This document shows, one piece after another, positions 1 through 64,000 of a DNA stretch of 64,000 bases. This stretch comes from Streptacidiphilus albus JL83 (lineage in GTDB: Bacteria; Actinomycetota; Actinomycetes; Streptomycetales; Streptomycetaceae). Position 1 is the stretch's first letter. The number at the start of each line of letters is the position of its first letter. Under the pieces are notes generated by a model. It saw only the letters and a program-made list of their open reading frames with translations, made no database searches and was not told the DNA's origin. The stretch is from the NCBI RefSeq assembly GCF_000744705.1, contig NZ_JQML01000001.1, positions 5,714,017 to 5,778,016 of the forward strand. Reading direction: 5' to 3'. The position numbers and the translations under genes were made by a program.

Positions 1-648
1 GCCTTCCTGGAGAAGTTCACCGCCCGGACCCGGGCGCTGCGGCTCGGCAACTCGCTCGGCTGGGGTGCGGACATGGGCTCGCTGGTCTCCGAGCGGCAGT
101 TGGAGAACGTCGTCCGGCACGTCGACGAGGCGGTGCAGAACGGCGCCCGGGTACTGGCCGGCGGCCGGCCCCGGCCCGACGTCGGCCCGCTGTTCTACGA
201 GCCGACCGTCCTGGACGGGGTGGACGCCGCCAGCGCGGTCTGCGCCGAGGAGACCTTCGGGCCGGTGGTCTCGGTCTACCGGTTCGACACCGAGGACGAG
301 GCCGTGGCGCGGGCCAACGACACCCGCTACGGCCTCAACGCCAGTGTCTGGAGCAGCAGTCAGGCGCACGGCCGGCGGATCGCGGCCCGGCTGCAGGCCG
401 GCACCGTCAACGTCAACGAGGCCTATGCCGCGACCTACGGCAGCGCGGCGGCGCCGATGGGCGGGATGGGCGACTCCGGGGTGGGCCGACGGCACGGCTC
501 CGAGGGCATCCTCAGGTACACCGAGGTGCAGACGATCGCGGTGCAGCGGCTGGTCCCGGTGGCCCCGGCCTTCGGCCTGGACGACGAGCGCTTCGCCAAA
601 GTGCTGACCCGCGCCCTGGGCGCGATGAAGGCGCTGCGGCTCCGGTAG
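1..648 (+). CDS. NAD(P)-dependent aldehyde dehydrogenase, probably succinate-semialdehyde dehydrogenase (C-terminal part, 5' truncated by window)
   Basis: The reading frame is open from the first base and ends with TAG at 646-648, giving the last 215 residues of an aldehyde dehydrogenase. Visible family marks are the EETFGPV motif and the following YRFDTEDEA stretch, the RYGLNASVWS region, and the TVNVNEAYA / GGMGDSGVGRRHG segment that forms the substrate and oligomerisation region. The catalytic cysteine and the NAD-binding fold lie upstream, outside the window. Succinate-semialdehyde dehydrogenase is suggested by my memory of an SSADH gene just upstream of the GMC oxidoreductase and guaA in Streptomyces; from sequence alone only the family is secure. 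No terminator is obvious before the next gene, so read-through is possible. Confidence 0.85.
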   Translation, partial: AFLEKFTARTRALRLGNSLGWGADMGSLVSERQLENVVRHVDEAVQNGARVLAGGRPRPDVGPLFYEPTVLDGVDAASAVCAEETFGPVVSVYRFDTEDEAVARANDTRYGLNASVWSSSQAHGRRIAARLQAGTVNVNEAYAATYGSAAAPMGGMGDSGVGRRHGSEGILRYTEVQTIAVQRLVPVAPAFGLDDERFAKVLTRALGAMKALRLR

Positions 649-761
649 TCCGCGCGCACCACCGTTCCAACCGTGGGTTCCACCGAGAGTTCCACCGTCA
701 GTACGGCGGCGCACGCCGCCGGTCGGGTATGTCGGCACCAGTGAATCGGGGAGCAGCGTCG

Positions 762-2588
762 ATGGCGAAGGACAGTCAACCGGTGGACGGCGGATCGGTT
801 CCGCAGGCCGAGCCGGGCTACGACTACGACGTGGTCGTGGTCGGCTCCGGCTTCGGCGGTTCGGTCGCCGCGCTGCGGCTGACCGAGAAGGGCTACACGG
901 TCGCGGTGGTGGAGGCCGGCCGCCGGTTCACCCCGGAGAGCCTGCCGAAGAACTCCTGGGACAGCCGCAACTACCTGTGGGCGCCCGCGCTCGGCTGCTA
1001 CGGCATCCAGCGCTTCCACGTGCTGAAGGACGTGATGGTGCTCGGCGGGGCGGGCGTCGGCGGGGGCTCGCTGAACTACGCCAACACCCTCTATGTGCCG
1101 CCGGAGGCGTTCTTCCAGGACCCGCAGTGGAAGTCCATCACCGACTGGGCGGAGGAGCTGGCCCCCTTCTACGACCAGGCCAAGCGGATGCTCGGGGTCC
1201 GCACCAACCCCACGGTCACCCCCTCCGACGTGTACCTCAGGGCGTCCGCCGAGAAGCTGGGCTACGGCGACACCTTCCACCTGGCGCCGGTCGGCGTGTT
1301 CTTCGGCGACGGACAGGACGCCGGCGGCGCGGGCCCGCAGGCCGCCCCCGGCACCGAGGTGGCGGACCCCTACTTCGGCGGGGCCGGCCCGCGCCGCCGG
1401 GCCTGCACCGAGTGCGGGGAGTGCATGACCGGCTGCCGGCACGGCGCCAAGAACACCCTGACCGAGAACTACCTCTACCTCGCCGAGCGGAACGGCGCGC
1501 AGATCCTGCCGATGACCACGGTCACCCGGATCCGCGAGGACGGCGAGGGCTTCGCCGTCGACACCAGGCCCACCGACGCCCGCTCCAAGGCAGCCGCGCG
1601 CCGGAGCTCGCGCACCGTCCGCGCCCGCCGGGTGGTGGTCGCGGCCGGCACCTACGGCACCCAGCGGCTGCTGCACCAGCTGCGCGACGAGGGCCAGCTG
1701 CCGCGGATCTCGGCCCGGCTGGGGGAGCTGACCCGGACCAACTCGGAGGCGCTGGTCGGCTCGATGACCAGCGACCGGCGGCTCGGCGGGCGGGCCGACT
1801 TCACCAAGGGCGTCGCCATCACCTCCTCGGTGCACCCGGACGACAGCACCCACATCGAACCGGTGCGGTACGGCCGGGGCTCCAACGCCATGGGCTGGAT
1901 GTCGATCATGCAGGTGACCGGCGGCGGCCGGACGCCGCCGGTGCTGCGCTTCCTCGGCCTCGCCCTGCGCCGGCCCGACCTGCTGCTCCGCTCGCTGAAC
2001 AAGCGGCGCTGGTCGGAGCGGGTGATCATCGGCCTGGTGATGCAGTCGCTGGACAACTCGGTGGTGGTGGAGCGCAAGAAGTCCGGGCCCGGCAAGGGCG
2101 GGCTGACCTCCCGGCAGGGCCACGGCGCCCCCAACCCCAAGTGGATACCTGCGGCCGAGGCCTCCGCCCGGGGCGTCGCCGCGGAGATCAACGGCTTCCC
2201 CGGGAGCGCCCTGAGCGACCTCTTCGGCCGCACCCTCACCGCGCACTTCCTCGGCGGCTGCGTCATCGGCGCCTCGGCCGAGCAGGGCGTGATCGACCCC
2301 TACCAGCGGCTCTACGGCTACCCGGGGATCACCGTGGCGGACGGCTCGGCCGTCTCCGCCAACCTCGGCGTCAACCCCTCGCTGACGATCACGGCGCAGG
2401 CCGAGCGGGCGCTGTCGATGTGGCCCAACAAGGGCGAGGCCGATCCCCGGCCGGCCCAGGGCGAGGCGTACCGGCGGGTCGCGCCGGTGGCTCCGCAGCG
2501 CCCCGCGGTTCCGTCGGACGCCTTCGCGGCGCTGCGGCTGCCGCTGCTGCCGGTCCCGGTGGTACCACCGGCCCCGCCGGGCGAGTGA
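762..2588 (+). CDS. GMC-family FAD-dependent oxidoreductase, cholesterol-oxidase (ChoD)-like
   Basis: A 608-residue flavoprotein. The N terminus carries the dinucleotide-binding motif VVVGSGFGGSVAALRL, the mid region an HVLKDVMVLGGAGVGGGS FAD segment, and the C terminus the GMC signature GITVADGSAVSANLGVNPS. Residues about 215-225 form a ferredoxin-like cysteine cluster, C-x2-C-x2-C-x3-C, followed by RHGAKNT; this is typical of the mycobacterial ChoD-like branch and not of secreted Streptomyces cholesterol oxidases. No signal peptide is seen, so it should be cytosolic. I chose ATG 762 because CGGGGAG lies 8 bases upstream; an in-frame ATG at 729 would add 11 residues. Mycobacterial choD also lies close to guaA/guaB, so the neighbourhood is conserved. 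The true substrate is unknown; sterol oxidation is only a family-based guess. Confidence 0.85.
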   Translation: MAKDSQPVDGGSVPQAEPGYDYDVVVVGSGFGGSVAALRLTEKGYTVAVVEAGRRFTPESLPKNSWDSRNYLWAPALGCYGIQRFHVLKDVMVLGGAGVGGGSLNYANTLYVPPEAFFQDPQWKSITDWAEELAPFYDQAKRMLGVRTNPTVTPSDVYLRASAEKLGYGDTFHLAPVGVFFGDGQDAGGAGPQAAPGTEVADPYFGGAGPRRRACTECGECMTGCRHGAKNTLTENYLYLAERNGAQILPMTTVTRIREDGEGFAVDTRPTDARSKAAARRSSRTVRARRVVVAAGTYGTQRLLHQLRDEGQLPRISARLGELTRTNSEALVGSMTSDRRLGGRADFTKGVAITSSVHPDDSTHIEPVRYGRGSNAMGWMSIMQVTGGGRTPPVLRFLGLALRRPDLLLRSLNKRRWSERVIIGLVMQSLDNSVVVERKKSGPGKGGLTSRQGHGAPNPKWIPAAEASARGVAAEINGFPGSALSDLFGRTLTAHFLGGCVIGASAEQGVIDPYQRLYGYPGITVADGSAVSANLGVNPSLTITAQAERALSMWPNKGEADPRPAQGEAYRRVAPVAPQRPAVPSDAFAALRLPLLPVPVVPPAPPGE

Positions 2589-2655
2589 GTCGCAGGTCAC
2601 ATCCGCTACGGCGCCGATTCTGCCGAAAACTCCGCCAACCCCCGCGCCGGGCCGC

Positions 2656-2661
2656 TAGATT
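2656..2661 (+). promoter_or_regulatory. possible -10 hexamer upstream of the TMEM175 gene
   Basis: TAGATT stands out in an otherwise GC-rich intergenic stretch about 90 bases before the GTG start. It fits the Streptomyces -10 pattern TANNNT. No clear -35 partner was found, so this is a weak prediction. Confidence 0.25.
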
Positions 2662-2751
2662 CCCGATCAGAACCCGCCCGCGTCGACGACCACCGTCGCC
2701 GCGGGCGGTGTCATCTCGGGGGAGTGCCGTGGTTGTTGCGAACGAGGTGCG

Positions 2752-3411
2752 GTGAACGAGTCAGGGCGGGTCGAGGCGTTCAGCGACGGGGTCTTCGCCG
2801 TCGCCATCACCCTGCTGGTCCTGGGCATCAAGGTGCCCTCGGGGTCCGGCATGTGGCACCAGATCACCAGCGAGGACGGCTCGTCCTACGCCGCCTACGC
2901 GCTCACCTTCCTGGTGATCGGCATCATGTGGGCCAACCACCACCAGGTGTTCGGCTTCGTCTCCCAGGTCGACCGGGCGCTGCTCTTCTTCAACCTGCTG
3001 CTGCTGATGGTCGTGGTCGCCCTGCCCTGGGCGGCGGACGTCGTCGCCAACTACCTGGACAAGCCGGCCGAGGCCTCCAATGCGATGGCCATCTACAGCG
3101 GCTTCATGGTGGCCCACTCGATCACCTTCTCGCTGCTGTGGTGGTGGCTCACCCGGACCGGCCACTGCTTCGACGCCAGGGTGGACACGGTCGCCGCCCG
3201 GGCCATGCGGCTGCGGTTCGCGGTGGGCCTGGTGGTCTACCCGGTCCTGCTCGGGCTGTCCTTCGTCTCGGCGCTGCTGGCGCTGGCGCTGCACGGGGTG
3301 CTGGCGCTCTACTACGCCTTCAACCAGCTCCCGGTGCCGGTGCGGCCGGCCGGGCCGGTGCCGGCTGAGGGAAGGGCAGAGGGCCCCGCGGGGGAAGACG
3401 GGGCCCTCTGA
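2752..3411 (+). CDS. TMEM175 (DUF1211) family putative potassium channel
   Basis: A 219-residue integral membrane protein with about six hydrophobic segments. The first helix carries the TMEM175 hallmark R-V-E-A-F-S-D-G-V-F-A (R6, F10-S11-D12), which in studied bacterial members lines the pore. Bacterial TMEM175 proteins are small tetrameric K+-permeable channels with six helices per subunit, and the size fits. The GTG start at 2752 follows a GAGGTG ribosome-binding site. The gene stands alone between the GMC oxidoreductase and a gene-poor stretch. Its stop codon lies inside the terminator stem. The gating stimulus cannot be told from the sequence. Confidence 0.85.
   Translation: MNESGRVEAFSDGVFAVAITLLVLGIKVPSGSGMWHQITSEDGSSYAAYALTFLVIGIMWANHHQVFGFVSQVDRALLFFNLLLLMVVVALPWAADVVANYLDKPAEASNAMAIYSGFMVAHSITFSLLWWWLTRTGHCFDARVDTVAARAMRLRFAVGLVVYPVLLGLSFVSALLALALHGVLALYYAFNQLPVPVRPAGPVPAEGRAEGPAGEDGAL
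3378..3409 (+). terminator. intrinsic terminator hairpin of the TMEM175 gene
   Basis: A perfect 11-bp stem, AGAGGGCCCCG (3378-3388) paired with CGGGGCCCTCT (3399-3409), with a 10-base loop. The TGA stop codon begins at the last base of the right arm. There is no T tract, which is common in Streptomyces. Confidence 0.7.
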
Positions 3412-4010
3412 CTGCATGCACGCGGCGTCAGGGCTGCGCCGGTGCTGCGGAAACGGCACCGGGGGGTGGGTGCCGTCCGTCGGTTGGTCCGGTGGGTCGG
3501 CCTGCCGGCCTGTGGGCCAACGTCGGGTGGTGGCCTGTGAGGGCGAACCGGTGGAGTGAACCTCCGGGGCGAACGGGACGGGCGCGTGGGGCGCGCATCC
3601 GGGTCATGCGCCCCATGGGCGTGACAGCGGTCGCGTCGGCGACTCCATGTCACTCAACGTGATGACGGAAGGGTTCCGGCCGCTCGGGATCGACCGTGCG
3701 GAATCCGGTTGTCCGTCCCGCTGCGAACTAATTCTGGTCCACCCCCTCACCAGCATCGTGGGGGATATGGACGGGTTTCCGCAAGCAGTTCGACCCACTT
3801 CGGCATAGTCGATTTTCAGGCTCGTCCGGGCGGGGGTGGCGCGAGGGGCGCGGCGGGTGGCTGTCACGCTCTGCAAGGAGAGGTCGCGGGGAGCACGGTG
3901 TTCGCGCGCGCCGGGGACGGTACCCGTGGTGCGGATGGCTCCGGGGGGACGGTGAGGGGAGCGGCCGCAGGCGGTCCGGGGCGGCCGTGGGCACCGTCCC
4001 GGGCTGCTCA

Positions 4011-4052
4011 GGGGTGGTCCGGCGACCGGCGTCCCGGCTGCCGGACCACCCC
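4011..4052. terminator. 13-bp hairpin of unknown owner
   Basis: GGGGTGGTCCGGC (4011-4023) pairs perfectly with GCCGGACCACCCC (4040-4052) around a 16-base loop. It has terminator strength, but no annotated gene lies immediately upstream on either strand. It may end an unrecognised small transcript. Confidence 0.4.
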
Positions 4053-4219
4053 CTCACGTCCAGTCGCTACCGGGCCGCTGTCCCCTGCTGTCCGGTCGCA
4101 GTGTCGATGCGAGGTCCCACGACGGGCCGCTGACGGCACGTCTCATCGCATCGGCTGACTGTCCTGCACACTCCACGCGTGGTCCTGCTGCCGTGCGCGA
4201 CCCCCGGAAGAAGAGGGAG

Positions 4220-4252
4220 CGGGTCCGCATCCCTGGAGGGGACGCGGACCCG
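4220..4252. terminator. 9-bp hairpin in the region upstream of the chorismate mutase leader
   Basis: CGGGTCCGC (4220-4228) pairs with GCGGACCCG (4244-4252). It lies about 75 bases before the candidate leader-peptide promoter and may insulate it from upstream transcription. Orientation is not determined. Confidence 0.35.
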
Positions 4253-4327
4253 GCACGGTCATCGGGCACAACGAATTCACTGACGAGGAGTCACGCCCTC
4301 TGGTCCGTGGCGAACGGGTGAAGCGGG

Positions 4328-4333
4328 TACGAT
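4328..4333 (+). promoter_or_regulatory. possible -10 of a leaderless transcript starting at the leader-peptide ATG
   Basis: TACGAT lies 8 bases before the ATG at 4341, the spacing expected if transcription starts at or next to the A of ATG. There is no Shine-Dalgarno sequence for the leader peptide, which agrees with leaderless translation. The -35 region is not recognisable. Confidence 0.4.
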
Positions 4334-4340
4334 GTCGCCC

Positions 4341-4412
4341 ATGTTCATCACGGCGTACGTCTTTAGCTATGGCACCGGAGGCTCCGGCTGCCATGGCGAT
4401 GCCGCCTGCTGA
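4341..4412 (+). CDS. candidate 23-residue Phe/Tyr-rich leader peptide (attenuation control of chorismate mutase)
   Basis: A short frame from ATG 4341 to TGA 4410-4412 begins M-F-I-T-A-Y-V-F-S-Y. It thus has two phenylalanine and two tyrosine codons within its first ten, and two of the four are TTT and TAT, which are rare in this genome. The frame ends 20 bases before a 16-bp terminator hairpin, which in turn precedes the chorismate mutase gene, the first enzyme committed to phenylalanine and tyrosine. This is the classic arrangement of ribosome-mediated attenuation: starvation for Phe or Tyr would stall the ribosome and prevent terminator formation. The amino acid content and layout are seen directly; the regulatory role is inferred. 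It may instead be a chance frame. Confidence 0.55.
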   Translation: MFITAYVFSYGTGGSGCHGDAAC

Positions 4413-4432
4413 ACGTACGAGACAGGCATCGC
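4396..4432 (+). promoter_or_regulatory. 8-bp stem upstream of and abutting the attenuator (possible pause or anti-terminator element)
   Basis: GCGATGCC (4396-4403, inside the leader frame) pairs perfectly with GGCATCGC (4425-4432), whose last base abuts the terminator stem. A ribosome stalled on the early Phe/Tyr codons or at the leader stop would affect this stem. I could not identify a convincing segment that competes with the terminator's left arm. Confidence 0.35.
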
Positions 4433-4467
4433 ACAAGCGCCCCGGGCCACTGGCCCGGGGCGCTTGT
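4433..4467 (+). terminator. strong hairpin between leader peptide and chorismate mutase (attenuator)
   Basis: A perfect 16-bp stem, ACAAGCGCCCCGGGCC (4433-4448) with GGCCCGGGGCGCTTGT (4452-4467), has a 3-base loop and is followed by CGTCTC. It lies 42 bases before the chorismate mutase ATG, so it must be overcome for expression unless a promoter lies between. Confidence 0.75.
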
Positions 4468-4509
4468 CGTCTCCCCGGACCGGGCCCCGTCCTCCAGGGA
4501 GAGACCATC

Positions 4510-4815
4510 ATGAGCAGCACCCCCGTCAGCAGCGCGGCCGCCGTCGGCACCACCTCTGTGGCCGAGCCCGAGGCCGAGGCGGTCATCGCCGGCGCGCGCG
4601 CCCGGATCGACGCGCTGGACGAGCGCATCCTCGCCCTCGTCCAGGAGCGGATGGCGGTCTCCGCCGAGGTCCAGACCGCCCGGATCGGCAGCGGCGGCCC
4701 CCGGGTCGCCCTCACCCGCGAGATGGAGATCCTGGCCCGCTACCGCGCGGCGCTGGGCCCGCAGGGCACGGAGGTCGCCATGCAGCTGCTGCAGCTCTGC
4801 CGGGGCCGGGTCTGA
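4510..4815 (+). CDS. chorismate mutase, AroQ class
   Basis: A 101-residue all-helical protein that converts chorismate to prephenate, the branch point towards phenylalanine and tyrosine. The AroQ pattern is visible: [20 protein letters not shown] in helix 1, with the conserved Arg and Asp-Glu, then the SAEVQTAR segment and a C-terminal helix ending LLQLCRGRV. The length matches stand-alone type II chorismate mutases. ATG 4510 has an AGGGAG ribosome-binding site; an upstream in-frame GTG at 4318 would run through the terminator hairpin and is rejected. A candidate Phe/Tyr leader and attenuator precede it. guaA follows 137 bases later, with a short tandem repeat between. Confidence 0.9.
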
Positions 4816-4861
4816 CCCCGTTCCCGACCCCGTTCCCGACCCCGTTCCCGACCCCGGTTCC
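4814..4861. repeat. 12-bp tandem repeat after the chorismate mutase stop
   Basis: GACCCCGTTCCC occurs three times in a row, followed by a fourth copy with one extra G. The array begins at the end of the TGA stop codon and is noncoding. It is probably a replication-slippage product. Confidence 0.85.
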
Positions 4862-4952
4862 CGGCGCCCGTCGCGACCTCGCGGCAGGCGCCGCCGGACC
4901 TGGCCGGTACCATGGGGGAACAGCCCCCATCGCACCGCCGGAAGGCCGCCAC

Positions 4953-6557
4953 GTGGCATCAGCGACCCCCGACCACCAGGCCGAGACTGCGCACTCCGAA
5001 GGAGCCGTCCTCGTCGTCGACTTCGGCGCGCAGTACGCCCAGCTCATCGCGCGCAGGGTCCGTGAGGCCCATGTGTACAGCGAGATCGTCCCCTCCACCA
5101 TGCCGGTGGCGGAGATGCTCGCGAAGAAGCCCCAGGCGATCATCCTCTCCGGTGGTCCCTCGTCCGTCTACGCCGAGAAGGCGCCCTCGCTCGACCGCTC
5201 ACTGTTCGAGGCCGGGGTCCCGGTCTTCGGCATGTGCTACGGCTTCCAGCTGATGGCCATCTCCCTCGGCGGCACCGTCGACAACAGCGGTGCCCGTGAG
5301 TACGGCCGCACCCCGCTGACGGTCTCCGAGACCGGCTCGACGCTGTTCGCCGGCACCCCCGCCGAGCAGTCGGTGTGGATGTCGCACGGCGACGCCTGCT
5401 CCGCCGCGCCCGAGGGCTTCACCGTCACCGCCTCCACCGAGGTCGTGCCGGTCGCCGCCTTCGAGGACGACGCGCGCAAGCTCTACGGCGTCCAGTACCA
5501 CCCCGAGGTGCTGCACTCCACCTACGGGCAGCAGGTGCTGGAGCACTTCCTCTACCGGGGCGCGGGCATCAAGCCCGACTGGACCACCGGCAATGTGATC
5601 GAGGAGCAGGTCGCCCTGATCAAGGCGCAGGTCGGCGACAAGCGCGCCATCTGCGGCCTGTCCGGCGGCGTGGACTCGGCGGTCGCCGCGGCCCTGGTGC
5701 AGAAGGCCATCGGTTCCCAGCTGACCTGCGTCTACGTCGACCACGGGCTGATGCGCAAGGGCGAGTCCGAGCAGGTCGAGAAGGACTTCGTGGCCGCCAC
5801 CGGCGTCCGGCTGAAGGTCGTCGACGCCGAGGAGCGCTTCCTCACCGCGCTGGCCGGAGTCTCCGACCCGGAGCAGAAGCGCAAGATCATCGGCCGGGAG
5901 TTCATCCGGGTCTTCGAGCAGGCCGCGGCCGAGATCGTCGCCGAGGCCGGCGCCCACGGCGAGTCCGTGGAGTTCCTGGTCCAGGGCACGCTCTACCCGG
6001 ACGTGGTCGAGTCCGGCGGCGGCACCGGCACCGCCAACATCAAGTCGCACCACAATGTCGGCGGCCTGCCCGAGGACCTCCAGTTCGCGCTGGTCGAGCC
6101 GCTGCGCCAGCTGTTCAAGGACGAGGTCCGGCAGGTCGGCGCGGAGCTCGGGCTGCCCGAGGAGATCGTCCAGCGCCAGCCGTTCCCCGGCCCCGGCCTG
6201 GGCATCCGGATCGTCGGCGAGGTCACCAAGGAGCGGCTCGACCTGCTCCGCGAGGCCGACGCCATCGCCCGCGCCGAGCTGACCGCGGCCGGCCTGGACC
6301 GCAGCATCTGGCAGTGCCCGGTGGTCCTGCTCGCGGACGTCCGCTCGGTCGGCGTCCAGGGCGACGGCCGCAGCTACGGCCACCCGATCGTGCTGCGCCC
6401 GGTCTCCTCCGAGGACGCCATGACCGCCGACTGGTCGCGGGTGCCCTACGAGGTGCTGGCGAAGATCTCGACCCGGATCACCAACGAGGTCGCCGACGTC
6501 AACCGAGTCGTGCTGGACGTCACCAGCAAGCCCCCGGGCACCATCGAGTGGGAGTAG
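4953..6557 (+). CDS. guaA: GMP synthase (glutamine-hydrolysing)
   Basis: A 534-residue cytosolic enzyme that aminates XMP to GMP using ATP and glutamine, the last step of guanine nucleotide synthesis. The N-terminal class I amidotransferase domain shows the triad Cys95 (in GMCYGFQ), His183 and Glu185 (in QYHPEVL). The ATP-pyrophosphatase domain has the P-loop SGGVDS at 237-242. The C-terminal dimerisation domain carries [23 protein letters not shown] and the invariant tail KPPGTIEWE. The GTG start at 4953 has GGAAGG about 7 bases upstream and gives the usual length. An 18-bp terminator follows. Confidence 0.97.
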
Positions 6558-6577
6558 TCCCACCCGCGCAGGCGTCG

Positions 6578-6620
6578 ACCGCGCCGCCACCCGGCCTTCG
6601 TCCGGGTGGCGGCGCGGTCG
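6578..6620 (+). terminator. intrinsic terminator of guaA
   Basis: A perfect 18-bp stem (6578-6595 with 6603-6620) with a 7-base loop, followed by GTTTCC. It starts 21 bases after the guaA stop codon. Confidence 0.85.
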
Positions 6621-6715
6621 TTTCCGGGAACGGCTGGTCCCGGGACCTCTGGTCAACGACGCTACCGGGGGGTAGCTTCCAGAGCGAGGACAGGAATCCG
6701 CCGAGGAGAGCCGCC

Positions 6716-7507
6716 ATGACCAACCCGCCCCCCGCCCCCGTACCCATGGACCAACTGCAGTTCGCCCTGCCGCAGACCTTCGCGACCGTCGAGGAGGAGC
6801 GGCAGCACCGCAAGGAGCGGCTGGTGGTGGCGCTGCGGCTGTTCGGCCGCTTCGGCTTCGAGGAGGGCGTGGCCGGTCACATCACCGCCCGCGACCCCGA
6901 GTGGACCGACCACTTCTGGGTGAACCCCTTCGGCATGTCCTTCAAGCACATCAAGGTCAGCGACCTGATCCTGGTGAACCACGAGGGCCAGGTCGTGGCC
7001 GGCCGGCACCACGTCAACCAGGCCGCGTTCGCGATCCACGCCCAGGTCCACGCCGCCCGCCCGGACGTCGTCGCCGCCGCCCACAGCCACTCGGTGCACG
7101 GCAAGACGCTGTCCTCGCTGGGCGAGCTGCTGGAGCCGCTGACCCAGGACGTCTGCGCCTTCTACGAGGACCACGCGCTGTTCGACGACTACACCGGCGT
7201 CGTCCTGGACGTGGAGGAGGGGCGCCGGATAGCCAAGGCCCTCGCCGGCCACAAGGCGGTCATCCTGCGCAACCACGGGCTGCTGACCGTCGGCGACAGC
7301 GTGGACGCCGCCGCCTGGTGGTTCATCACCATGGAGCGCTCCTGCCAGGTCCAGCTGCTGGCCAAGGCGGCCGGCAAGCCGGTCCACATCAGCCACGAGA
7401 ACGCGGTGGTGACCCGCGAGCAGCTCGGCAACGACCTGGTGGCCTGGATCAACTACCAGCCGCTGGCCCAGCAGGCGCTGCGCACCGAGCCCGACATGTT
7501 CGAGTAG
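6716..7507 (+). CDS. class II aldolase/adducin family protein
   Basis: A 263-residue protein of the zinc-dependent class II aldolase/adducin fold. The metal-binding pattern is seen in AAHSHSVHGKTLSSLG (paired histidines) and VILRNHGLLTVG (third histidine); the active-site acid would be the Glu in CAFYEDHALF. Members cleave or isomerise sugar phosphates (fuculose-, ribulose-phosphate) or decarboxylate, but this longer Streptomyces type, with a 35-residue N-terminal extension containing EEERQHRKERLV, has no assigned substrate. ATG 6716 has a GAGGAGA ribosome-binding site. The gene is separated from guaA by a terminator and converges on the PspC operon with only 8 bases between stop codons, so it is probably its own unit. 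Confidence 0.85.
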   Translation: MTNPPPAPVPMDQLQFALPQTFATVEEERQHRKERLVVALRLFGRFGFEEGVAGHITARDPEWTDHFWVNPFGMSFKHIKVSDLILVNHEGQVVAGRHHVNQAAFAIHAQVHAARPDVVAAAHSHSVHGKTLSSLGELLEPLTQDVCAFYEDHALFDDYTGVVLDVEEGRRIAKALAGHKAVILRNHGLLTVGDSVDAAAWWFITMERSCQVQLLAKAAGKPVHISHENAVVTREQLGNDLVAWINYQPLAQQALRTEPDMFE

Positions 7508-7515
7508 CGGTCGTC

Positions 7516-7806
7516 CTACCGGAACGGGCGATCGAAGCCGGTGGGGTCGTACGGCGCGTACTCGGTGCCGCCGTCGGAGGACTCCGGCGCCGGCTCCGAC
7601 GCCCGCTTCTCCCCGCCCCGGTCGCCCGCCATCCGGTACAGCGCGGCGGCCAGCCCGCCGGCCCCCAGGGCGATCAGCACCAGCGGGATCACCAACTGCC
7701 CGTCCACGCGCACCATGCCCGCCGACTCCAGCAGGTAGAGCACCGCGACGGCGACGAAGGCCACCCCGGTGACCAGCGAGAACAGATCGAGTCGATGGCG
7801 CCTCAC
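7516..7806 (-). CDS. small two-helix membrane protein, co-transcribed with the PspC protein
   Basis: A 96-residue protein with two hydrophobic helices (about 8-27 and 38-59) and a charged, proline-containing cytoplasmic tail ending YDPTGFDRPFR. The GTG start at 7806-7804 overlaps the TGA stop of the PspC gene (GTGA), so the two are translationally coupled. I do not recognise a functional family. Its position suggests it works with the PspC/LiaF-like membrane protein, perhaps as an accessory of the envelope-stress module. It ends 8 bases from the convergent aldolase gene with no room for a separate terminator. Confidence 0.75.
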   Translation of the reverse strand: MRRHRLDLFSLVTGVAFVAVAVLYLLESAGMVRVDGQLVIPLVLIALGAGGLAAALYRMAGDRGGEKRASEPAPESSDGGTEYAPYDPTGFDRPFR

Positions 7807-9179
7807 TGGGTGACCTCCACTTGTCCCGCCCCGACCGACAGGTCGAGGTCGATCGTTCCGTACTCCGCCGCACCGCCCGCGTTCAGCGTCTCCGTCCGGG
7901 AGGCGGAGACGCCCCCGCTGCCGTCGCCGCCGGGCAGGACCACCGCGCCCGCGCCCACCTTGGCGGTGATCACGATCTCGGGCCCGGTGGGCAGCTGCAC
8001 CCGGAGCAGCCCCGCGCCCAGGCTCGCCCTGGTGTGCGCCTGCTGTCCGGCCCCGGGCCGCACGTCGGCCAGGTCCAGCGTCGCCTGACCGGAGCCCAGC
8101 TGGTAGGACGGCGCCAACTGGCCGACCGCCGCCGGCGCCCAGCGGATGTGCTGGAACGAGGTGCGCAGCGGTACCGGGCTGGCGCCCACCGCCGCCACGG
8201 CCAGGGTCAGCAGGGTCGCCCAGAGCACCAGGCCCCGGCCGCGTCCCCAGCGGGTGCCGACGATCAGTCCCAGGCCGAGCACCAGCAGGGCGGCGGCCAG
8301 CACCGCGAGCAGGCTCACGCCGTGGTGGGTGCGCACGCCGACGGCCCACATCACGCCGCCGGTGATCACCGCGAGGCAGAAGAAGACCGAGCCGAGCGCC
8401 GAGCGCCTCCGCCGGGGCGGTTCCGGCCGCTGCTCCCGCTGCCGGGGCCCGGGGTCCGGGGCCGCCGGCGGCTCCGGCGGCGGCACCCGGAACGGGCTCG
8501 GCTCCGGATCGGCGAGCGGCGGCGGTGGCGTCGTCCCGGGCTTCAGCAGCGGGTCCAGCCGCTGCCACCAGGCCGGGGCGGGCGGGGCGATGGCATCGGT
8601 CGCGATCACCGCGGTCGTGGCCGTGGCCGTGGCAGCGGTGGCGGCCGGCCGTGGCGGCTGCGGTTCGCCGGCCGGGGCCGACAGCGGGGCGTCGGCCGGA
8701 GCCGAGGCGTCCGCGACCGGCGGTACCGGCCTGGCCTGGAACCGGTCCGGGTCGTAGCGCAGCGCGGCGAAGGCCAGCAGCGCGATCAGCAGCAGCGGGA
8801 ACAGGTGGTCGCTGTCGCCCATGTAGGAGAAGAAGATCCCGGTGCCCAGCACCGTGACCAGCACCGCCCCCAGCGACTGGCCGTCCACCCGCCCGGACAT
8901 CAGCCGCTTCAGCTCGCTCGGGCCGTCCTGCTCGACCGGGATGATCAACCAGGCCAGCCCGTAGATGAACAGGCCCACCCCGCCGGACAGGCAGAGCACG
9001 GCGACGACCACCCGGAACACCACCGGGTCGATGTTCAGATGGCGGCCGAGTCCGCCGCACACCCCGGCCACCACCCGGTGGCTGGTGCTGCGTTCCAGCG
9101 GCGGCCGGGTCGGCGCGCGCGGTCCCTCCGGTGGCTCTGCCGTTCCCGACTCCGGTGCGGGCGGTGTCTCCTCTGTCAT
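7803..9179 (-). CDS. PspC-domain membrane protein with LiaF-like C-terminal domain
   Basis: A 458-residue protein. Residues about 27-85 are a PspC domain (VVAGVCGGLGRHLNIDPVVFR, then a hydrophobic helix). Several membrane helices and a long Pro/Ala-rich linker follow, and the C-terminal 100 residues form a repetitive beta region (TLDLADVRPG ... GTIDLDLSVGAGQVEVTQ) resembling the LiaF/VraT-type cell-wall-response fold. ATG 9179 has a GGAGGA ribosome-binding site; a longer in-frame start exists at 9215. It is divergent from a PspC-kinase/NarL pair, an arrangement like LiaF facing LiaSR, where the LiaF protein restrains the kinase until envelope stress occurs. That role is inferred from arrangement and domain type. 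Confidence 0.8.
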   Translation of the reverse strand: MTEETPPAPESGTAEPPEGPRAPTRPPLERSTSHRVVAGVCGGLGRHLNIDPVVFRVVVAVLCLSGGVGLFIYGLAWLIIPVEQDGPSELKRLMSGRVDGQSLGAVLVTVLGTGIFFSYMGDSDHLFPLLLIALLAFAALRYDPDRFQARPVPPVADASAPADAPLSAPAGEPQPPRPAATAATATATTAVIATDAIAPPAPAWWQRLDPLLKPGTTPPPPLADPEPSPFRVPPPEPPAAPDPGPRQREQRPEPPRRRRSALGSVFFCLAVITGGVMWAVGVRTHHGVSLLAVLAAALLVLGLGLIVGTRWGRGRGLVLWATLLTLAVAAVGASPVPLRTSFQHIRWAPAAVGQLAPSYQLGSGQATLDLADVRPGAGQQAHTRASLGAGLLRVQLPTGPEIVITAKVGAGAVVLPGGDGSGGVSASRTETLNAGGAAEYGTIDLDLSVGAGQVEVTQ

Positions 9180-9332
9180 ACCGCCATCCTCCGGCCCGCC
9201 CGCCGCTGCGCCCATCCGTCATCTCCCTGGTCCGACCCTGAGGCCAACCCTGACACAGCTCGGGGCAACGACAGGGAAGGTTCCTGCGCAACCCTGATGC
9301 CCGGCACACCCCGACCGTGTGACGATCAGGGG

Positions 9333-10694
9333 GTGGCAGCAGCAGACCTCACCCCCGAGAGCACCGAAGCCGAGCCCGTGCGCATCCGGAAGCTCTACCG
9401 GATCCCCGAGGGACGGATGATCAGCGGGGTGGCCAACGGGCTCGCCGCCCACCTCGGCGTCCCGGTCTTCTGGGTGCGCGCGGCCTTCGTGGTGCTGCTG
9501 CTCGGCAACGGCCTGGGTGCGCTGCTCTACGCGGCCTTCTGGTTCGCGGTGCCGCTGGGCATCCGCAGCGTGCCCAGCTACTGGCAGCAGGGCAGTGTCG
9601 GGCCCTACTCGCTGGTCAAGGAGGAGCGCGGCTGGCGGCGGGTGCGCCGGGCGCTCCAGCAGACCCTCCAGGGCGAGCCGCTCGGCGGTCCCGGGCCGCG
9701 CCCGCGCGCCGGTGAGGCCGAGGCGCACCGGGGGCCGCTGCTGGCCCTGATAGCACTGGTCGCCGGCGTCCTGGTGCTCTTCAACACCCTGACCAAGCAG
9801 TCGAGTTCGCCCTACATCTGGCCGTTCCTGGTGGCCGGGCTCGGGGTGGCCGTGGTCTGGCGGCAGGCCGACGACGCCCGCTGGGCGCGCTGGTTCTCGC
9901 TCGGCGACGGCAAGCGGAACTCGGCGCTGCTCCGGCTCTGCGCCGGGGTGGTGCTGGTCGCCGCCGGGGTGGTCGGCTTCCTGGTGGAGTCCGGCTCCAT
10001 CGGCGACTTCGCCAAGGTCTTCCAGGCCGTGCTCGCGGTCCTGGCCGGGGTGCTGCTGCTCGGCGGGCCCTACATGCTGCGGATGTGGCAGGACCTCAGC
10101 GCCGAGCGGCGCGAGCGGATCCGGGCCCAGGAGCGGGCCGAGGTCGCCGCGCACATCCACGACTCGGTGCTGCACACGCTGACCCTGATCCTCCGCAACG
10201 CCGACGACTCCAAGGAGGTCTCCCGGCTGGCCCGTGCCCAGGAGCGGGACCTGCGGCAGTGGCTCTACCGTCCGTCCGGTCCCGGCGAGTCCGCCGGCGC
10301 GCCGGCCACCCTGGCCGAGTCGATCCGCGCGGTCGCCGCCGAGGTGGAGGACCTGCACGGGATCCCGGTCGAGTTCATCCACGTCGGCGACTGCCCGATG
10401 GACGAGGGGCTCGCCGCCCAGGTCCAGGCGACCAGGGAGGCGGTGGTGAACGCCGCCAAGTACGGCGGCGGCGAGCCGGTCTCGGTGTATGCCGAGGTCG
10501 AAGGGAATACGGTGTGGGTGTTCGTCCGTGATCGCGGGCCCGGTTTCGACCTGGCCTCGGTGCCGGAGGACCGGATGGGCGTGCGCGGGTCGATCATCGG
10601 CCGGATGCAGCGGCACGGCGGGCACGCCCGGGTACGACCGGCACCGGCCGGCGGTACCGAGGTCGAACTTGAGATGGAGAGGGCCGAGGGATGA
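9333..10694 (+). CDS. PspC-domain sensor histidine kinase (LiaS/NarX-like ATPase)
   Basis: A 453-residue membrane kinase. Residues about 17-75 form a PspC domain (RMISGVANGLAAHLGV), followed by several hydrophobic segments. The kinase core has the HisKA_3 motif HIHDSVLHTLTLIL with the phosphoacceptor His in IHDSV, an N-box TREAVVNAAKYGG, and the ATP-binding motifs VRDRGPGFD and GVRGSIIGRMQRHGG. The partner regulator gene starts on its stop codon. The GTG at 9333 has AGGGGG immediately next to it, too close to be a good ribosome-binding site, so the start is uncertain and may be leaderless. It lies divergently, 153 bases from the PspC/LiaF-like gene; together they look like an envelope-stress signalling module. 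Confidence 0.85.
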   Translation: MAAADLTPESTEAEPVRIRKLYRIPEGRMISGVANGLAAHLGVPVFWVRAAFVVLLLGNGLGALLYAAFWFAVPLGIRSVPSYWQQGSVGPYSLVKEERGWRRVRRALQQTLQGEPLGGPGPRPRAGEAEAHRGPLLALIALVAGVLVLFNTLTKQSSSPYIWPFLVAGLGVAVVWRQADDARWARWFSLGDGKRNSALLRLCAGVVLVAAGVVGFLVESGSIGDFAKVFQAVLAVLAGVLLLGGPYMLRMWQDLSAERRERIRAQERAEVAAHIHDSVLHTLTLILRNADDSKEVSRLARAQERDLRQWLYRPSGPGESAGAPATLAESIRAVAAEVEDLHGIPVEFIHVGDCPMDEGLAAQVQATREAVVNAAKYGGGEPVSVYAEVEGNTVWVFVRDRGPGFDLASVPEDRMGVRGSIIGRMQRHGGHARVRPAPAGGTEVELEMERAEG

Positions 10695-11422
10695 CGGGCG
10701 GGGAAGAGAGCACCGAGGGAACCGCGGCCGTCGGCCGCCGGGCGCGGGTCGTCCTGGTCGACGACCACCGGATGTTCCGTACCGGCGTGCGCGCCGAGAT
10801 CGGGCAGACCGAGGCCACCGGCGTGGACGTGGTCGGCGAGGCGGACGATGTCGAGCAGGCCGTCGCGGTGGTCACCGCGACCAGGCCGGACGTGGTCCTG
10901 CTGGACGTGCACCTGCCCGGCGGCGGCGGGGTCGAGGTGCTGCGGCGCTGCGCCTCGCTGATGCCCGGCGGCACCGCGCCGGCGGACTCGCCCGAGGGCG
11001 CGGGGGCGGTGCGCTTCCTGGCGCTGTCGGTCTCCGACGCGGCCGACGACGTCATCGGCGTGATCCGCGGCGGCGCGCGCGGCTATGTCACCAAGACCAT
11101 CACCGGCACCGACCTGGTGGACGCGATCTTCCGGGTCGCCGACGGCGACGCGGTCTTCTCACCCCGACTGGCCGGCTTCGTACTGGATGCCTTCGCCGCG
11201 ACCGACACCCCTCCGGTCGACGAGGACCTGGACCGGCTCACCACCAGGGAGCGCGAGGTGCTGCGGCTGATCGCGCGCGGCTACGCGTACAAGGAGATCG
11301 CCAAGCAGCTGTTCATCTCGGTGAAGACGGTCGAGAGCCATGTCTCGGCGGTGCTGCGCAAGCTCCAGTTGAGCAACCGTCACGAACTGACCCGCTGGGC
11401 GACCGCCCGCCGACTGGTCTGA
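10691..11422 (+). CDS. NarL/LuxR-family response regulator partnered with the PspC kinase
   Basis: A 243-residue regulator with a receiver domain (phosphoacceptor Asp72 in VLLDVHLPG, Lys in GYVTKTITG) and a LuxR helix-turn-helix (LTTREREVLRLIARGYAYKEI ... VESHVSAVLRKLQ). The receiver contains an inserted Pro/Gly/Ala-rich loop (residues about 90-106). ATG overlaps the kinase stop (ATGA), giving translational coupling. It should bind DNA as a phosphorylated dimer; the likely targets are its own locus and the divergent PspC operon, but no binding site was identified. Confidence 0.93.
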   Translation: MTGGEESTEGTAAVGRRARVVLVDDHRMFRTGVRAEIGQTEATGVDVVGEADDVEQAVAVVTATRPDVVLLDVHLPGGGGVEVLRRCASLMPGGTAPADSPEGAGAVRFLALSVSDAADDVIGVIRGGARGYVTKTITGTDLVDAIFRVADGDAVFSPRLAGFVLDAFAATDTPPVDEDLDRLTTREREVLRLIARGYAYKEIAKQLFISVKTVESHVSAVLRKLQLSNRHELTRWATARRLV

Positions 11423-11460
11423 CCGACCTGGATCCGCCGGCTCCGGGTTCAGCTCCGGGT

Positions 11461-12048
11461 TCAGCTCCGGTCGCCGGTCCGGGCACCGTGCCCGCCGAGG
11501 TACTCCGACGGGACCGCGTCGGTCAGCCAGACGCCGTTGGCACTGACCCGGAACCGGTGGCCCGCGGCGGCCATCCGGGCCGCGTCCACCACCAGCACCA
11601 CCGGGCGACCCCGGCGGGCGCCGACCCGGCCGGCCGTCTCCCGGTCGGGGGAGAGGTGCACGGCGTGCCGCTGCATCGGGCGCAGCCCCTCGCGGCGGAT
11701 GGCGGCCAGCGCGCCGGGGTGGGTGCCGTGGAACAGCACGGCGGGCGGTTCGGCCTCGGCGTAGCCCAGCTCCACCTGGACGCTGTGGCCCTGGCTGGCC
11801 CGGATCCGGGTGCCGGTGGCGTCGAAGGCGAAGCGCTGCTTGTCGTTGTCGGCCACCACGCGGTCCAGCCGGTCCCGGGTCATCGGCCGCCGGTGCGCGG
11901 CCAGCGCCGCCAGCAGTTCGTCGACGGCGACCCAGCCGCCCGGGTCGAGGGTGAGGCCGATCCGGTCGGGTTCGTGCCGGAGCACCAGGGAGAGGAAACG
12001 CGACTGCTTCACCGTCTGTGCGGTGTCAGGGTCGTTCGAATGTGACAT
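11461..12048 (-). CDS. kptA: RNA 2'-phosphotransferase, KptA/Tpt1 family
   Basis: A 195-residue protein. Tpt1/KptA enzymes remove an internal RNA 2'-phosphate using NAD+, releasing ADP-ribose cyclic phosphate. Family marks include SRFLSLVLRHEPDRIGL with the catalytic Arg-His near the N terminus, a winged-helix DPGGWVAVDELLAAL, the VLFHGTHPGALAAI motif of the NAD-binding lobe, HAVHLSPD, and VWLTDAVPSEYL. The length is typical of bacterial members. ATG 12048 has no clear ribosome-binding site and is divergent from pcrA. Bacteria lack the tRNA-splicing route that makes 2'-phosphates in fungi, so the natural substrate is unknown. A short direct repeat (GCTCCGGGTTCA type) lies at its 3' end near 11450-11465. 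Confidence 0.9.
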   Translation of the reverse strand: MSHSNDPDTAQTVKQSRFLSLVLRHEPDRIGLTLDPGGWVAVDELLAALAAHRRPMTRDRLDRVVADNDKQRFAFDATGTRIRASQGHSVQVELGYAEAEPPAVLFHGTHPGALAAIRREGLRPMQRHAVHLSPDRETAGRVGARRGRPVVLVVDAARMAAAGHRFRVSANGVWLTDAVPSEYLGGHGARTGDRS

Positions 12049-12139
12049 GTCCGATGACGGTACGGAGTCGCCGCAGGCGCTGTCTCCCGGTTTTTGCGGC
12101 GGCTGCCGGCTTTTGGAGAGGGCTGTCGGCGGGGCGGCC

Positions 12140-12145
12140 TAGACT
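12140..12145 (+). promoter_or_regulatory. -10 hexamer TAGACT before pcrA
   Basis: TAGACT ends 8 bases before the pcrA ATG, close enough for a leaderless or nearly leaderless transcript. The same hexamer in the same position precedes the CNNM/CBS gene at 41809. A short CGGAG lies between it and the ATG. Confidence 0.4.
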
Positions 12146-12153
12146 CGGAGACG

Positions 12154-14775
12154 ATGAGCAGCCTCTTTGACGACATCCCCCTGCCCGGCCTGGACGCCCC
12201 GGGTGACGCGCCGTACGACGACGCCCCCTTCGACGGCGCGCCCTTCGACGACGCCCCCTACGAGGAGGAGCTGCCCGCCGACCTGTTCGCGGGCCGTTTC
12301 GACGCGCCGCCGCCCGGCCGGGACGCGTTCCACCGCGACGGCGCCCCGCGCACCGTCGTGGATCCGGTGCAGCTGCTGGACGGGATGAACCCGCAGCAGC
12401 GCGAGGCCGTGGTGCACGCCGGGTCGCCGCTGCTGATCGTGGCCGGCGCCGGTTCGGGCAAGACCCGGGTGCTGACCCACCGGATCGCCTACCTGCTCGC
12501 GGCGCGGGGGGTGCAGCCGGGGGAGATCCTGGCCATCACCTTCACCAACAAGGCCGCCGGTGAGATGCGCGAGCGGGTCGAGGACCTGGTCGGCCCCCGG
12601 GCCAAGGCGATGTGGGTGTCCACCTTCCACAGCGCCTGCGTCCGGATCCTGCGCCGCGAGAGCAAGCTGCTGGGCTTCACCTCCAGCTTCTCGATCTACG
12701 ACTCGGCCGACTCCCAGCGGCTGATGGCGCTGTGCTGCCGGGACCTGGACCTCGACCCCAAGCAGTTCCCGCCGAAGTCCTTCACCTCGAAGGTGTCGAA
12801 CCTCAAGAACGAGCTCATCGACGAGGAGACCTACGCCGGGCAGGCCGAGAACCCGATGGAGCGGAAGCTCGCGGAGGCCTACACCCTGTACCAGCGGCGG
12901 CTGCGCGAGGCCAACGCGCTGGACTTCGACGACATCATCATGACCGCGGTGCACCTGCTGCAGGCGTTCCCGAGCGTCGCCGAGTACTACCGCCGCCGCT
13001 TCCGGCACATCCTGGTGGACGAGTACCAGGACACCAACCACGCCCAGTACACCCTGGTCCGGGAGCTGTCCGGGGGCGCGGCCGGCTCCGGGCCCAAGAT
13101 GACGGTGGACGGCGAGTACGTCAATCCGGCGGCGGCCGGGCTGGCGTCGGTGCCGCCGGCCGAGCTGTGCGTGGTCGGTGACGCGGACCAGTCGATCTAC
13201 GCCTTCCGGGGTGCGACCATCCGCAACATCCTCGACTTCGAGGAGGACTACCCGAGCGCGACCACGATCCTGCTGGAGCAGAACTACCGCTCCACCCAGA
13301 CCATCCTGAGCGCCGCCAACGCGGTGATCGAGCGCAACACCAACCGCCGGGCCAAGAACCTGTGGACGGCGGGCGCGGACGGCGCCCGGATCGTCTCCTA
13401 CGTCGCGGACGACGAGCACGGCGAGGCCCAGTTCGTCGCCGACGAGGTCGACCGGCTGTGCGACGCCGGCGACGCCCGCCCCGGCGATGTCGCGGTCTTC
13501 TACCGGACCAACGCCCAGTCCCGGGTGTTCGAAGAGGTGTTCATCCGGGTCGGGCTGCCCTACAAGGTCGTCGGCGGGGTGCGCTTCTACGAGCGCAAGG
13601 AGGTCAAGGACGTCCTGGCCTACCTGCGGGTGCTGTCCAACCCCGAGGACACGGTGCCGCTGCGGCGGATCCTCAACGTTCCCAAGCGCGGGATCGGCGA
13701 CCGTGCCGAGGCGATGATCGACGCGCTGGCCCAGCGCGAGCGGATCTCCTTCGCCGAGGCGCTGCGGCGCGTGGACGAGGCATACGGGATGGCCGCGCGC
13801 TCGGCCAACGCGGTGAAGAAGTTCAACGAGCTGCTGGCCAAGCTGCGCGGCGTGGTCGACTCGGGCGCGGGTGCGGCGGCCGTGCTGGAGGCGGTGCTGG
13901 AGGAGACCGGCTACCTGGCCGAGCTGCAGGCCTCGACCGACCCCCAGGACGAGACCCGGGTCGAGAACCTGCAGGAACTCGCGGCCGTGGCCCTGGAGTT
14001 CGAGCAGGCCGAGGCGGCGGCCGAGGCCGCGCTCGCCTCGGCCGAGGGGGAGCTCGACGCCGAGGACCCCGACGCCGAGCCGGTGGCCCGCGGCCTGGCC
14101 GGCTTCCTGGAGCGGGTGGCTCTGGTCGCCGACTCGGATCAGATTCCGGATGATGAGGGGGGCGAGAACAAGGGCGTCATCACGCTGATGACGCTGCACA
14201 CGGCCAAGGGGCTGGAGTTCCCAGTGGTCTTCCTCACCGGCATGGAGGACGGCGTCTTCCCGCACCAGCGTGCCCTCGCTCAGCCCAAGGAGCTGGAGGA
14301 GGAACGCCGACTGGCGTACGTCGGGCTGACCCGGGCCCGCGAGCGGCTCTACCTCTCCCGCGCCGTGCTGCGCTCGGCCTGGGGCCAGCCCTCGTACAAC
14401 CCGGCCTCGCGCTTCCTGGAGGAGATCCCGCCGACGCTGGTCGACGAGAAGCGCTCGGCCGCCTCGGCGGCGCCCTCGGCCAGGGGCGGCTTCGGCGGCT
14501 CCTCGCGCGGCTCGTCCAGCGGTCTGACCAGCGGCTTCGGCAGCGGCTCGGGCAAGCGGGCGGCGCCGGCCGGCTGGGGCAGGAGCGCGGGCCGGATGAA
14601 GGACCGCCCGGCGGTCTCGCTGGCCGTCGGCGACCGGGTCACCCACGACCGCTTCGGTCTCGGCACGGTCGTCGCCGTGGCCGGCCCGGCCGACGACGCC
14701 AAGGCCACCATCGACTTCGGCACCGAGGGCACCAAGCAACTGCTGCTCCGCTACGCCCCGGTGGAGAAGCTCTGA
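12154..14775 (+). CDS. pcrA: ATP-dependent DNA helicase, PcrA/UvrD type (SF1A)
   Basis: An 873-residue superfamily 1 helicase (3'-5') for repair and replication-fork clearance. Motifs in order: Walker A AGAGSGKT, ITFTNKAAGEM, STFHSACVRILRRE, Walker B VDEYQDTN, VVGDADQSIYAFRGA, LEQNYRST, VITLMTLHTAKGLEFPVVF, and YVGLTRARERLY. About 70 residues before the Walker A region are acidic and repetitive (DDAPFDGAPFDDAPYEEE). Domain 1A carries a Gly/Pro insertion (GGAAGSGPKMTVDGEYVNP) typical of actinobacterial members. The C-terminal beta domain (GDRVTHDRFGLGTVV ... LLRYAPVEKL) is the RNA-polymerase-contacting module seen in PcrA. ATG 12154 has a weak CGGAG signal and a close -10. Confidence 0.95.
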   Translation: MSSLFDDIPLPGLDAPGDAPYDDAPFDGAPFDDAPYEEELPADLFAGRFDAPPPGRDAFHRDGAPRTVVDPVQLLDGMNPQQREAVVHAGSPLLIVAGAGSGKTRVLTHRIAYLLAARGVQPGEILAITFTNKAAGEMRERVEDLVGPRAKAMWVSTFHSACVRILRRESKLLGFTSSFSIYDSADSQRLMALCCRDLDLDPKQFPPKSFTSKVSNLKNELIDEETYAGQAENPMERKLAEAYTLYQRRLREANALDFDDIIMTAVHLLQAFPSVAEYYRRRFRHILVDEYQDTNHAQYTLVRELSGGAAGSGPKMTVDGEYVNPAAAGLASVPPAELCVVGDADQSIYAFRGATIRNILDFEEDYPSATTILLEQNYRSTQTILSAANAVIERNTNRRAKNLWTAGADGARIVSYVADDEHGEAQFVADEVDRLCDAGDARPGDVAVFYRTNAQSRVFEEVFIRVGLPYKVVGGVRFYERKEVKDVLAYLRVLSNPEDTVPLRRILNVPKRGIGDRAEAMIDALAQRERISFAEALRRVDEAYGMAARSANAVKKFNELLAKLRGVVDSGAGAAAVLEAVLEETGYLAELQASTDPQDETRVENLQELAAVALEFEQAEAAAEAALASAEGELDAEDPDAEPVARGLAGFLERVALVADSDQIPDDEGGENKGVITLMTLHTAKGLEFPVVFLTGMEDGVFPHQRALAQPKELEEERRLAYVGLTRARERLYLSRAVLRSAWGQPSYNPASRFLEEIPPTLVDEKRSAASAAPSARGGFGGSSRGSSSGLTSGFGSGSGKRAAPAGWGRSAGRMKDRPAVSLAVGDRVTHDRFGLGTVVAVAGPADDAKATIDFGTEGTKQLLLRYAPVEKL

Positions 14776-14783
14776 GCCCGGCC

Positions 14784-14825
14784 GTCAGGTACTGGTCGTC
14801 CGTCAGGTACTGGCCGTCCGTCAGG
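14784..14825. repeat. 18-bp tandem repeat between pcrA and the lipase gene
   Basis: GTCAGGTACTGGTCGTCC is followed by a second copy with one difference (14802-14819) and a partial third (14820-14825). The third copy contains the minus-strand stop of the convergent lipase. No terminator hairpin was found in the gap, so this array occupies the whole convergent junction. Confidence 0.85.
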
Positions 14826-15645
14826 CGGTGAGCCGTTCGGCCGCAGTGAGTCGGACGGCGGGGGCGGGCGGGTTCGACAGGCGCTGCCGGAGCAGGGCCA
14901 GCACCTGGGGATGGACCGGCAGCGAGACATGGCCGGCCCCGGCCACCCGGATGTTCTCCACCAGCAGGTCGGGGTGGAGCAGCCGGGCGCTGCCGGGTGG
15001 CAGCACCAGCGGGTCGAAGTCGCCCCAGAAGCAGAGGAACCGGGTGTCGCAGTCCGGCGCGGGGGCGCTCAGCGTCCGCAGCGTCCGGCTGCCCGGCAGG
15101 AGTTGACGGGCCAGCGGCAGCGGATGGAGCAGCAGCGCGGTGGGGGTGCCGCTGTGCGGGGTGCCGAGGGTGGCCACCGTGTGGACGTGCTCGGATCCGC
15201 CGAGGTGCTGGACGTAGTAGCGGGCGATCAGCCCGCCGAGGCTGTGGCCGACCACCGCGACCCGCTCACCCCCGTACAGCTGCCGGGTGCTGACCACCTG
15301 TCGGCCGAAGCGGACGGCGGCGCCGTGGACGTCCGCGGTCAGCGGGCTGTAGCCGAGGGCGTGCACATGCTCCCAGCCGTGGCTGCGCAGTGAGCGCCGG
15401 AGCAGGGTGAACACGGCACGGTTCTCGAACAGGCCGTGCAGCAGCAGCACCGGGGCGTGTCCGGGCGGGGCCGTGCCGGTGCGCCGGGACGGCTGCGGCG
15501 GGTGGACGCAGGTCGGGGCCGGCGGCGGCCAGCGGCCGGGGGTGAGGCCGGTCGGCGCGAGCAGCAGTTGCCCGGCGAGGGCGGCGGTCTCCAGCCCGGC
15601 GGCGCGGACGAGGTCGACGGTTCGGCGCAGAGGGATGCAGCTCAC
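14821..15645 (-). CDS. alpha/beta-hydrolase, lipase class 2-like (possible exported triacylglycerol lipase)
   Basis: A 274-residue alpha/beta-hydrolase with oxyanion region LLLHGLFENRAVF, nucleophile elbow GHSLGG, acid in GDFDPLVLP and a C-terminal catalytic His in GAGHVSLPVHP. Family members hydrolyse lipid or ester substrates. The N terminus (PLRRTVDLVRAAGLETAALAGQLLLAPTGL) is partly hydrophobic but is not a standard signal peptide. I chose GTG 15645 because GGAG lies just upstream and the residues further upstream look noncoding; an ATG at 15720 would add 25. It is monocistronic and divergent from icmB across a 323-base gap. Confidence 0.8.
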   Translation of the reverse strand: MSCIPLRRTVDLVRAAGLETAALAGQLLLAPTGLTPGRWPPPAPTCVHPPQPSRRTGTAPPGHAPVLLLHGLFENRAVFTLLRRSLRSHGWEHVHALGYSPLTADVHGAAVRFGRQVVSTRQLYGGERVAVVGHSLGGLIARYYVQHLGGSEHVHTVATLGTPHSGTPTALLLHPLPLARQLLPGSRTLRTLSAPAPDCDTRFLCFWGDFDPLVLPPGSARLLHPDLLVENIRVAGAGHVSLPVHPQVLALLRQRLSNPPAPAVRLTAAERLTA

Positions 15646-15968
15646 GGCTCCGGACTCCCAGGTGCAGGCGGACGCAGGGGCCGGCGGACAGGTCCCGTGG
15701 TCGGACGGACAGGGGCGCACGGTGCCGGGTGAAGTGGGTGGGCACGGGTGGATTGCGGCCGGGCGGCGCCGGGTCCAACGTGCGGTGAACGTTGGTTCCG
15801 GTGTGATTCTCCCCTCGGTCGGGGCCGTGAAACGGCGCAGGGGCAGCGCGGACGATAACCTCCGCCCTAGCGATGCGAACGACTGTTAACGTCGGGCGCA
15901 CGGGGCAGAACCAGGAAACGGACGCGGAAACCCGGTCGGGGTCGTCCGCGCTGACGCAGGAGGCAACG
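15646..15968. other. 323-bp divergent intergenic region, lipase/icmB
   Basis: No gene or hairpin of note. A lower-GC patch at 15850-15895 (GACGATAACC, ACTGTTAACG) probably holds the icmB promoter. I looked for a cobalamin riboswitch because icmB is B12-dependent, but the B12-box is absent. Confidence 0.5.
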
Positions 15969-16382
15969 ATGGGTGTGTCCGGACCGATCCGTGTGGTGGT
16001 GGCCAAGCCGGGCCTGGACGGCCACGACCGCGGGGCCAAGGTGATCGCCCGGGCGCTCCGGGACGCGGGTATGGAGGTCATCTACACCGGGCTGCACCAG
16101 ACCCCGGCGCAGATCGTGGACACCGCGATCCAGGAGGACGCCGACGGCATCGGCCTGTCGATCCTCTCCGGCGCGCACATGACCCTCTGCGCCAAGGTGG
16201 TGGAGCTGCTCCGCGAGCGCGAGGCGGAGGACATCAAGCTCTTCTGCGGCGGCATCATCCCGGAGGACGACATCCCGCTGCTGAAGGAGATGGGCGTGGC
16301 GGAGATCTTCACCCCCGGGGCGTCGACCCGGGACGTGGTGGCCTGGGTGGTCGGCCATGTGGGCTCGGGCGCGGCGGCGTAG
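15969..16382 (+). CDS. icmB: cobalamin-binding small subunit of an acyl-CoA mutase (isobutyryl-CoA mutase type)
   Basis: A 137-residue B12-binding domain with the base-off/His-on motif D17-G-H19-D-R-G22, then [10 protein letters not shown] and the GGIIPEDD loop. Alone it cannot catalyse; it pairs with a separate large (substrate-binding) subunit to interconvert branched- and straight-chain acyl-CoAs such as isobutyryl- and n-butyryl-CoA. No large subunit is encoded in this window, which matches the Streptomyces pattern of icmA elsewhere on the chromosome. AGGAGG at 7 bases before ATG 15969 fixes the start. The alternative would be a subunit of another B12-dependent mutase; the sequence fits IcmB/MCM-C equally well in general. 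Confidence 0.88.
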
Positions 16383-16391
16383 CGGCCTCCT

Positions 16392-16432
16392 GGTTCCGTC
16401 CCGCCGCCCCTGTCGGGCGGCGGGACGGAACC
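16392..16432. terminator. bidirectional terminator between icmB and the GNAT gene
   Basis: A perfect 18-bp stem (16392-16409 with 16415-16432) and a 5-base loop fill the gap between two convergent stop codons. Confidence 0.85.
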
Positions 16433-16439
16433 GGCGCCG

Positions 16440-16868
16440 CTAGCTGCCCAGGGCCATCCAGCGTTCGGGCTGGGCGAGTGGCTCGAAGCCCGCCTTGGCG
16501 TAGACCCCGTGGGCGTCCGCCGTGGCCAGCATGATGCGGCGGAGGCCGTACGGGGCGAGGTGGTCCCGGACGCCGGCGGCCAGGGCGGTGCCGAGGCCCT
16601 TGCCGCGTACGGCGGGTGAGATGAAGACGTCGCAGAGCCAGGCGAAGGTCGCCCGGTCGGTGACGACCCGGGCATAGCCGACCTGGGCGTCGGAGGCGCG
16701 GTCGTAGACGCCGAAGTTGAGCGAATTGGCGATGGCGCGGTCCTGCTTCGCGCGGGGGCGGCCGAGGGCCCAGTAGGAGTCCAGCGACAGCCACTGGTGG
16801 ATCAGTTCGGCGTCGAGGCGGGCCGGGTCGGTGGAGAGCTCGTAGCCCTCCGGGAAGTCGATGGTCAT
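16440..16868 (-). CDS. GNAT-family N-acetyltransferase
   Basis: A 142-residue GCN5-related acetyltransferase. The acetyl-CoA pyrophosphate-binding loop is seen as ISPAVRGKGLGTALA, with the preceding beta-strands ATFAWLCDVF and the terminal strand HGVYAKAGFEPL. The N terminus (FPEGYELSTDPARLDAELIHQWLSLDSYW) matches a subfamily that is common in bacteria and has no defined acceptor. It starts at ATG 16868 with no strong ribosome-binding site. It follows the SWIM/DUF5691 pair on the same strand after about 100 bases that contain its likely promoter, so a functional link with that pair is only possible, not shown. Confidence 0.9.
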   Translation of the reverse strand: MTIDFPEGYELSTDPARLDAELIHQWLSLDSYWALGRPRAKQDRAIANSLNFGVYDRASDAQVGYARVVTDRATFAWLCDVFISPAVRGKGLGTALAAGVRDHLAPYGLRRIMLATADAHGVYAKAGFEPLAQPERWMALGS

Positions 16869-16969
16869 GGGGCATCCAAGCAACCGGAGCTTTCGGAGGG
16901 CCACCGGATATCCGCTCCGAACAGCGGACGCCAGGGACCGAACACCGGAGCCCGGGCACCGTACGCCGG

Positions 16970-18526
16970 TCACGGCCGGGTCGGCTCGGCCAGCTCGGCC
17001 AGCATCGTGGTGCGGAGCCGGAGGGTCGCGCCGAGGCGGCCGAAGGTCTCCTCCCAGGCGGGGGAGGCGTTCACCGCCAGGGCCGCCAGCTCCTCGGCCA
17101 TCTCCGGGGCGAGGCAGCGCTCGGTCACGCCGATCACCCCGCTGTGGCTCCACGGGTAGCCGCCGGCGGCGGCCACCCCGGACAGCGCCGCCAGCACGGC
17201 CCCGCCCAGTGCCGCCGGCCATGGCGCCGGGCAGGCGACCAGCAGTTGGAAGGTCTCGGCCAGACCGTGCCGCCGCACGTACCCGGCCGTCCAGCCGGCC
17301 CGCTCGGCCGGCTCCAGCACGGTCAGCAGCTTCGCCGCCGTGCCCACCGGGGCGGGCTCCCCGGCGGTCAGGGACAGCAGCGCCCGCGCCCAGTCGCGGT
17401 CGTTCTGCCGGACGGCGGCGCGGGCCCAGGCGTCCCGCAGGTCCTGCTGCCAGGTCTCGGAGACCGGCAGGGCCAGCACCGCCTCGGCCGGTCCGATCCG
17501 TTCCGCCCAGACCGCCAGCGGGGTCGCGGCGACGGTCTCGCCGAGCCAGAAGGCGCGGTCCGAGCGCCCGGTCGGCGAGGCGGCCGGGATGCCGTCCCGC
17601 TGCATCGCCGCGTCGCAGGCCGTCGGCGGATGGACGGCCAGTCTGGGCCCGTCGGCCGTCTCCGCCAGACTGACGGCGGCCAGGGCGCGCTCGGCCATTC
17701 GACCGGCCAAGGCCGAACCGGGCAGGGTGGACAGCAGCTCGGCGGCGGTGAGCCGGACGTTCTTGGCACGGTCGCTCAGCGCCGCCTCCAGAAAGGGCTC
17801 GTCGGCGGCGGACAGCCCCTCCTGGAGGGCGTCCAGGAACAGCAGCCGGTCCTCGCCCCGCTCGCTGCTCCAGCTCCCCTGCAGCAGCTCCAGGGCGGCG
17901 GCGGGGTCGTGCCGGCGCAGCTGGGTGAGGTGGGTGACCCGCTCCGCGAACAGGCCCTCCTGCCAGAGCACGAAGTCCGGTGCGGTGGCGGTGCGGCCGG
18001 GGACGGGCGTTCGCAGCACGAAGCGCCAGTCCTGGTTCTGTTCGGCGAGCCAGCGGCCCAGGGGCCCGGCCAGCACGACCGCGTCGCTCCGCAGCTCGCT
18101 CCGGGAGCGGGCCGCGTCCAGCAGCGCCGGGACCAGTGCGGCGGGGCAGCGGTAGCCGTGGGTGCGGGCGGCGGCCAGCCACTGGGGGAGCAGTTCGTTG
18201 AGGTTGGCGAGGTTGCCGCCGCCCGTGCCGCCCGAACCGCCGTCCCGGGTCGGCAGCAGCAGGGCGAGCCGGACCCGGGCGGCGTCGGACAGCTCCGGCC
18301 GGGAGTCCGGACCGGGGCCCGGCGGAGCGGCGGCGGCCGGGCCGGGCCGGAGCCCGGCCCGGCGGGCCCCGGCCTCCAGCGCCGCCCGGTCGAGCAGGTC
18401 GGGGGGCGCGGGCAGCGGGCGCCGGTCGGTGCCGAGCAGGGCGGCGGTGACCAGGTCGGCCCAGCCCACCGTGGCTGCCGGGGCCACCCGGGCGTCCGGG
18501 GCGATCGGGTGCGGGGCTGTGGTCAT
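16970..18526 (-). CDS. DUF5691 family protein (helical-repeat-like), partner of the SWIM/MoxR/VWA island
   Basis: A 518-residue protein recognised by the N-terminal DUF5691 pattern WADLVTAALLGTDRRPLP. The rest is Ala/Leu-rich helical sequence with recurring units such as AAALELLQGSWSSERGEDRLLFLDALQEGL and AERALAAVSLAETAD, suggesting HEAT/armadillo-like repeats. No catalytic motif, signal or membrane helix is seen. Its ATG overlaps the SWIM gene's stop (ATGA), so the two are coupled and probably made in fixed ratio. No biochemical role is established for DUF5691 that I know of. As a scaffold it could deliver substrates to the divergent MoxR ATPase and VWA protein. Confidence 0.8.
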   Translation of the reverse strand: MTTAPHPIAPDARVAPAATVGWADLVTAALLGTDRRPLPAPPDLLDRAALEAGARRAGLRPGPAAAAPPGPGPDSRPELSDAARVRLALLLPTRDGGSGGTGGGNLANLNELLPQWLAAARTHGYRCPAALVPALLDAARSRSELRSDAVVLAGPLGRWLAEQNQDWRFVLRTPVPGRTATAPDFVLWQEGLFAERVTHLTQLRRHDPAAALELLQGSWSSERGEDRLLFLDALQEGLSAADEPFLEAALSDRAKNVRLTAAELLSTLPGSALAGRMAERALAAVSLAETADGPRLAVHPPTACDAAMQRDGIPAASPTGRSDRAFWLGETVAATPLAVWAERIGPAEAVLALPVSETWQQDLRDAWARAAVRQNDRDWARALLSLTAGEPAPVGTAAKLLTVLEPAERAGWTAGYVRRHGLAETFQLLVACPAPWPAALGGAVLAALSGVAAAGGYPWSHSGVIGVTERCLAPEMAEELAALAVNASPAWEETFGRLGATLRLRTTMLAELAEPTRP

Positions 18527-19962
18527 GCGGTGACCCCCAGGATGCGGGTGCGGGTGGCGTCGGTGCCGGCGTCGGCGTCGGCGGCCTCGGGGGCGTCGGC
18601 GTACCAGGCGGTGATCGGGGTGAAGCCGCGGTGCCCGCATTCGCCGAAGAGCGTCAACGGACGGCCGGCGGAGACGGCGGCGAGCTTCCACAGCCCGTGG
18701 ACGGGGGTGCTGCGTCGGTCCACCGGTATCGACAGCGGGACCGGTCCGCTGTGGTCGGCGAGGCTCCAGCCCAGCGGTCCCGGCACCGGTACGACCCGGT
18801 CCAGGACGACCGGCCAGGACTCCAGCCAGGGATCGTCGCCGAGGGCCCGGCCGTAGGCGTCCAGTGCGTCGTCCAGGCTCACCCCGGCCGGGACGGCCTC
18901 CGCCGGGTCGGGTGTCCGGGGCGCGGCGAAGCGGGTGCCCAGGGCGGCCCGCAGCGGCCGGGCGCCGGGGTGGAACGCCAGTTCGGCCTCGATCAGGAGG
19001 CCGGTGGGGAGGGCCAGTTCGGGGGCGACCCCGGGACGGCCGAAGGAGAGCAGCAGGGCGGAGCGCCCGCTGTCCCGGCCACGCAGCCAGATCCGACGGG
19101 TCGTCAACCGCTCGTCGGCGGCCTCGCTGCTGCCGAGTACCAGCCAGTGGTCGCGGACCAGTGACCCGCGCAGCAGCTCGGCGGTGTCGACGGTGAAGCC
19201 GACGCGGGCGCGGACCGTCGCCGCCAGCGGCTCGGGCAGGGTGTCGACCCGCCGGTAGCCGGCGGCCAACAGGTGCAGCAGGCCGTACTCCTCCAGCAGC
19301 CGGGACGGCCATCCTGGACCGGACGCGGGGACCGCGCCGAGCTCCCGGGCCCGCGCGGCCAGCCCCGGGGCCTGGGCGTCGACCATCCGGGCGGCGACCT
19401 CCCCCCAGCCGGCGGCGCCCTGGGCGGGCGCGTCGGCCAGCCCCGACCGCAGCTGGTCGGCCAGCCGGTCCTCCAGCTCGGCCGCCCCGGCGGCCACCCG
19501 GGCGGACCGGCGGGCCAGCCGCCGGTCCGCGGCGAGCCGGGCAGCCCGTTCGGCGGCGCCGTCCTCCGTTCCGTCCGTGTCCGTTCCGTCCGCGTCCGTG
19601 TCGGCGGTGGCCCGGGCCGTCTGTTGCCGGGCGCGCAGGCCGCGGGCGTTCAGCCAGTCCCGGGCCCAGTCCGGGGCCGCCGTCGCACCGGTGGTGTGTG
19701 CGGACCAGAGCAGCAGCAGTCCGAGGGCGTGCTTGCAGGGGAACTTCCGGCTGGGGCAACTGCACTGGTAGGCCGGGCCGCTGAGATCGACGACGGTCCG
19801 GTACGGGCTGCCGCCGCTGCCCTGGCACTGGCCCCACAGGGCGGCGTCGTCCGAGCCGGTGACCGACCACGGCGCGGGGTGCGAGAGTTTGGTCGCCGCC
19901 TTGCGTGACGAGGCGTCAGGGGCGAGCGAGAGAACGTGTTCGGGTGTCCAGCGATCCTCCAT
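18523..19962 (-). CDS. SWIM zinc-finger protein
   Basis: A 479-residue protein with a SWIM zinc finger near the N terminus: C67-x-C69-x6-C76-x-H78 (in YQCSCPSRKFPCKHALGL). SWIM fingers bind zinc and contact DNA or proteins. The region after it is an Arg/Ala-rich linker with Asp-Gly-Thr repeats (DTDADGTDTDGTED), followed by a long mixed domain of unknown fold with many Trp residues. The start at ATG 19962 lacks a Shine-Dalgarno sequence; an earlier in-frame start lies at 20022. It is translationally coupled to DUF5691 and divergent from the MoxR operon, and the 238-base gap between them probably holds both promoters. No enzymatic motif is visible. Confidence 0.85.
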   Translation of the reverse strand: MEDRWTPEHVLSLAPDASSRKAATKLSHPAPWSVTGSDDAALWGQCQGSGGSPYRTVVDLSGPAYQCSCPSRKFPCKHALGLLLLWSAHTTGATAAPDWARDWLNARGLRARQQTARATADTDADGTDTDGTEDGAAERAARLAADRRLARRSARVAAGAAELEDRLADQLRSGLADAPAQGAAGWGEVAARMVDAQAPGLAARARELGAVPASGPGWPSRLLEEYGLLHLLAAGYRRVDTLPEPLAATVRARVGFTVDTAELLRGSLVRDHWLVLGSSEAADERLTTRRIWLRGRDSGRSALLLSFGRPGVAPELALPTGLLIEAELAFHPGARPLRAALGTRFAAPRTPDPAEAVPAGVSLDDALDAYGRALGDDPWLESWPVVLDRVVPVPGPLGWSLADHSGPVPLSIPVDRRSTPVHGLWKLAAVSAGRPLTLFGECGHRGFTPITAWYADAPEAADADAGTDATRTRILGVTA

Positions 19963-20200
19963 GGCAACGACGGTAGACGCCGGGTCCGACAATTCCTTCG
20001 GGCTGACGTTCCCGCAGGCCACAGCCGTCCGGCGGAGGGCCGGGGGCGATTGTCAGTGGTGCGGTGCAGAGTGGTTCTCGCAGTCGACGGGATGCGCCGG
20101 CGTCCCCTCGGCTGCCCGATTCCGACGTTGAGTCCATCCGTCTGTCGCTCGTTCTTCCTTACTGGGACTGCCCGTTCGTCCGATCGCCCTGGGGGTTGCC
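19963..20200. promoter_or_regulatory. shared divergent control region of the SWIM/DUF5691 and MoxR/DUF5682/VWA operons
   Basis: 238 noncoding bases between two divergent coupled operons. The stretch has patches of lower GC (ACAATTCC near 19988 and CGATTGTCAG near 20047); GACAAT and ATTGTC there form a loose inverted repeat. I could not place -10/-35 boxes with confidence. Confidence 0.45.
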
Positions 20201-21361
20201 ATGACCACGTCCACTGCCACGTCCACTGCCGCGTCCACTGCCGACGGCGGCACCGCCGCCGCAGGCGGGACCGCTGCGGCCGAGACGCTCCGGCCGCACG
20301 CGGAGACCGCCTACGCCGCCGAACTCGCGGCGCTGGCCGCCGCCGACGACCGGCCCCGACCGGCGCGCTGGCTGCTGTCGCCCTGGGCGGTGGCCACCTA
20401 CCTGCTCGGCGGCACCCTTCCCGACGGGACGGTGATCACGCCCAAGTACGTCGGCCCGCGCCGGGTGGTCGAGGTCGCCGTCACCACCCTCGCCACCGAC
20501 CGCGCCCTGCTGCTGCTGGGCGTGCCCGGCACCGCCAAGACGTGGGTCTCCGAGCACCTGGCCGCCGCCGTCAGCGGCGACTCCACCCTGCTGGTCCAGG
20601 GCACCGCCGGGACGCCCGAGGAGGCCGTCCGCTACGGCTGGAACTACGCCCGGCTGCTGGCCGAGGGGCCGAGCCGGGCGGCGCTGGTGCCCAGCCCGGT
20701 GATGCGGGCCATGGCCGGGGGGATGACCGCCCGGGTCGAGGAGCTGACCCGGCTCCCCGCCGACGTCCAGGACTCGCTGATCACCATCCTGTCGGAGAAG
20801 ACCCTGCCGATACCCGAGCTGGGGGAGGAGGTCCAGGCCGTCCGCGGCTTCAACCTGATCGCCACCGCCAACGACCGGGACCGGGGCGTCAACGAGCTCT
20901 CCAGCGCGCTGCGCCGGCGCTTCAACACCGTGGTGCTGCCGCTGCCGGCCTCGTTGGAGGACGAGGTCGAGATCGTCGCCCGCCGGGTCGGCGAGCTCGG
21001 CCGCTCGCTGGAGCTTCCGGCGGTGCCCAGCGGTTCCGCCGAGATCCGACGGGTCGTCACCGTCTTCCGCGAGCTCCGGGACGGGGTCACCACCGACGGC
21101 CGGACCAAGGTCAAATCCCCCACGGGGAGCCTGTCCACGGCCGAGGCCATCTCCGTGGTCACCAGCGGCCTGGCCCTGGCCGCGCACTTCGGCGACGGCG
21201 TGCTGCGCCCCGGCGACATCGCCTCCGGGCTGCTCGGCGCGGTCGTCCGCGACCCCTCCACCGACCGGCTGGTCTGGCACGAGTACCTGGAGAGCGTGGT
21301 CCGCGAGCGCGAGGACTGGAAGGACTTCTACCGCGGCTGCCGCGATGCCGAGCAGCGCTGA
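20201..21361 (+). CDS. MoxR-type AAA+ ATPase
   Basis: A 386-residue AAA+ protein. Walker A is G107-VPGTAK-T114, the Walker B-like segment VEELTRLPADVQDSLITILSE corresponds to the MoxR pattern, sensor 1 is NLIATANDRD, and the arginine-finger region is SSALRRRFNTV. A flexible Ser/Thr/Ala-rich N terminus of about 30 residues precedes the core. MoxR ATPases remodel or activate partner proteins and act with VWA proteins as chaperone pairs; the VWA protein is encoded two genes downstream. ATG 20201 has only a weak CTGGGGG signal. The next gene starts within about 30 bases, so the three form one operon. Confidence 0.92.
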   Translation: MTTSTATSTAASTADGGTAAAGGTAAAETLRPHAETAYAAELAALAAADDRPRPARWLLSPWAVATYLLGGTLPDGTVITPKYVGPRRVVEVAVTTLATDRALLLLGVPGTAKTWVSEHLAAAVSGDSTLLVQGTAGTPEEAVRYGWNYARLLAEGPSRAALVPSPVMRAMAGGMTARVEELTRLPADVQDSLITILSEKTLPIPELGEEVQAVRGFNLIATANDRDRGVNELSSALRRRFNTVVLPLPASLEDEVEIVARRVGELGRSLELPAVPSGSAEIRRVVTVFRELRDGVTTDGRTKVKSPTGSLSTAEAISVVTSGLALAAHFGDGVLRPGDIASGLLGAVVRDPSTDRLVWHEYLESVVREREDWKDFYRGCRDAEQR

Positions 21362-21390
21362 CCAGGGTGGGAGGAGTGGAGGAGACCGCG

Positions 21391-23748
21391 TTGACCAGTC
21401 AACAGGAGACCGTTAGCCGGAACACCGATGGCCAGGACGCCGAGGGCGTCGTGCTCCTGGGGGTGCGTCACCACGGCCCGGGATCGGCCCGGGCGGTGGC
21501 CGCCGCACTGCGGCAGTACAGCCCCGACGCGGTGCTGATCGAGGGTCCGCCGGAGGCCGACGCGCTGCTGTCCTTCGCCGCCGAGAAGGGCATGGAGCCG
21601 CCGGTCGCGCTGTTCGCCCATGTCGCCGGGGAGCCCGGGCGCGCGGCCTTCTGGCCCTACGCCGCTTTCTCGCCCGAGTGGGTGGCCCTGCGCCATGCCC
21701 TGGACCACGAGGTGCCGGTCCACTTCATCGACCTGCCGGCCGCGCACAGCCTCGCCCTCGACCAGCCGGACCAGCCCGACCAGCCGGATCGACCGGACCA
21801 GCCGGAAGCCGAGTCGCGGCCGATCGACCGGAACGACCGGACCGACCGGATCGACCCGATCGCCGAACTCGCCCGCGCCGCCGGCCGCGAGGACGCCGAC
21901 CAGTGGTGGGAGGACGTGGTCGAACACCGGACGCCGGAGGCCGGCGCGGACGCGCTGGCACCGTTCCGGGCACTCGCCAAGGCCATGGCCGAGCTGCGGA
22001 CCGACGCCGCGGTCGGCCGCGACGCGCTCCGCGAGGCCCATATGCGACGGCAGTTGCGCGCCGCCCGCCGGGCCGGCCACCGCCGGATCGCCGTCGTCTG
22101 CGGCGCCTGGCACGTTCCCGCGCTCGCCGGGAGGCACTCCGCCGCTGCTGACAACGGACTGCTCAAGGGTTTGCCCAAGGCCAAGGTGGAGTTCACCTGG
22201 GTGCCCTGGACCCATCGTCGGCTCGCCCGGTCCTCCGGGTACGGCGCCGGCATCGCCTCACCCGGCTGGTACCGGCACCTCTTCGAGAGCCGGGACCACC
22301 TGATGGAGCGTTGGCTCACCGGCGTCGCCGCACTGCTGCGGGGCGAGGACCACCCGGTCTCCTCGGCCCATGTGATCGAGGCGGTCCGGCTGGCCGAGAC
22401 GCTGGCCCTGGTCCGCGGTCGTCCGCTGCCCGGCCTGGCCGAGGCCACCGACGCGGTCCGGGCCGTCCTCTGCGAGGGCTCCGACGTGCCGCTGGCGCTC
22501 ATCCACGACCGGATGGTCGTCGGCGACGTCCTCGGCGCGGTCCCGGACGGCGCCCCGGTGGTCCCGCTGCAGCGCGATCTGACGGCGCGGCAGCGGAGCC
22601 TCCGGCTGCGGCCCGAGGCGGTCGAGCGCGAGCTCGACCTGGACCTGCGCAAGGACACCGACGCGGCCCGCAGCCGCCTGCTGCACCGGCTGCGGCTGCT
22701 GGACATCGGCTGGGGGACGCCGGTGGACTCGCGCACCGCCTCCACCGGCACCTTCCGCGAGAGCTGGCGGCTGTCCTGGGAACCGGAGCTCGCCGTGGCC
22801 GTCGCCGAGGCCGGGATCTGGGGGACGACCGTGGAGACGGCGGCCGGCGCCCGGGTGGCCGACCGTGCCACCGGGGCGGCCTCCCTCGGGGAGGTCACCG
22901 CGCTCGCCGAGGACTGCCTGCTGGCCGACCTCCCGGACGCGCTGGCCACCGTGCTCCGGGCGCTCGCCGACCGGGCCGCCCTGGACGCCGATGTGGCCCA
23001 CCTCGCCGAGGCGCTGCCCGCCCTGGTCCGCACCCTGCGCTACGGCGATGTCCGCGGCACCGACGGGACCGCCCTGCGTCGGCTGGCCGAGGGCCTGGCC
23101 GTGCGGATCTGCGTCGGCCTGCCCTCGGCCTGCGCCAACCTCGACGCCGACGGCGCGCGGGCGATGGCCGGCCACGTCGCGTCCACCCACACCGCCCTCG
23201 CCCTGCTCGCCGCGGCCCCGGCGGATCCGATCTCCGCCCGCTGGTCGGCGACCCTGGCGGTGCTCGCCCGGCGGGAGACCGTCCCCGGGCTGCTCCGGGG
23301 CCGGGCGGCGCGGCTGCTGCTGGACGACAGCCGCTGGGACCCCGCCGAGGCGGCCCGGCAGATGGGCCTCGCCCTGTCCAGGGCGAGCGAGCCGGCGGAC
23401 GCGGCCGGCTGGATCGAGGGCTTCCTGTCCGGCGGCGGGATGCTGCTGGTCCACGACACCCGGCTGCTCGGCCTGGTCGACGACTGGATCACCGCCGTGC
23501 CCGCGGCCGTGTTCCCGGAGGTGCTGCCGCTGCTGCGGCGGACCTTCTCCGGCTTCGAGGGACCGGTGCGGCGCACCATCGGCGAGCGGATCCGCGCCGA
23601 CGGCGGCCGACCGGGCGCCGCCGGCCCGGCCGACCCCGACGAGGCCGTCGACCGCCCCGGGTTCGCCGCTGCGTCCGACCGCCCCCGCGCCGCCACCGCC
23701 CGCGCCCGCGCGGCACTCCTGCTGGGACTGACGGAGGATCACCGATGA
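21391..23748 (+). CDS. DUF5682 family protein with a predicted TraB/Tiki-like N-terminal domain
   Basis: A 785-residue protein. The first 250 residues read like the TraB/PrgY-Tiki-EreA superfamily: a strand ending GVRHHGPGS (H27, H28), a helix, then SPDAVLIEGPPE (E51, E55), the strand EVPVHFIDLP, and RIAVVCGAWHVPAL (H241). In Tiki and EreA the equivalent His and Glu residues bind metal or act in hydrolysis. An acidic Pro-Asp-Gln repeat interrupts this domain at about 126-142. The remaining 530 residues are helical and unrecognised. The start is uncertain: TTG 21391 has GGAGGAG 7 bases upstream; in-frame GTGs at 21367 and 21376 are alternatives. Its stop overlaps the VWA start. The TraB/Tiki assignment is my own motif reading. 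Confidence 0.8.
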   Translation: MTSQQETVSRNTDGQDAEGVVLLGVRHHGPGSARAVAAALRQYSPDAVLIEGPPEADALLSFAAEKGMEPPVALFAHVAGEPGRAAFWPYAAFSPEWVALRHALDHEVPVHFIDLPAAHSLALDQPDQPDQPDRPDQPEAESRPIDRNDRTDRIDPIAELARAAGREDADQWWEDVVEHRTPEAGADALAPFRALAKAMAELRTDAAVGRDALREAHMRRQLRAARRAGHRRIAVVCGAWHVPALAGRHSAAADNGLLKGLPKAKVEFTWVPWTHRRLARSSGYGAGIASPGWYRHLFESRDHLMERWLTGVAALLRGEDHPVSSAHVIEAVRLAETLALVRGRPLPGLAEATDAVRAVLCEGSDVPLALIHDRMVVGDVLGAVPDGAPVVPLQRDLTARQRSLRLRPEAVERELDLDLRKDTDAARSRLLHRLRLLDIGWGTPVDSRTASTGTFRESWRLSWEPELAVAVAEAGIWGTTVETAAGARVADRATGAASLGEVTALAEDCLLADLPDALATVLRALADRAALDADVAHLAEALPALVRTLRYGDVRGTDGTALRRLAEGLAVRICVGLPSACANLDADGARAMAGHVASTHTALALLAAAPADPISARWSATLAVLARRETVPGLLRGRAARLLLDDSRWDPAEAARQMGLALSRASEPADAAGWIEGFLSGGGMLLVHDTRLLGLVDDWITAVPAAVFPEVLPLLRRTFSGFEGPVRRTIGERIRADGGRPGAAGPADPDEAVDRPGFAAASDRPRAATARARAALLLGLTEDHR

Positions 23749-24947
23749 CGTCCACAACCGACCCTGACGCCCGGCCGACCGCCGAGAGCGACGACGAACG
23801 GCTGCGCCGCTGGCGGCTGGTGCTCGGCGGCGAGGCGGACGGCACCGGCTGTCGGCTCGCCGGGCGGGACGCCGCGATGGACCGGGCGCTGGCCGCCCTG
23901 TACCGGGGCGGGGGCGCCGGCCGGCCGGAGCGCGGCCGCTCGCGCACGGCCGGGCTGGGCGGCTCCGCGCCCCAGGTCGCCCGCTGGCTGGGCGACATCC
24001 GCGAGTACTTCCCGACCAGTGTCGTCCAACTGATGCAGCAGGACGCGATCGAGCGGCTCGGGCTGGCCCAACTGCTGATGGAACCGGAGATGCTGGAGGC
24101 GGTCGAACCCGACGTCCACCTGGTCGGGACGCTGCTCTCGCTGGGCCGGGCGCTGCCGGAGACCACCCGGGAGACCGCCCGTGCCGTCGTCCGGAAGGTC
24201 GTCGCCGACCTCGAACGCCGGATCGCCACCCGGACCCGCTCGCTGGTCGGCGGTGCGCTGGACCGCAGCGCCCGGGTCAACCGGCCGCGCCACCGGGACA
24301 TCGACTGGGACCGCACCATCCGCGCCAACCTGAAGAACTACATCGAGCCGGAGGGCGCGGACGGCCGGGGCACGGTGGTGCCGGAGCGGCTGGTGGGCTA
24401 CGCCCGGGCCTCGACCGCGGTCACCAAGGAGGTCATTCTCTGCATCGACCAGTCCGGCTCGATGGCGGCCTCGGTGGTGCACTCCTCGGTCTTCGGCGCG
24501 GTGCTGGCCTCGATGAACTCGCTGCGCACCCGGCTGGTGGCCTTCGACACCGCGGTGGTCGACCTCACCGACCAGCTGTCCGACCCGGTTGACGTGCTCT
24601 TCGGCGTCCAACTGGGCGGCGGCACCGACATCAACCGGGCGCTGGCCTACTGCCAGTCCCGGATCACCCGGCCCGCCGACACCGTCGTGGTGCTGATCAG
24701 CGACCTCTACGAGGGCGGGATCCGGGACGGGATGCTGAAGCGGGTCGCCGCGATGAAGGCCGCCGGGGTGCAGTTCATCGCCCTGCTGGCACTGTCCGAC
24801 GAGGGTGCGCCGGCCTACGACCGGGGGCACGCCGCCGCGCTCGCGGCGCTCGGCGCCCCGGCCTTCGCCTGCACGCCGGACCTGTTCCCCGAGATCATGG
24901 CCGCGGCGATACAGAAGCTGCCGCTACCGCTCCCGGAAACCGGCTGA
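23745..24947 (+). CDS. von Willebrand factor A (VWA) domain protein, MoxR partner
   Basis: A 400-residue protein whose C-terminal half is a VWA domain with an intact metal-ion adhesion site: D235-Q-S237-G-S239, T294 in GGGTDIN, and D320 in ISDLYEGG. The N-terminal half is helical and charged (DERLRRWRLVLGG ... QVARWLGDIREYFPTSVVQLMQQDAIERLGL), typical of MoxR-associated cytosolic VWA proteins. No signal peptide is present. ATG 23745 overlaps the DUF5682 stop (ATGA). VWA proteins of this kind present substrates to MoxR ATPases; within this island it is the expected adaptor between the ATPase and DUF5682, DUF5691 or the SWIM protein. Confidence 0.92.
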   Translation: MTSTTDPDARPTAESDDERLRRWRLVLGGEADGTGCRLAGRDAAMDRALAALYRGGGAGRPERGRSRTAGLGGSAPQVARWLGDIREYFPTSVVQLMQQDAIERLGLAQLLMEPEMLEAVEPDVHLVGTLLSLGRALPETTRETARAVVRKVVADLERRIATRTRSLVGGALDRSARVNRPRHRDIDWDRTIRANLKNYIEPEGADGRGTVVPERLVGYARASTAVTKEVILCIDQSGSMAASVVHSSVFGAVLASMNSLRTRLVAFDTAVVDLTDQLSDPVDVLFGVQLGGGTDINRALAYCQSRITRPADTVVVLISDLYEGGIRDGMLKRVAAMKAAGVQFIALLALSDEGAPAYDRGHAAALAALGAPAFACTPDLFPEIMAAAIQKLPLPLPETG

Positions 24948-24963
24948 GGAGCGGGCGGGCCGC

Positions 24964-25479
24964 CTAGGGCAGCGGCAGCGCGGCCCACACCGTCTTGCCG
25001 ACCGGTCCGAGCCTGGGCAGGGTGCCCCAGGCCGTGGTGAAGCTCTCGACCAGCATCATTCCGCGGCCGTGCTCGTCGTCCTCCTCGGCCGCCGCCGACT
25101 TCGGCAGGTCGCGCCGGTCCTCGTCGTCGACCTCCAGGAAGATCAGACCCCGGGCGCTCCACAGCCGGCAGTGCAGCTGGCGGCTGTCCGTGTGGGTGAC
25201 GGCGTTGGTGACCAGCTCCGACATGCAGAGCTCCACGCCGTCGAGGGTGTCCGCGGTGAGGTGCCACATCGCGGCGGTGATCCTGACGAAGCGCCGGGCG
25301 ACCGGGACCGACGCGGGCAGTCCCGGGAGCGAGGTGGCGGCCTGCCGGTCCATGGGCCAATTGCCGCGCGCTGCTCCCAGCCGGGCCAGGAGGGGGGCCG
25401 GTTCGGGGTCCTCCTCCGCTGCCGCGTCCTCGGGAGCCGCTGCCGGAGGTTCCGGGACGCGATGGCGTGAGCTGTGCAT
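24964..25479 (-). CDS. ATP-binding protein, anti-sigma-factor (RsbW/SpoIIAB)-like serine kinase
   Basis: A 171-residue protein of the HATPase_c_2 type common in Streptomyces. It has the N-box ELVTNAVTHTDS, a G1 box FLEVDDEDRRDLP and a G2-type GRGMMLVESFTTAWG. The preceding segment SVPVARRFVRITAAMWHL matches the helix that contacts partners in RsbW-like proteins. The first 45 residues are Pro/Ala/Glu-rich and probably disordered. No partner sigma factor or anti-anti-sigma factor is encoded next to it, so its target is unknown. I chose ATG 25479; the frame is open far upstream, but that sequence looks noncoding. It converges on the VWA gene with 16 bases between stops. Confidence 0.85.
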   Translation of the reverse strand: MHSSRHRVPEPPAAAPEDAAAEEDPEPAPLLARLGAARGNWPMDRQAATSLPGLPASVPVARRFVRITAAMWHLTADTLDGVELCMSELVTNAVTHTDSRQLHCRLWSARGLIFLEVDDEDRRDLPKSAAAEEDDEHGRGMMLVESFTTAWGTLPRLGPVGKTVWAALPLP

Positions 25480-26254
25480 CGAGCATCCGCTTCTTGAGCA
25501 TGTGTGCGAATACAGGCGTCGGGACGGCCTCGTGCGGGTTGCCCGCCCCCGGCAAGTCGTCCGTTGCGCACCGAACGCTCCCTCAAGGGGAAGTGGAACG
25601 CAAGGGATTCCCGGGGATTGCACACCCTTGGCCCCCGGATTTCGGGTGCACATCACGCCGCGCGCTCCCCCGCTCCACCTCCGGCGGTATGCGGGCGTCT
25701 GCTCGACCCCGGTCGACTCGCGGGTATCGGTGTCGAGTTGCGGAATGAAAAGGGCCCGGCCGGACCGTTGCATTCCCGCCGATTCGGACGGGTGTTCACA
25801 TTGCTGTTACGGCAGGAATCGCCGGAATTACCATTCTGTTTGCCGGGGCGGCGCTGTTCCGCCGGTCCTGGATCGAGGGAGGCCCGGATCCACCGGTCGG
25901 CACTGTATGTGTGCGTGGCGCCGCTGATCGTGGTCGGGATCCGCCCGGATCACGGCGCCTTTCTGGGCGGCGCGCCCGTTGTGATGGTTATCACCGGGCC
26001 TGCCCCGGTCTCCGGTGGGAACCTCAGGTCGTAGGAGATAGCCTGCAAGGCGGACTTGCCTGCCCGTGCGACGCCAGGCACTGAGCTCCCCGTAGCGACG
26101 GCGTCGGCCGTGAGGTCCCTCCGGATCCACGTACCGCCACCAGCCACGAAGGATCACAGCGGCGACCCTGCGGGCGGTTAGCTGGGAAGATAGGGGTGGC
26201 CGGCCCTCCCGTGACCGACCACTTCCGAAGTCGCGATCACAAGGACGGACGCGC
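25480..26254. other. 775-bp intergenic region between the anti-sigma-like gene and sucC
   Basis: No intact gene is convincing. GC content falls markedly between about 25,720 and 26,050. In one plus-strand frame, 25794-25863 encodes a segment that looks like a membrane helix (VTAGIAGITILFAGAALFRR) without any start codon, and in another frame 25900-26030 encodes a second hydrophobic run; this could be a decayed membrane-protein gene. The last 100 bases must hold the sucC promoter, perhaps around TAGCTGGGAAGATAGGG (26179-26195). Confidence 0.45.
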
Positions 26255-27427
26255 GTGGACCTGTTCGAATACCAGGCGAGGGACATCTTCGCCAAGCACG
26301 GTGTGCCGGTGCTGGGTGGTGCAGTTATCGAGACGGCCGAAGAGGCGCGTGCGATCGCTGAGGGCTGGGGCGGCCGGGCCGTCATCAAGGCGCAGGTCAA
26401 GGTCGGCGGCCGTGGCAAGGCGGGCGGCGTCAAGCTGGCCTCCGACCCGGCCGACGCCGTGGCCAAGGCCGAGGCGATCCTGGGCATGGACATCAAGGGC
26501 CACACGGTCCACAAGGTGATGCTCGCCCAGACGGCCGACATCAAGGAGGAGTACTACGTCTCCTTCCTGCTCGACCGGACCAACCGGACCTTCCTCGCCA
26601 TGGCCTCCGTCGAGGGCGGCGTGGAGATCGAGGTCGTGGCCGTCGAGAACCCCGACGCGCTGGCCAAGATCCCGGTCGACGCCAACGAGGGTGTCACCGA
26701 CGCCAAGGCCCGCGAGATCGTCGAGGCGGCCAAGTTCCCGGCCGACGTCGCCGACCAGATCGTCGAGGTCCTGAAGAGCCTGTGGAAGGTCTTCATCGCC
26801 GAGGACGCGCTCCTCGTCGAGGTGAACCCCCTGGTCAAGACCGGTGAGGGCAAGATCGTCGCGCTCGACGGCAAGGTCTCGCTGGACGAGAACGCGGACT
26901 TCCGCCAGCCCGAGCACGAGGCGCTGGTCGACCACGCCGCCGCCAACCCGCTCGAGGCTGCGGCCAAGGCCAAGAACCTCAACTACGTCAAGCTCGACGG
27001 CGAGGTCGGCATCATCGGCAACGGCGCGGGTCTCGTCATGAGCACCCTGGACGTCGTCGCCTACGCCGGCGAGAACCACGGCAACGTGAAGCCCGCCAAC
27101 TTCCTCGACATCGGCGGCGGCGCGTCCGCCGAGGTCATGGCGAACGGCCTGGAGATCATCCTGGGCGACCCGGACGTCAAGTCCGTCTTCGTCAACGTCT
27201 TCGGCGGCATCACCGCCTGTGACGAGGTCGCCAACGGCATCGTCCAGGCGCTGGCGCTGCTCGAGTCCAAGGGCGAGGCCGTGACCAAGCCCCTCGTCGT
27301 CCGGCTGGACGGCAACAACGCGGAGCTGGGTCGCAAGATCCTGTCTGACGCCAACCACCCGCTGGTGCAGCGCGTGGACACCATGGACGACGCGGCCGAC
27401 AAGGCCGCCGAGCTGGCTGCGAAGTAA
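26255..27427 (+). CDS. sucC: succinyl-CoA synthetase (ADP-forming) subunit beta
   Basis: The 390-residue beta subunit of the TCA-cycle enzyme that makes succinate and ATP from succinyl-CoA. The N terminus [19 protein letters not shown] and the ATP-grasp segment [18 protein letters not shown] are diagnostic; the C-terminal ligase domain shows [11 protein letters not shown] and [19 protein letters not shown] 26255 has AAGGA at a slightly long spacing of about 10 bases. sucD follows after 20 bases in the same operon. Codon use is extremely biased, as expected for a highly expressed gene. Confidence 0.97.
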
Positions 27428-27447
27428 GGGACGAGGACTCCACAACC

Positions 27448-28329
27448 ATGGCTATCTTCCTCACCAAGGACAGCAAGGTCATTGTCCAGGGGATGACCGG
27501 CGCCACCGGCATGAAGCACACCAAGCTCATGCTCGCTGACGGCACCAACATCGTCGGCGGCGTGAACCCGCGCAAGGCCGGCACCACGGTCGACTTCGAC
27601 GGCACCGAGGTACCGGTGTTCGGATCGGTGGCCGAGGCCATTGAGAAGACCGGCGCCGACGTCTCGGTCATCTTCGTGCCGCCGGCCTTCGCCAAGGCCG
27701 CAGTGGTCGAGGCGATCGACGCCGAGATCGGTCTCGCGGTCGTCATCACCGAGGGCATCGCGGTGCACGACTCCGCGTCCTTCTGGGCCTACGCGGGCGA
27801 GAAGGGCAACAAGACCCGGATCATCGGCCCGAACTGCCCCGGCCTGATCACCCCCGGCCAGTCCAACGCCGGCATCATCCCGGGCGACATCACCAAGCCC
27901 GGCCGCATCGGTCTCGTGTCCAAGTCCGGCACGCTGACCTACCAGATGATGTACGAGCTGCGCGACATCGGCTTCTCCTCGGCCGTCGGCATCGGTGGCG
28001 ACCCGATCATCGGCACCACCCACATCGACGCCCTCCAGGCGTTCCAGGACGACCCCGACACCGACATCATCGTGATGATCGGCGAGATCGGCGGCGACGC
28101 CGAGGAGCGTGCGGCGGCCTACATCTCCGAGCACATCACCAAGCCGGTCGTCGGCTACGTGGCGGGCTTCACCGCGCCCGAGGGCAAGACCATGGGCCAC
28201 GCCGGTGCGATCGTGTCGGGCTCCTCCGGCACCGCGCAGGCGAAGAAGGAGGCCCTGGAGGCCGCCGGCGTCAAGGTCGGCAAGACCCCGTCGGAGACCG
28301 CGCGCCTGGCCCGCGAGCTCATCGGCTGA
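27448..28329 (+). CDS. sucD: succinyl-CoA synthetase (ADP-forming) subunit alpha
   Basis: The 293-residue alpha subunit that carries the phosphohistidine. The CoA-binding fold is seen in [19 protein letters not shown], the loop [11 protein letters not shown] in the middle, and the active-site histidine H251 in [15 protein letters not shown]. The protein ends RLARELIG, the family's usual end. It is co-transcribed with sucC. The stop lies 34 bases from the convergent sigma-like gene's stop; a strong hairpin just inside that gene (28421-28456) is the likely terminator. Confidence 0.97.
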
Positions 28330-28363
28330 CCGAGGCGAGTGATCAGTCGTTCGGCCGGGCCCC

Positions 28364-29587
28364 TCACTCGGATCCGGTCGAACGCACCTCGTCGAGCGTT
28401 CCGGCCCCCGTGCCGGACCTGCTGCCCCGCCCCTGGTTCCCAGGGAGCGGGGCAGCGGTCGTTCCGCCCCGGGGCAGGTGCGACCAGCAGGGCAGTGCGA
28501 AGACGGGGCAGTAGCCCGGCCGGGTGGAGGCACCGTCGGCGGGCGCGCCCGGCACCCGGGCGGTGAGTTGCGGGTCCCGGCCGTGCGGAGAGCGGGCGGG
28601 GGAGGAGCCCGGGTGCGGCAGGAGCGCGAGGAGGCCGGAGACGGCGGCTCCGGAGACGGCCGCGCCGGACACGGCGGCGGGGGCTGATCCGGAGACGGCG
28701 GCGGCGGAAGCGGCGGGCGGGGCGGAAGCGGTGGGGGAGGCGGTCGGCCTCGGCACGCTCGCCGGGGTCGGCGTCGGCGGGTGGTGCTTGGCGTGGAAGC
28801 TGTCGTAGGTCATGAACGCGGGCGCCGGCGGGTGCATCGGCGTGCCCCAGATCAGCGCTGCGGCCAGCCCCCCGGCGGTCACGGCGGAGAGCAGCCCGGC
28901 CCCGGCGGCGGTGCCCCACTCGCGCAGCATGGACCGGTGGCGCAGCTGTTCCGCCTGCTCCGCCTGCCCGGTGGACGGAGCCGCCCGACAGGCGCGGTCG
29001 GCGGCGGCCTGCAGCAGCGCCCCCAGCCGACGCCCGAACCCCGGCTGCCCGGCGTCCGCGCCGACGATCGTCGGCGCGGCCTCGGCCAGTTGCTGCCGGG
29101 CGTGGGCCACCCGGGCATAGGCCATCGGCGTGGTCGACTCCAACTCGGTACTGGTCTGCTTCCAGTCGAGACCGACCACGTCGTGCAGCACCAGGGCCCG
29201 CCGCCGCGCCCGGGAGAGCTGCAGCAGCGCCTTCAGCAGGATGCGGTCGTCCAGGGTGAGCCCCGCCCGGTCGGCGGGCTCGGCCGGGGAACGCCGACCG
29301 TGGCGCAGGTCCAGCTGGTGCCAGGGGGAGGCCGCCAGCTCGAAGACCGCCCCCCGGACCCAGCCTTCCGGCGATCTGTCGGCGGCCACCTGCGGCCAGT
29401 TCGCCCAGGCGAGTTCGAAGGCGCGGTGGACGCAGCCGACGGCGCGGCGGCGACTGCCGGTGAGCAGGTAGGCCTGCCGGACCAGCCGGGTCGAGGCACC
29501 GTGGTAGAGCGCGTCGAAGTCCGTGGGAGCGGTCGGCGGAGCGGTGGGCGGAGCCGTCGGCGGGGCGGTGGGCACAGGGGCGGGCAC
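28364..29587 (-). CDS. sigma-70-like (ECF-type) protein with C-terminal membrane segment
   Basis: A 407-residue protein as read from GTG 29587. After a Pro/Thr/Ala repeat (PTAPPTAPPTAPP), residues 24-175 resemble sigma region 2 (FDALYHGASTRLVRQAYLLTGSRRRAVGCVHRAFELAW) and region 4 (LSRARRRALVLHDVVGLDWKQTSTELE). A single membrane helix follows (GLLSAVTAGGLAAALIWG), then a 170-residue Ser/Pro/Ala-rich tail predicted to be extracytoplasmic. The start is doubtful: no ribosome-binding site precedes GTG 29587, and a well-biased frame running from ATG 29829 to about 29640 could be its true N terminus if one base is missing or added in the CCG-rich tract. It converges on sucD. A membrane-tethered sigma-like regulator is the best reading; DNA binding is unproven. 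Confidence 0.65.
   Translation of the reverse strand: MPAPVPTAPPTAPPTAPPTAPTDFDALYHGASTRLVRQAYLLTGSRRRAVGCVHRAFELAWANWPQVAADRSPEGWVRGAVFELAASPWHQLDLRHGRRSPAEPADRAGLTLDDRILLKALLQLSRARRRALVLHDVVGLDWKQTSTELESTTPMAYARVAHARQQLAEAAPTIVGADAGQPGFGRRLGALLQAAADRACRAAPSTGQAEQAEQLRHRSMLREWGTAAGAGLLSAVTAGGLAAALIWGTPMHPPAPAFMTYDSFHAKHHPPTPTPASVPRPTASPTASAPPAASAAAVSGSAPAAVSGAAVSGAAVSGLLALLPHPGSSPARSPHGRDPQLTARVPGAPADGASTRPGYCPVFALPCWSHLPRGGTTAAPLPGNQGRGSRSGTGAGTLDEVRSTGSE
28421..28456. terminator. nested hairpin at the sucD / sigma-like gene junction
   Basis: The outer stem GCTGCCCCGC (28421-28430) with GCGGGGCAGC (28447-28456) encloses an inner stem CCCTGG (28431-28436) with CCAGGG (28440-28445). It lies 90 bases after sucD and inside the 3' end of the convergent coding sequence. 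Confidence 0.55.
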
Positions 29588-29639
29588 GGCGGCGGCGGCG
29601 GGTCCCGGCGCCGGCGGGGCGGCGGGGGCGGCGGCACGG

Positions 29640-29829
29640 CCGAGGAGGCTACAGGGGCAGGGGCAGGGGCAGGGGCAGGGGGCGCGGCGGCCGATGCCGC
29701 GTCAGCTGTCGGCCCGTCAGCTGTCGGCCCGTCGCACCCCCCGTTGGGGGGTGTGCGGCCGGTCCGCTGCTTCTTCCGCTCCCGCGCGCTCCTGGACCGG
29801 GGCGACGGAGTGTCCGACCGGGCGCTCAT
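29640..29829 (-). other. possible displaced N-terminal coding segment of the sigma-like gene
   Basis: From ATG 29829 this frame encodes M-S-A-R-S-D-T-P-S-P-R-S-R-S-A-R-E-R-K-K followed by repeats, with strong third-position GC. It runs into the sigma-like gene but in a different frame, so the two would join only through a frameshift. It contains a perfect 15-bp direct repeat at 29701-29730 (encoding GPTAD twice) and five AGGGGC-type hexamers at 29652-29680 (plus-strand sense). No clear ribosome-binding site is present at 29829. Confidence 0.4.
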
Positions 29830-29963
29830 GAGCGCACGCCAGGGGCGTACGAGCGCGTCTGTTCCGTTGACCAGATCAAGGGCATATCTGAATTCTTGGG
29901 GTGAAAGTGAGTAATCGCCATGTCAATGGTCATAACGGGTGGCGACGTGCCGCAGAGTGAGGC

Positions 29964-31598
29964 ATGGCCTACTTGGTGGAGCGGATTCGGCCGATTGCGG
30001 CACCGGGGTTCGCCACTCCGGCGTTCCGTGCCGGACTCGTGGGTGGAGCGGCGACCGCCGGCACCGGGATCGCCCTGGTCGCCCTGCCCGTCTTCCTTCT
30101 GTGGATCGTCTCGCCGTACGTCGAGAGCGGGGTGGACGGCGTCGTCCACCTGGCCGCCTGCCTATGGCTGCTGGCCCACGGGGTGACGCTGGTCCATGGC
30201 GGCACGCCGCTGGGGGTTCCGCCACTGCTGCTCACCGCGCTGCTCGGGGTGCTGCTCCACCGCGCCGCCGCCCGCACGGCCGGCCAGGCCGTGCGCCGAC
30301 CGGACGAGCCGCCGGCGGAGGCGGACTCGGACTTCACGGGTCCGGACTTCACGGGTCAGGACTTCACCGACCCGGACTTCACCGACCCGGACTTCGCGGA
30401 CCCTGCCGAGGACAGGGCCGGCGCATCGGTGTCCCGGGCCGGCGCGGTGATGCTGGGCCTCTGCCTGGGATACCTGCTGGTCGCGGCCGTTGCGCTGGTC
30501 TCGGCCGCGACCGTGGGCGGTAGCGGGCTGGGCATCGGCCCGCTCGGTCTGCCGGACGTCGGCCGACTGCTGCTGCTGGTGTTGTCGGTGGCCGCGGGCG
30601 GCGTCCGGGCGGGAGCCGGGGAGTGGCCCTGGAGCGGGGGCCGACGGGGGTTGGCCCGGTGGTGGCGGAGCCGCCCCTGGACCCGGCTGCGCCTCCGTTC
30701 GGCGTTGCTCTTCGAGGAGGAGCCGGCGAGGACCGAGGCGACCGGAGGGGCAGGGGAGGCCGAGGGCTTCGAGTCGGACCGGTGGCCGCTCCGGTGGCTC
30801 CGGCGGGGGAGCCCGTCGTGGCTGCTGTCACTGGACCCGCCCGCGCGGCTGGACCGGTGCCGCCGCTGGTGCGGCCACCGGCTCTCCTGGCTCTTCGCCT
30901 GGCCGCTCGGGCGGCTCTACGTCCCCGGCGGGGCGACCGCCGCAGCGCGTGCGGGTGCGGGCGCGGGGGCGGCGCTGCTCGGCGGGGGCGCGGTGGTGTT
31001 CGCCGTCTCGCTGCTGCTGCACTTCGGCGCGGCCGGGTCGGTCGCGGGCCGGCTCGCCCCGGACCTGGTGGGTCGGGTCTCGTTGCTGCTGCTCTGCGCG
31101 ACGGTGCTGCCCAATGCCGCGGTCTGGGCCGCCGGGTACTCCCTGGGGCCGGGCTTCGCGCTGGACGGGCGCTTCTCGCCGCTGGTCGACGCCGCCTCCC
31201 AGCCGCCCGAGTTCCCGCTGTTCGCCGCGCTCCCCGGGGCGGGGCGTTCACCGTTGGTGCTGCTGGTCGCGGTGGTGCCGCTGGTCGCGGGGGCGGCCCT
31301 GGGCGTACTGGTGGGGCGCGCGGCCGAGGAGTGGGGCGTGCTGGCGACGGCTTGCATCAGTGTCCTGGCGGCCCTCTGCACCGGGGTGCTCGTGCTGGTG
31401 TTCGCGGCCGCCTCGGGCGGTGCGCTGGGCAGCTCGGCCCTTGCCCAGGTCGGGCCCTCGCCCTGGTGGACCGGGGCGGCCGCGTTCGGCTGGGCCCTCG
31501 GCGTCGGACTGCCGGGGGCGCTGCTCGCGCGCGGGCTGCCCCGGCTCCGACCGCACCGGATCACGCGGCGCCGATTCACCGGCCGGCGGTCCGGGTGA
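29964..31598 (+). CDS. DUF6350 family polytopic membrane protein (annotated as PerM-like in actinobacteria)
   Basis: A 544-residue protein with about ten hydrophobic segments, starting MAYLVERIRPIAAPGF. The family is widespread in actinobacteria next to sucCD and purN, and I recall it being annotated DUF6350 or cell-division protein PerM; a division role has been described for mycobacterial PerM, but orthology is not shown here. An acidic insert of five DFTDP-type pentapeptides (about residues 123-147) is encoded by a 15-bp tandem repeat. ATG 29964 has GAGTGAGG close upstream. The gene converges on the next with only 14 bases between stops. Confidence 0.75.
   Translation: MAYLVERIRPIAAPGFATPAFRAGLVGGAATAGTGIALVALPVFLLWIVSPYVESGVDGVVHLAACLWLLAHGVTLVHGGTPLGVPPLLLTALLGVLLHRAAARTAGQAVRRPDEPPAEADSDFTGPDFTGQDFTDPDFTDPDFADPAEDRAGASVSRAGAVMLGLCLGYLLVAAVALVSAATVGGSGLGIGPLGLPDVGRLLLLVLSVAAGGVRAGAGEWPWSGGRRGLARWWRSRPWTRLRLRSALLFEEEPARTEATGGAGEAEGFESDRWPLRWLRRGSPSWLLSLDPPARLDRCRRWCGHRLSWLFAWPLGRLYVPGGATAAARAGAGAGAALLGGGAVVFAVSLLLHFGAAGSVAGRLAPDLVGRVSLLLLCATVLPNAAVWAAGYSLGPGFALDGRFSPLVDAASQPPEFPLFAALPGAGRSPLVLLVAVVPLVAGAALGVLVGRAAEEWGVLATACISVLAALCTGVLVLVFAAASGGALGSSALAQVGPSPWWTGAAAFGWALGVGLPGALLARGLPRLRPHRITRRRFTGRRSG
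30330..30404 (+). repeat. 15-bp coding tandem repeat (5 copies) in the DUF6350 gene
   Basis: Five consecutive 15-bp units of the form GACTTCACSGRYCCG encode D-F-T-[GD]-P repeats. Copies 3 and 4 are identical. Length variation between strains would be expected without frame change. Confidence 0.9.
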
Positions 31599-31612
31599 CG
31601 TCGTGGTCGGCG

Positions 31613-32338
31613 TCAGTTGCTCCAGTTCACCAGCCACTGCGGGGGCTTCGGCGACACGCTGGTCGCGCAGGTGTTGTACACGGCCTGGGTGAGCGCGTCG
31701 TTCTGGCAGTCGTAGTAGCTCTTGTAGTACATCTGCACGCCGAAGGCGGACGCGAACAGCGCCAGCCCGACGATTGCGGCGATCAGGCCGCCGGTCGCGG
31801 CGGGGACCTGGGGCTGGGCCGGCATCGGGGCGAAGCCGCCGGGGGTGTGCTGCGGAACGGTCTGCCCGGGGGCGGTCCGGTCGGCGGGCGCCGCGGTGGC
31901 GGTGCTCTTCGACTTCCCGCGCAGCGAGCTGATGGCCCAGTAGAGCGCCAGCGAGGACAGCGGCAGTGTGAGGTCGGGCACACCGAGGACCAGGAAGAAG
32001 ATCCCCCACATCCCGCTCAGCAGCGCGTAGCGGGCCTTGCGCTGGACCGGGTCGGTGGGGTCGAAGCGGGGGCCCTGCGGCGGCGGTCCGTAGGGCCGGC
32101 CGGGCTGCTGGCCCTGGTAGCCGGGGCTCCACGGGTGCGGCGGCGGGACCTGCGGCGGCCGGTGCTGCCCGCCCTGCGGGGGGACGCCCTGGTCCTCGGG
32201 TGCGCCTTCCTCGCCCTGCGGCTTCTCGGTCGCGCGCCCGCGCGGCTGCCAGGGACGGTCCGGCGCGTCCTTGGGCGGCGGCGCGAAGGGGTCGCGGGGA
32301 CCTTCCGGGGGTGTGCCGCTGTCCGATTTCTGGACCAT
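31613..32338 (-). CDS. Pro-rich membrane protein of unknown function
   Basis: A 241-residue protein I do not recognise by function. Residues 1-105 are a Pro/Gly/Gln-rich, probably disordered cytoplasmic region. Two to three hydrophobic segments follow (YALLSGMWGIFFLVLGVPDL-type at about 104-140 and GLIAAIVGLALFASAFGVQM near 180), separated by a Pro/Thr/Ala linker. A short extracytoplasmic tail has two Cys (YDCQNDALTQAVYNTC) that could form a disulfide. It lies divergently from purN, as in Streptomyces relatives from memory. ATG 32338 lacks a clear ribosome-binding site. Confidence 0.75.
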   Translation of the reverse strand: MVQKSDSGTPPEGPRDPFAPPPKDAPDRPWQPRGRATEKPQGEEGAPEDQGVPPQGGQHRPPQVPPPHPWSPGYQGQQPGRPYGPPPQGPRFDPTDPVQRKARYALLSGMWGIFFLVLGVPDLTLPLSSLALYWAISSLRGKSKSTATAAPADRTAPGQTVPQHTPGGFAPMPAQPQVPAATGGLIAAIVGLALFASAFGVQMYYKSYYDCQNDALTQAVYNTCATSVSPKPPQWLVNWSN

Positions 32339-32656
32339 CGTCTTCGTCGTACTCCTGATTCTGGGCTCCGCTTAGGGACACCCTCTCACCCCAGTACCCG
32401 CTGTGGCTCGCCCCCACCCCATGATCGTCGACCAGGAGTGCGAGCAGGGATGCGGGTGCCGGTATCGTTGCTGACGACCGGCGGTCCTCGCCGAGGGCTC
32501 CCGGTCGGCCTGCGGCGCCGCCGCGAGGCGTTCGGTGGATGCGGATGCCGGTCACGAGATGACACCCCGCGTCCGCCCCACAGAGCCCGGCCCCTGCCCG
32601 TTGCGCGCATCCTGACGCCGGGGTGGGACGGCCGCGCCTTACGGGAGGACCGAGCT
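32339..32656. other. 318-bp divergent region upstream of purN
   Basis: No gene or strong hairpin seen. It must contain the purN-purH promoter; GGTATCGTTGC around 32461-32471 has a plausible -10 flavour. I looked for a ZTP (pfl) riboswitch, which can control purine/one-carbon genes, and could not match its conserved core. Confidence 0.45.
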
Positions 32657-33349
32657 GTGGCGAACCCGCCGACCGTTCCGGACACGGACCCCGCCGGGCT
32701 GAGCTTCGGCCCCGCCGCAGGCGCCGGAGGACCGGCCCGCCTGGTCGTCCTGGTGTCCGGTTCGGGAACGAACCTCCAGGCCCTGCTGGACGCGGCGGCC
32801 GACCCCGGGTACGGCGCGAGCATCGTCGCCGTCGGTGCGGACCGCGACTCCATCGCCGGTCTGGAGCGTGCCGAGCGCGCGGGCATCCCCACCTTCGTCC
32901 ACCGGGTCAAGGACTACCCCGAGCGCACCGACTGGGACGCCGCGCTGACCGCGTCGACCGCGGGCCACGAACCGGACCTGGTGGTCACCGCCGGCTTCAT
33001 GAAGATCCTCGGCGGCGGCTTCATGCGCCGCTTCGAGGGACGCATCGTCAACACCCACCCCGCCCTGCTGCCCTCCTTCCCCGGCGCGCACGGCGTCCGG
33101 GACGCGCTGGCCTACGGGGTCACCGTCACCGGCTGCACCGTGCACCTGGTCGACGAGGGTGTGGACACCGGCCCGATCATCGCCCAGGGCGTGGTCGAGG
33201 TCGACGCCGCCGACCACGAGGACGGCGGCGAGGCGCTCCACGAGCGCATCAAGACGGTCGAGCGCAGGCTGCTCGTCGAGGCTGTGGGCCGCCTGGCCCG
33301 CGAGGGCTACCGCGTCCAGGGCCGTCGGGTCACCTTCCCGACGACCTGA
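32657..33349 (+). CDS. purN: phosphoribosylglycinamide formyltransferase
   Basis: A 230-residue enzyme that transfers a formyl group from 10-formyl-THF to GAR in purine synthesis. The N-terminal motif [18 protein letters not shown] binds the phosphoribosyl group, and the catalytic region shows [20 protein letters not shown] with the conserved Asn-x-His, then [18 protein letters not shown] with the catalytic Asp. About 28 residues precede the core, longer than E. coli PurN but usual in Streptomyces. GTG 32657 has GGGAGGA 7 bases upstream. purH follows after 55 bases, so the two purine genes form an operon. Confidence 0.96.
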
Positions 33350-33404
33350 CGCCCTCCCGGCAGCCACCCGTGACACCCACTCACAAAGACAAAGGACATT
33401 GGCA

Positions 33405-34994
33405 ATGAGCTCCGGCAGCAACCAGCCCGCGCCCGCCTCCGAGACGACGAACATCCGGCCCATCCGTCGCGCGCTGATCAGCGTGTACGACAAGGCGGGC
33501 CTGGAGGAGCTGGCGCAGGGCCTGCACGCGGCCGGCGTCGAGCTGGTCTCCACCGGCTCCACCGCCGCCCGGATCGCGGCCTCCGGCGTCCCGGTCACCC
33601 CGGTCGAGGAGCTGACCGGCTTCCCCGAGTGCCTCGACGGCCGGGTCAAGACGTTGCACCCGCGCGTCCACGCCGGCATCCTGGCCGACCTCCGGCTGGA
33701 GTCGCACCGCGCCCAGCTGACCGAGCTCGGGGTCGCCCCCTTCGACCTGGTCGTGGTCAACCTCTACCCGTTCAAGGCCACGGTCGCCTCCGGCGCCTCG
33801 GCCGACGAGTGCGTCGAGCAGATCGACATCGGCGGCCCGAGCATGGTCCGCGCCGCCGCCAAGAACCACCCCTCGGTCGCGGTGGTCACCTCTCCCGCCC
33901 GCTACGCGGACGTGCTGGCCGCGGTCGCCGACGGCGGCTTCGACCTGGCCACCCGCAAGCGCCTGGCCGGCGAGGCCTTCGCGCACACCGCCGCCTACGA
34001 CGTGGCGGTGGCCTCCTGGTTCGCCGGTGAGTACGCGCCCGCCGACGACGAGTCCTTCCCGGCCTTCCTCGGCGCCACCTGGGAGCGCGAGAACGTCCTG
34101 CGCTACGGCGAGAACCCGCACCAGGCCGCCGCGCTCTACGTGGACGGCAGCGGGGCCGGCATCGCCGCCGCCGAGCAGCTGCACGGCAAGGAGATGTCGT
34201 ACAACAACTACGCCGACACCGATGCCGCGATCCGGGCCGCCTTCGACCAGGACGAGCCCTGCGTCGCGATCATCAAGCACGCCAACCCCTGCGGCATCGC
34301 GGTCGGCGCGGACGTCGCCGAGGCGCACCGCAAGGCGCACGCCTGCGACCCGGTCTCCGCCTACGGCGGCGTGATCGCGGTCAACCGCCCGGTCACCGTC
34401 GAGCTGGCCGAGCAGATCGCCCCGATCTTCACCGAGGTGGTCTTCGCCCCGGGCTACGAGGACGGCGCGGTCGAGGTGCTGGCCCGCAAGAAGAACATCC
34501 GGGTGCTGCGCGGCACCCCGGCCGCCCCGGCGGTCGAGTCCAAGCCGGTCACCGGCGGGGTGCTGCTCCAGCAGGCCGACCGGATCGACGCGGCCGGTGA
34601 CGACCCGTCGACCTGGACGCTGGCGACCGGCGAGGCGCTGGACGCGGCCGGCCTGGCCGAGCTGGCCTTCGCCTGGCGCGCCTGTCGGGCCGTCAAGTCC
34701 AACGCCATCCTGCTGACCGCCGACGGCGCCTCGGTGGGCGTGGGCATGGGCCAGGTCAACCGGGTGGACTCGGCCCGGCTCGCGGTCGAGCGCGCGGGGG
34801 AGCGCGCGGCCGGATCGTACGCCGCCTCGGACGCCTTCTTCCCGTTCCCCGACGGCCTGCAGGTGCTGATGGACGCCGGCATCAAGGCCGTGGTCCAGCC
34901 CGGCGGTTCGATCCACGACGGTGAGGTCGTCGAGGCGGCCAAGGCCGCCGGGGTCACCATGTACCTCACCGGGACCCGGCACTTCTTCCACTGA
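33405..34994 (+). CDS. purH: bifunctional AICAR formyltransferase / IMP cyclohydrolase
   Basis: A 529-residue enzyme that performs the last two steps to IMP. The N-terminal MGS-like cyclohydrolase domain shows [43 protein letters not shown] and [13 protein letters not shown]. The C-terminal transferase has [12 protein letters not shown], the motif [11 protein letters not shown] with the catalytic Lys-His, and the terminal [14 protein letters not shown] 33405 is preceded by AAAGGA at good spacing. It is co-transcribed with purN and ends at a 13-bp terminator. Confidence 0.97.
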
Positions 34995-35014
34995 GTCCGC
35001 GCTCTTCCCGAACG

Positions 35015-35055
35015 ACGGCGGCCCGCCACCCGGAGATCCGGGGGCGGGCCGCCGT
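35015..35055. terminator. bidirectional terminator between purH and the RDD-family gene
   Basis: ACGGCGGCCCGCC (35015-35027) pairs perfectly with GGCGGGCCGCCGT (35043-35055); the loop contains an inner CCCGG/CCGGG stem. It lies between convergent stop codons. Confidence 0.85.
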
Positions 35056-35073
35056 CTGCGGTCGGACGGGCCG

Positions 35074-35784
35074 TCAGCTGGCCTTGGTGACGACCGTGGT
35101 CATGATCTTGTCGGCGAAGGTCTGCTTCTTGGCGTCCCAGAGCGGCCACAGGTAGCCGACGCAGCAGACGATGTTGTCGAGCAGGTGGGCTATCTCGCGG
35201 ACGAACGCCATGCCGAAGCTCAGCGTCTGGCCGTCGGACTCGCGCACCATCCGGATGTTGACGGCCTTCTGACCCAGGGACTGACCCCAGGCGGACTTCA
35301 TGTAGGCGACGCCGGCGCACCCGATCAGGAACGCCACCAGGTCGCCGAAGTAGTACAGGCCCAGGCTGCCGCTGGTGCTGCTGCTCATGGCACCGGTGGT
35401 CTGGTTGAAGGTGATGCTGGTGGTCGGCCGCAGCGCGAAGAACACGATCAGCGACGGGATCAGGCCGGTGACCAGGGTGTCGATGATGCGGGCCACCACC
35501 CGGGCGCCCCAACCCGCGTACATGTTCTGCACGTAGCCGGCGTAGGGGTCCTGCTGGTAGCCGTACGGCGGGGCGGGCTGCTGGTAGCCGGCCTGCTGGT
35601 CGTAGCCGGGCGGCTGGGCGTAGGGATCGGCCGCGGGCTGCTGCGGGTAGCCGTAGCCGGGCTGCTGCTGCGGCGGCTGCTGCTGCGGGTAGCCGTAACC
35701 CGGCTGCTGGGGCGGCTGCTGACCATAGGGGTTCGGCTGCTGCGGCTGGCCGTAAGGGTTGTTGGGGTCGGGCGGGTAGCTCAT
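35074..35784 (-). CDS. RDD-family membrane protein with Tyr/Gln/Pro-rich N terminus
   Basis: A 236-residue protein. Residues 1-85 are a low-complexity Pro/Gln/Tyr/Gly region built of GYGYPQQ-like repeats. The RDD domain starts at [19 protein letters not shown], with the family's Arg and Asp, and has three to four helices with the acidic/basic segment [23 protein letters not shown] proteins are small membrane proteins of debated function (some linked to Na+/H+ or osmolyte transport). TAGGAGAA before ATG 35784 is a strong ribosome-binding site. It lies downstream of the DUF4190/DUF2752 pair on the same strand, 110 bases away, and shares their unusual N-terminal composition with DUF4190. Confidence 0.88.
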
Positions 35785-35894
35785 GGTTCTCCTACTGGCA
35801 GGAAGGCGGGACGGAATCGGTTGGACAGACAGGTTGACCGCAGGGGCGGTTGGGTCTGCCGATGTGCGGCGAGACTACCGGGAAGCCATGACAG

Positions 35895-36338
35895 TCAGGA
35901 GGGGAGAAATCCGAATCGGTGCAGTTGCCAGACCCAGGAGACGGCTGCGGCGACGGCGATGACGGTGTTCTGTCGACGGGCGGACTGACGCCACCACCAG
36001 GCCCCGCCGCCGAAGGGCGCGAACAGCAGTCCGATCCCCACCAGGATCGTCACCGGGTTGGCAGCGATCGCCGCGCCGACATGTCCGGCGCCGAGGTCCA
36101 TGAAGACCGAGGTGCTGCCGCAGCCGGGGCAGGGGACGCCGGTGAAGCGCCGCAACGGGCAGAGCACGCCCGGGTCGTCCTTGGCGTGCAGTTCGGCGAG
36201 CGCGATCGCCAGCACGCCCGCTCCGCCGCCCCGGGCCAGCACCCGCAGCAGCGCGCCGTGGCGGGCGGAGGTCAACTCGGCCCAGCGCGTGCTCATGGCA
36301 CGGAACAGCCCCGGAACGGCGGCCTCCGAGGTGGACAT
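35895..36338 (-). CDS. DUF2752 family membrane protein
   Basis: A 147-residue protein with the DUF2752 hallmark LCPLRRFTGVPCPGCGSTSV (three Cys, Pro-rich) between hydrophobic segments. The cysteine motif is reminiscent of metal- or thiol-dependent membrane proteins, but no activity is established. The ATG at 36338 shares one base with the DUF4190 stop (TGATG), so the genes are coupled; a GTG one codon upstream is also possible. Confidence 0.85.
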   Translation of the reverse strand: MSTSEAAVPGLFRAMSTRWAELTSARHGALLRVLARGGGAGVLAIALAELHAKDDPGVLCPLRRFTGVPCPGCGSTSVFMDLGAGHVGAAIAANPVTILVGIGLLFAPFGGGAWWWRQSARRQNTVIAVAAAVSWVWQLHRFGFLPS

Positions 36339-36850
36339 CACAGCTGCCCGTGCGTGTAGAGGACGAAGACGGTGATGACGGCGGCGCTGATCAGCAGGCC
36401 CAGCACGGAGAGGACGAGCGCCCCGATGGCCAGTCCGCGTCCGGTGCCGGTGACCCGGGACTTCTTCAGCGCCAGGATCCCCACCCAGATGCCGGGGATG
36501 GCGCAGAGCAGCCCGATGCCGTAGACGAACAGCCCGACGATGGACACCAGGCCCAGCGTCACCGCGGCGTTGGCGAGGGTGTTGGGTTCGCCGGTCGGTC
36601 CGTAGGCCTGCTGCGGGTAGCCGGGCTGTGCGTATCCGGGCTGCTGGTACCCCGGGTGCGCCGGCTGCTGGTAGCCGGCCTGCGCGTACTGAGGCGCCGG
36701 GTAGGTGGGAGCAGCTGCGTAGCCTGCCTGCGGCGGGTAGCCGTAACTCGGCGGCGGTGTCTGGGCCGGTTGCTGCGGATAGCCGTACGACTGGGTCGGC
36801 GGTTGTCCGCCGTACGGATCCGGCGGTGCCGGCTGGTACGGGTTGCTCAC
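36338..36850 (-). CDS. DUF4190 family membrane protein with Tyr/Gln/Pro-rich N terminus
   Basis: A 170-residue protein: about 90 residues of Tyr/Pro/Gln/Ala repeats (QPGYAQPGYPQQAYGP), then two DUF4190 helices (AAVTLGLVSIVGLFVYGIGLL and LAIGALVLSVLGLLISAAVI) joined by the conserved basic loop ALKKSRVTGTGRG. GTG 36850 is fixed by GGGGGAGAAC. Such proteins are numerous in Streptomyces, and the disordered N terminus may help cluster them at the membrane; function is unknown. It is the first gene of a coupled pair with DUF2752 and divergent from folD. Confidence 0.88.
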   Translation of the reverse strand: MSNPYQPAPPDPYGGQPPTQSYGYPQQPAQTPPPSYGYPPQAGYAAAPTYPAPQYAQAGYQQPAHPGYQQPGYAQPGYPQQAYGPTGEPNTLANAAVTLGLVSIVGLFVYGIGLLCAIPGIWVGILALKKSRVTGTGRGLAIGALVLSVLGLLISAAVITVFVLYTHGQL

Positions 36851-36869
36851 GTTCTCCCCCGATGGTTCA

Positions 36870-36912
36870 CGCTGGTGTACGACTCATCCCCAGGAGTCCC
36901 ACGTACACAGCG
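36870..36912. repeat. interrupted inverted repeat in the DUF4190/folD divergent promoter region
   Basis: GTGTACG (36875-36881) pairs with CGTACAC (36902-36908), and beyond a one-base bulge CGCT (36870-36873) pairs with AGCG (36909-36912). It starts 20 bases upstream of the DUF4190 GTG, where it could be an operator or the 5' untranslated hairpin of that transcript. Confidence 0.5.
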
Positions 36913-37079
36913 ACTACGTCGGGGCCATCGTCCCGCCCTTCGAGCGCCGGTGTCCAGTGCCGGGGAGCCGCGCTGCCCAACCGTGGCGATAAAGAAACCG
37001 GACGCTGACCTTCCGCAATGTTCGGTCAACCTGGTCCCTGGGTACACGCCACTGCTCCACATCCAGGAGAATGGTGGGC

Positions 37080-37931
37080 ATGACCGCCCAGATTCTCGAT
37101 GGCAAGGCCACCGCCGCCGCGATCAAGTCCGAGCTCGCCGTACGGATCGAGGCGCTGAAGGCGCAGGGCATCACGCCCGGCCTCGGCACCGTCCTGGTCG
37201 GCGACGACCCCGGCAGCCACTCCTACGTCCGCGGCAAGCACCGCGACTGCGCCCAGGTCGGCATCGCCAGCCTGCAGCGCGAACTCCCCGCCGACGCCAC
37301 TCAGCAGGACGTCGAGGACGTCGTCCGGGAACTCAACGAGAACCCGGCCTGCACCGGCTACATCGTGCAGCTGCCGCTCCCCAAGGGCCTGGACGAGAAG
37401 CGCATCCTGGAGCTGATGGACCCCGCCAAGGACGCCGACGGCCTGCACCCGATGAGCCTGGGCCGACTGGTCCTGGGCATCGAGGCGCCGCTCCCGTGCA
37501 CCCCCAACGGCATCGTCGAACTGCTGCGCCGGCACCAGGTCGAGATCAACGGCGCCAATGTCGTCGTGGTCGGCCGGGGGATCACCGTGGGCCGCTCGAT
37601 CGGCCTGCTGCTGACCCGCCGCAGTGAGAACGCCACCGTCACCCTCACCCACACCGGCACCCGAGACCTGTCGCACCACCTGCGCCAGGCCGACATCATC
37701 GTCGCCGCGGCCGGCGTGCCGCACCTGGTCAAGCCGGAGGACGTGCGTCCGGGCGCGGTCGTGCTCGACGTCGGCGTCAGCCGCAGCGAGACCGGTCTGG
37801 TCGGGGACGTGCACCCGGCGGTGGCCGAGGTGGCCGGCTGGCTGTCGCCGAACCCCGGCGGCGTGGGTCCGATGACCCGCGCGATGCTGCTGTCCAACGT
37901 GGTCGAGGCGGCAGAGCGTGCCGCGCGCTGA
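37080..37931 (+). CDS. folD: bifunctional methylenetetrahydrofolate dehydrogenase / methenyltetrahydrofolate cyclohydrolase
   Basis: A 283-residue enzyme that interconverts 5,10-methylene- and 10-formyl-THF, supplying the formyl groups used by PurN and PurH nearby. Signatures: [22 protein letters not shown] (catalytic Tyr and Lys), [13 protein letters not shown], and [18 protein letters not shown] for NADP binding, ending [14 protein letters not shown]. Of three possible in-frame starts, ATG 37071 abuts the AGGAGA site and GTG 37074 is close; ATG 37080, 10 bases away, gives the usual length. The frame of the next gene overlaps its end, but a strong terminator stands just behind it. Confidence 0.96.
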
Positions 37932-38397
37932 CGCCGCCGAAGGCGCGGAGACCCCCCGACAGCCCGGCACCGCCGGGCTGTCGGGGGCTTCGGCCGCAGT
38001 GGCCCGGTCGCGCCGCCGACCGGTCGAGACGACCGGTACCTTTCCGCCGCAGGGTTCGGCCGCGGCGGCGAGCAAGGGGCAGCCGGTTCCCGTTCGGCAG
38101 TGGCCGATCGTCATAGTCCTCACCATTGTGGCGGTGGGGCTCGCGGTCACCGCGCTGAACCAGTTCCGGCCTGGCGTGGTCACCATCGGCGTGGCGCTGC
38201 TGATCGGCTGCGTGCTGCGGCTGGTGCTCCCCGAGGTGGGGATGCTGGCCGTGCGCAGCAGGTTCACCGACATTGCGGTGATGGGCGTGCTCGGGGTCGC
38301 GATCGTGCTGCTGGCCCTGGCCTCGGAGCCGAATCCGGTGATCACGATTCGCTTCATCAACGACATCGCCCGGATGCTGGGGCGAGGCGACGGCTGA
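37918..38397 (+). CDS. DUF3017 family small membrane protein
   Basis: A 159-residue protein as read from GTG 37918. The C-terminal 95 residues carry three hydrophobic helices of the DUF3017 type ([38 protein letters not shown] and [17 protein letters not shown]) ending [11 protein letters not shown]. The start is uncertain: GTG 37918 overlaps folD by 14 bases and would place a perfect 16-bp terminator hairpin inside the coding region, whereas GTG 37999 starts just beyond that hairpin. Function unknown. The folD-DUF3017-mdh neighbourhood is conserved in Streptomyces as I recall it. Confidence 0.8.
37953..37987 (+). terminator. strong terminator hairpin after folD
   Basis: CCCCCGACAGCCCGGC (37953-37968) pairs perfectly over 16 bp with GCCGGGCTGTCGGGGG (37972-37987) with a 3-base loop, then CTTCGG. 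It lies 21 bases after the folD stop and would limit read-through into DUF3017. Confidence 0.8.
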
Positions 38398-38419
38398 CGA
38401 ACGCCGTCAGGGGCCGACC

Positions 38420-38466
38420 AGGGCGCCCCGACCACCGCGCAGGCCGCGCGGTGGTCGGGGCGCCCT
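38420..38466. terminator. 21-bp bidirectional terminator between DUF3017 and the His-rich protein gene
   Basis: A perfect 21-bp stem (38420-38440 with 38446-38466) with a 5-base loop, the strongest hairpin in the window, between convergent genes. Confidence 0.9.
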
Positions 38467-38484
38467 CGTCCTGGTGACGGGAGG

Positions 38485-39159
38485 TCAGCCCTGGTGCCGG
38501 CGGTGGTGGCTCCAGCGGCCGTGGTGGTGCCGGACCCGGTGGTGGCGGGCGAGGTGGTGGCGCACGCCATGGTGGGCGAAGCCGTGGTGGGCGGCGAGCT
38601 GCTGCGCGTGCAGCGGCCGCATCAGCACCAGGCCGGCCGGGGTCGCCCGGAAGCCGGTTCGGGCCGGCGCGATCAGCGTGTGGCGCAGCGCGTGGTTGCG
38701 CAGCAGGTGGTGCCGGAGCGCGAGGTGGCGCACGGCGTACGGCTGCACCTGGCGGTGGCCCCGGAGGTGCTGCCCGCGCAGCCGGTGCGTCCCGAGGTGG
38801 TGGTGGCGACGGTGGTGCCGGACGTGGTGCCGGACCCCGTGGTGCCGACCGCGGTGGTGCCGGACCGGGTGGAGCGCGACCGGGTGCTGCTCCGCGGCGA
38901 CCGCCGGGGCGGCGAGCGGGGCGAGCTGCTCGCACGGGTCCCAGGCGCCCTGCGGGCGGAGCATCGGAGCGCTGTGGTGCCGGGCGAACGGCAGGGCCAC
39001 CACCGCCTGCTGCGGGCCGGCCCAGACGCCCCAGGGGATCCGACCGCTGTGGTCGGAGCAGGCGGACGCGGCAGGAGCGACCGACACGACCAGACCCAGA
39101 CCGGCGGCGAAAGTAGCGGCGCCCAGTGCCAGACGCTTGCCTACGACACGTGTGAACAC
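38485..39159 (-). CDS. secreted histidine-rich protein
   Basis: A 224-residue protein read from GTG 39159 (GAAGGA about 10 bases upstream). It begins with a signal peptide: MFTRVVGKRLALG, a hydrophobic core AATFAAGLGLVVSV, and cleavage after APAASA. The mature part carries a run of HH-x-x-HH and RHH motifs (for example VRHHRGRHHGVRHHVRHHRR, and again near the C terminus), with about 45 His residues overall. I recognise no domain. Such His/Arg-rich exported proteins can bind Zn, Ni, Cu or heme, or be cationic surface proteins. It is monocistronic, divergent from the XRE regulator and isolated by a 21-bp terminator. The antisense frames are long but lack a signal or family resemblance. Confidence 0.65.
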   Translation of the reverse strand: MFTRVVGKRLALGAATFAAGLGLVVSVAPAASACSDHSGRIPWGVWAGPQQAVVALPFARHHSAPMLRPQGAWDPCEQLAPLAAPAVAAEQHPVALHPVRHHRGRHHGVRHHVRHHRRHHHLGTHRLRGQHLRGHRQVQPYAVRHLALRHHLLRNHALRHTLIAPARTGFRATPAGLVLMRPLHAQQLAAHHGFAHHGVRHHLARHHRVRHHHGRWSHHRRHQG

Positions 39160-39265
39160 GATGGAACATCCTTCCCAGCGGTGGAGGCCGCCTCTGTCCC
39201 GACGGCCACTCCTGTCACCAAGAGTTGCCAAGCGACTACAAACCCGGTAACCAGTAGTCCGTATC

Positions 39266-39346
39266 TGGGACAAGCTGGGACGTCCCAGGCTGTCACCTGC
39301 TGGGACGTCACATCGGGTTCGGGAAGACTGGGACAGGAGGTGGGAC
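39266..39346 (+). promoter_or_regulatory. array of five TGGGAC sites with a 12-bp palindrome upstream of the XRE/DUF2690 gene
   Basis: TGGGAC occurs at 39266, 39276, 39301, 39329 and 39341, all on the plus strand, the last one base before the GTG. The copy at 39276 is part of a perfect palindrome TGGGACGTCCCA (39276-39287), and the copies at 39301 and 39341 continue as TGGGACGT. The array fills the divergent gap and is a likely binding region for the adjacent helix-turn-helix protein. Confidence 0.6.
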
Positions 39347-40354
39347 GTGGCCCACTGGCAGCGCCTGCCGGACGCGCTGGATCCGGATGTGCGGCGGCTG
39401 GTCGAGCAGCTCCGGCTGCTGAAGGACCGGAGCGGACGGAGCCTCAAGTCGCTGGCCGAGGCCACGGCCTGCTCCAAGTCGGCCTGGCAGCGCTATCTCA
39501 ACGGATCCAAGCTGCCGCCGCGGGCGGTCGTCGCCTCGCTCGGCCGGCTCACCGGCGCGGACGCCCCGCGTCTGCTGCTGCTCTGGGACCTGGCCGAGGC
39601 CGCCTGGCTGGCTGACGCCGCGTCACTGCCCCGCCTCTCCCCGCCCGCCGTCTCGATGCTCCCCGCCGTCTGTGCGCCGACCCCCGCCCCTTCCCTTCCG
39701 GCTGTTCCCGCTCCCGCGCCGGCCGTCCTCGTTCCGGGCGTCGCCGTGGCGGACCCGCTCCCTCCACTCGTTCCCCGGGCCCGGGGGTACACACCCCGGC
39801 GCCGTCTCGTTCCTGTGTTCGCCGTGGTCGGCGCCGCCGCGCTGGTGCTCGGCGGCACCGCCCTCGGCTACCCCTGGCTGTGGTCGGACCTGACCGCCGG
39901 CACCCCCGCCGGGCGGCACGTGGCGCAGGACGCGGCCCTCGGCGACCCGGTGGGCGCGGCGCCGTGCACCGGCTCCTCCTGCCAGGGGCGCGACCCCGAG
40001 GCGAGCGGCTGCGACCGCGACGCGGTCACGGCCGGCGCGGTCGACGTGGACTCGCTGATCGTCCAGCTCCGCTACAGCCACCACTGCGCGGCGGCCTGGG
40101 CCCGCGCCCAGGGCGGGAACCGGGCGATGGAGCTCCGCTCACTGTCCATCAGCGCGGACGACGGCAGGGTGCTGGCCACCCTGCCGGCCGTGGGCGCGGC
40201 CGGTCCCGCCGACCACAGCCCGATGCTGTCGACCGCCGACCCGGGCCGGGACGAGGCCTGCGCGGTGGTGGACGACGTCCAGGCGTGCGCCGGGACCGAG
40301 GACCCCGGTGGCCCGCCCCGGGTCCTCACCTACCTGCCGCCGGACTCCGGCTGA
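39347..40354 (+). CDS. XRE-family helix-turn-helix membrane protein with DUF2690 domain
   Basis: A 335-residue protein. Residues 10-65 form an XRE-type DNA-binding domain (LKSLAEATACSKSAWQRYLNGS). A Pro/Ala linker leads to one membrane helix (LVPVFAVVGAAALVLGGTAL), and the extracytoplasmic part is a DUF2690 domain with CTGSSCQGRDPEASGCDRDA and LRYSHHCAAAWARA; its cysteines probably form disulfides. It thus joins a cytoplasmic DNA-binding head to an external sensor. GTG 39347 is fixed by AGGAGGTG. The TGGGAC array upstream suggests autoregulation. Many Streptomyces genomes have several such proteins; their signals are unknown. Confidence 0.88.
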   Translation: MAHWQRLPDALDPDVRRLVEQLRLLKDRSGRSLKSLAEATACSKSAWQRYLNGSKLPPRAVVASLGRLTGADAPRLLLLWDLAEAAWLADAASLPRLSPPAVSMLPAVCAPTPAPSLPAVPAPAPAVLVPGVAVADPLPPLVPRARGYTPRRRLVPVFAVVGAAALVLGGTALGYPWLWSDLTAGTPAGRHVAQDAALGDPVGAAPCTGSSCQGRDPEASGCDRDAVTAGAVDVDSLIVQLRYSHHCAAAWARAQGGNRAMELRSLSISADDGRVLATLPAVGAAGPADHSPMLSTADPGRDEACAVVDDVQACAGTEDPGGPPRVLTYLPPDSG

Positions 40355-41685
<1,331 letters not shown>

Positions 41686-41808
41686 CCGGCCCCCGCACCA
41701 CACCCGACTGCCCCGCCCCGTACCACGGGGCGGGGTAGTCGGGTCTCCGGGAACGGGAGCGGTCCGGGCATCGGTCCGGGGCGGTCGAGCGGGGCTCTCC
41801 GCTGTTCC

Positions 41809-41814
41809 TAGACT
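41809..41814 (+). promoter_or_regulatory. -10 hexamer TAGACT directly before the CNNM/CBS gene (leaderless start)
   Basis: TAGACT ends 7 bases before GTG 41822 and no Shine-Dalgarno sequence is present, as expected for a leaderless mRNA starting at the GTG. Confidence 0.45.
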
Positions 41815-43133
41815 GTGCCGTGTGAGTGAGACCCTCCAGGACGCCGGTCTGGTCCTGTTCTTCATCATCGTCGGTGGAATCTTCAATGTCGCCGAGATCT
41901 CGCTGATCTCGCTGCGGGAAGGACAGATCCAGGCCCTCGCCGAGCGCGGCACCAAGCGTGCGGTCCGCGCCGCGCACCTGGCCGGCGACCCCAACCGCTT
42001 CCTCGCCGCCGTCCAGGTGGGGGTGACCTGCATGGGCTTCCTGTCGGCGGCCTTCGGCGCGGACACCCTCGCGGTCAAGGCCGCGCCGCTCTTCGGCGAC
42101 CTGGGCCTGGACCCCGACCTGGCCAAGACCGTGGCGCTGGTCCTGCTGACGCTGCTGATCTCCTATGTCTCGCTGGTACTGGGGGAGCTCACCCCGAAGC
42201 GGATCGGGCTCCAGCGCGCCGAGTCCATCGCGCTGCTCGCCGCCCCGATGGTGGACGTGATCTCGGTCGTGCTGCGGCCGGTGATCTGGCTGCTCTCGCA
42301 CTCCACCGACCTGATGGTGCGGCTGCTCGGCGGTGACCCCAAGGCCGGCCGCAACGCCATGAGTTCGGAGGAGCTGCGCGGGCTGGTCGCCTCCAACACC
42401 GAGCTCGGCAGCGACGAGCGGCGGATGATCGGCGACGTCTTCGCCGCCGGGGAGCGGCAGTTGCGCGAGGTGATGGTGCCCCGCACCGAGGTCACCTTCC
42501 TGGACGCCGCCCGTCCGCTGGCCGAGGTCCGGGCCGAGGTCAGCCGCTATCCGCACTCCCGCTACCCGGTCGTCGACGGGTCCTACGACATCGTCGTCGG
42601 CTTCGTCCACGTCCGGGACCTCTACCGGGCGCCCGAGCCCGGTGTGCCGGCCGCGAGCACGGTCCGCGACCTGGCCCGGCCGGTCAAGCTGCTGCCCGCG
42701 ACCAAGCGGGTGCTGCCGTCGATGTCGGAGATGCGGCACGAGGGCCACCACCTGGCGATCGTCGTCGACGAGTACGGCGGCACGGCCGGCATCGTCACCC
42801 TGGAGGACCTGGTCGAGGAGGTCGTCGGCGAGATCCGCGACGAGTACGACTCGCAGGAGGTCAGCACCACCCGGCGGCTGGCCGGCGGCAGCATCGAGGT
42901 GGACGGGCTGCTCAACCTCGCCGACTTCGAGGAGGAGACCGGGCTGGAACTGCCCGAGGGCCCCTACGAGACGGTGGCCGGCTTCGTCGTCGCGGCCCTC
43001 GGCCACCTGCCCGAGATCGGCGAGGCGGTCCAGGTGGCGGGCGGTTACTCGCTCGTCATCGCCGCCATGGACGCGCGCCGGGTGGACCGGGTGCGGGTCA
43101 CCACGCTCCCGGCGGTCGGCGCTGCCGGCCCGG

Positions 43134-45954
<2,821 letters not shown>

Positions 45955-45963
45955 GGGCACGGC

Positions 45964-46485
45964 GTGGCCACCATCGGGGTGACCATCGCCGTGCCCGATC
46001 CGTACGGCGCCGAACTCCAGGACGCGCGGGCCGGCTACGGCGACCCGCTCGCCCGCTCGATACCCGCGCACATCACCCTGCTGCCCCCGACGGAGGTGTC
46101 GGCCGAGATGCTGGAAGCGGTGCAGCGGCACCTGCTCGGGGCTGCTGCGCGGCACCGGCCGTTCCGGGTGCAGTTGCACGGCAGCGGCAGCTTCCGCCCG
46201 GTGACGCCGGTGGTCTTCGCCCGGCTGGAGGCCGGCCTGCGGGAGTGCCGGCTGCTGGAGGCCTCGGTGCGCTCCGGCGTGCTCGCCCGGGAGCTGGCCT
46301 TCCCGTACCACCCGCATGTGACCGTGGCCCACCAGGTGGACGAGTCCGCGCTGGACCGCGCGTACCGCGACTTCCACGACTACCGGGCCGAGTTCACCGT
46401 GCCCGGCTTCGGTCTCCACCAGCAGGCCGAGGGCGGCGACTCCGCCCCCTGGCGCCTGCTGCGCGACTTCCCGCTCACGGCGTAG
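45964..46485 (+). CDS. 2H phosphoesterase superfamily protein (2'-5' RNA ligase / ThpR type)
   Basis: A 173-residue protein with the two H-x-T/V-x motifs of the 2H fold: AHITLLPP near residue 36 and HPHVTVAHQ near residue 117. Family members open or join 2',3'-cyclic phosphate and 2'-5' linkages in RNA. The start is ambiguous because the upstream tandem repeat supplies further in-frame starts (GTG 45895, ATG 45928, GTG 45952), each preceded by a repeat-borne GAGGAA or nothing; GTG 45964 gives the conserved beginning MATIGVTIAVPDPYG. It follows trpS by 74 bases. Its substrate is not known. Confidence 0.85.
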   Translation: MATIGVTIAVPDPYGAELQDARAGYGDPLARSIPAHITLLPPTEVSAEMLEAVQRHLLGAAARHRPFRVQLHGSGSFRPVTPVVFARLEAGLRECRLLEASVRSGVLARELAFPYHPHVTVAHQVDESALDRAYRDFHDYRAEFTVPGFGLHQQAEGGDSAPWRLLRDFPLTA

Positions 46486-46529
46486 ACCGCAGCCGGTTCG
46501 GGGAAGCCGCGCAGACCGGCGTCACTGCG

Positions 46530-48176
46530 TCAACGGCCGTCCGACTCCGACTCCGACGGCTCCACCACACCCGGCTCCACTGCCGCGGGCTCCACTACTG
46601 CCGGCTCCACTGCCGCCGGCTCCGCCGCTGCCGGCGCTGGCGCCGCCGACGGGCCGTCGCCGGAATCGCCCGGCCGGACCCGGTCCAGTTCCAGCTCCGC
46701 CTCGGTCGGCGGCTGGGTCCGGCTCAGCAGGCTGATCATCGGCATGGTCATGAAGCCGATCATCATGGCCGGGATTATGTAGCGCGAGAGCGCCGCCGGG
46801 TTGGCCGCGATCACGGCCATCTGCAGGCCGAAGGAGATGCCGGCCAGACCCAGGTAGGGCCAGCCCAGGCTGCGCCGCTTCCGGGCGAGCGCGATCACCA
46901 GCGCGTACACCGAGTAGGACCAGAACGCCCCGCGCCAGAGCAGCCACTGGGTCTGGGTGCTCATGGAGAGCATGTAGTACCAGATGCCGGCCTTGTGCAG
47001 GGTGTCGGACGGCGGCCGGCTCTTCAGTACCGGCAGGTACTTGCTGTGGGCCATCCGGTTGCCCGGAGCGGACTGTCCCCAGAGGTTGGCCGAGAACTGC
47101 GGCCAGGCGATCAGGGTGGTGCCCTCCAGGTTGGCCGGCCCGGGGAAGATGCCCCAGGCGATCTGCGAGCGGCAGAGCCGGCCCTGGACGACGGACTGCG
47201 GGGTGCGCTTCAGCACCTCGTCCCAGATGGTCATCAGCTGGTCGTTGATCTTGACCGCTTCGGGCCGGTTCAGGGCGGCCATGGTCCAGTCGACGTCCCA
47301 GCAGTTCGCTGCCTTGCCGCCCCAGGCCGACAGCGGGGCGACCTTCTCCATGACCTCCTTGTCGTGCTTGGTGAAGGTGTACGGGTACGTGCCGTAGGCG
47401 ACGGCGATGTCGGCGTAGTTGAAGGAGTAGTACGAGTCCTTGCCGGGCAGCTTGACGCCGAGGGCCGGGTACACCAGGAAGTTGACCACCAGGTACAGCA
47501 CGGTGGTGCCCGCCACCAGTGCGGTGATCCAGAGGCGCATGTTGCGCATCGCCAGCAGCAGCAGCGGGAGCGCGGCGATCAGGGCGTCCACGCTGCTGTT
47601 GCGGAAGAAGGCGACGCCGAGGAAGCCCGCCTCCAGCACCCCGATCTGGACGTAGAACCACCGGTCGCGCACCCAGCTCCGGTTGTCTATCCGGCGGGCG
47701 ATCAGCCGGGCCGCGGCGGCGAAGGCCAGCAGCGCCGAGATGCCGAAGGCCGCGTCCTTCCAGATGAACTCGGTCAGCGAGCCGGTGGACGGGACGACCG
47801 CCACGCAGACCGCGGCCAGCGCGCTCCAGCGGCCGCGCACACCGAGGTCGCGCAGCGCCACGCAGGTGTAGGCGAGCACCAGCGAGATGGCGATCGTCTG
47901 CAGCAGGGTCAGTGGCCAGATGTCACCGCTGACCTGCAGCGAGAGCCAGACCAGGCTGTCGTAGAGGATCGAGTGGTCGTCGATCCAGTTGCTGGTGGTG
48001 ACTTCCCAGATGTAGGTGATCGAGTCGTAACTCGCCAGACCGGGGAAGAACGCCGCCCACCAGGCCAGGTAGATCACCTGGCAGGTGGCGTAGACCGCGA
48101 CCGGGAGCCGCAGGCGGGTGGGAACGCGTGCCCACTGCCGCTGGAGGACAGCGGGGACGCGTACTCGACTGCTCAC
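46530..48176 (-). CDS. polytopic membrane protein, DUF6020-like (possible envelope glycosyltransferase)
   Basis: A 548-residue protein with about twelve hydrophobic segments. An early loop after the first helix (FFPGLASYDSITYIWEV) and the motif TSNWIDDHSILYDSLVW resemble GT-C-type membrane glycosyltransferases and the DUF6020 family, which acts in capsule or wall polymer pathways; no enzyme activity is proven. The C terminus is a repeat of A-V-E-P units, encoded by 15-18 bp repeats at 46550-46625. GTG 48176 has AGGAG 9 bases upstream. The same-strand GT2/TagF-like gene lies upstream, so the pair is likely an operon. Confidence 0.75.
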   Translation of the reverse strand: MSSRVRVPAVLQRQWARVPTRLRLPVAVYATCQVIYLAWWAAFFPGLASYDSITYIWEVTTSNWIDDHSILYDSLVWLSLQVSGDIWPLTLLQTIAISLVLAYTCVALRDLGVRGRWSALAAVCVAVVPSTGSLTEFIWKDAAFGISALLAFAAAARLIARRIDNRSWVRDRWFYVQIGVLEAGFLGVAFFRNSSVDALIAALPLLLLAMRNMRLWITALVAGTTVLYLVVNFLVYPALGVKLPGKDSYYSFNYADIAVAYGTYPYTFTKHDKEVMEKVAPLSAWGGKAANCWDVDWTMAALNRPEAVKINDQLMTIWDEVLKRTPQSVVQGRLCRSQIAWGIFPGPANLEGTTLIAWPQFSANLWGQSAPGNRMAHSKYLPVLKSRPPSDTLHKAGIWYYMLSMSTQTQWLLWRGAFWSYSVYALVIALARKRRSLGWPYLGLAGISFGLQMAVIAANPAALSRYIIPAMMIGFMTMPMISLLSRTQPPTEAELELDRVRPGDSGDGPSAAPAPAAAEPAAVEPAVVEPAAVEPGVVEPSESESDGR

Positions 48177-48221
48177 GTACGGGACTCCTGGGATCGGTGG
48201 TGCGTCGACTGGGTGCAGGGG

Positions 48222-51200
48222 TCAGGCTAGCCCGAGCATCCGATCGACCACGCGGCGGGAGGCGCTGCCGTCGTCCAGGTCACAGAACTTCTCCCGGAAT
48301 GCCCGATAGGCCGGTGCGTACTCCTCGGTCACCGGGTCGAGGTCGCGCAGGGCGGCGACCAGCTCCTCGGAGGTGGCGAGCAGCGGGCCCGGGGCGGTGG
48401 CCTCGAAGTCGAAGTAGAAGCCGCGCAGCGCGTCCCGGTAGTGCTCCAGGTCGTAGGTGAAGAACAGGATCGGCCGACCGGTGATGGCGTAGTCGAACAT
48501 CACCGAGGAGTAGTCGGTGACCAGGACGTCGGCGATCAGGTAGAGGTCCTGGATGTCGGGGTAGCTGCCGACGTCCCAGACGAAGCCGTCGCCCTCGCCC
48601 GGCACCGGCTCCACCACGTGGGCGTGCGGGCGGACCAGCAGCACGTGGTCGTCGCCGAGCGACTTCCGCGCCTGCTGCAGGTCGAGCCGCAGGTCGAGCT
48701 GGTGGCCGCCGGCGTGGCGGACCCGGTCCTCGCGCCAGGTCGGCGCGTAGAGCACGATCTTCTTGCCCTCGGGGAGCCCCAGGAAGCGGCGGACCTCCTC
48801 GGCGCGCTTCTCGCGGTCCTCCGCGAGCAGCACGTCGTTGCGGGGGTAGCCGGAGGCCAGGATCTCGCCCTCGTAGCGGAAGGCGCGCTTGAGGATCGGG
48901 GTGCTGAAGCTGTTGGGCGAGACCAGCAGGCTCCACTGCTTGCCCTCGCGCTCCAGCGCCTCCAGGTAGGCGGTGTCGCTGAACCAGTCGTTGTCGAAGT
49001 CGAAGCCGATCCGCTTCAGCGGGGTGCCGTGCCAGGTCTGGATGATGACCTGGCCCTCGCGGCGCTCGATCCAGGACGGCAGGTGGGTGTTTCCGACGAT
49101 GTAGCGGGAGCGGGCCAGTGCCTCGTACCACTCGGTGCTCTCGTAGACCACGGCGGAGGCGCCGGCCGGCGGGATCATCCGGTCGTCGCGGACCACCCAC
49201 AGGTGCTCCAGCTCGCTGCCGCGCCGGACCAGCTCCTGGTGCACCGCGCGCGGCGAGTCCGAGTAGGACTTGCCCTCGAAGACGTCGTAGAGCACCGACT
49301 CGCGCAGCGGCTTGCGGCGGGCGGCCGGGTAGACCTCCTGCAGCAGCCGGCGCTGGTGGTAGCGGCCCAGGTCGGCGTTGCTCAGCTCGTGGGCGGAGTC
49401 CAGCAGCAGCCGGTCGTACCAGCGGCGGCGGAGGGTGACCTCCTTGCCCCGGACGGTGACCGCGACCGGCACGCCGACATGGGCGGCCGGGGCGATGTGG
49501 GCGGTGGTCTCGACGGCGCCCTCGGCGGCCCCGTCGATCCGGGTGCTGACGAAGACCTCCCACTCGCCGCCCTGGAGCGGCAGTTCGCCGCCGTAGCCGT
49601 CGTTCGGCAGCGCGGGCAGCAGCGAGCTGAAGCGTCCGTCGGCCACCTCGCCCTGGTGCCGGTAGGCCTTGGCGTGCTTGTTGTGCCGCAGCACCCACTC
49701 GAAGGTGTGGCGGCCGGGCAGCGGGAAGCTGCCCTCCAGCAGGAAGCCGGTGCCCGAAGGGTCGGCGCTGACCTTCTCGATCAGCGGCTGGGCCGGCTGG
49801 TCGACCAGCTGGAGGTGGCCGCGCGGGGAGCGCTTGAAGTAGAGGACGCGGGGCGAGCCCTCGCCGGCGATCGGGATCTGCACCGCCGAGCGCTCGTCCT
49901 GGTCGTCGACGGCCAGGTCGATCACCTCGCCGCCGGGCAGCACCAGTTCGCTGCTCCAGCGGTCGGTCGGGCGGTCGAAGGAGGTCGGCCGGAGCCTGCC
50001 CTCCCGCACCCGCACGTCGTTGACCTGCTCCGGGTCGACCAGGACGGTGAACGGCACCCAGCCGGCGGCGGAGTCGGCAGCGGTGGGCTCGCCGAGCACC
50101 ACCGGGAAGTCCAGCACCGAGATCGAGCCGGCCTCCTTGTGGTGCAGCCGCAGCACGGCGCCCTCGGCGGCGCGCGCGGCGACGATCCGGCCGCGCAGCG
50201 CGACCAGCCCGCTGCCGTCGTCCTTGGCGGTGACGCTGTCCAGCCGGACCTTGACCGTCTCCACCTGGATGTACAGGTGCTGGTCGCGGATCTGCGGGAT
50301 CACCCGGACCTCCGGGGTGACCCAGGTCGGGGCGGGGAACTGGCCGGAGCCGGTCGGACCGGCCTTGATCCGGCTACGGCGCGGCCGGCCGCGGCCGAAG
50401 ACGCCGATGGTGATCTGCCACAGGCCGTCCCGCCACTGACCGCGGTGCTTCAGCCGGTTCGGGTCGAAGTCGAGCTCGAAGCCCGACCAGTCGCAGTTGC
50501 GCAGCGACTGGTCCTGGGTGGTCGCGGTGACGTCGGTCGCCAGCACCGACTTCGCGTGCGCCACCAGCGTCCGGCGGGTGCCCTGCTCACGCAGCATCAG
50601 TGCCTTGAAGGCGTCGGTGCGCTGCTCGGCGCCGAGGTGCTTGGGGTAGGCGAAACCCTTGAGGTGCAGCCGGCCGTTCCGCCAGTCCGACTCGAACAGG
50701 CCGGTGCGGACGACCAGCTCGCTGTCCAGCCGGAGCACGCTGTCCGGGACCGGGGCGGCCCCGCGCAGGGTGGGGTAGTCAGCGAAGTGGCGGACGGTGC
50801 CCCGGAGCGGGATGGCCCAGGGGTACTCCGCGTCGAAGGCGAGGATGTCGAGCAGGTCGGCCAGTCGGCGCTTGCTGGTGAGCCAGTACTTCAGCCGCAT
50901 CGGCGCGGGCAGCGCGTTCAGCGTCTCCTGGTCGATCTCGGAGATCATCGAGCCGATGTGGTCGAGGAACGCCGTCTGGTACTCCTCGCCGCCCTCGGGG
51001 AGCGCCTTGAAGAACAGCGGCACCTCCTCGACCAGCGAGTTCTCGTTGTAGAAGCGCAGGTGCTTGCGGAACTCGGCGCCGGGCTGCGCCTGCAGGAACT
51101 CGCGCACCATCCGCATCGAGGAGACCCGGTCGATCAGGCCGCGCGGGTCGGTGCGGTTCTGGGTGATGGACCGGGCGCCGACCTCGCGCTCGCGCCAGTG

Positions 51201-51818
51201 GTAGATCGGCTCGCTGAGGATGTCGACGCTCTTGGCGAGGAAGTGCAGCGGAACGCTGACCGGCGCGTCCTCGTAGAGGATGCCCGGGTACTCCAGGCCC
51301 TGGGCGTCCCAGAAGGTGCGGCGGTAGACCTTGTTCCAGGCGGTCCGGTCGGTCACCAGCAGCGGGCGCTCGGTGATGTGGGTGCGCAGCACCGTCTCCG
51401 AGAAGGGGCGGCGGTGCACCGGCGACTGGACGAAGCCGACGGAGCGGAAGCGCAGCACGTTGCCGCTGACGAAGTCGGACCCGGTGCTGTCGAGGGTCTC
51501 CACCATCAGCTGGTAGGCGGTCGGCGGCATGGTGTCGTCGCTGTCGACGAACGCCAGGTACTCGGCGTCGGGGTCGATGTGCGCGATGCCGGTGTTGCGG
51601 GCCGGACCGAGGCCCTTGTTCTGCTGCCGGACCAGGCGGAACCGCTGGTCCTTGGCGGCGAACGCCTCCGCGATGGCCGCACTGTCGTCGGTCGAGCCGT
51701 CGTCGACCATCACCACCTCGAAGTCGGTGAGGGTCTGCGCGGCGATGGAGCTCAGGCACTCGTCGAGGTAGCGCTGGACGTTGTAGATGGGAACGACGAC
51801 GGAAAGACGGGGGGCCAT
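48222..51818 (-). CDS. large fusion: GT2 glycosyltransferase + CDP-glycerol glycerophosphotransferase (TagF-like)
   Basis: A 1198-residue protein. Residues 1-330 form a GT2 domain (LSVVVPIYNVQRYLDECL, VDDGSTDDS, FVDSDDTM). The middle 450 residues are beta-rich and unassigned. The last 370 residues form a TagF/TagB-like glycerophosphotransferase: QTWHGTPLKRIGFDFDNDWF with the catalytic His, SGYPRNDVL, YAPTWREDRVRHAGG, and VLVTDYSSVMFDYAITGRPI. TagF-like enzymes polymerise glycerol- or ribitol-phosphate on wall teichoic acid; the fused GT2 would add sugars. It is divergent from a second, shorter fusion of the same architecture. ATG 51818 has no clear ribosome-binding site. Confidence 0.93.
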   Translation of the reverse strand: MAPRLSVVVPIYNVQRYLDECLSSIAAQTLTDFEVVMVDDGSTDDSAAIAEAFAAKDQRFRLVRQQNKGLGPARNTGIAHIDPDAEYLAFVDSDDTMPPTAYQLMVETLDSTGSDFVSGNVLRFRSVGFVQSPVHRRPFSETVLRTHITERPLLVTDRTAWNKVYRRTFWDAQGLEYPGILYEDAPVSVPLHFLAKSVDILSEPIYHWREREVGARSITQNRTDPRGLIDRVSSMRMVREFLQAQPGAEFRKHLRFYNENSLVEEVPLFFKALPEGGEEYQTAFLDHIGSMISEIDQETLNALPAPMRLKYWLTSKRRLADLLDILAFDAEYPWAIPLRGTVRHFADYPTLRGAAPVPDSVLRLDSELVVRTGLFESDWRNGRLHLKGFAYPKHLGAEQRTDAFKALMLREQGTRRTLVAHAKSVLATDVTATTQDQSLRNCDWSGFELDFDPNRLKHRGQWRDGLWQITIGVFGRGRPRRSRIKAGPTGSGQFPAPTWVTPEVRVIPQIRDQHLYIQVETVKVRLDSVTAKDDGSGLVALRGRIVAARAAEGAVLRLHHKEAGSISVLDFPVVLGEPTAADSAAGWVPFTVLVDPEQVNDVRVREGRLRPTSFDRPTDRWSSELVLPGGEVIDLAVDDQDERSAVQIPIAGEGSPRVLYFKRSPRGHLQLVDQPAQPLIEKVSADPSGTGFLLEGSFPLPGRHTFEWVLRHNKHAKAYRHQGEVADGRFSSLLPALPNDGYGGELPLQGGEWEVFVSTRIDGAAEGAVETTAHIAPAAHVGVPVAVTVRGKEVTLRRRWYDRLLLDSAHELSNADLGRYHQRRLLQEVYPAARRKPLRESVLYDVFEGKSYSDSPRAVHQELVRRGSELEHLWVVRDDRMIPPAGASAVVYESTEWYEALARSRYIVGNTHLPSWIERREGQVIIQTWHGTPLKRIGFDFDNDWFSDTAYLEALEREGKQWSLLVSPNSFSTPILKRAFRYEGEILASGYPRNDVLLAEDREKRAEEVRRFLGLPEGKKIVLYAPTWREDRVRHAGGHQLDLRLDLQQARKSLGDDHVLLVRPHAHVVEPVPGEGDGFVWDVGSYPDIQDLYLIADVLVTDYSSVMFDYAITGRPILFFTYDLEHYRDALRGFYFDFEATAPGPLLATSEELVAALRDLDPVTEEYAPAYRAFREKFCDLDDGSASRRVVDRMLGLA

Positions 51819-52017
51819 GGGGTGCGACGGGCCTTTCTCGGACTGGCACTGCTCTTCCCACGCTCGGGGGCGCGGGGACGTTGGGGACGGCGCAGGGTAA
51901 GACTAGCCTTGGAGACGTCGAACAGTTCTGCCAGGACCCGCTGGATGCTACAGGCGGACCCTGAAGGAAAGGGTGGGAGCGGCATGTGCCGGGCCCGGGC
52001 AGGTATCCTTCCCTGCC
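51819..52017. promoter_or_regulatory. divergent promoter region of the two TagF-like fusion genes
   Basis: 199 bases. On the plus strand TATCCT (52004-52009) ends 8 bases before ATG 52018 with no ribosome-binding site, suggesting a leaderless transcript. No clear minus-strand promoter was placed. Confidence 0.4.
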
Positions 52018-54225
52018 ATGCCCCGTATCAGCATCGTTGTGCCCGCGTACCAGGTTCAGGCGTATCTCGGCGAGTGCCTGGACTCGGTCCTCGGACAGTC
52101 CTTCCGGGACTTCGAGCTGATCGGGGTCGACGACCGTTCACCCGACGGTTCCGGTGAGATTCTTGACGAGTACGCACAATCGGACGAACGGGTAAGGGTC
52201 CTGCACCTGCCGGAGAACGTGGGTCTGGGCCGGGCCCGCAACGCCGGGATCGAGATCGCCACCGGCGACTACCTGGTCTTCCTGGACAGCGACGACACCA
52301 TGACGCCCGGGTCGCTGCAGGCGATCGCGGACCGGCTCGAACGGACCGGCGACCCTGACGTCCTGGTGTACGACTACGCCCGCACCTACTGGGACGGCCG
52401 GGTCGTCCGCAGCCGTGACGCCGGCCAGTTCGCGGCGGTCGGTCCGGACGGCGCCGAGCGCCCCGAGGTCTTCACCGCAGTGGAGCGGGAGGAGGTGCTC
52501 GGGCTGCTGATGGTGGTCTGGAACAAGGCCTACCGCCGCAGCTGGATCGAGAAGCTCGGCCTGCGCTTCCCCGCCGGGTACTACGAGGACACCCCGTGGA
52601 CCTATCCGACGATGCTGGCCGCCGACACGGTCACCATGCTGGACAAGGTCGTCGTCCACTACCGGCAGCGCCGCCAGGGCGGCAACATCCTGGCCACGGT
52701 CAGCCGCAAGCACTTCGACATCTTCGGCCAGTACGACCTGGTCTTCGCCTTCCTGGACGCCCACCCCGAGCTGGAGCGCTGGCGTCCGCTGCTGCACCGG
52801 CGGATGGCCGAGCACCTGCGGACCATCGGCAACCACCCGGACCGGGTGCCGCCCGCCGACCGGGCCGAGTTCTTCGCCCGCGCCGCCGAGGAGGAGCGCC
52901 GCCACCGCCCGGAGGGCGCGACGGCCGTGCCACTGTCCGCGACCTGGAAGGCCGGCCCGGCCGGACGGCTCGCCCGCACCGCCCGGCGGACCCTGCGGAC
53001 GGCCCAGCCCCAGCTCAAGCGGGCCGTGGCCGGCTCGGTACTGGGCGCCTACCAGCGGGTCCAGCGGCAGCTGCCGCTGGACGGCGAACTCGCGGTCTTC
53101 GGCGCCTACTGGGGACGCGTCCCCTCCTGCAACCCGGCGGCGATCCACGCCAAGCTCCGCGAACTGGCGCCGGACGTCCGGACGGTGTGGGTGGTGGAGA
53201 ACCGGCGGCGGGCCGAGGTGCCCGCCGGGATCACCGTGGTCGGCCCCGGCTCGCGCGGCTACCGCGAGGCGATCTCCCGGGCGACGTACTTCGTCAACAA
53301 CGTCAACTTCCCGGACGGCGCGCCCAAGCGACCCGGCACCGTCCACCTGCAGACCCACCACGGCACCCCGGTCAAGAAGATGGGCCTGGACCTCCAGGAC
53401 TACCCGGCCGCCAACGGCTCGCTGGACTTCGCCAAGCTGCTGGAGCGGGTCGACCGCTGGGACTACAGCCTGAGCTCCAACCGCTACTCCACCCTGATCT
53501 GGGAGCGGGTCTACCCCTCCTCGTTCCGCACCCTGGAGTACGGCTACCCGCGCAACGACGTCTTCTACTCGGCCACCGCCGAGGACGTCGCCGCCGCCCG
53601 CGCCGAACTCGGCATCGAGCCGGGCCAGAAGGCGCTGCTCTACGCCCCGACCCTGCGGGACTACCGGGCGACCTACCGGCCGCAGCTCGACCTGGCCCGG
53701 CTGGCCCGTACCCTCGGCCCGGACTACGTGCTGCTCAACCGGGGGCACTACCTCTACGACGAGGACGCGGCCTTCGGCACCGACGGCGCCGGTGGCGGAG
53801 TCGTCGACGTCTCGCGGCACCCCTCGGTGGAGCGGCTGGCGCTCGCGGCGGACGCCCTGGTCACCGACTACTCCTCGGTGATGTTCGACTACGCCAACCT
53901 GGACCGGCCGATCGTGGTCTTCGCCGACGACTGGGAGGTGTACCAGCAGACCCGCGGCGTCTACCTGGACCTGTTCTCCGGCCGCGCCGGCGAGGCCCCG
54001 GGCCCGGCGGTCCGCACCGAGGAGGAGCTGGCCGAGCTCTTCCGCTCCGGCGACTGGGACTCGGCCGGGTCCCGGGCCCTGCGGACGGCCTTCCGGGAGC
54101 GCTTCTGCGCCTTCGACGACGGCCGTGCGGCCGAGCGGGTCGTCCGCACCGTCTTCCTCGGTGAGCGGGAGCCGATCCCGTTCACCCCGCTGGCCGACCG
54201 GAGCCCGGCCCCGCGTCCGCAGTAG
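52018..54225 (+). CDS. fusion: GT2 glycosyltransferase + CDP-glycerol glycerophosphotransferase (TagF-like)
   Basis: A 735-residue protein with the same two-domain design as its divergent neighbour but no long middle region. The GT2 part shows ISIVVPAYQVQAYLGECL, VDDRSPDGS and FLDSDDTM. The glycerophosphotransferase part shows QTHHGTPVKKMGLDLQDY with the catalytic His pair region, GYPRNDVFY, LLYAPTLRDYRATY, and VTDYSSVMFDYANLDRPIVV. These cytoplasmic, membrane-associated enzymes build teichoic-type polymers. Start ATG 52018; the promoter is probably leaderless. Together the two fusions could build different blocks of the same polymer. Confidence 0.93.
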   Translation: MPRISIVVPAYQVQAYLGECLDSVLGQSFRDFELIGVDDRSPDGSGEILDEYAQSDERVRVLHLPENVGLGRARNAGIEIATGDYLVFLDSDDTMTPGSLQAIADRLERTGDPDVLVYDYARTYWDGRVVRSRDAGQFAAVGPDGAERPEVFTAVEREEVLGLLMVVWNKAYRRSWIEKLGLRFPAGYYEDTPWTYPTMLAADTVTMLDKVVVHYRQRRQGGNILATVSRKHFDIFGQYDLVFAFLDAHPELERWRPLLHRRMAEHLRTIGNHPDRVPPADRAEFFARAAEEERRHRPEGATAVPLSATWKAGPAGRLARTARRTLRTAQPQLKRAVAGSVLGAYQRVQRQLPLDGELAVFGAYWGRVPSCNPAAIHAKLRELAPDVRTVWVVENRRRAEVPAGITVVGPGSRGYREAISRATYFVNNVNFPDGAPKRPGTVHLQTHHGTPVKKMGLDLQDYPAANGSLDFAKLLERVDRWDYSLSSNRYSTLIWERVYPSSFRTLEYGYPRNDVFYSATAEDVAAARAELGIEPGQKALLYAPTLRDYRATYRPQLDLARLARTLGPDYVLLNRGHYLYDEDAAFGTDGAGGGVVDVSRHPSVERLALAADALVTDYSSVMFDYANLDRPIVVFADDWEVYQQTRGVYLDLFSGRAGEAPGPAVRTEEELAELFRSGDWDSAGSRALRTAFRERFCAFDDGRAAERVVRTVFLGEREPIPFTPLADRSPAPRPQ

Positions 54226-54335
54226 CGGCGGTTCGCTGCCGCGGCTCGTCCGCCGCGCCACGGCGTGCGGGGTACCAGAGCTGACGGAGCCTTCACTACG
54301 CTGGGCCTCCGGACCGACGGGGGCAGGAGCAGAGC

Positions 54336-55439
54336 ATGGACTGGCTGACGCGGCTGCCCGTCGTCGGACCGACGGTGTCGTGGGCGCTGCGGACCCGGAT
54401 CTACCGGGCGGTCGACCTCTTCCTGGAGGCCGGGTCCAACCGGCTGGCCGGGGCGATGACCTTCTTCGGCTTCCTCGCCCTGTTCCCGACGCTGACCGTG
54501 GCGATGGCCGTGGCCGCCGCGGTGCTCGCCCCGTCCCAGGTCCAGCACCTGCAGCAGAAGATCGGGGAGCAGGTCCCGGCGCTCTCCCAGTCGATCGACC
54601 TGAACGCGGTGGTCCGCAACGCCGGAACGCTCGGGGTGGTCAGCGGCGCGCTGCTGCTGGTCTCCGGGCTCGGCTGGGTCGGCACCGCCCGGGCCAGCAT
54701 CCGCGAGGTCTGGCGGCTGCCGGTCGCGCCGGACAACCCGGTGCTGCGCAAGGCCCTGGACGTCGGCGTGCTGCTCGGGCTCGGCCTGGTGGCCGGCGTC
54801 TCGGTCGCCTCCTCCTCGCTGGCCACGGCGCTGGCCGGACAGGCCGCGCACTCGGTCGGGATCGACCGGCACTCGGTCGGCAAGGTGCTGCTGCAGGTCG
54901 CCGGGTTCGCCATCGCGGTCGGCGCGGACACCATCCTGTTCGGCTACCTGCTGGTCGGGCTGCCCCGGCTGCGCCACGTCATCAGCGACGAGGGCCGACG
55001 CGCGGTGGTGGAGGGCGCGCTGCTCGGCGGCGTCGGCTTCGAACTGCTGAAGCTGCTGCTCACCGCCTACCTCCGGGAGGTCGCCACCCGGAACGTCTAC
55101 GGCGCCTTCGGCACACCGGTGGCGCTGCTGCTGTGGATCAACTTCATCTTCCGCTGGCTGCTCTTCTGCTCCGCCTGGACCGCCACCGCGGTACCGGCCG
55201 GGGTTGAGCAGCGGGCGCGCGACCGGGCCGAACGGGAGTGGGAGGAGGCCGGTGCGCCCGGTCGGCTCCCGGCGGCGGTGCAGGCCGTGGCGGCGCCCGC
55301 GCCGGAGCCGGGGCCGGTGCCCCGGTTCGGCCGGCTCCGCTGGACCGCGCCGGCCTTCGCCCTCGCCTTCGTGGCCGGTACCGCCCTCGGCCGGCGGCGC
55401 GGCCGCCGGTCCGACCGCCGCCGTGGCCGAGCGGCCTGA
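54336..55439 (+). CDS. YihY/BrkB family membrane protein
   Basis: A 367-residue protein of the YihY (formerly "ribonuclease BN"/BrkB) family with six helices: AGSNRLAGAMTFFGFLALFPTL at the start, then ALLLVSGLGWVGTARASIREVW with the conserved aromatic-basic loop, and late NVYGAFGTPVALLLWINFIF. The C-terminal 70 residues are charged and Arg/Pro-rich, ending in a basic RRRGRRSDRRR tail. The family has no settled function; it is not an RNase. GCAGGAGC precedes ATG 54336. It closes the envelope-polymer block and is followed by a two-component system 93 bases away. Confidence 0.9.
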   Translation: MDWLTRLPVVGPTVSWALRTRIYRAVDLFLEAGSNRLAGAMTFFGFLALFPTLTVAMAVAAAVLAPSQVQHLQQKIGEQVPALSQSIDLNAVVRNAGTLGVVSGALLLVSGLGWVGTARASIREVWRLPVAPDNPVLRKALDVGVLLGLGLVAGVSVASSSLATALAGQAAHSVGIDRHSVGKVLLQVAGFAIAVGADTILFGYLLVGLPRLRHVISDEGRRAVVEGALLGGVGFELLKLLLTAYLREVATRNVYGAFGTPVALLLWINFIFRWLLFCSAWTATAVPAGVEQRARDRAEREWEEAGAPGRLPAAVQAVAAPAPEPGPVPRFGRLRWTAPAFALAFVAGTALGRRRGRRSDRRRGRAA

Positions 55440-55532
55440 GAGGCCGTACGTTCGCCTTACCCGGGTCTGAGATGGTGTGCCGCCGTCGCGATCGGACGCG
55501 GCGGGACTCGGACGAAGGACGGGCGACGGGCT

Positions 55533-56228
55533 ATGGCGGAACGGCACGGAACGGTGCTGGTGGTCGACGACGACGCGGCGATCAGGCGCTCGCTGGAGCG
55601 CGGCCTGCGGCTGAGCGGCTTCGCGGTGCTGCTCGCCGACGGCGGCGTGGCCGCGCTCGCGGCGCACGACCGGGCCGCGCCCGACGTCATCGTGCTCGAC
55701 GTCTCCATGCCGGACCTCCCCGGCACCGAGGTCTGCCGACGGCTGCGCGCCGCCGGGGACGAGACGCCGGTGCTGATGCTGTCCGCGCTCGACCAGCTCG
55801 ACGACCGGCTGGCCGGACTCCAGGCCGGGGCCGACGACTACCTGGTCAAGCCCTTCGCGCTGCAGGAGCTGGTACTGCGGCTGCACGCGCTGCTGCGGCG
55901 CCGGCCGCCCCGGCCCAGCGCGACGCTCCGGGTCGGCGAGCTGACCGTGGACCCCGCCACCCGCGAGGTCCGCTACGGCGGTGCGGCCGTCGAGCTGACC
56001 CGCCGTGAGTACGAGCTGCTGGAGGTGCTGACCCGCAACGCCGGGATCGTGCTCACCCGTGACCAGCTGCTGGAACGGGTCTGGGGCTACGACTTCGACG
56101 TCCGCACCGACGTGGTCGACACCTTCGTCAGCTACCTCCGGCGGAAGCTGGAGGCGGGCGGGCGCCCGCGGCTGCTGCAGACCGTGCGCGGCGTCGGCTT
56201 CGTGCTCCGCAGCGGACCCGCCCGGTGA
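55533..56228 (+). CDS. OmpR/PhoB-family response regulator (MprA/TcrA-like)
   Basis: A 231-residue regulator with receiver residues D12-D13 (VVDDDAA), phosphoacceptor D56 (VLDVSMPD) and the conserved Lys in YLVKPF, followed by a winged-helix DNA-binding domain (ELTRREYELLEVLTRNAG ... TVRGVGFVLR). The stop overlaps the kinase start (GTGA), giving coupling. The downstream small secreted protein and lipoprotein genes on the same strand are the most obvious candidate targets. Confidence 0.95.
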   Translation: MAERHGTVLVVDDDAAIRRSLERGLRLSGFAVLLADGGVAALAAHDRAAPDVIVLDVSMPDLPGTEVCRRLRAAGDETPVLMLSALDQLDDRLAGLQAGADDYLVKPFALQELVLRLHALLRRRPPRPSATLRVGELTVDPATREVRYGGAAVELTRREYELLEVLTRNAGIVLTRDQLLERVWGYDFDVRTDVVDTFVSYLRRKLEAGGRPRLLQTVRGVGFVLRSGPAR

Positions 56229-57715
56229 GCGCCGTCCGGCCGATCCGGCTGTCCACCCGGATCGCCCTGGTCACCGCCGCCGTGGTGCCGGTGCTGGTGC
56301 TGCTCTCCGGACTGCTGCTGCTCGGCCTGGTCAGCGGCGACCTGCGGGACCGGCAGGACGCACTGCTGTCCGAGCGGGCCGCCGCCGTGCTGCCGGACGC
56401 CCGGACCGAGCTGCGGGCCGCCGGCAACGACCGCTCCCGCCAGGTGACCAACCAGGCGCACCGGATCGCCGCCGGGGCGCTGGACGTCGGCGTCCGGATC
56501 ACCGGCGCCGACGGCAGCACCGAGCTGGCCGAGGGCCCCCAGCCGAGCCTGACGGCCGCGCTGCCGACCGCCACCGGCGACCCGGTCACCATCCACGCCG
56601 ACGGCAGCAGCTGGCGGGCGCTCGGCCTGCAGGTCACCGCCACCGCGGCCCAGCCCGGAGGCACCCTCTGGCTGTTCCAGCCGACCTCCGCGGTCGAGGA
56701 GGAGGTCGACTCGGTCCGTGGCCGGATCATCCTGGTCGCGCTGATCGCCGCACCCCTCGGCGGACTGCTCGCCTTCCTGGTCGCCGAGCGCGCCGCCCGG
56801 CCGCTGCGGCTGCTCCAGCGCCGCACCAGCGGCCTCGACCCGGACGAGCCCGCCACCAGGCTCGAACACGCGCCCACCGGCGTCACCGAGGTGGACGAGC
56901 TCGCGCACACCCTGGAGTCCGTGCTCAGCCGCTACGACGAGCAGGCCGCCCGGACCGGGGAGGCGCTGGAGACCGCGCGGGCCTTCGCCGCCTCCGCCTC
57001 GCACGAGCTGCGGACCCCGCTGATGAGCATGCGGACCAACCTGGACATCCTCGCCGACCATCCGCAGCTCAGCCCGGAGGACCGGGCGGAGGCGCTGGCC
57101 GACCTGCTCAGCGAGCACGCCCGGCTGCTCGGACTGCTCACCGCGCTGCGCTCGCTGGCCCAGGGCGACCTGGTCCAGGCCGACGCCTTCGCCCCGCTGG
57201 ACCTCGCCGAACTGGTCGAGGCCGCCGCCGCCGACGCCCGCCGCCGCCGTCCGCGGGCCTCGCTGGAACTGGTCTCCACCGCCTCGCTGCCGATGCTCGC
57301 CTGGGAGTCCGGGCTGCGGATGGCCGTGGACAACCTGATCACCAACGCCCTGGTGCACGGAGCGCCCCCGGGCCGGGAGGCGTCGATCCGGGTCACCCTG
57401 AGGAGGGACGGCGACCAGGCGCTGCTGACGGTCGACGACGGCGGCCCCGGGGTACCGGTCGCGGAGCGGGAGGCGGTGTTCGGCCGCTTCCGGCGCGGCC
57501 CGGCCAGCCCCGGCTCCGGCCTCGGCCTCACCCTGGTGGCCCAGCAGATCGCCCTGCACCGGGGCAGCGTCCTGATCACCGACCCGCCGTACGGCTACGG
57601 CACCCGGGTCGAGGTCCGGCTGCCGCTGGCCGGCCACCCGGTGCGGTCCTCGACCGTCACCCTGCCGCTGCGCCGGGACTGGCTCCGCGCCGGTGGCGGG
57701 CCGACCGGGGGCTGA
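56225..57715 (+). CDS. sensor histidine kinase paired with the OmpR-type regulator
   Basis: A 496-residue membrane kinase. A first helix (IALVTAAVVPVLVLLSGLLLLGL) and a second at about 170 flank a roughly 140-residue extracytoplasmic sensor region. A HAMP-like segment (RAARPLRLLQRRTSGLD) leads to the HisKA helix with phosphoacceptor H260 in ASASHELRTPLMSM, then the N-box VDNLITNALVHG, VDDGGPGVP and GSGLGLTLVAQQI. GTG 56225 overlaps the regulator stop. The sensor region has no recognisable ligand-binding motif. The class matches MprB-like envelope-stress kinases. Confidence 0.94.
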   Translation: MSAVRPIRLSTRIALVTAAVVPVLVLLSGLLLLGLVSGDLRDRQDALLSERAAAVLPDARTELRAAGNDRSRQVTNQAHRIAAGALDVGVRITGADGSTELAEGPQPSLTAALPTATGDPVTIHADGSSWRALGLQVTATAAQPGGTLWLFQPTSAVEEEVDSVRGRIILVALIAAPLGGLLAFLVAERAARPLRLLQRRTSGLDPDEPATRLEHAPTGVTEVDELAHTLESVLSRYDEQAARTGEALETARAFAASASHELRTPLMSMRTNLDILADHPQLSPEDRAEALADLLSEHARLLGLLTALRSLAQGDLVQADAFAPLDLAELVEAAAADARRRRPRASLELVSTASLPMLAWESGLRMAVDNLITNALVHGAPPGREASIRVTLRRDGDQALLTVDDGGPGVPVAEREAVFGRFRRGPASPGSGLGLTLVAQQIALHRGSVLITDPPYGYGTRVEVRLPLAGHPVRSSTVTLPLRRDWLRAGGGPTGG

Positions 57716-57821
57716 GACGGCGACCTTCCCCGGCGGAGCACAAGGTTTCCACAAAGACGCTTCCTACGCTGCGGGGCAGATGGAGCGTCAACCACGCTCC
57801 GCCGCAGTGGAGGAGACTTCC

Positions 57822-58238
57822 ATGTCCATTCGTCGACCCGCCCTCGCCTCCGGCCTGGCCGCCCTGGCCCTGGCCGGTTCGCTGCTCGCGGCGGGCACTC
57901 CCGCCTTCGCCGCCGGCAGCACCGCCTCGCCGAGCGCCTCGGCCAAGGCCCCCAGGGACAACGAGGTGAAGGGCATCTGCCTGCGTGCCCCGCGGATCGA
58001 ACTCCGGGTCACCAAGGCGATCGCCCGCATCAACGGGCCGGTCACCGAGCTCGGCTCGATCGCCCACCTGCAGAAGCGCGTGGACAAGGCCCAGGCCGCC
58101 GGTGACACCGCGATCGCGACCTACCTGAACGACCGGCTGACCGCGCGCAAGGCGCTGGTCGGCACGCTGACCCAGCGCCAGTCCGACCTCCAGGCGGTCG
58201 AGACCTGGTGCTCCGCGAACAACAACGGCGCCTCCTGA
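57822..58238 (+). CDS. small secreted protein of unknown function, adjacent to the two-component system
   Basis: A 138-residue protein with a clear signal peptide (MSIRRPALASGLAALALAGSLL, cleavage after AFA). The mature part is helical and Lys/Arg-rich, with two cysteines near its ends (GICLRAPR and ETWCSANN) that could form one disulfide clamping a coiled-coil-like region. I do not recognise a domain. GGAGGAG fixes ATG 57822. It lies 106 bases behind the sensor kinase and its stop overlaps the next ATG (TGATG), so secreted protein and lipoprotein are made together. It may be the kinase's target or part of its signal input. Confidence 0.85.
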   Translation: MSIRRPALASGLAALALAGSLLAAGTPAFAAGSTASPSASAKAPRDNEVKGICLRAPRIELRVTKAIARINGPVTELGSIAHLQKRVDKAQAAGDTAIATYLNDRLTARKALVGTLTQRQSDLQAVETWCSANNNGAS

Positions 58239-58540
58239 TGGCCCGCGACCGCCGGAGCCGGGGCGCTCTGGTCCTCGCCGCGGCCGTGGCCGTGCTGGCG
58301 CTGGCCGGCTGCTCGGGCAGCGGCGGAACCGCCGCCCGGCAGGCCGCCAACGCCGCGAACGGCGGCTCCGCGCCCACCGCCCCGGCCGCCTCGGGCAGCG
58401 GCGCCGGTGGTGGCTCGCCCGCCGAGGCCGTACCCACCGGCACCTCGCCCGCCGTGGTCCAGCAGATGCTGCAGAAGGTCAACGCCGCGCAGAGCGCCGC
58501 CGACGCGGCCGACTCGGACGCGGCCACCGACCCGAAGTAG
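58238..58540 (+). CDS. small lipoprotein, coupled to the secreted protein
   Basis: A 100-residue protein with basic N terminus, hydrophobic core (GALVLAAAVAVLALAGC) and lipobox L-A-G-C; the mature N-terminal Cys would be lipidated and anchor it on the outer face of the membrane. The rest is Gly/Ser/Ala/Pro linker followed by a short amphipathic helix (SPAVVQQMLQKVNAAQSAAD). No family is recognised. ATG 58238 shares a base with the preceding stop. The stop codon sits at the start of a 17-bp tandem repeat. Confidence 0.85.
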   Translation: MARDRRSRGALVLAAAVAVLALAGCSGSGGTAARQAANAANGGSAPTAPAASGSGAGGGSPAEAVPTGTSPAVVQQMLQKVNAAQSAADAADSDAATDPK

Positions 58541-58588
58541 CCTCAGCCCCGAAGCAGCCTCAGCCCCGAAGCAGCCTCAGCCCCGAAG
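58538..58588. repeat. 17-bp tandem repeat (3 copies) at a convergent gene junction
   Basis: [TC]AGCCTCAGCCCCGAAG occurs three times in a row; the first contains the TAG stop of the lipoprotein gene and the third overlaps the last codons of the convergent carboxypeptidase gene. It replaces a terminator at this junction. Confidence 0.9.
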
Positions 58589-59755
58589 ACTGCGCAGTCG
58601 GCGGCGGCGGAGCACCAGCACCGTGCCCGCCACCGCGGCCAGCACCACCGCGCCGACCGCGCCGGACCAGCCCACCGGGCCCGGACCGGCGTCCGCGTCG
58701 GCGGTGACCGACGGTCGCGCCGGCGCCTTCCTGACGGCGGGGGCGCGGCTCGCGACGGCCGGTACGACCGCGTCCAGGCTGCCGACCGGGCGCAGCCGGC
58801 TCTCGGCCGCGAACCCCCAGTCCAGCAGTTGCCGCGCCTCGTTGTAGACCGCGTCGTACTGCCCGGACTGGGGGTTCATCAGCGTCACCAGAATCGTCCG
58901 GCCGCCCCGGCGCGCCCCCACCACCAGGGTGTTCCCGGCGTTGGTGGTGTAGCCGTTCTTCACCCCGATCAGGCCCGGGTAGCGGCTGACGCCGTCGATG
59001 CCGGACAGCAGCCGGTCGGTGTTGTCGATCTCGAAGGGCCTGCCCCGGGTGCTCGGCCCGCCGGGGAACTCCGCCACCGCCGTGGAGCAGTAGCGGGCGA
59101 AGTCCGGGTTCTCCAGCCCGGCGCGGGCGAACAGGGTGAGGTCGTAGGCCGAGGAGACCTGGCCGGGCTCGTCGTACCCGTCCGGGGTGACCACCCGGGT
59201 GTCGTTCGCGCCCAGTTTCCTGGCCTCGGCCTGCATGTCGGCGACGGTGGCCGGCACCCCGCCGTTCATCGCGGCCAGCACGTGGACGGCATCGTTGCCG
59301 GACCGCAGGAACACGCCCAGCCACAGGTCGGAGACCTTGTAGGTCTGCCCGGAGACCACCCCCACCTGGCTGCTGCCCTGGCCCATCCCGGCCAGGTCGG
59401 CGTCGGTGACCCGGCGGGTCGCGTTCGCCGGGAGCCGCGGCAGGACGGTGTCCGCGAACAGCGTCTTCAGCGTGCTGGCCGGCGGCAGCGGCCAGTGCGC
59501 GTTCTTCGCCGCGAGCACCGCGCCGCTGCCGTCGTCGGACACCATCCAGGAGAGCGCGGAGATGTCGGCCGGCACCGCCGGGGCGCCGGGCAGCAGAGCG
59601 CTCTGCACCCCGGTGAGGCCCAGTCTGACGCCGCCGACCGCCGACATCCGGGCGGGCGGCTGGGCCGCCGGCGCGGCGGCGCCGGTCAGGCAGGCAGCGG
59701 TCGCGAGCGCGCCGAGCGCCGCCGACATCCATACGAAACGCTGATCGAGATGCAC
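58577..59755 (-). CDS. D-alanyl-D-alanine carboxypeptidase (DacA/PBP5-type, peptidase S11)
   Basis: A 392-residue exported enzyme that trims the terminal D-Ala from peptidoglycan stem peptides. It has a short N-terminal hydrophobic signal (FVWMSAALGALATAACLTG), the catalytic S94-T-L-K97, S152-G-N154, and a third motif K266-N-G268 where the canonical triad is KTG. A C-terminal helix (GAVGAVVLAAVAGTVLVL) followed by RRRR anchors it in the membrane. GTG 59755 has no ribosome-binding site, with TACGGT just before it, so it may be leaderless; ATG 59728 is an alternative that shortens the signal. Confidence 0.92.
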   Translation of the reverse strand: MHLDQRFVWMSAALGALATAACLTGAAAPAAQPPARMSAVGGVRLGLTGVQSALLPGAPAVPADISALSWMVSDDGSGAVLAAKNAHWPLPPASTLKTLFADTVLPRLPANATRRVTDADLAGMGQGSSQVGVVSGQTYKVSDLWLGVFLRSGNDAVHVLAAMNGGVPATVADMQAEARKLGANDTRVVTPDGYDEPGQVSSAYDLTLFARAGLENPDFARYCSTAVAEFPGGPSTRGRPFEIDNTDRLLSGIDGVSRYPGLIGVKNGYTTNAGNTLVVGARRGGRTILVTLMNPQSGQYDAVYNEARQLLDWGFAAESRLRPVGSLDAVVPAVASRAPAVRKAPARPSVTADADAGPGPVGWSGAVGAVVLAAVAGTVLVLRRRRLRSLRG

Positions 59756-59835
59756 CGTCAGACCGTACCCAACCAGTCGGCGGGGGTGACACACCCCGAG
59801 GAAGAACCCCCGGTCGGCCCTCTCATACTGGAACC

Positions 59836-60135
59836 ATGAAACTGAGCCGCCGCGCCTCCTGGTTCCTGACCGCCTTCGGCATCTGGTCGATCTGGATCTG
59901 GGTGACCTTCTTCAAGAACCTGTGGGCGGACGGCGAGGGGCTGGCCTTCGTCCACGGGGACCACTCCCGTCCCACCGCGTACTTCTGGATCCACGCGCTG
60001 CTCGCCCTGACCTCGCTGGTGCTGGGGGTGATCGTCGGCTGGATCGGGGTGCGCTCGCTGCGCGCCCTGCGCGCCGAGCAGGCGGCGGCGGCCCCGGCGC
60101 CCGCCGAGCGGGTCGACGAGCCGGTGGCTAAGTAG
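59836..60135 (+). CDS. SCO4848-family small membrane protein
   Basis: A 99-residue protein with two helices (WFLTAFGIWSIWIWVTFF and FWIHALLALTSLVLGVIVGWIGV) and the conserved loop KNLWADGEGLAFVHGDHSRPTAY; I recognise it as the family named after Streptomyces SCO4848. It is conserved next to the D-Ala-D-Ala carboxypeptidase and the sdh operon. Function is unknown. ATG 59836 has no good ribosome-binding site; CATACT 7-12 bases before it could be the -10 of a leaderless transcript. Confidence 0.9.
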   Translation: MKLSRRASWFLTAFGIWSIWIWVTFFKNLWADGEGLAFVHGDHSRPTAYFWIHALLALTSLVLGVIVGWIGVRSLRALRAEQAAAAPAPAERVDEPVAK

Positions 60136-60152
60136 CAGCCGCGAGCACGACC

Positions 60153-60186
60153 GAGGCCCCGCCCCGGATCACCGGGACGGGGCCTC
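60153..60186. terminator. bidirectional terminator between the SCO4848-family gene and sdhB
   Basis: GAGGCCCCG (60153-60161) pairs with CGGGGCCTC (60178-60186); one C-A mismatch follows, then an inner CCCGG/CCGGG stem closed by a 4-base loop. Confidence 0.8.
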
Positions 60187-60219
60187 AGCCTCAGTCAGCT
60201 CTCAGTGGCGACGCCGCTC

Positions 60220-61014
60220 TCAGAAGCGACGGGTGACCAGCGCCCGCTTCACTTCCTGGATCGCCTTGGTGACCTCGATACCGCGCGGGCAGGCGTCCGT
60301 GCAGTTGAAGGTCGTGCGGCAGCGCCACACGCCGTCGCGGTCGTTCAGGATCTCCAGCCGCTGCTCCGCGCCCTCGTCACGCGAGTCGAAGATGAAGCGG
60401 TGGGCGTTGACGATGGCCGCCGGGCCGAAGTACTGGCCGTCGTTCCAGAACACCGGGCAGGACGTGGTGCAGGCGGCGCAGAGGATGCACTTGGTGGTGT
60501 CCTCGAAGCGCTGCACGTCCTCCTCGGACTGGATCCGCTCCTTGGTCGGCGCGTTGCCGGTGGTGATCAGGAACGGCATCACGTCGCGGTACGCCTGGAA
60601 GAACGGGTCCATGTCCACGACCAGGTCCTTCAGGACCGTGAGGCCCTTGATGGGCTCGATCGTGATCGGCTTCTCCGGCGAGACGTCCTTGATCAGGGTC
60701 TTGCAGGCGAGCCGGTTCTTGCCGTTGATCCGCATGGCGTCGGAGCCGCAGACACCGTGGGCGCAGGAGCGACGGTACGTCAGCGTGCCGTCCTGCTCCC
60801 ACTTGACCGTGTTGATCGCGTCCAGGACGCGGATCTTCGGGTCCACGGTCAGCTGGTAGTCCACCCACACCGCGTCCGGGTGCTCCTCCGGGTTGAACCG
60901 GCGGATCCGGAGGGTGATGGTGATCAGCTCGACCTTGCCGGACTCGGCGGCGTCCAGCGCGGCGGAGTGGGCGTTGCCCTGGGCCGCCGTGTCGTCGATC
61001 GTGGGGGTGCTCAT
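60220..61014 (-). CDS. sdhB: succinate dehydrogenase iron-sulfur subunit
   Basis: The 264-residue subunit that carries electrons from SdhA to the quinone site at the membrane. Ligands for the [2Fe-2S] cluster (CAHGVCGSDAMRINGKNRLAC), the [4Fe-4S] cluster (CILCAACTTSC) and the third cluster (CRTTFNCTDACPRG) are all in place. Its ATG overlaps the sdhA stop (TGATG). It is the last gene of the sdhCDAB operon and is followed by a terminator. Confidence 0.97.
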   Translation of the reverse strand: MSTPTIDDTAAQGNAHSAALDAAESGKVELITITLRIRRFNPEEHPDAVWVDYQLTVDPKIRVLDAINTVKWEQDGTLTYRRSCAHGVCGSDAMRINGKNRLACKTLIKDVSPEKPITIEPIKGLTVLKDLVVDMDPFFQAYRDVMPFLITTGNAPTKERIQSEEDVQRFEDTTKCILCAACTTSCPVFWNDGQYFGPAAIVNAHRFIFDSRDEGAEQRLEILNDRDGVWRCRTTFNCTDACPRGIEVTKAIQEVKRALVTRRF

Positions 61015-62768
61015 CAGTACTTACGCTCCATCGGCTGGTAGCGGGTCACCACGACCGGCTTGTAGTCCAGGCGGATGCTGTCCTTGCCGTCAGCGTCCAC
61101 CTCGCGGTACGCCATGGTGTGCTGCATGAAGTTGACGTCGTCGCGGGTCGGGTAGTCCTCGCGGAAGTGGCCGCCGCGCGACTCCTTGCGGGCGAGCCCC
61201 GACACCGCCGTGACCTCGGCCAGGTCGAGCAGGTTGCCCAGCTCCACGGCCTCCAGCAGGTCGGTGTTGTAGCGCTGGCCCTTGTCCATCACCGAGATGT
61301 TCTTGTAGCGCTCCTTCAGCGCGGCGATGTCCTCCACCGCCTGCTTCAGGGTCGCCTCGGTGCGGTACACCATCGAGTTGGTGTCCATGGTCTCCTGCAG
61401 CGCCGTGCGGATGTCCACCACCCGCTCGGTGCCGGTGGAGGTGCGGATCCGCTCCAGCATCTCCACGACCTGCGCGGCCGGGTTCTCCGGCAGCTCGACG
61501 TACTCGGCGGTCTGCGAGTAGTCCGCGGCGGCGATGCCGGCCCGGCGCCCGAAGACGTTGATGTCGAGCAGCGAGTTGGTGCCGAGCCGGTTGGCGCCGT
61601 GCACCGACACGCAGGCGACCTCGCCGGCGGCGTAGAGGCCGGGGACGACGGTGTCGTTGTCCTTCAGCACCTCGCCCAGGACGTTGGTCGGGATGCCGCC
61701 CATGGCGTAGTGCGCCGTCGGCTGGATCGGGATCGGGTCCGTGTAGGGCTCGATGCCGAGGTAGGTCCGGGCGAACTCGGTGATGTCCGGGAGCTTGGCG
61801 TCCAGCTGCTCCGGCGGAAGGTGCGTCAGGTCGAGGTAGACGTGGTCGCCCTCCAGGCCGCAGCCGTTGCCGTTGCGGATCTCGGTGTAGATCGCGCGGG
61901 AGACGACGTCGCGGGAGGCGAGGTCCTTCATCACCGGCGCGTACTTCTCCATGAAGCGCTCGCCGTGCTTGTTGCGGAGGATGCCGCCCTCGCCGCGCGC
62001 GCCCTCGGTGAGCAGGATGCCCATCCGCCAGATGCCCGTCGGGTGGAACTGGAAGAACTCCATGTCCTCCAGCGGCAGCCCGCGCCGGAAGGCGGCGGCC
62101 TGGCCGTCACCGGTCAGGGTGTGGGCGTTGGAGGTCACCTTGAAGAACTTGCCGTTGCCGCCGGAGGCGAAGATCACGGACTTCGCCTGGAAGACGTGCA
62201 CCTCGCCGGTGGCCAGCTCGTAGGAGACGACGCCGGAGACCCGGGTCTCCCCGTCGACCTCGCTGAGCAGCAGGTCCAGGACGTAGAACTCGTTGAAGAA
62301 CTCCACGCCCTCCTTGACGCAGTTCTGGTACAGCGTCTGGAGGATCATGTGACCGGTGCGGTCCGCGGCGTAGCACGAGCGGCGCACGGCGGCCTGGCCG
62401 TGGTCACGGGTGTGCCCGCCGAAGCGGCGCTGGTCGATCTTGCCCTCGGGCGTCCGGTTGAACGGGAGGCCCATCTTCTCCAGGTCGAGGACGGCGTCGA
62501 TGGCCTCCTTCGCCAGGATCTCGGCGGCGTCCTGGTCGACCAGGTAGTCACCGCCCTTGACGGTGTCGAAGGTGTGCCACTCCCAGTTGTCCTCCTCGAC
62601 GTTGGCCAGTGCGGCGGCCATGCCGCCCTGGGCCGCGCCGGTGTGGGACCGGGTGGGGTAGAGCTTGGTCAGCACCGCGGTGCGGCTGCGCTTCGTCGAC
62701 TCGATGGCCGCGCGCATACCCGCGCCACCGGCGCCGACGATGACGGTGTCGTACTTGTGTACCTGCAT
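61014..62768 (-). CDS. sdhA: succinate dehydrogenase flavoprotein subunit
   Basis: The 584-residue FAD-bearing catalytic subunit. The FAD-binding [10 protein letters not shown], the covalent-flavin His42 ([10 protein letters not shown]), the substrate-binding [10 protein letters not shown] region and the active-site [11 protein letters not shown] segment are visible; [12 protein letters not shown] follows near the C-terminal part of the domain. The enzyme oxidises succinate to fumarate in the TCA cycle and passes electrons to menaquinone. It lies between sdhD, 28 bases upstream, and sdhB, which overlaps its stop. Confidence 0.97.
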
Positions 62769-62796
62769 GTCTGTTGGCTGCCTCGTCCGTCCGCGC

Positions 62797-63252
62797 TCAG
62801 CTGATTGTCGGGTCGAAGGTGAAGATGACCAGGGAACCCAGCAGCACGGTGAAGACCGTGGCGGTCACCAGGAGCACCTTCAGCCAGAACCGGGTGGTGT
62901 CGCGCTCCGCGTAGTCGTTGATGACCGTGCGCATGCCGTTCGCGCCGTGGAGCATCGCGAGCCAGAGCATCAGCAGGTCCCAGCCCTGCCAGAAGGGCGA
63001 CGCCCAGCGGCCGGCCACGAAGGCGAAGCTGATCTTCGACACGCCGCCGTCCAGCAGCAGCTGGATGATCAGGTGGCCGAGGACCAGGAAGACCAGGACC
63101 ACGCCGGACAGCCGCATGAACAGCCAGGCCAGCATCTCGAAGTTGGTCCGGGACTTGCGGCCGGTCCGCTTGGTGCGGGCGCGGGGCGGCTCGATCAGGA
63201 AGGCGGTGGGGTCGCCGCCCTCGACGAGCTCGATGTTGGTGTCGATAGCCAT
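62797..63252 (-). CDS. sdhD: succinate dehydrogenase hydrophobic membrane anchor subunit
   Basis: A 151-residue protein with three helices ([55 protein letters not shown]). His residues in the first and second helices (GHLIIQ, LHGANG) are heme/quinone-site candidates. The N-terminal 45 residues are hydrophilic and basic. ATG 63252 has GTGAGG upstream; the frame is open further back but that part is sdhC coding sequence. It forms the membrane anchor with SdhC. Confidence 0.92.
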
Positions 63253-63259
63253 TTTCGCC

Positions 63260-63637
63260 TCACCCGAACCAGGTCTGGAGGGTTTCCTGCAGGATCGGGT
63301 AGAACGCACCCGCCATCAGGACGACCCACAGGGTCACCACGGTCCACAGCATCTGCCGCTGGTACTTCGGGCCCTTGGCCCAGAAATCCACGGCGATGAC
63401 GCGGAGACCGTTCAGCGCGTGGAACAGGATGGCGGCGGTCAGGCCGTACTCCATCAGGTTGACGGGCCAGGTCTTGTACGTCGCGATCACGCTGTTGTAC
63501 GCCTGCGGTGAGACGCGGACGAGAGCGGTGTCGAGGACGTGGGCGAAAAGGAAGAAGAAAATGAGGACACCGGTGACTCGATGAGCCACCCACGACCACA
63601 TGCCTTCCCGGCCGCGGTACAGCGTTCCAGCCGGCAC
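63260..63637 (-). CDS. sdhC: succinate dehydrogenase cytochrome b556 subunit
   Basis: A 125-residue membrane subunit with three helices. The conserved SWVAHRVTGVLIFFFLFAHV places histidines for heme b, and LFHALNGLRVIAVDF is the second helix with the usual HxxNGxRxxxxD pattern. GTG 63637 is fixed by GGAGGG 8 bases upstream. It is the first gene of sdhCDAB; sdhD starts 7 bases after its stop. Confidence 0.95.
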   Translation of the reverse strand: MPAGTLYRGREGMWSWVAHRVTGVLIFFFLFAHVLDTALVRVSPQAYNSVIATYKTWPVNLMEYGLTAAILFHALNGLRVIAVDFWAKGPKYQRQMLWTVVTLWVVLMAGAFYPILQETLQTWFG

Positions 63638-63911
63638 GGAAAACCCTCCGGAAGCGGGGCGGGGGCTCGTCCGGCATCAGCGTCGGTCGGCCCGGCCGGG
63701 TATGGTCCACCGGCCCTCGCCATCGTAGCCACGCGGGAAGGTCGGCAGCCCGTCGGGGGTGTCCCCGGTGATCAAACAGGCTCGTGCGGCCTAACGCCGA
63801 GCGGGCGGCGTGATCCACGCCACCCGCATTCTCCTGCGATTCTGTTGTTGTTCCTACCCAATTCGGGCAAAGGGCGCGGCGGCCCGTGTGTCAGAGATCA
63901 CGGGAACCGTC
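63638..63911. promoter_or_regulatory. 274-bp region with the sdh promoter
   Basis: It lies between the truncated minus-strand gene and sdhC and has no protein-coding character. A lower-GC patch at 63835-63870 (TTCTGTTGTTGTTCCTACCCAATTCGG, split here only by line) may hold promoter elements. No riboswitch or strong hairpin was recognised. Confidence 0.4.
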
Positions 63912-64000
63912 TCACGTCGCCGCCGAAGCATGAGACGCAACCAGGTGCTCCAGCCGGTGCTGGGCGATCCGGCGCAGCTCCTCGGCGGTGGTGCTGCGCT
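63912..64000 (-). CDS. C-terminal end of an unidentified protein (truncated by window)
   Basis: On the minus strand one frame is open from the window edge to TGA at 63912-63914 with strong third-position GC; its last residues read TTAEELRRIAQHRLEHLV followed by ASHASAAT. The basic amphipathic helix with a R-x-x-R-L pattern is like the end of OHCU decarboxylase-type proteins, but the fragment is too short to decide. Confidence 0.5.
   Translation of the reverse strand, partial: RSTTAEELRRIAQHRLEHLVASHASAAT

Follow-up and report, generated by a model that had tools for sequence, protein, structure and literature searches.

The window, the whole 64,000-nucleotide stretch of Streptacidiphilus albus JL83 DNA that was analysed, contains a divergent island of five genes. 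Reading of the open reading frames places a SWIM zinc-finger gene and a DUF5691 gene on the minus strand, and a MoxR ATPase gene, a DUF5682 gene and a VWA gene on the plus strand (Table 1). The two arms face each other across an intergenic gap of 238 bp between SWIM and MoxR (19963–20200), and ATGA overlaps are found at the DUF5691/SWIM and DUF5682/VWA junctions. This bears out the divergent layout, the gap and the junction overlaps described by the first-pass annotation made from the sequence alone. The start codon of DUF5682 was set at GTG 21376, with GTG 21367 or TTG 21391 as alternatives.

Table 1 Features of the five-gene island, with positions counted from the first nucleotide of the window
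Feature	Position	Strand	Evidence
DUF5691 protein, 518 aa	16970..18526	-	Pfam PF18944, E 2.1e-150
SWIM zinc-finger protein, 479 aa	18523..19962	-	Pfam PF04434, E 9.4e-7
RecA-NDp-like motif of the SWIM arm, TTGTCGGAC-N8-TACCGT, 2 mismatches	19970..19992	-	
RecA-NDp-like motif of the MoxR arm, TTGTCAGTG-N8-CAGAGT, core exact	20050..20072	+	
MoxR-clade AAA+ ATPase (YehL type), 386 aa	20201..21361	+	Pfam AAA_5, E 1e-36
DUF5682 protein, about 790 aa, start codon uncertain	21376..23748	+	Pfam PF18934, E 1.5e-283
Putative TIKI/TraB-like alpha/beta domain of DUF5682, residues about 20–260	21433..22155	+	Structure matches, hhalign, motifs
Predicted C-terminal helical-repeat region of DUF5682, residues about 390–745	22543..23610	+	AF2 model, VIA-align matches to helical-repeat proteins
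VWA (CoxE-like) protein, 400 aa	23745..24947	+	Pfam PF05762 (VWA_CoxE), E 2.8e-57

The residues expected to carry the activity of the known domains are well preserved. For MoxR, the Walker A lysine and the "EE" of Walker B are present in 110/110 sequences, and the MIDAS of the VWA protein (DxSxS, T, D) is intact, with DxSxS and D320 kept in 106/106 and T294 in 101/106 sequences. The SWIM finger (CxCx6CxH, residues 67–78) retains its ligands in 93–94 of 97 sequences. DUF5691 is predicted to form an all-helical, HEAT/ARM-like solenoid: its AF2 model is helical (mean pLDDT 85.2, pTM 0.77), as the first-pass annotation had supposed, and its best Foldseek matches are HEAT/ARM-type proteins, albeit weak ones (best E 0.0035).

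Several lines of comparison support the five genes as one functional unit, which is what the first-pass annotation had proposed around the MoxR/VWA pair. Among the best 80 loci listed—those of the closest DUF5682 relatives—the full set of five is found by tblastn in 65, the remaining 15 being shorter and ended by a contig edge; among the matches listed, loci of at least 22 kb carry all five in 60/60 cases. DUF5691 is patchy across Actinomycetota, rising above the cut-off in 18/296 genomes, and in 18/18 of these cases it adjoins SWIM, MoxR, DUF5682 and VWA. Occurrence of DUF5682 and DUF5691 mostly outside a MoxR/VWA/SWIM context had been named earlier as a check on the unit, and the adjacency seen for DUF5691 leaves the unit standing. 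Gene order points in the same direction: Rhizobium, Deinococcus and nine Actinomycetota loci outside Streptomycetaceae share the collinear order SWIM>DUF5691>MoxR>DUF5682>VWA. The loci of Methylosinus (where VWA is not annotated in an incomplete gene table) and Hymenobacter (with a single 1009-aa DUF5691 gene and no separate SWIM gene) are nearly collinear. Gene fusions join DUF5682 to VWA in three proteins and SWIM to DUF5691 once. Within Streptomycetaceae the island genes are core genes, DUF5691 being found in 242/249 genomes, mostly with one match each, and the flanks are syntenic, with a B12-binding gene and sucC both present at 56/60 loci.

A related operon is present in Escherichia coli. 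Aligned with E. coli YehL, the MoxR protein is 40% identical across 355 positions and scores 222 bits, versus 22 bits with RavA; its assignment to the YehL type—a named subfamily of MoxR AAA+ proteins—stems from the comparison with these two proteins, while MoxR has seven subfamilies. DUF5682 and VWA are 26% and 36% identical to YehM and YehP, respectively. Hence, the E. coli yehL-yehM-yehP-yehQ operon shares homologous MoxR, DUF5682 and VWA genes in the same order, together with a linked SWIM gene, and this sister operon is matched in 5301/5426 E. coli, with 5320/5322 places chromosomal. It differs in that DUF5691 is lacking and a large DUF4132 protein, encoded by the preceding yehI, is found instead; moreover, its SWIM protein resembles that of the island only in the finger. 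DUF5691 as a diverged DUF4132 was considered and rejected, the two profiles being unrelated (probability 0.1%). The S. albus genome itself bears a second locus (WGR-DUF4132/MoxR/DUF5682/VWA/SWIM) with the same core, which is, unlike the island, of the DUF4132 type as in E. coli and rarer in Streptomycetaceae: its DUF4132 N-terminus is matched in 38/121 genomes at E <= 1e-10, a count that takes in weak partial matches.

The description of the island as an undescribed system holds only in part, since the E. coli operon is of the same kind and YehL is named, whereas a literature search found no functional study of a YehL-type operon; most subscription papers lay outside the scope of this search, and earlier work is possible. 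With the same scope, DUF5682, DUF5691 and the combination of MoxR with DUF4132 were not found, and a search for two or more of yehL, yehM, yehP and yehQ together returned single mentions only. The island appears to encode an ATP-driven protein machine that is widely conserved and, as far as searched, uncharacterised.

What might such a machine do? The first-pass annotation had listed a defence-type role among its options. MoxR, vWA and a third component is indeed the layout of the vWA-MoxR ternary conflict systems, for which a model of ATP-driven remodelling has been put forward (Kaur et al. 2020, PMC7159879); the main text of that paper, as far as it was accessible, mentions neither "SWIM" nor "YehL". 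In addition, the operon is sometimes plasmid-borne outside Streptomycetaceae and E. coli, recombinase or nuclease genes lie nearby in Hymenobacter and Methylosinus, and restriction genes lie near a type B locus in Iodobacter. Nevertheless, we consider an anti-phage or other conflict system of this sort very improbable. Ternary conflict systems typically show a patchy, accessory distribution, whereas the island is core in Streptomycetaceae and its sister operon in E. coli, and this core status argues against phage defence. The conserved flanks in Streptomycetaceae and the almost exclusively chromosomal location in E. coli speak against it as well, and DUF5682 is rare among plasmid and phage records; viral contigs gave 13 pattern matches, none of them a relative. 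PADLOC returned only weak ATPase-type matches to MoxR (IetA, E 0.017), and bpMoxR scored 22.3 bits, below the cut-off of 27. A Pfam search of the five proteins revealed no VMAP, iSTAND or beta-propeller third component, and no conflict-system family rose above its cut-off on them, an absence of a match rather than proof. A defence system was rejected on these grounds.

A clue comes from the N-terminal domain of DUF5682, which is probably distantly related to the TIKI/TraB/GumN proteins—a point that goes beyond the first-pass annotation and lends support to its view of DUF5682 as the effector. A structure search of BFVD gave a named TraB family protein as top match, and the PDB top matches are a Tetrahymena complex IV chain (7w5z_E/8bqs_DQ). 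This chain is probably a TraB-family subunit, as a figure legend of the complex IV structure paper (Extended Data Fig. 5) names such a subunit. Foldseek gives these matches modest E-values of 0.019 and 0.0033, the AF2 model of DUF5682 reaches a pLDDT of 72 and a pTM of only 0.53, and residues about 260–430 are barely covered by the lists of structure matches. At the profile level, hhalign scores DUF5682 against TraB/GumN with 30.4, compared with 18.5 for the best of 60 column shuffles, and with an E of 0.0018 versus 0.31–0.55 for four controls, at an HHsuite probability of only 14.6%. The Pfam TraB model misses DUF5682—neither TraB (PF01963) nor erythromycin esterase (PF05139) matches at E <= 0.1—so that the similarity is confined to the profile–profile and fold level. 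Identity as an erythromycin esterase was rejected separately on a weak profile comparison (E 0.13). When the DUF5682 profile, YbaP and the TraB/GumN profile were searched against the sequences of solved structures, nothing useful came back.

The TIKI family is marked by two GxxH motifs with a Glu and an Arg in between. This arrangement was seen in six TraB/GumN proteins and recurs in DUF5682 as G29xxH32 H33, E56, D119, R219 E220 and G243xxH246, in the order GxxH..E..D/E..R..GxxH known from TIKI/TraB/PrgY/GumN proteins such as E. coli YbaP. The collinear residues are kept in 99–102 of 102 sequences. On the other hand, DUF5682 differs from these proteins by its long helical-repeat C-terminus and its MoxR/VWA partners. 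Modest structural E-values, low model confidence, the low HHsuite probability, the missing Pfam match and the merely probable identity of the PDB chain would all fit a superficial resemblance, in which DUF5682 would be a structural adaptor with a Rossmann-like domain and GxxH motifs that arose by chance, while the promoter motifs described below are real. We hold this to be improbable, since the best match in BFVD is a protein named as TraB and the best PDB matches probably belong to this family too, the motif residues follow the same order and hardly vary, and the hhalign score lies far above the shuffles.

The second clue, likewise absent from the first-pass annotation, lies in the intergenic region. 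The RecA-NDp motif, tTGTCRgtg-8 nt-TannnT (PMC5656591), is a DNA-damage promoter element of the PafBC type and independent of LexA, and both arms of the island carry motifs of this type in most of the 48 regions examined. On the SWIM side the motif is exact in 43/48 regions, the window being among the five exceptions; in the window it begins 30 bp ahead of the SWIM ATG. On the MoxR side the core is exact in 45/48 with CANNNT as the -10 element, and the full motif with one mismatch is found in 42/48; in the window this mismatch replaces the initial T of the -10 element by C. Shuffled sequences gave the exact core in 0/960 cases. The S. albus genome holds 19 exact copies versus two of a reversed control; the window's own sites, with one and two mismatches, are outside this set. 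Exact copies precede recA, uvrB, ruvC, dnaX, xseB and the genes for an AlkZ-like glycosylase and a PD-(D/E)XK nuclease.

The paralogous DUF4132-MoxR-DUF5682-VWA-SWIM operons bear the motif in 8/10 tested, and the second S. albus locus has a RecA-NDp-like site with one mismatch ahead of its first gene. For WGR/DUF4132 genes and operons, sites with at most two mismatches occur in 13/18 (shuffles 0.7%), and the motif was not found in 5/18 of these type B/DUF4132 regions. Outside the family, other Actinomycetota type A loci show only two-mismatch sites in 3/9 and none in the rest. In six non-actinobacterial loci, the 350 bp ahead of the gene that we set as the first contained no SOS or RDRM box. 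The E. coli operon differs from the island here too, with no such box ahead of yehI, yehK or yehL. An alpha-type SOS box (shuffle rate 0.7%) was seen before yehR, which lies outside the unit. The damage motif is hence convincing only in Streptomycetaceae. For Streptomyces venezuelae, the accessible part of the LexA paper reports an initial search that suggested the PafBC motif not to be conserved there. The S. albus genome has seven WYL places; two of them, at 8.14 Mb, share a strand and lie 1 kb from each other, as a pafB-pafC pair would.

Taken together, we consider it reasonably probable that the island encodes a YehL-type MoxR/VWA remodelling machine that is coupled to a TIKI-like hydrolase and serves Streptomycetaceae in their response to DNA damage. 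In such a machine, the SWIM finger and the helical DUF5691 scaffold would recognise a client or its site, VWA, its MIDAS intact, would hold a peptide of the client, and the MoxR ring would spend ATP to remodel it. DUF5682, most likely a hydrolase or protease that depends on a metal, would then process the client; some TraB-type proteins, e.g., TRABD, are described as lacking demonstrated protease activity. In Streptomycetaceae the machine would belong to the LexA-independent regulon, with one motif-bearing promoter per arm. Alternatively, the proteins might work as a MoxR/VWA assembly chaperone, comparable to CoxD/CoxE or RavA/ViaA, for the maturation or metallation of a client enzyme needed after damage, with the TraB-like domain as a non-catalytic binding module. 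The CoxE-like VWA domain and the core status of the genes would suit this role, and most of the studied MoxR-VWA pairs listed in PMC7159879 (section 8) have roles in assembly or metal insertion. We nonetheless regard it as somewhat unlikely, as the four annotated stretches of Rhizobium, Deinococcus, Methylosinus and Hymenobacter share no linked gene for a client enzyme or cofactor, and the metal- and catalytic-type residues of DUF5682 are nearly invariant. A decidedly improbable version of the hydrolase reading makes the machine a bacterial counterpart of SPRTN/Wss1-Cdc48, a protease for DNA–protein crosslinks or stalled complexes induced along with recA and uvrB: SWIM would target damaged DNA, MoxR/VWA would pull on the protein and DUF5682 would cut it.

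The YehL branch of MoxR ATPases has a name but, as far as searched, no function, yet its genes belong to the core of both E. coli and Streptomycetaceae. The damage motif common to two paralogous versions provides a first testable clue to the purpose of this machine, and in combination with a putative TIKI/TraB-type hydrolase as constant third partner it makes the function directly testable. Should DUF5682 prove catalytic, a still poorly understood superfamily of putative proteases, to which an animal Wnt inhibitor also belongs, would gain an AAA+-coupled member. The recent LexA paper leaves open whether Streptomyces has a LexA-independent damage response, and the proposed role, if true, would widen that response.

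The five genes, their two ATGA overlaps and the divergent 238-bp spacer—from which the first-pass annotation had derived one ATP-driven machine—are borne out by the sequence, with the DUF5682 start codon ambiguous by at most 24 bp (three candidate starts). Pfam assigns all five proteins; no NCBIfam model reaches cut-off for any of the five, and the sole PADLOC match on the island is IetA for MoxR (E 0.017–0.043). The source genome is a single contig of 9.9 Mb, and the window has about 73% GC. The nearest relatives, among the best 80 of at least 588, belong to Streptomyces, Kitasatospora, Streptacidiphilus and similar.

Within these best 80 of at least 588 relatives, which form the sample for locus comparison, tblastn finds all five genes in 65, the remaining 15 loci being shorter and ended by contig ends; 52 of the 80 also pass every ORF check. 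All 60 loci of at least 22 kb carry DUF5691–SWIM facing MoxR–DUF5682–VWA, flanked by the B12-binding gene (59/60), pcrA (58/60) and sucC (57/60); B12-binding gene and sucC are both retained in 56 of these 60 Streptomycetaceae loci. Elsewhere, the order is collinear, SWIM–DUF5691–MoxR–DUF5682–VWA. Nine loci from other Actinomycetota have this order, five of them with a DUF5691 match that covers only the first 146–210 profile positions; so do Rhizobium and Deinococcus, and Methylosinus (VWA unannotated) and Hymenobacter (without a separate SWIM gene) show it with gaps. Hence, a derived inversion in the Streptomycetaceae is the simplest explanation of the divergent layout. DUF5682 and VWA are fused in three proteins, and SWIM and DUF5691 in one that bears both Pfam matches. 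At loci L052 and L163, an N-terminal half of equal size shows no SWIM match, and the full zinc-ligand set aligns in L163 and not in L052. Among 296 Actinomycetota genomes, DUF5682 is found in 21 and DUF5691 above cut-off in 18, and all 18 DUF5691 genomes hold the five-gene type, in agreement with the proposed coupling. The other three DUF5682 genomes comprise one cut contig and two with other types only; three DUF5691 matches below cut-off lie in genomes without DUF5682.

Four types of DUF5682 system occur: the five-gene island with DUF5691, as in the window (type A); DUF4132–MoxR–DUF5682–VWA–SWIM in E. coli, Iodobacter, Allorhizobium (reordered) and a second locus of the source genome, whose DUF4132 protein also carries a WGR domain (type B); MoxR with a DUF5682–VWA fusion (type C); and VWA/MoxR adjoining a highly diverged DUF5682 (type D). 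Profile comparison finds no relation between DUF5691 and DUF4132. The E. coli sister operon yehLMPQ shares 40% (MoxR–YehL), 26% (DUF5682–YehM) and 36% (VWA–YehP) identity with the window proteins, the YehQ match to SWIM being confined to the zinc finger, whereas RavA is distant from the window MoxR (22 bits). The island is a variant of the YehL-type MoxR/VWA system. Its genes are core, not accessory: DUF5691 is present, mostly as a single copy, in 242 of the 249 Streptomycetaceae genomes, and yehLMPQ finds a match in 5301 of 5426 genomes of E. coli (coverage ≥80% in 5162), with 5320 of 5322 places chromosomal. Among 72,556 plasmid records, 36 carry DUF5682, several of them of chromosome length; the 50,697 phage records include a single one with it, and no relative was found in the viral contigs searched. 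The copies in Hymenobacter, Methylosinus, Rhizobium and Deinococcus are plasmid-borne—because a plasmid collection was searched—and count against a purely housekeeping view.

Features and sites recorded at the island and at related loci (window positions unless a locus is named)
Feature	Location	Strand	Remark
KptA/Tpt1-type RNA 2'-phosphotransferase gene	11461-12048	-	adjoins pcrA
pcrA/B12-binding genes	12094-16382		island flank
Five-gene island	16970-24947	-/+	DUF5691, SWIM (-); MoxR, DUF5682, VWA (+)
MoxR EE Walker B	20738-20743		residues 180-181; 110/110 in this MoxR branch
sucCD	26255-28329		island flank, other side
RecA-NDp-like site	30582-30604	+	one mismatch; likely chance (0.39 expected)
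Second DUF5682 operon of the source genome	L037 (G000:C1:2854000-2873990), 4276-14657		WGR-DUF4132, MoxR, DUF5682, VWA, SWIM; RecA-NDp-like site (1 mismatch) 97 bp upstream of first gene
MoxR gene, then DUF5682-VWA fusion	L033, L035, L170		~1250 aa; third type
VWA-MoxR pairs with highly diverged DUF5682	L039-L042		~100 bits; fourth type
Exact RecA-NDp motifs, source genome	L190-L208		19; many 5' of repair genes
Alpha-proteobacterial-type GTTCN7GTTC box	L001		104 bp 5' of E. coli yehR; probably chance

The usual Walker B pair is DE; in MoxR, the Walker A lysine and a Walker-B-like EE pair are kept in 110 of 110 sequences. The VWA MIDAS (DxSxS and D320) is invariant in 106 of 106 sequences, and the SWIM zinc ligands are conserved in 93–94 of 97. 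DUF5691, called helical at first reading, is indeed predicted as an all-helical solenoid (pLDDT 85.2, pTM 0.77), with weak HEAT/ARM-type matches in a fold search of the model (best E 0.0035, TM ~0.2).

DUF5682 probably belongs among the distant relatives of TIKI/TraB proteins. Its AF2 model, built from 49 sequences (pLDDT 72.1, pTM 0.53), consists of an N-terminal alpha/beta domain and a C-terminal region of helical repeats, with a middle that is poorly predicted. The best BFVD match is a 'TraB family protein' (E 0.0033, probability 1.00), and Foldseek against the PDB ranks 7w5z_E first (E 0.019, probability 0.99). The VIA-align top four include 8bqs_DQ, 7w5z_E and 8b6h_DQ (Z 9.8–10.0, rmsd 5.3–6.1, 177–192 residues, model range 1–258), a Z near 10 being modest only. 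All three chains are from Tetrahymena complex IV, which includes a TraB-family subunit (PMC10060162), putatively the matched chain. By hhalign, 27 DUF5682 N-domains match eight TraB/GumN proteins with score 30.4 and E 0.0018, at an HHsuite probability of only 14.6%, centred on the second GxxH block; controls (reversed TraB, MoxR, VWA, SWIM) give E 0.31–0.55, and the best of 60 TraB alignments with shuffled columns scores 18.5. A global alignment brings the two GxxH blocks and the Glu into register, and six TraB/GumN proteins carry GxxH-ExD-E-RN-GxxH in the order of DUF5682. H32, H33, E56 and E101 are conserved in 101 of 102 DUF5682 sequences (missing only from an ORF that was called too short), D119, R219, E220, G243 and H246 in all 102, and G29 in 99.

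Across 48 aligned divergent regions (47 relatives and the window), conservation lies mainly in two inverted blocks, TTGTCAGTGG on each arm, and in a purine-rich stretch ahead of MoxR. By sequence match, these blocks are the RecA-NDp motif, tTGTCRgtg-8 nt-TannnT, described in PMC5656591 for the LexA/RecA-independent damage response; further papers report activation of such promoters by PafBC in mycobacteria (PMC8223512, PMC6789036) and the motif 5' of the UV-inducible S. coelicolor gene SCO6735 (PMC5087735). The exact core is present in 45 (MoxR side) and 43 (SWIM side) of 48 regions; the full motif is exact in 43 on the SWIM side and has one mismatch (CANNNT) in 42 on the MoxR side, and 960 mononucleotide shuffles give 0 exact cores and at best two mismatches to the full motif (2/960). 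The regions are related, so these counts are not independent events; the stronger point is the conservation of the motif against the unconserved rest of the region. Eight further Streptomycetaceae-type loci (L043–L050) carry the exact core on both sides. The window sites have two mismatches (SWIM side) and one (MoxR side), and a window-wide scan with relaxed −10 and one mismatch gives 2 matches versus 0.39 expected by chance. SWIM starts 30 bp after the motif start in the window and in seven of these eight loci.

The source genome contains 19 exact copies of the motif, versus 2 of the reversed pattern. The first downstream ORFs, picked by frame composition and first in-frame start, are in seven cases recA, uvrB, ruvC, dnaX, xseB, an AlkZ-like glycosylase and a PD-(D/E)XK nuclease; the others are a DEAD-box helicase, six further ORFs (DinB_2, HAD, S6, DUF899, DUF6928, MFS) and five ORFs that match no Pfam family at E 1e-5. 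For recA, uvrB and dnaX, 28–30 bp separate motif start and gene start. The 19 sites offer a start list for a LexA-independent damage regulon, in which DUF899, DUF6928, HAD and MFS are without known repair role. Upstream of DUF4132, the motif is found at ≤2 mismatches in 13 of 18 regions (three exact; shuffles 0.7%), always 61–97 bp before the start; with all five type B genes it is present in 8 of 10 (absent in L253 and L254). Five DUF4132 genes without MoxR in the fetched 12.6 kb (L242, L245, L247, L248, L249) carry it too (0–2 mismatches); hence, DUF4132 may act in the damage response in its own right. Three results count against damage control: the non-actinobacterial loci examined show no SOS or RDRM box, two-mismatch sites turn up at only three of the nine type A loci from other Actinomycetota, and PMC9380542 remarks that, by an initial search, the PafBC motif seemed unconserved in S. 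venezuelae.

In MoxR/VWA pairs, VWA captures a peptide and MoxR remodels (PMC7159879, section 8). By analogy, a client peptide would be captured by the island's VWA and then remodelled by MoxR. Since the constant third partner is the putative TIKI/TraB-like DUF5682 domain, we infer that the client might be processed by hydrolysis. DUF5691 lends itself to the role of scaffold, and SWIM to that of a reader of nucleic acid or protein.

The island is real, conserved and functionally unstudied within the literature searched. Two new leads emerge—a probable TIKI/TraB-like component and a candidate DNA-damage control—and the promoter motifs, as read from sequence, would put the island among the repair functions of Streptomycetaceae.
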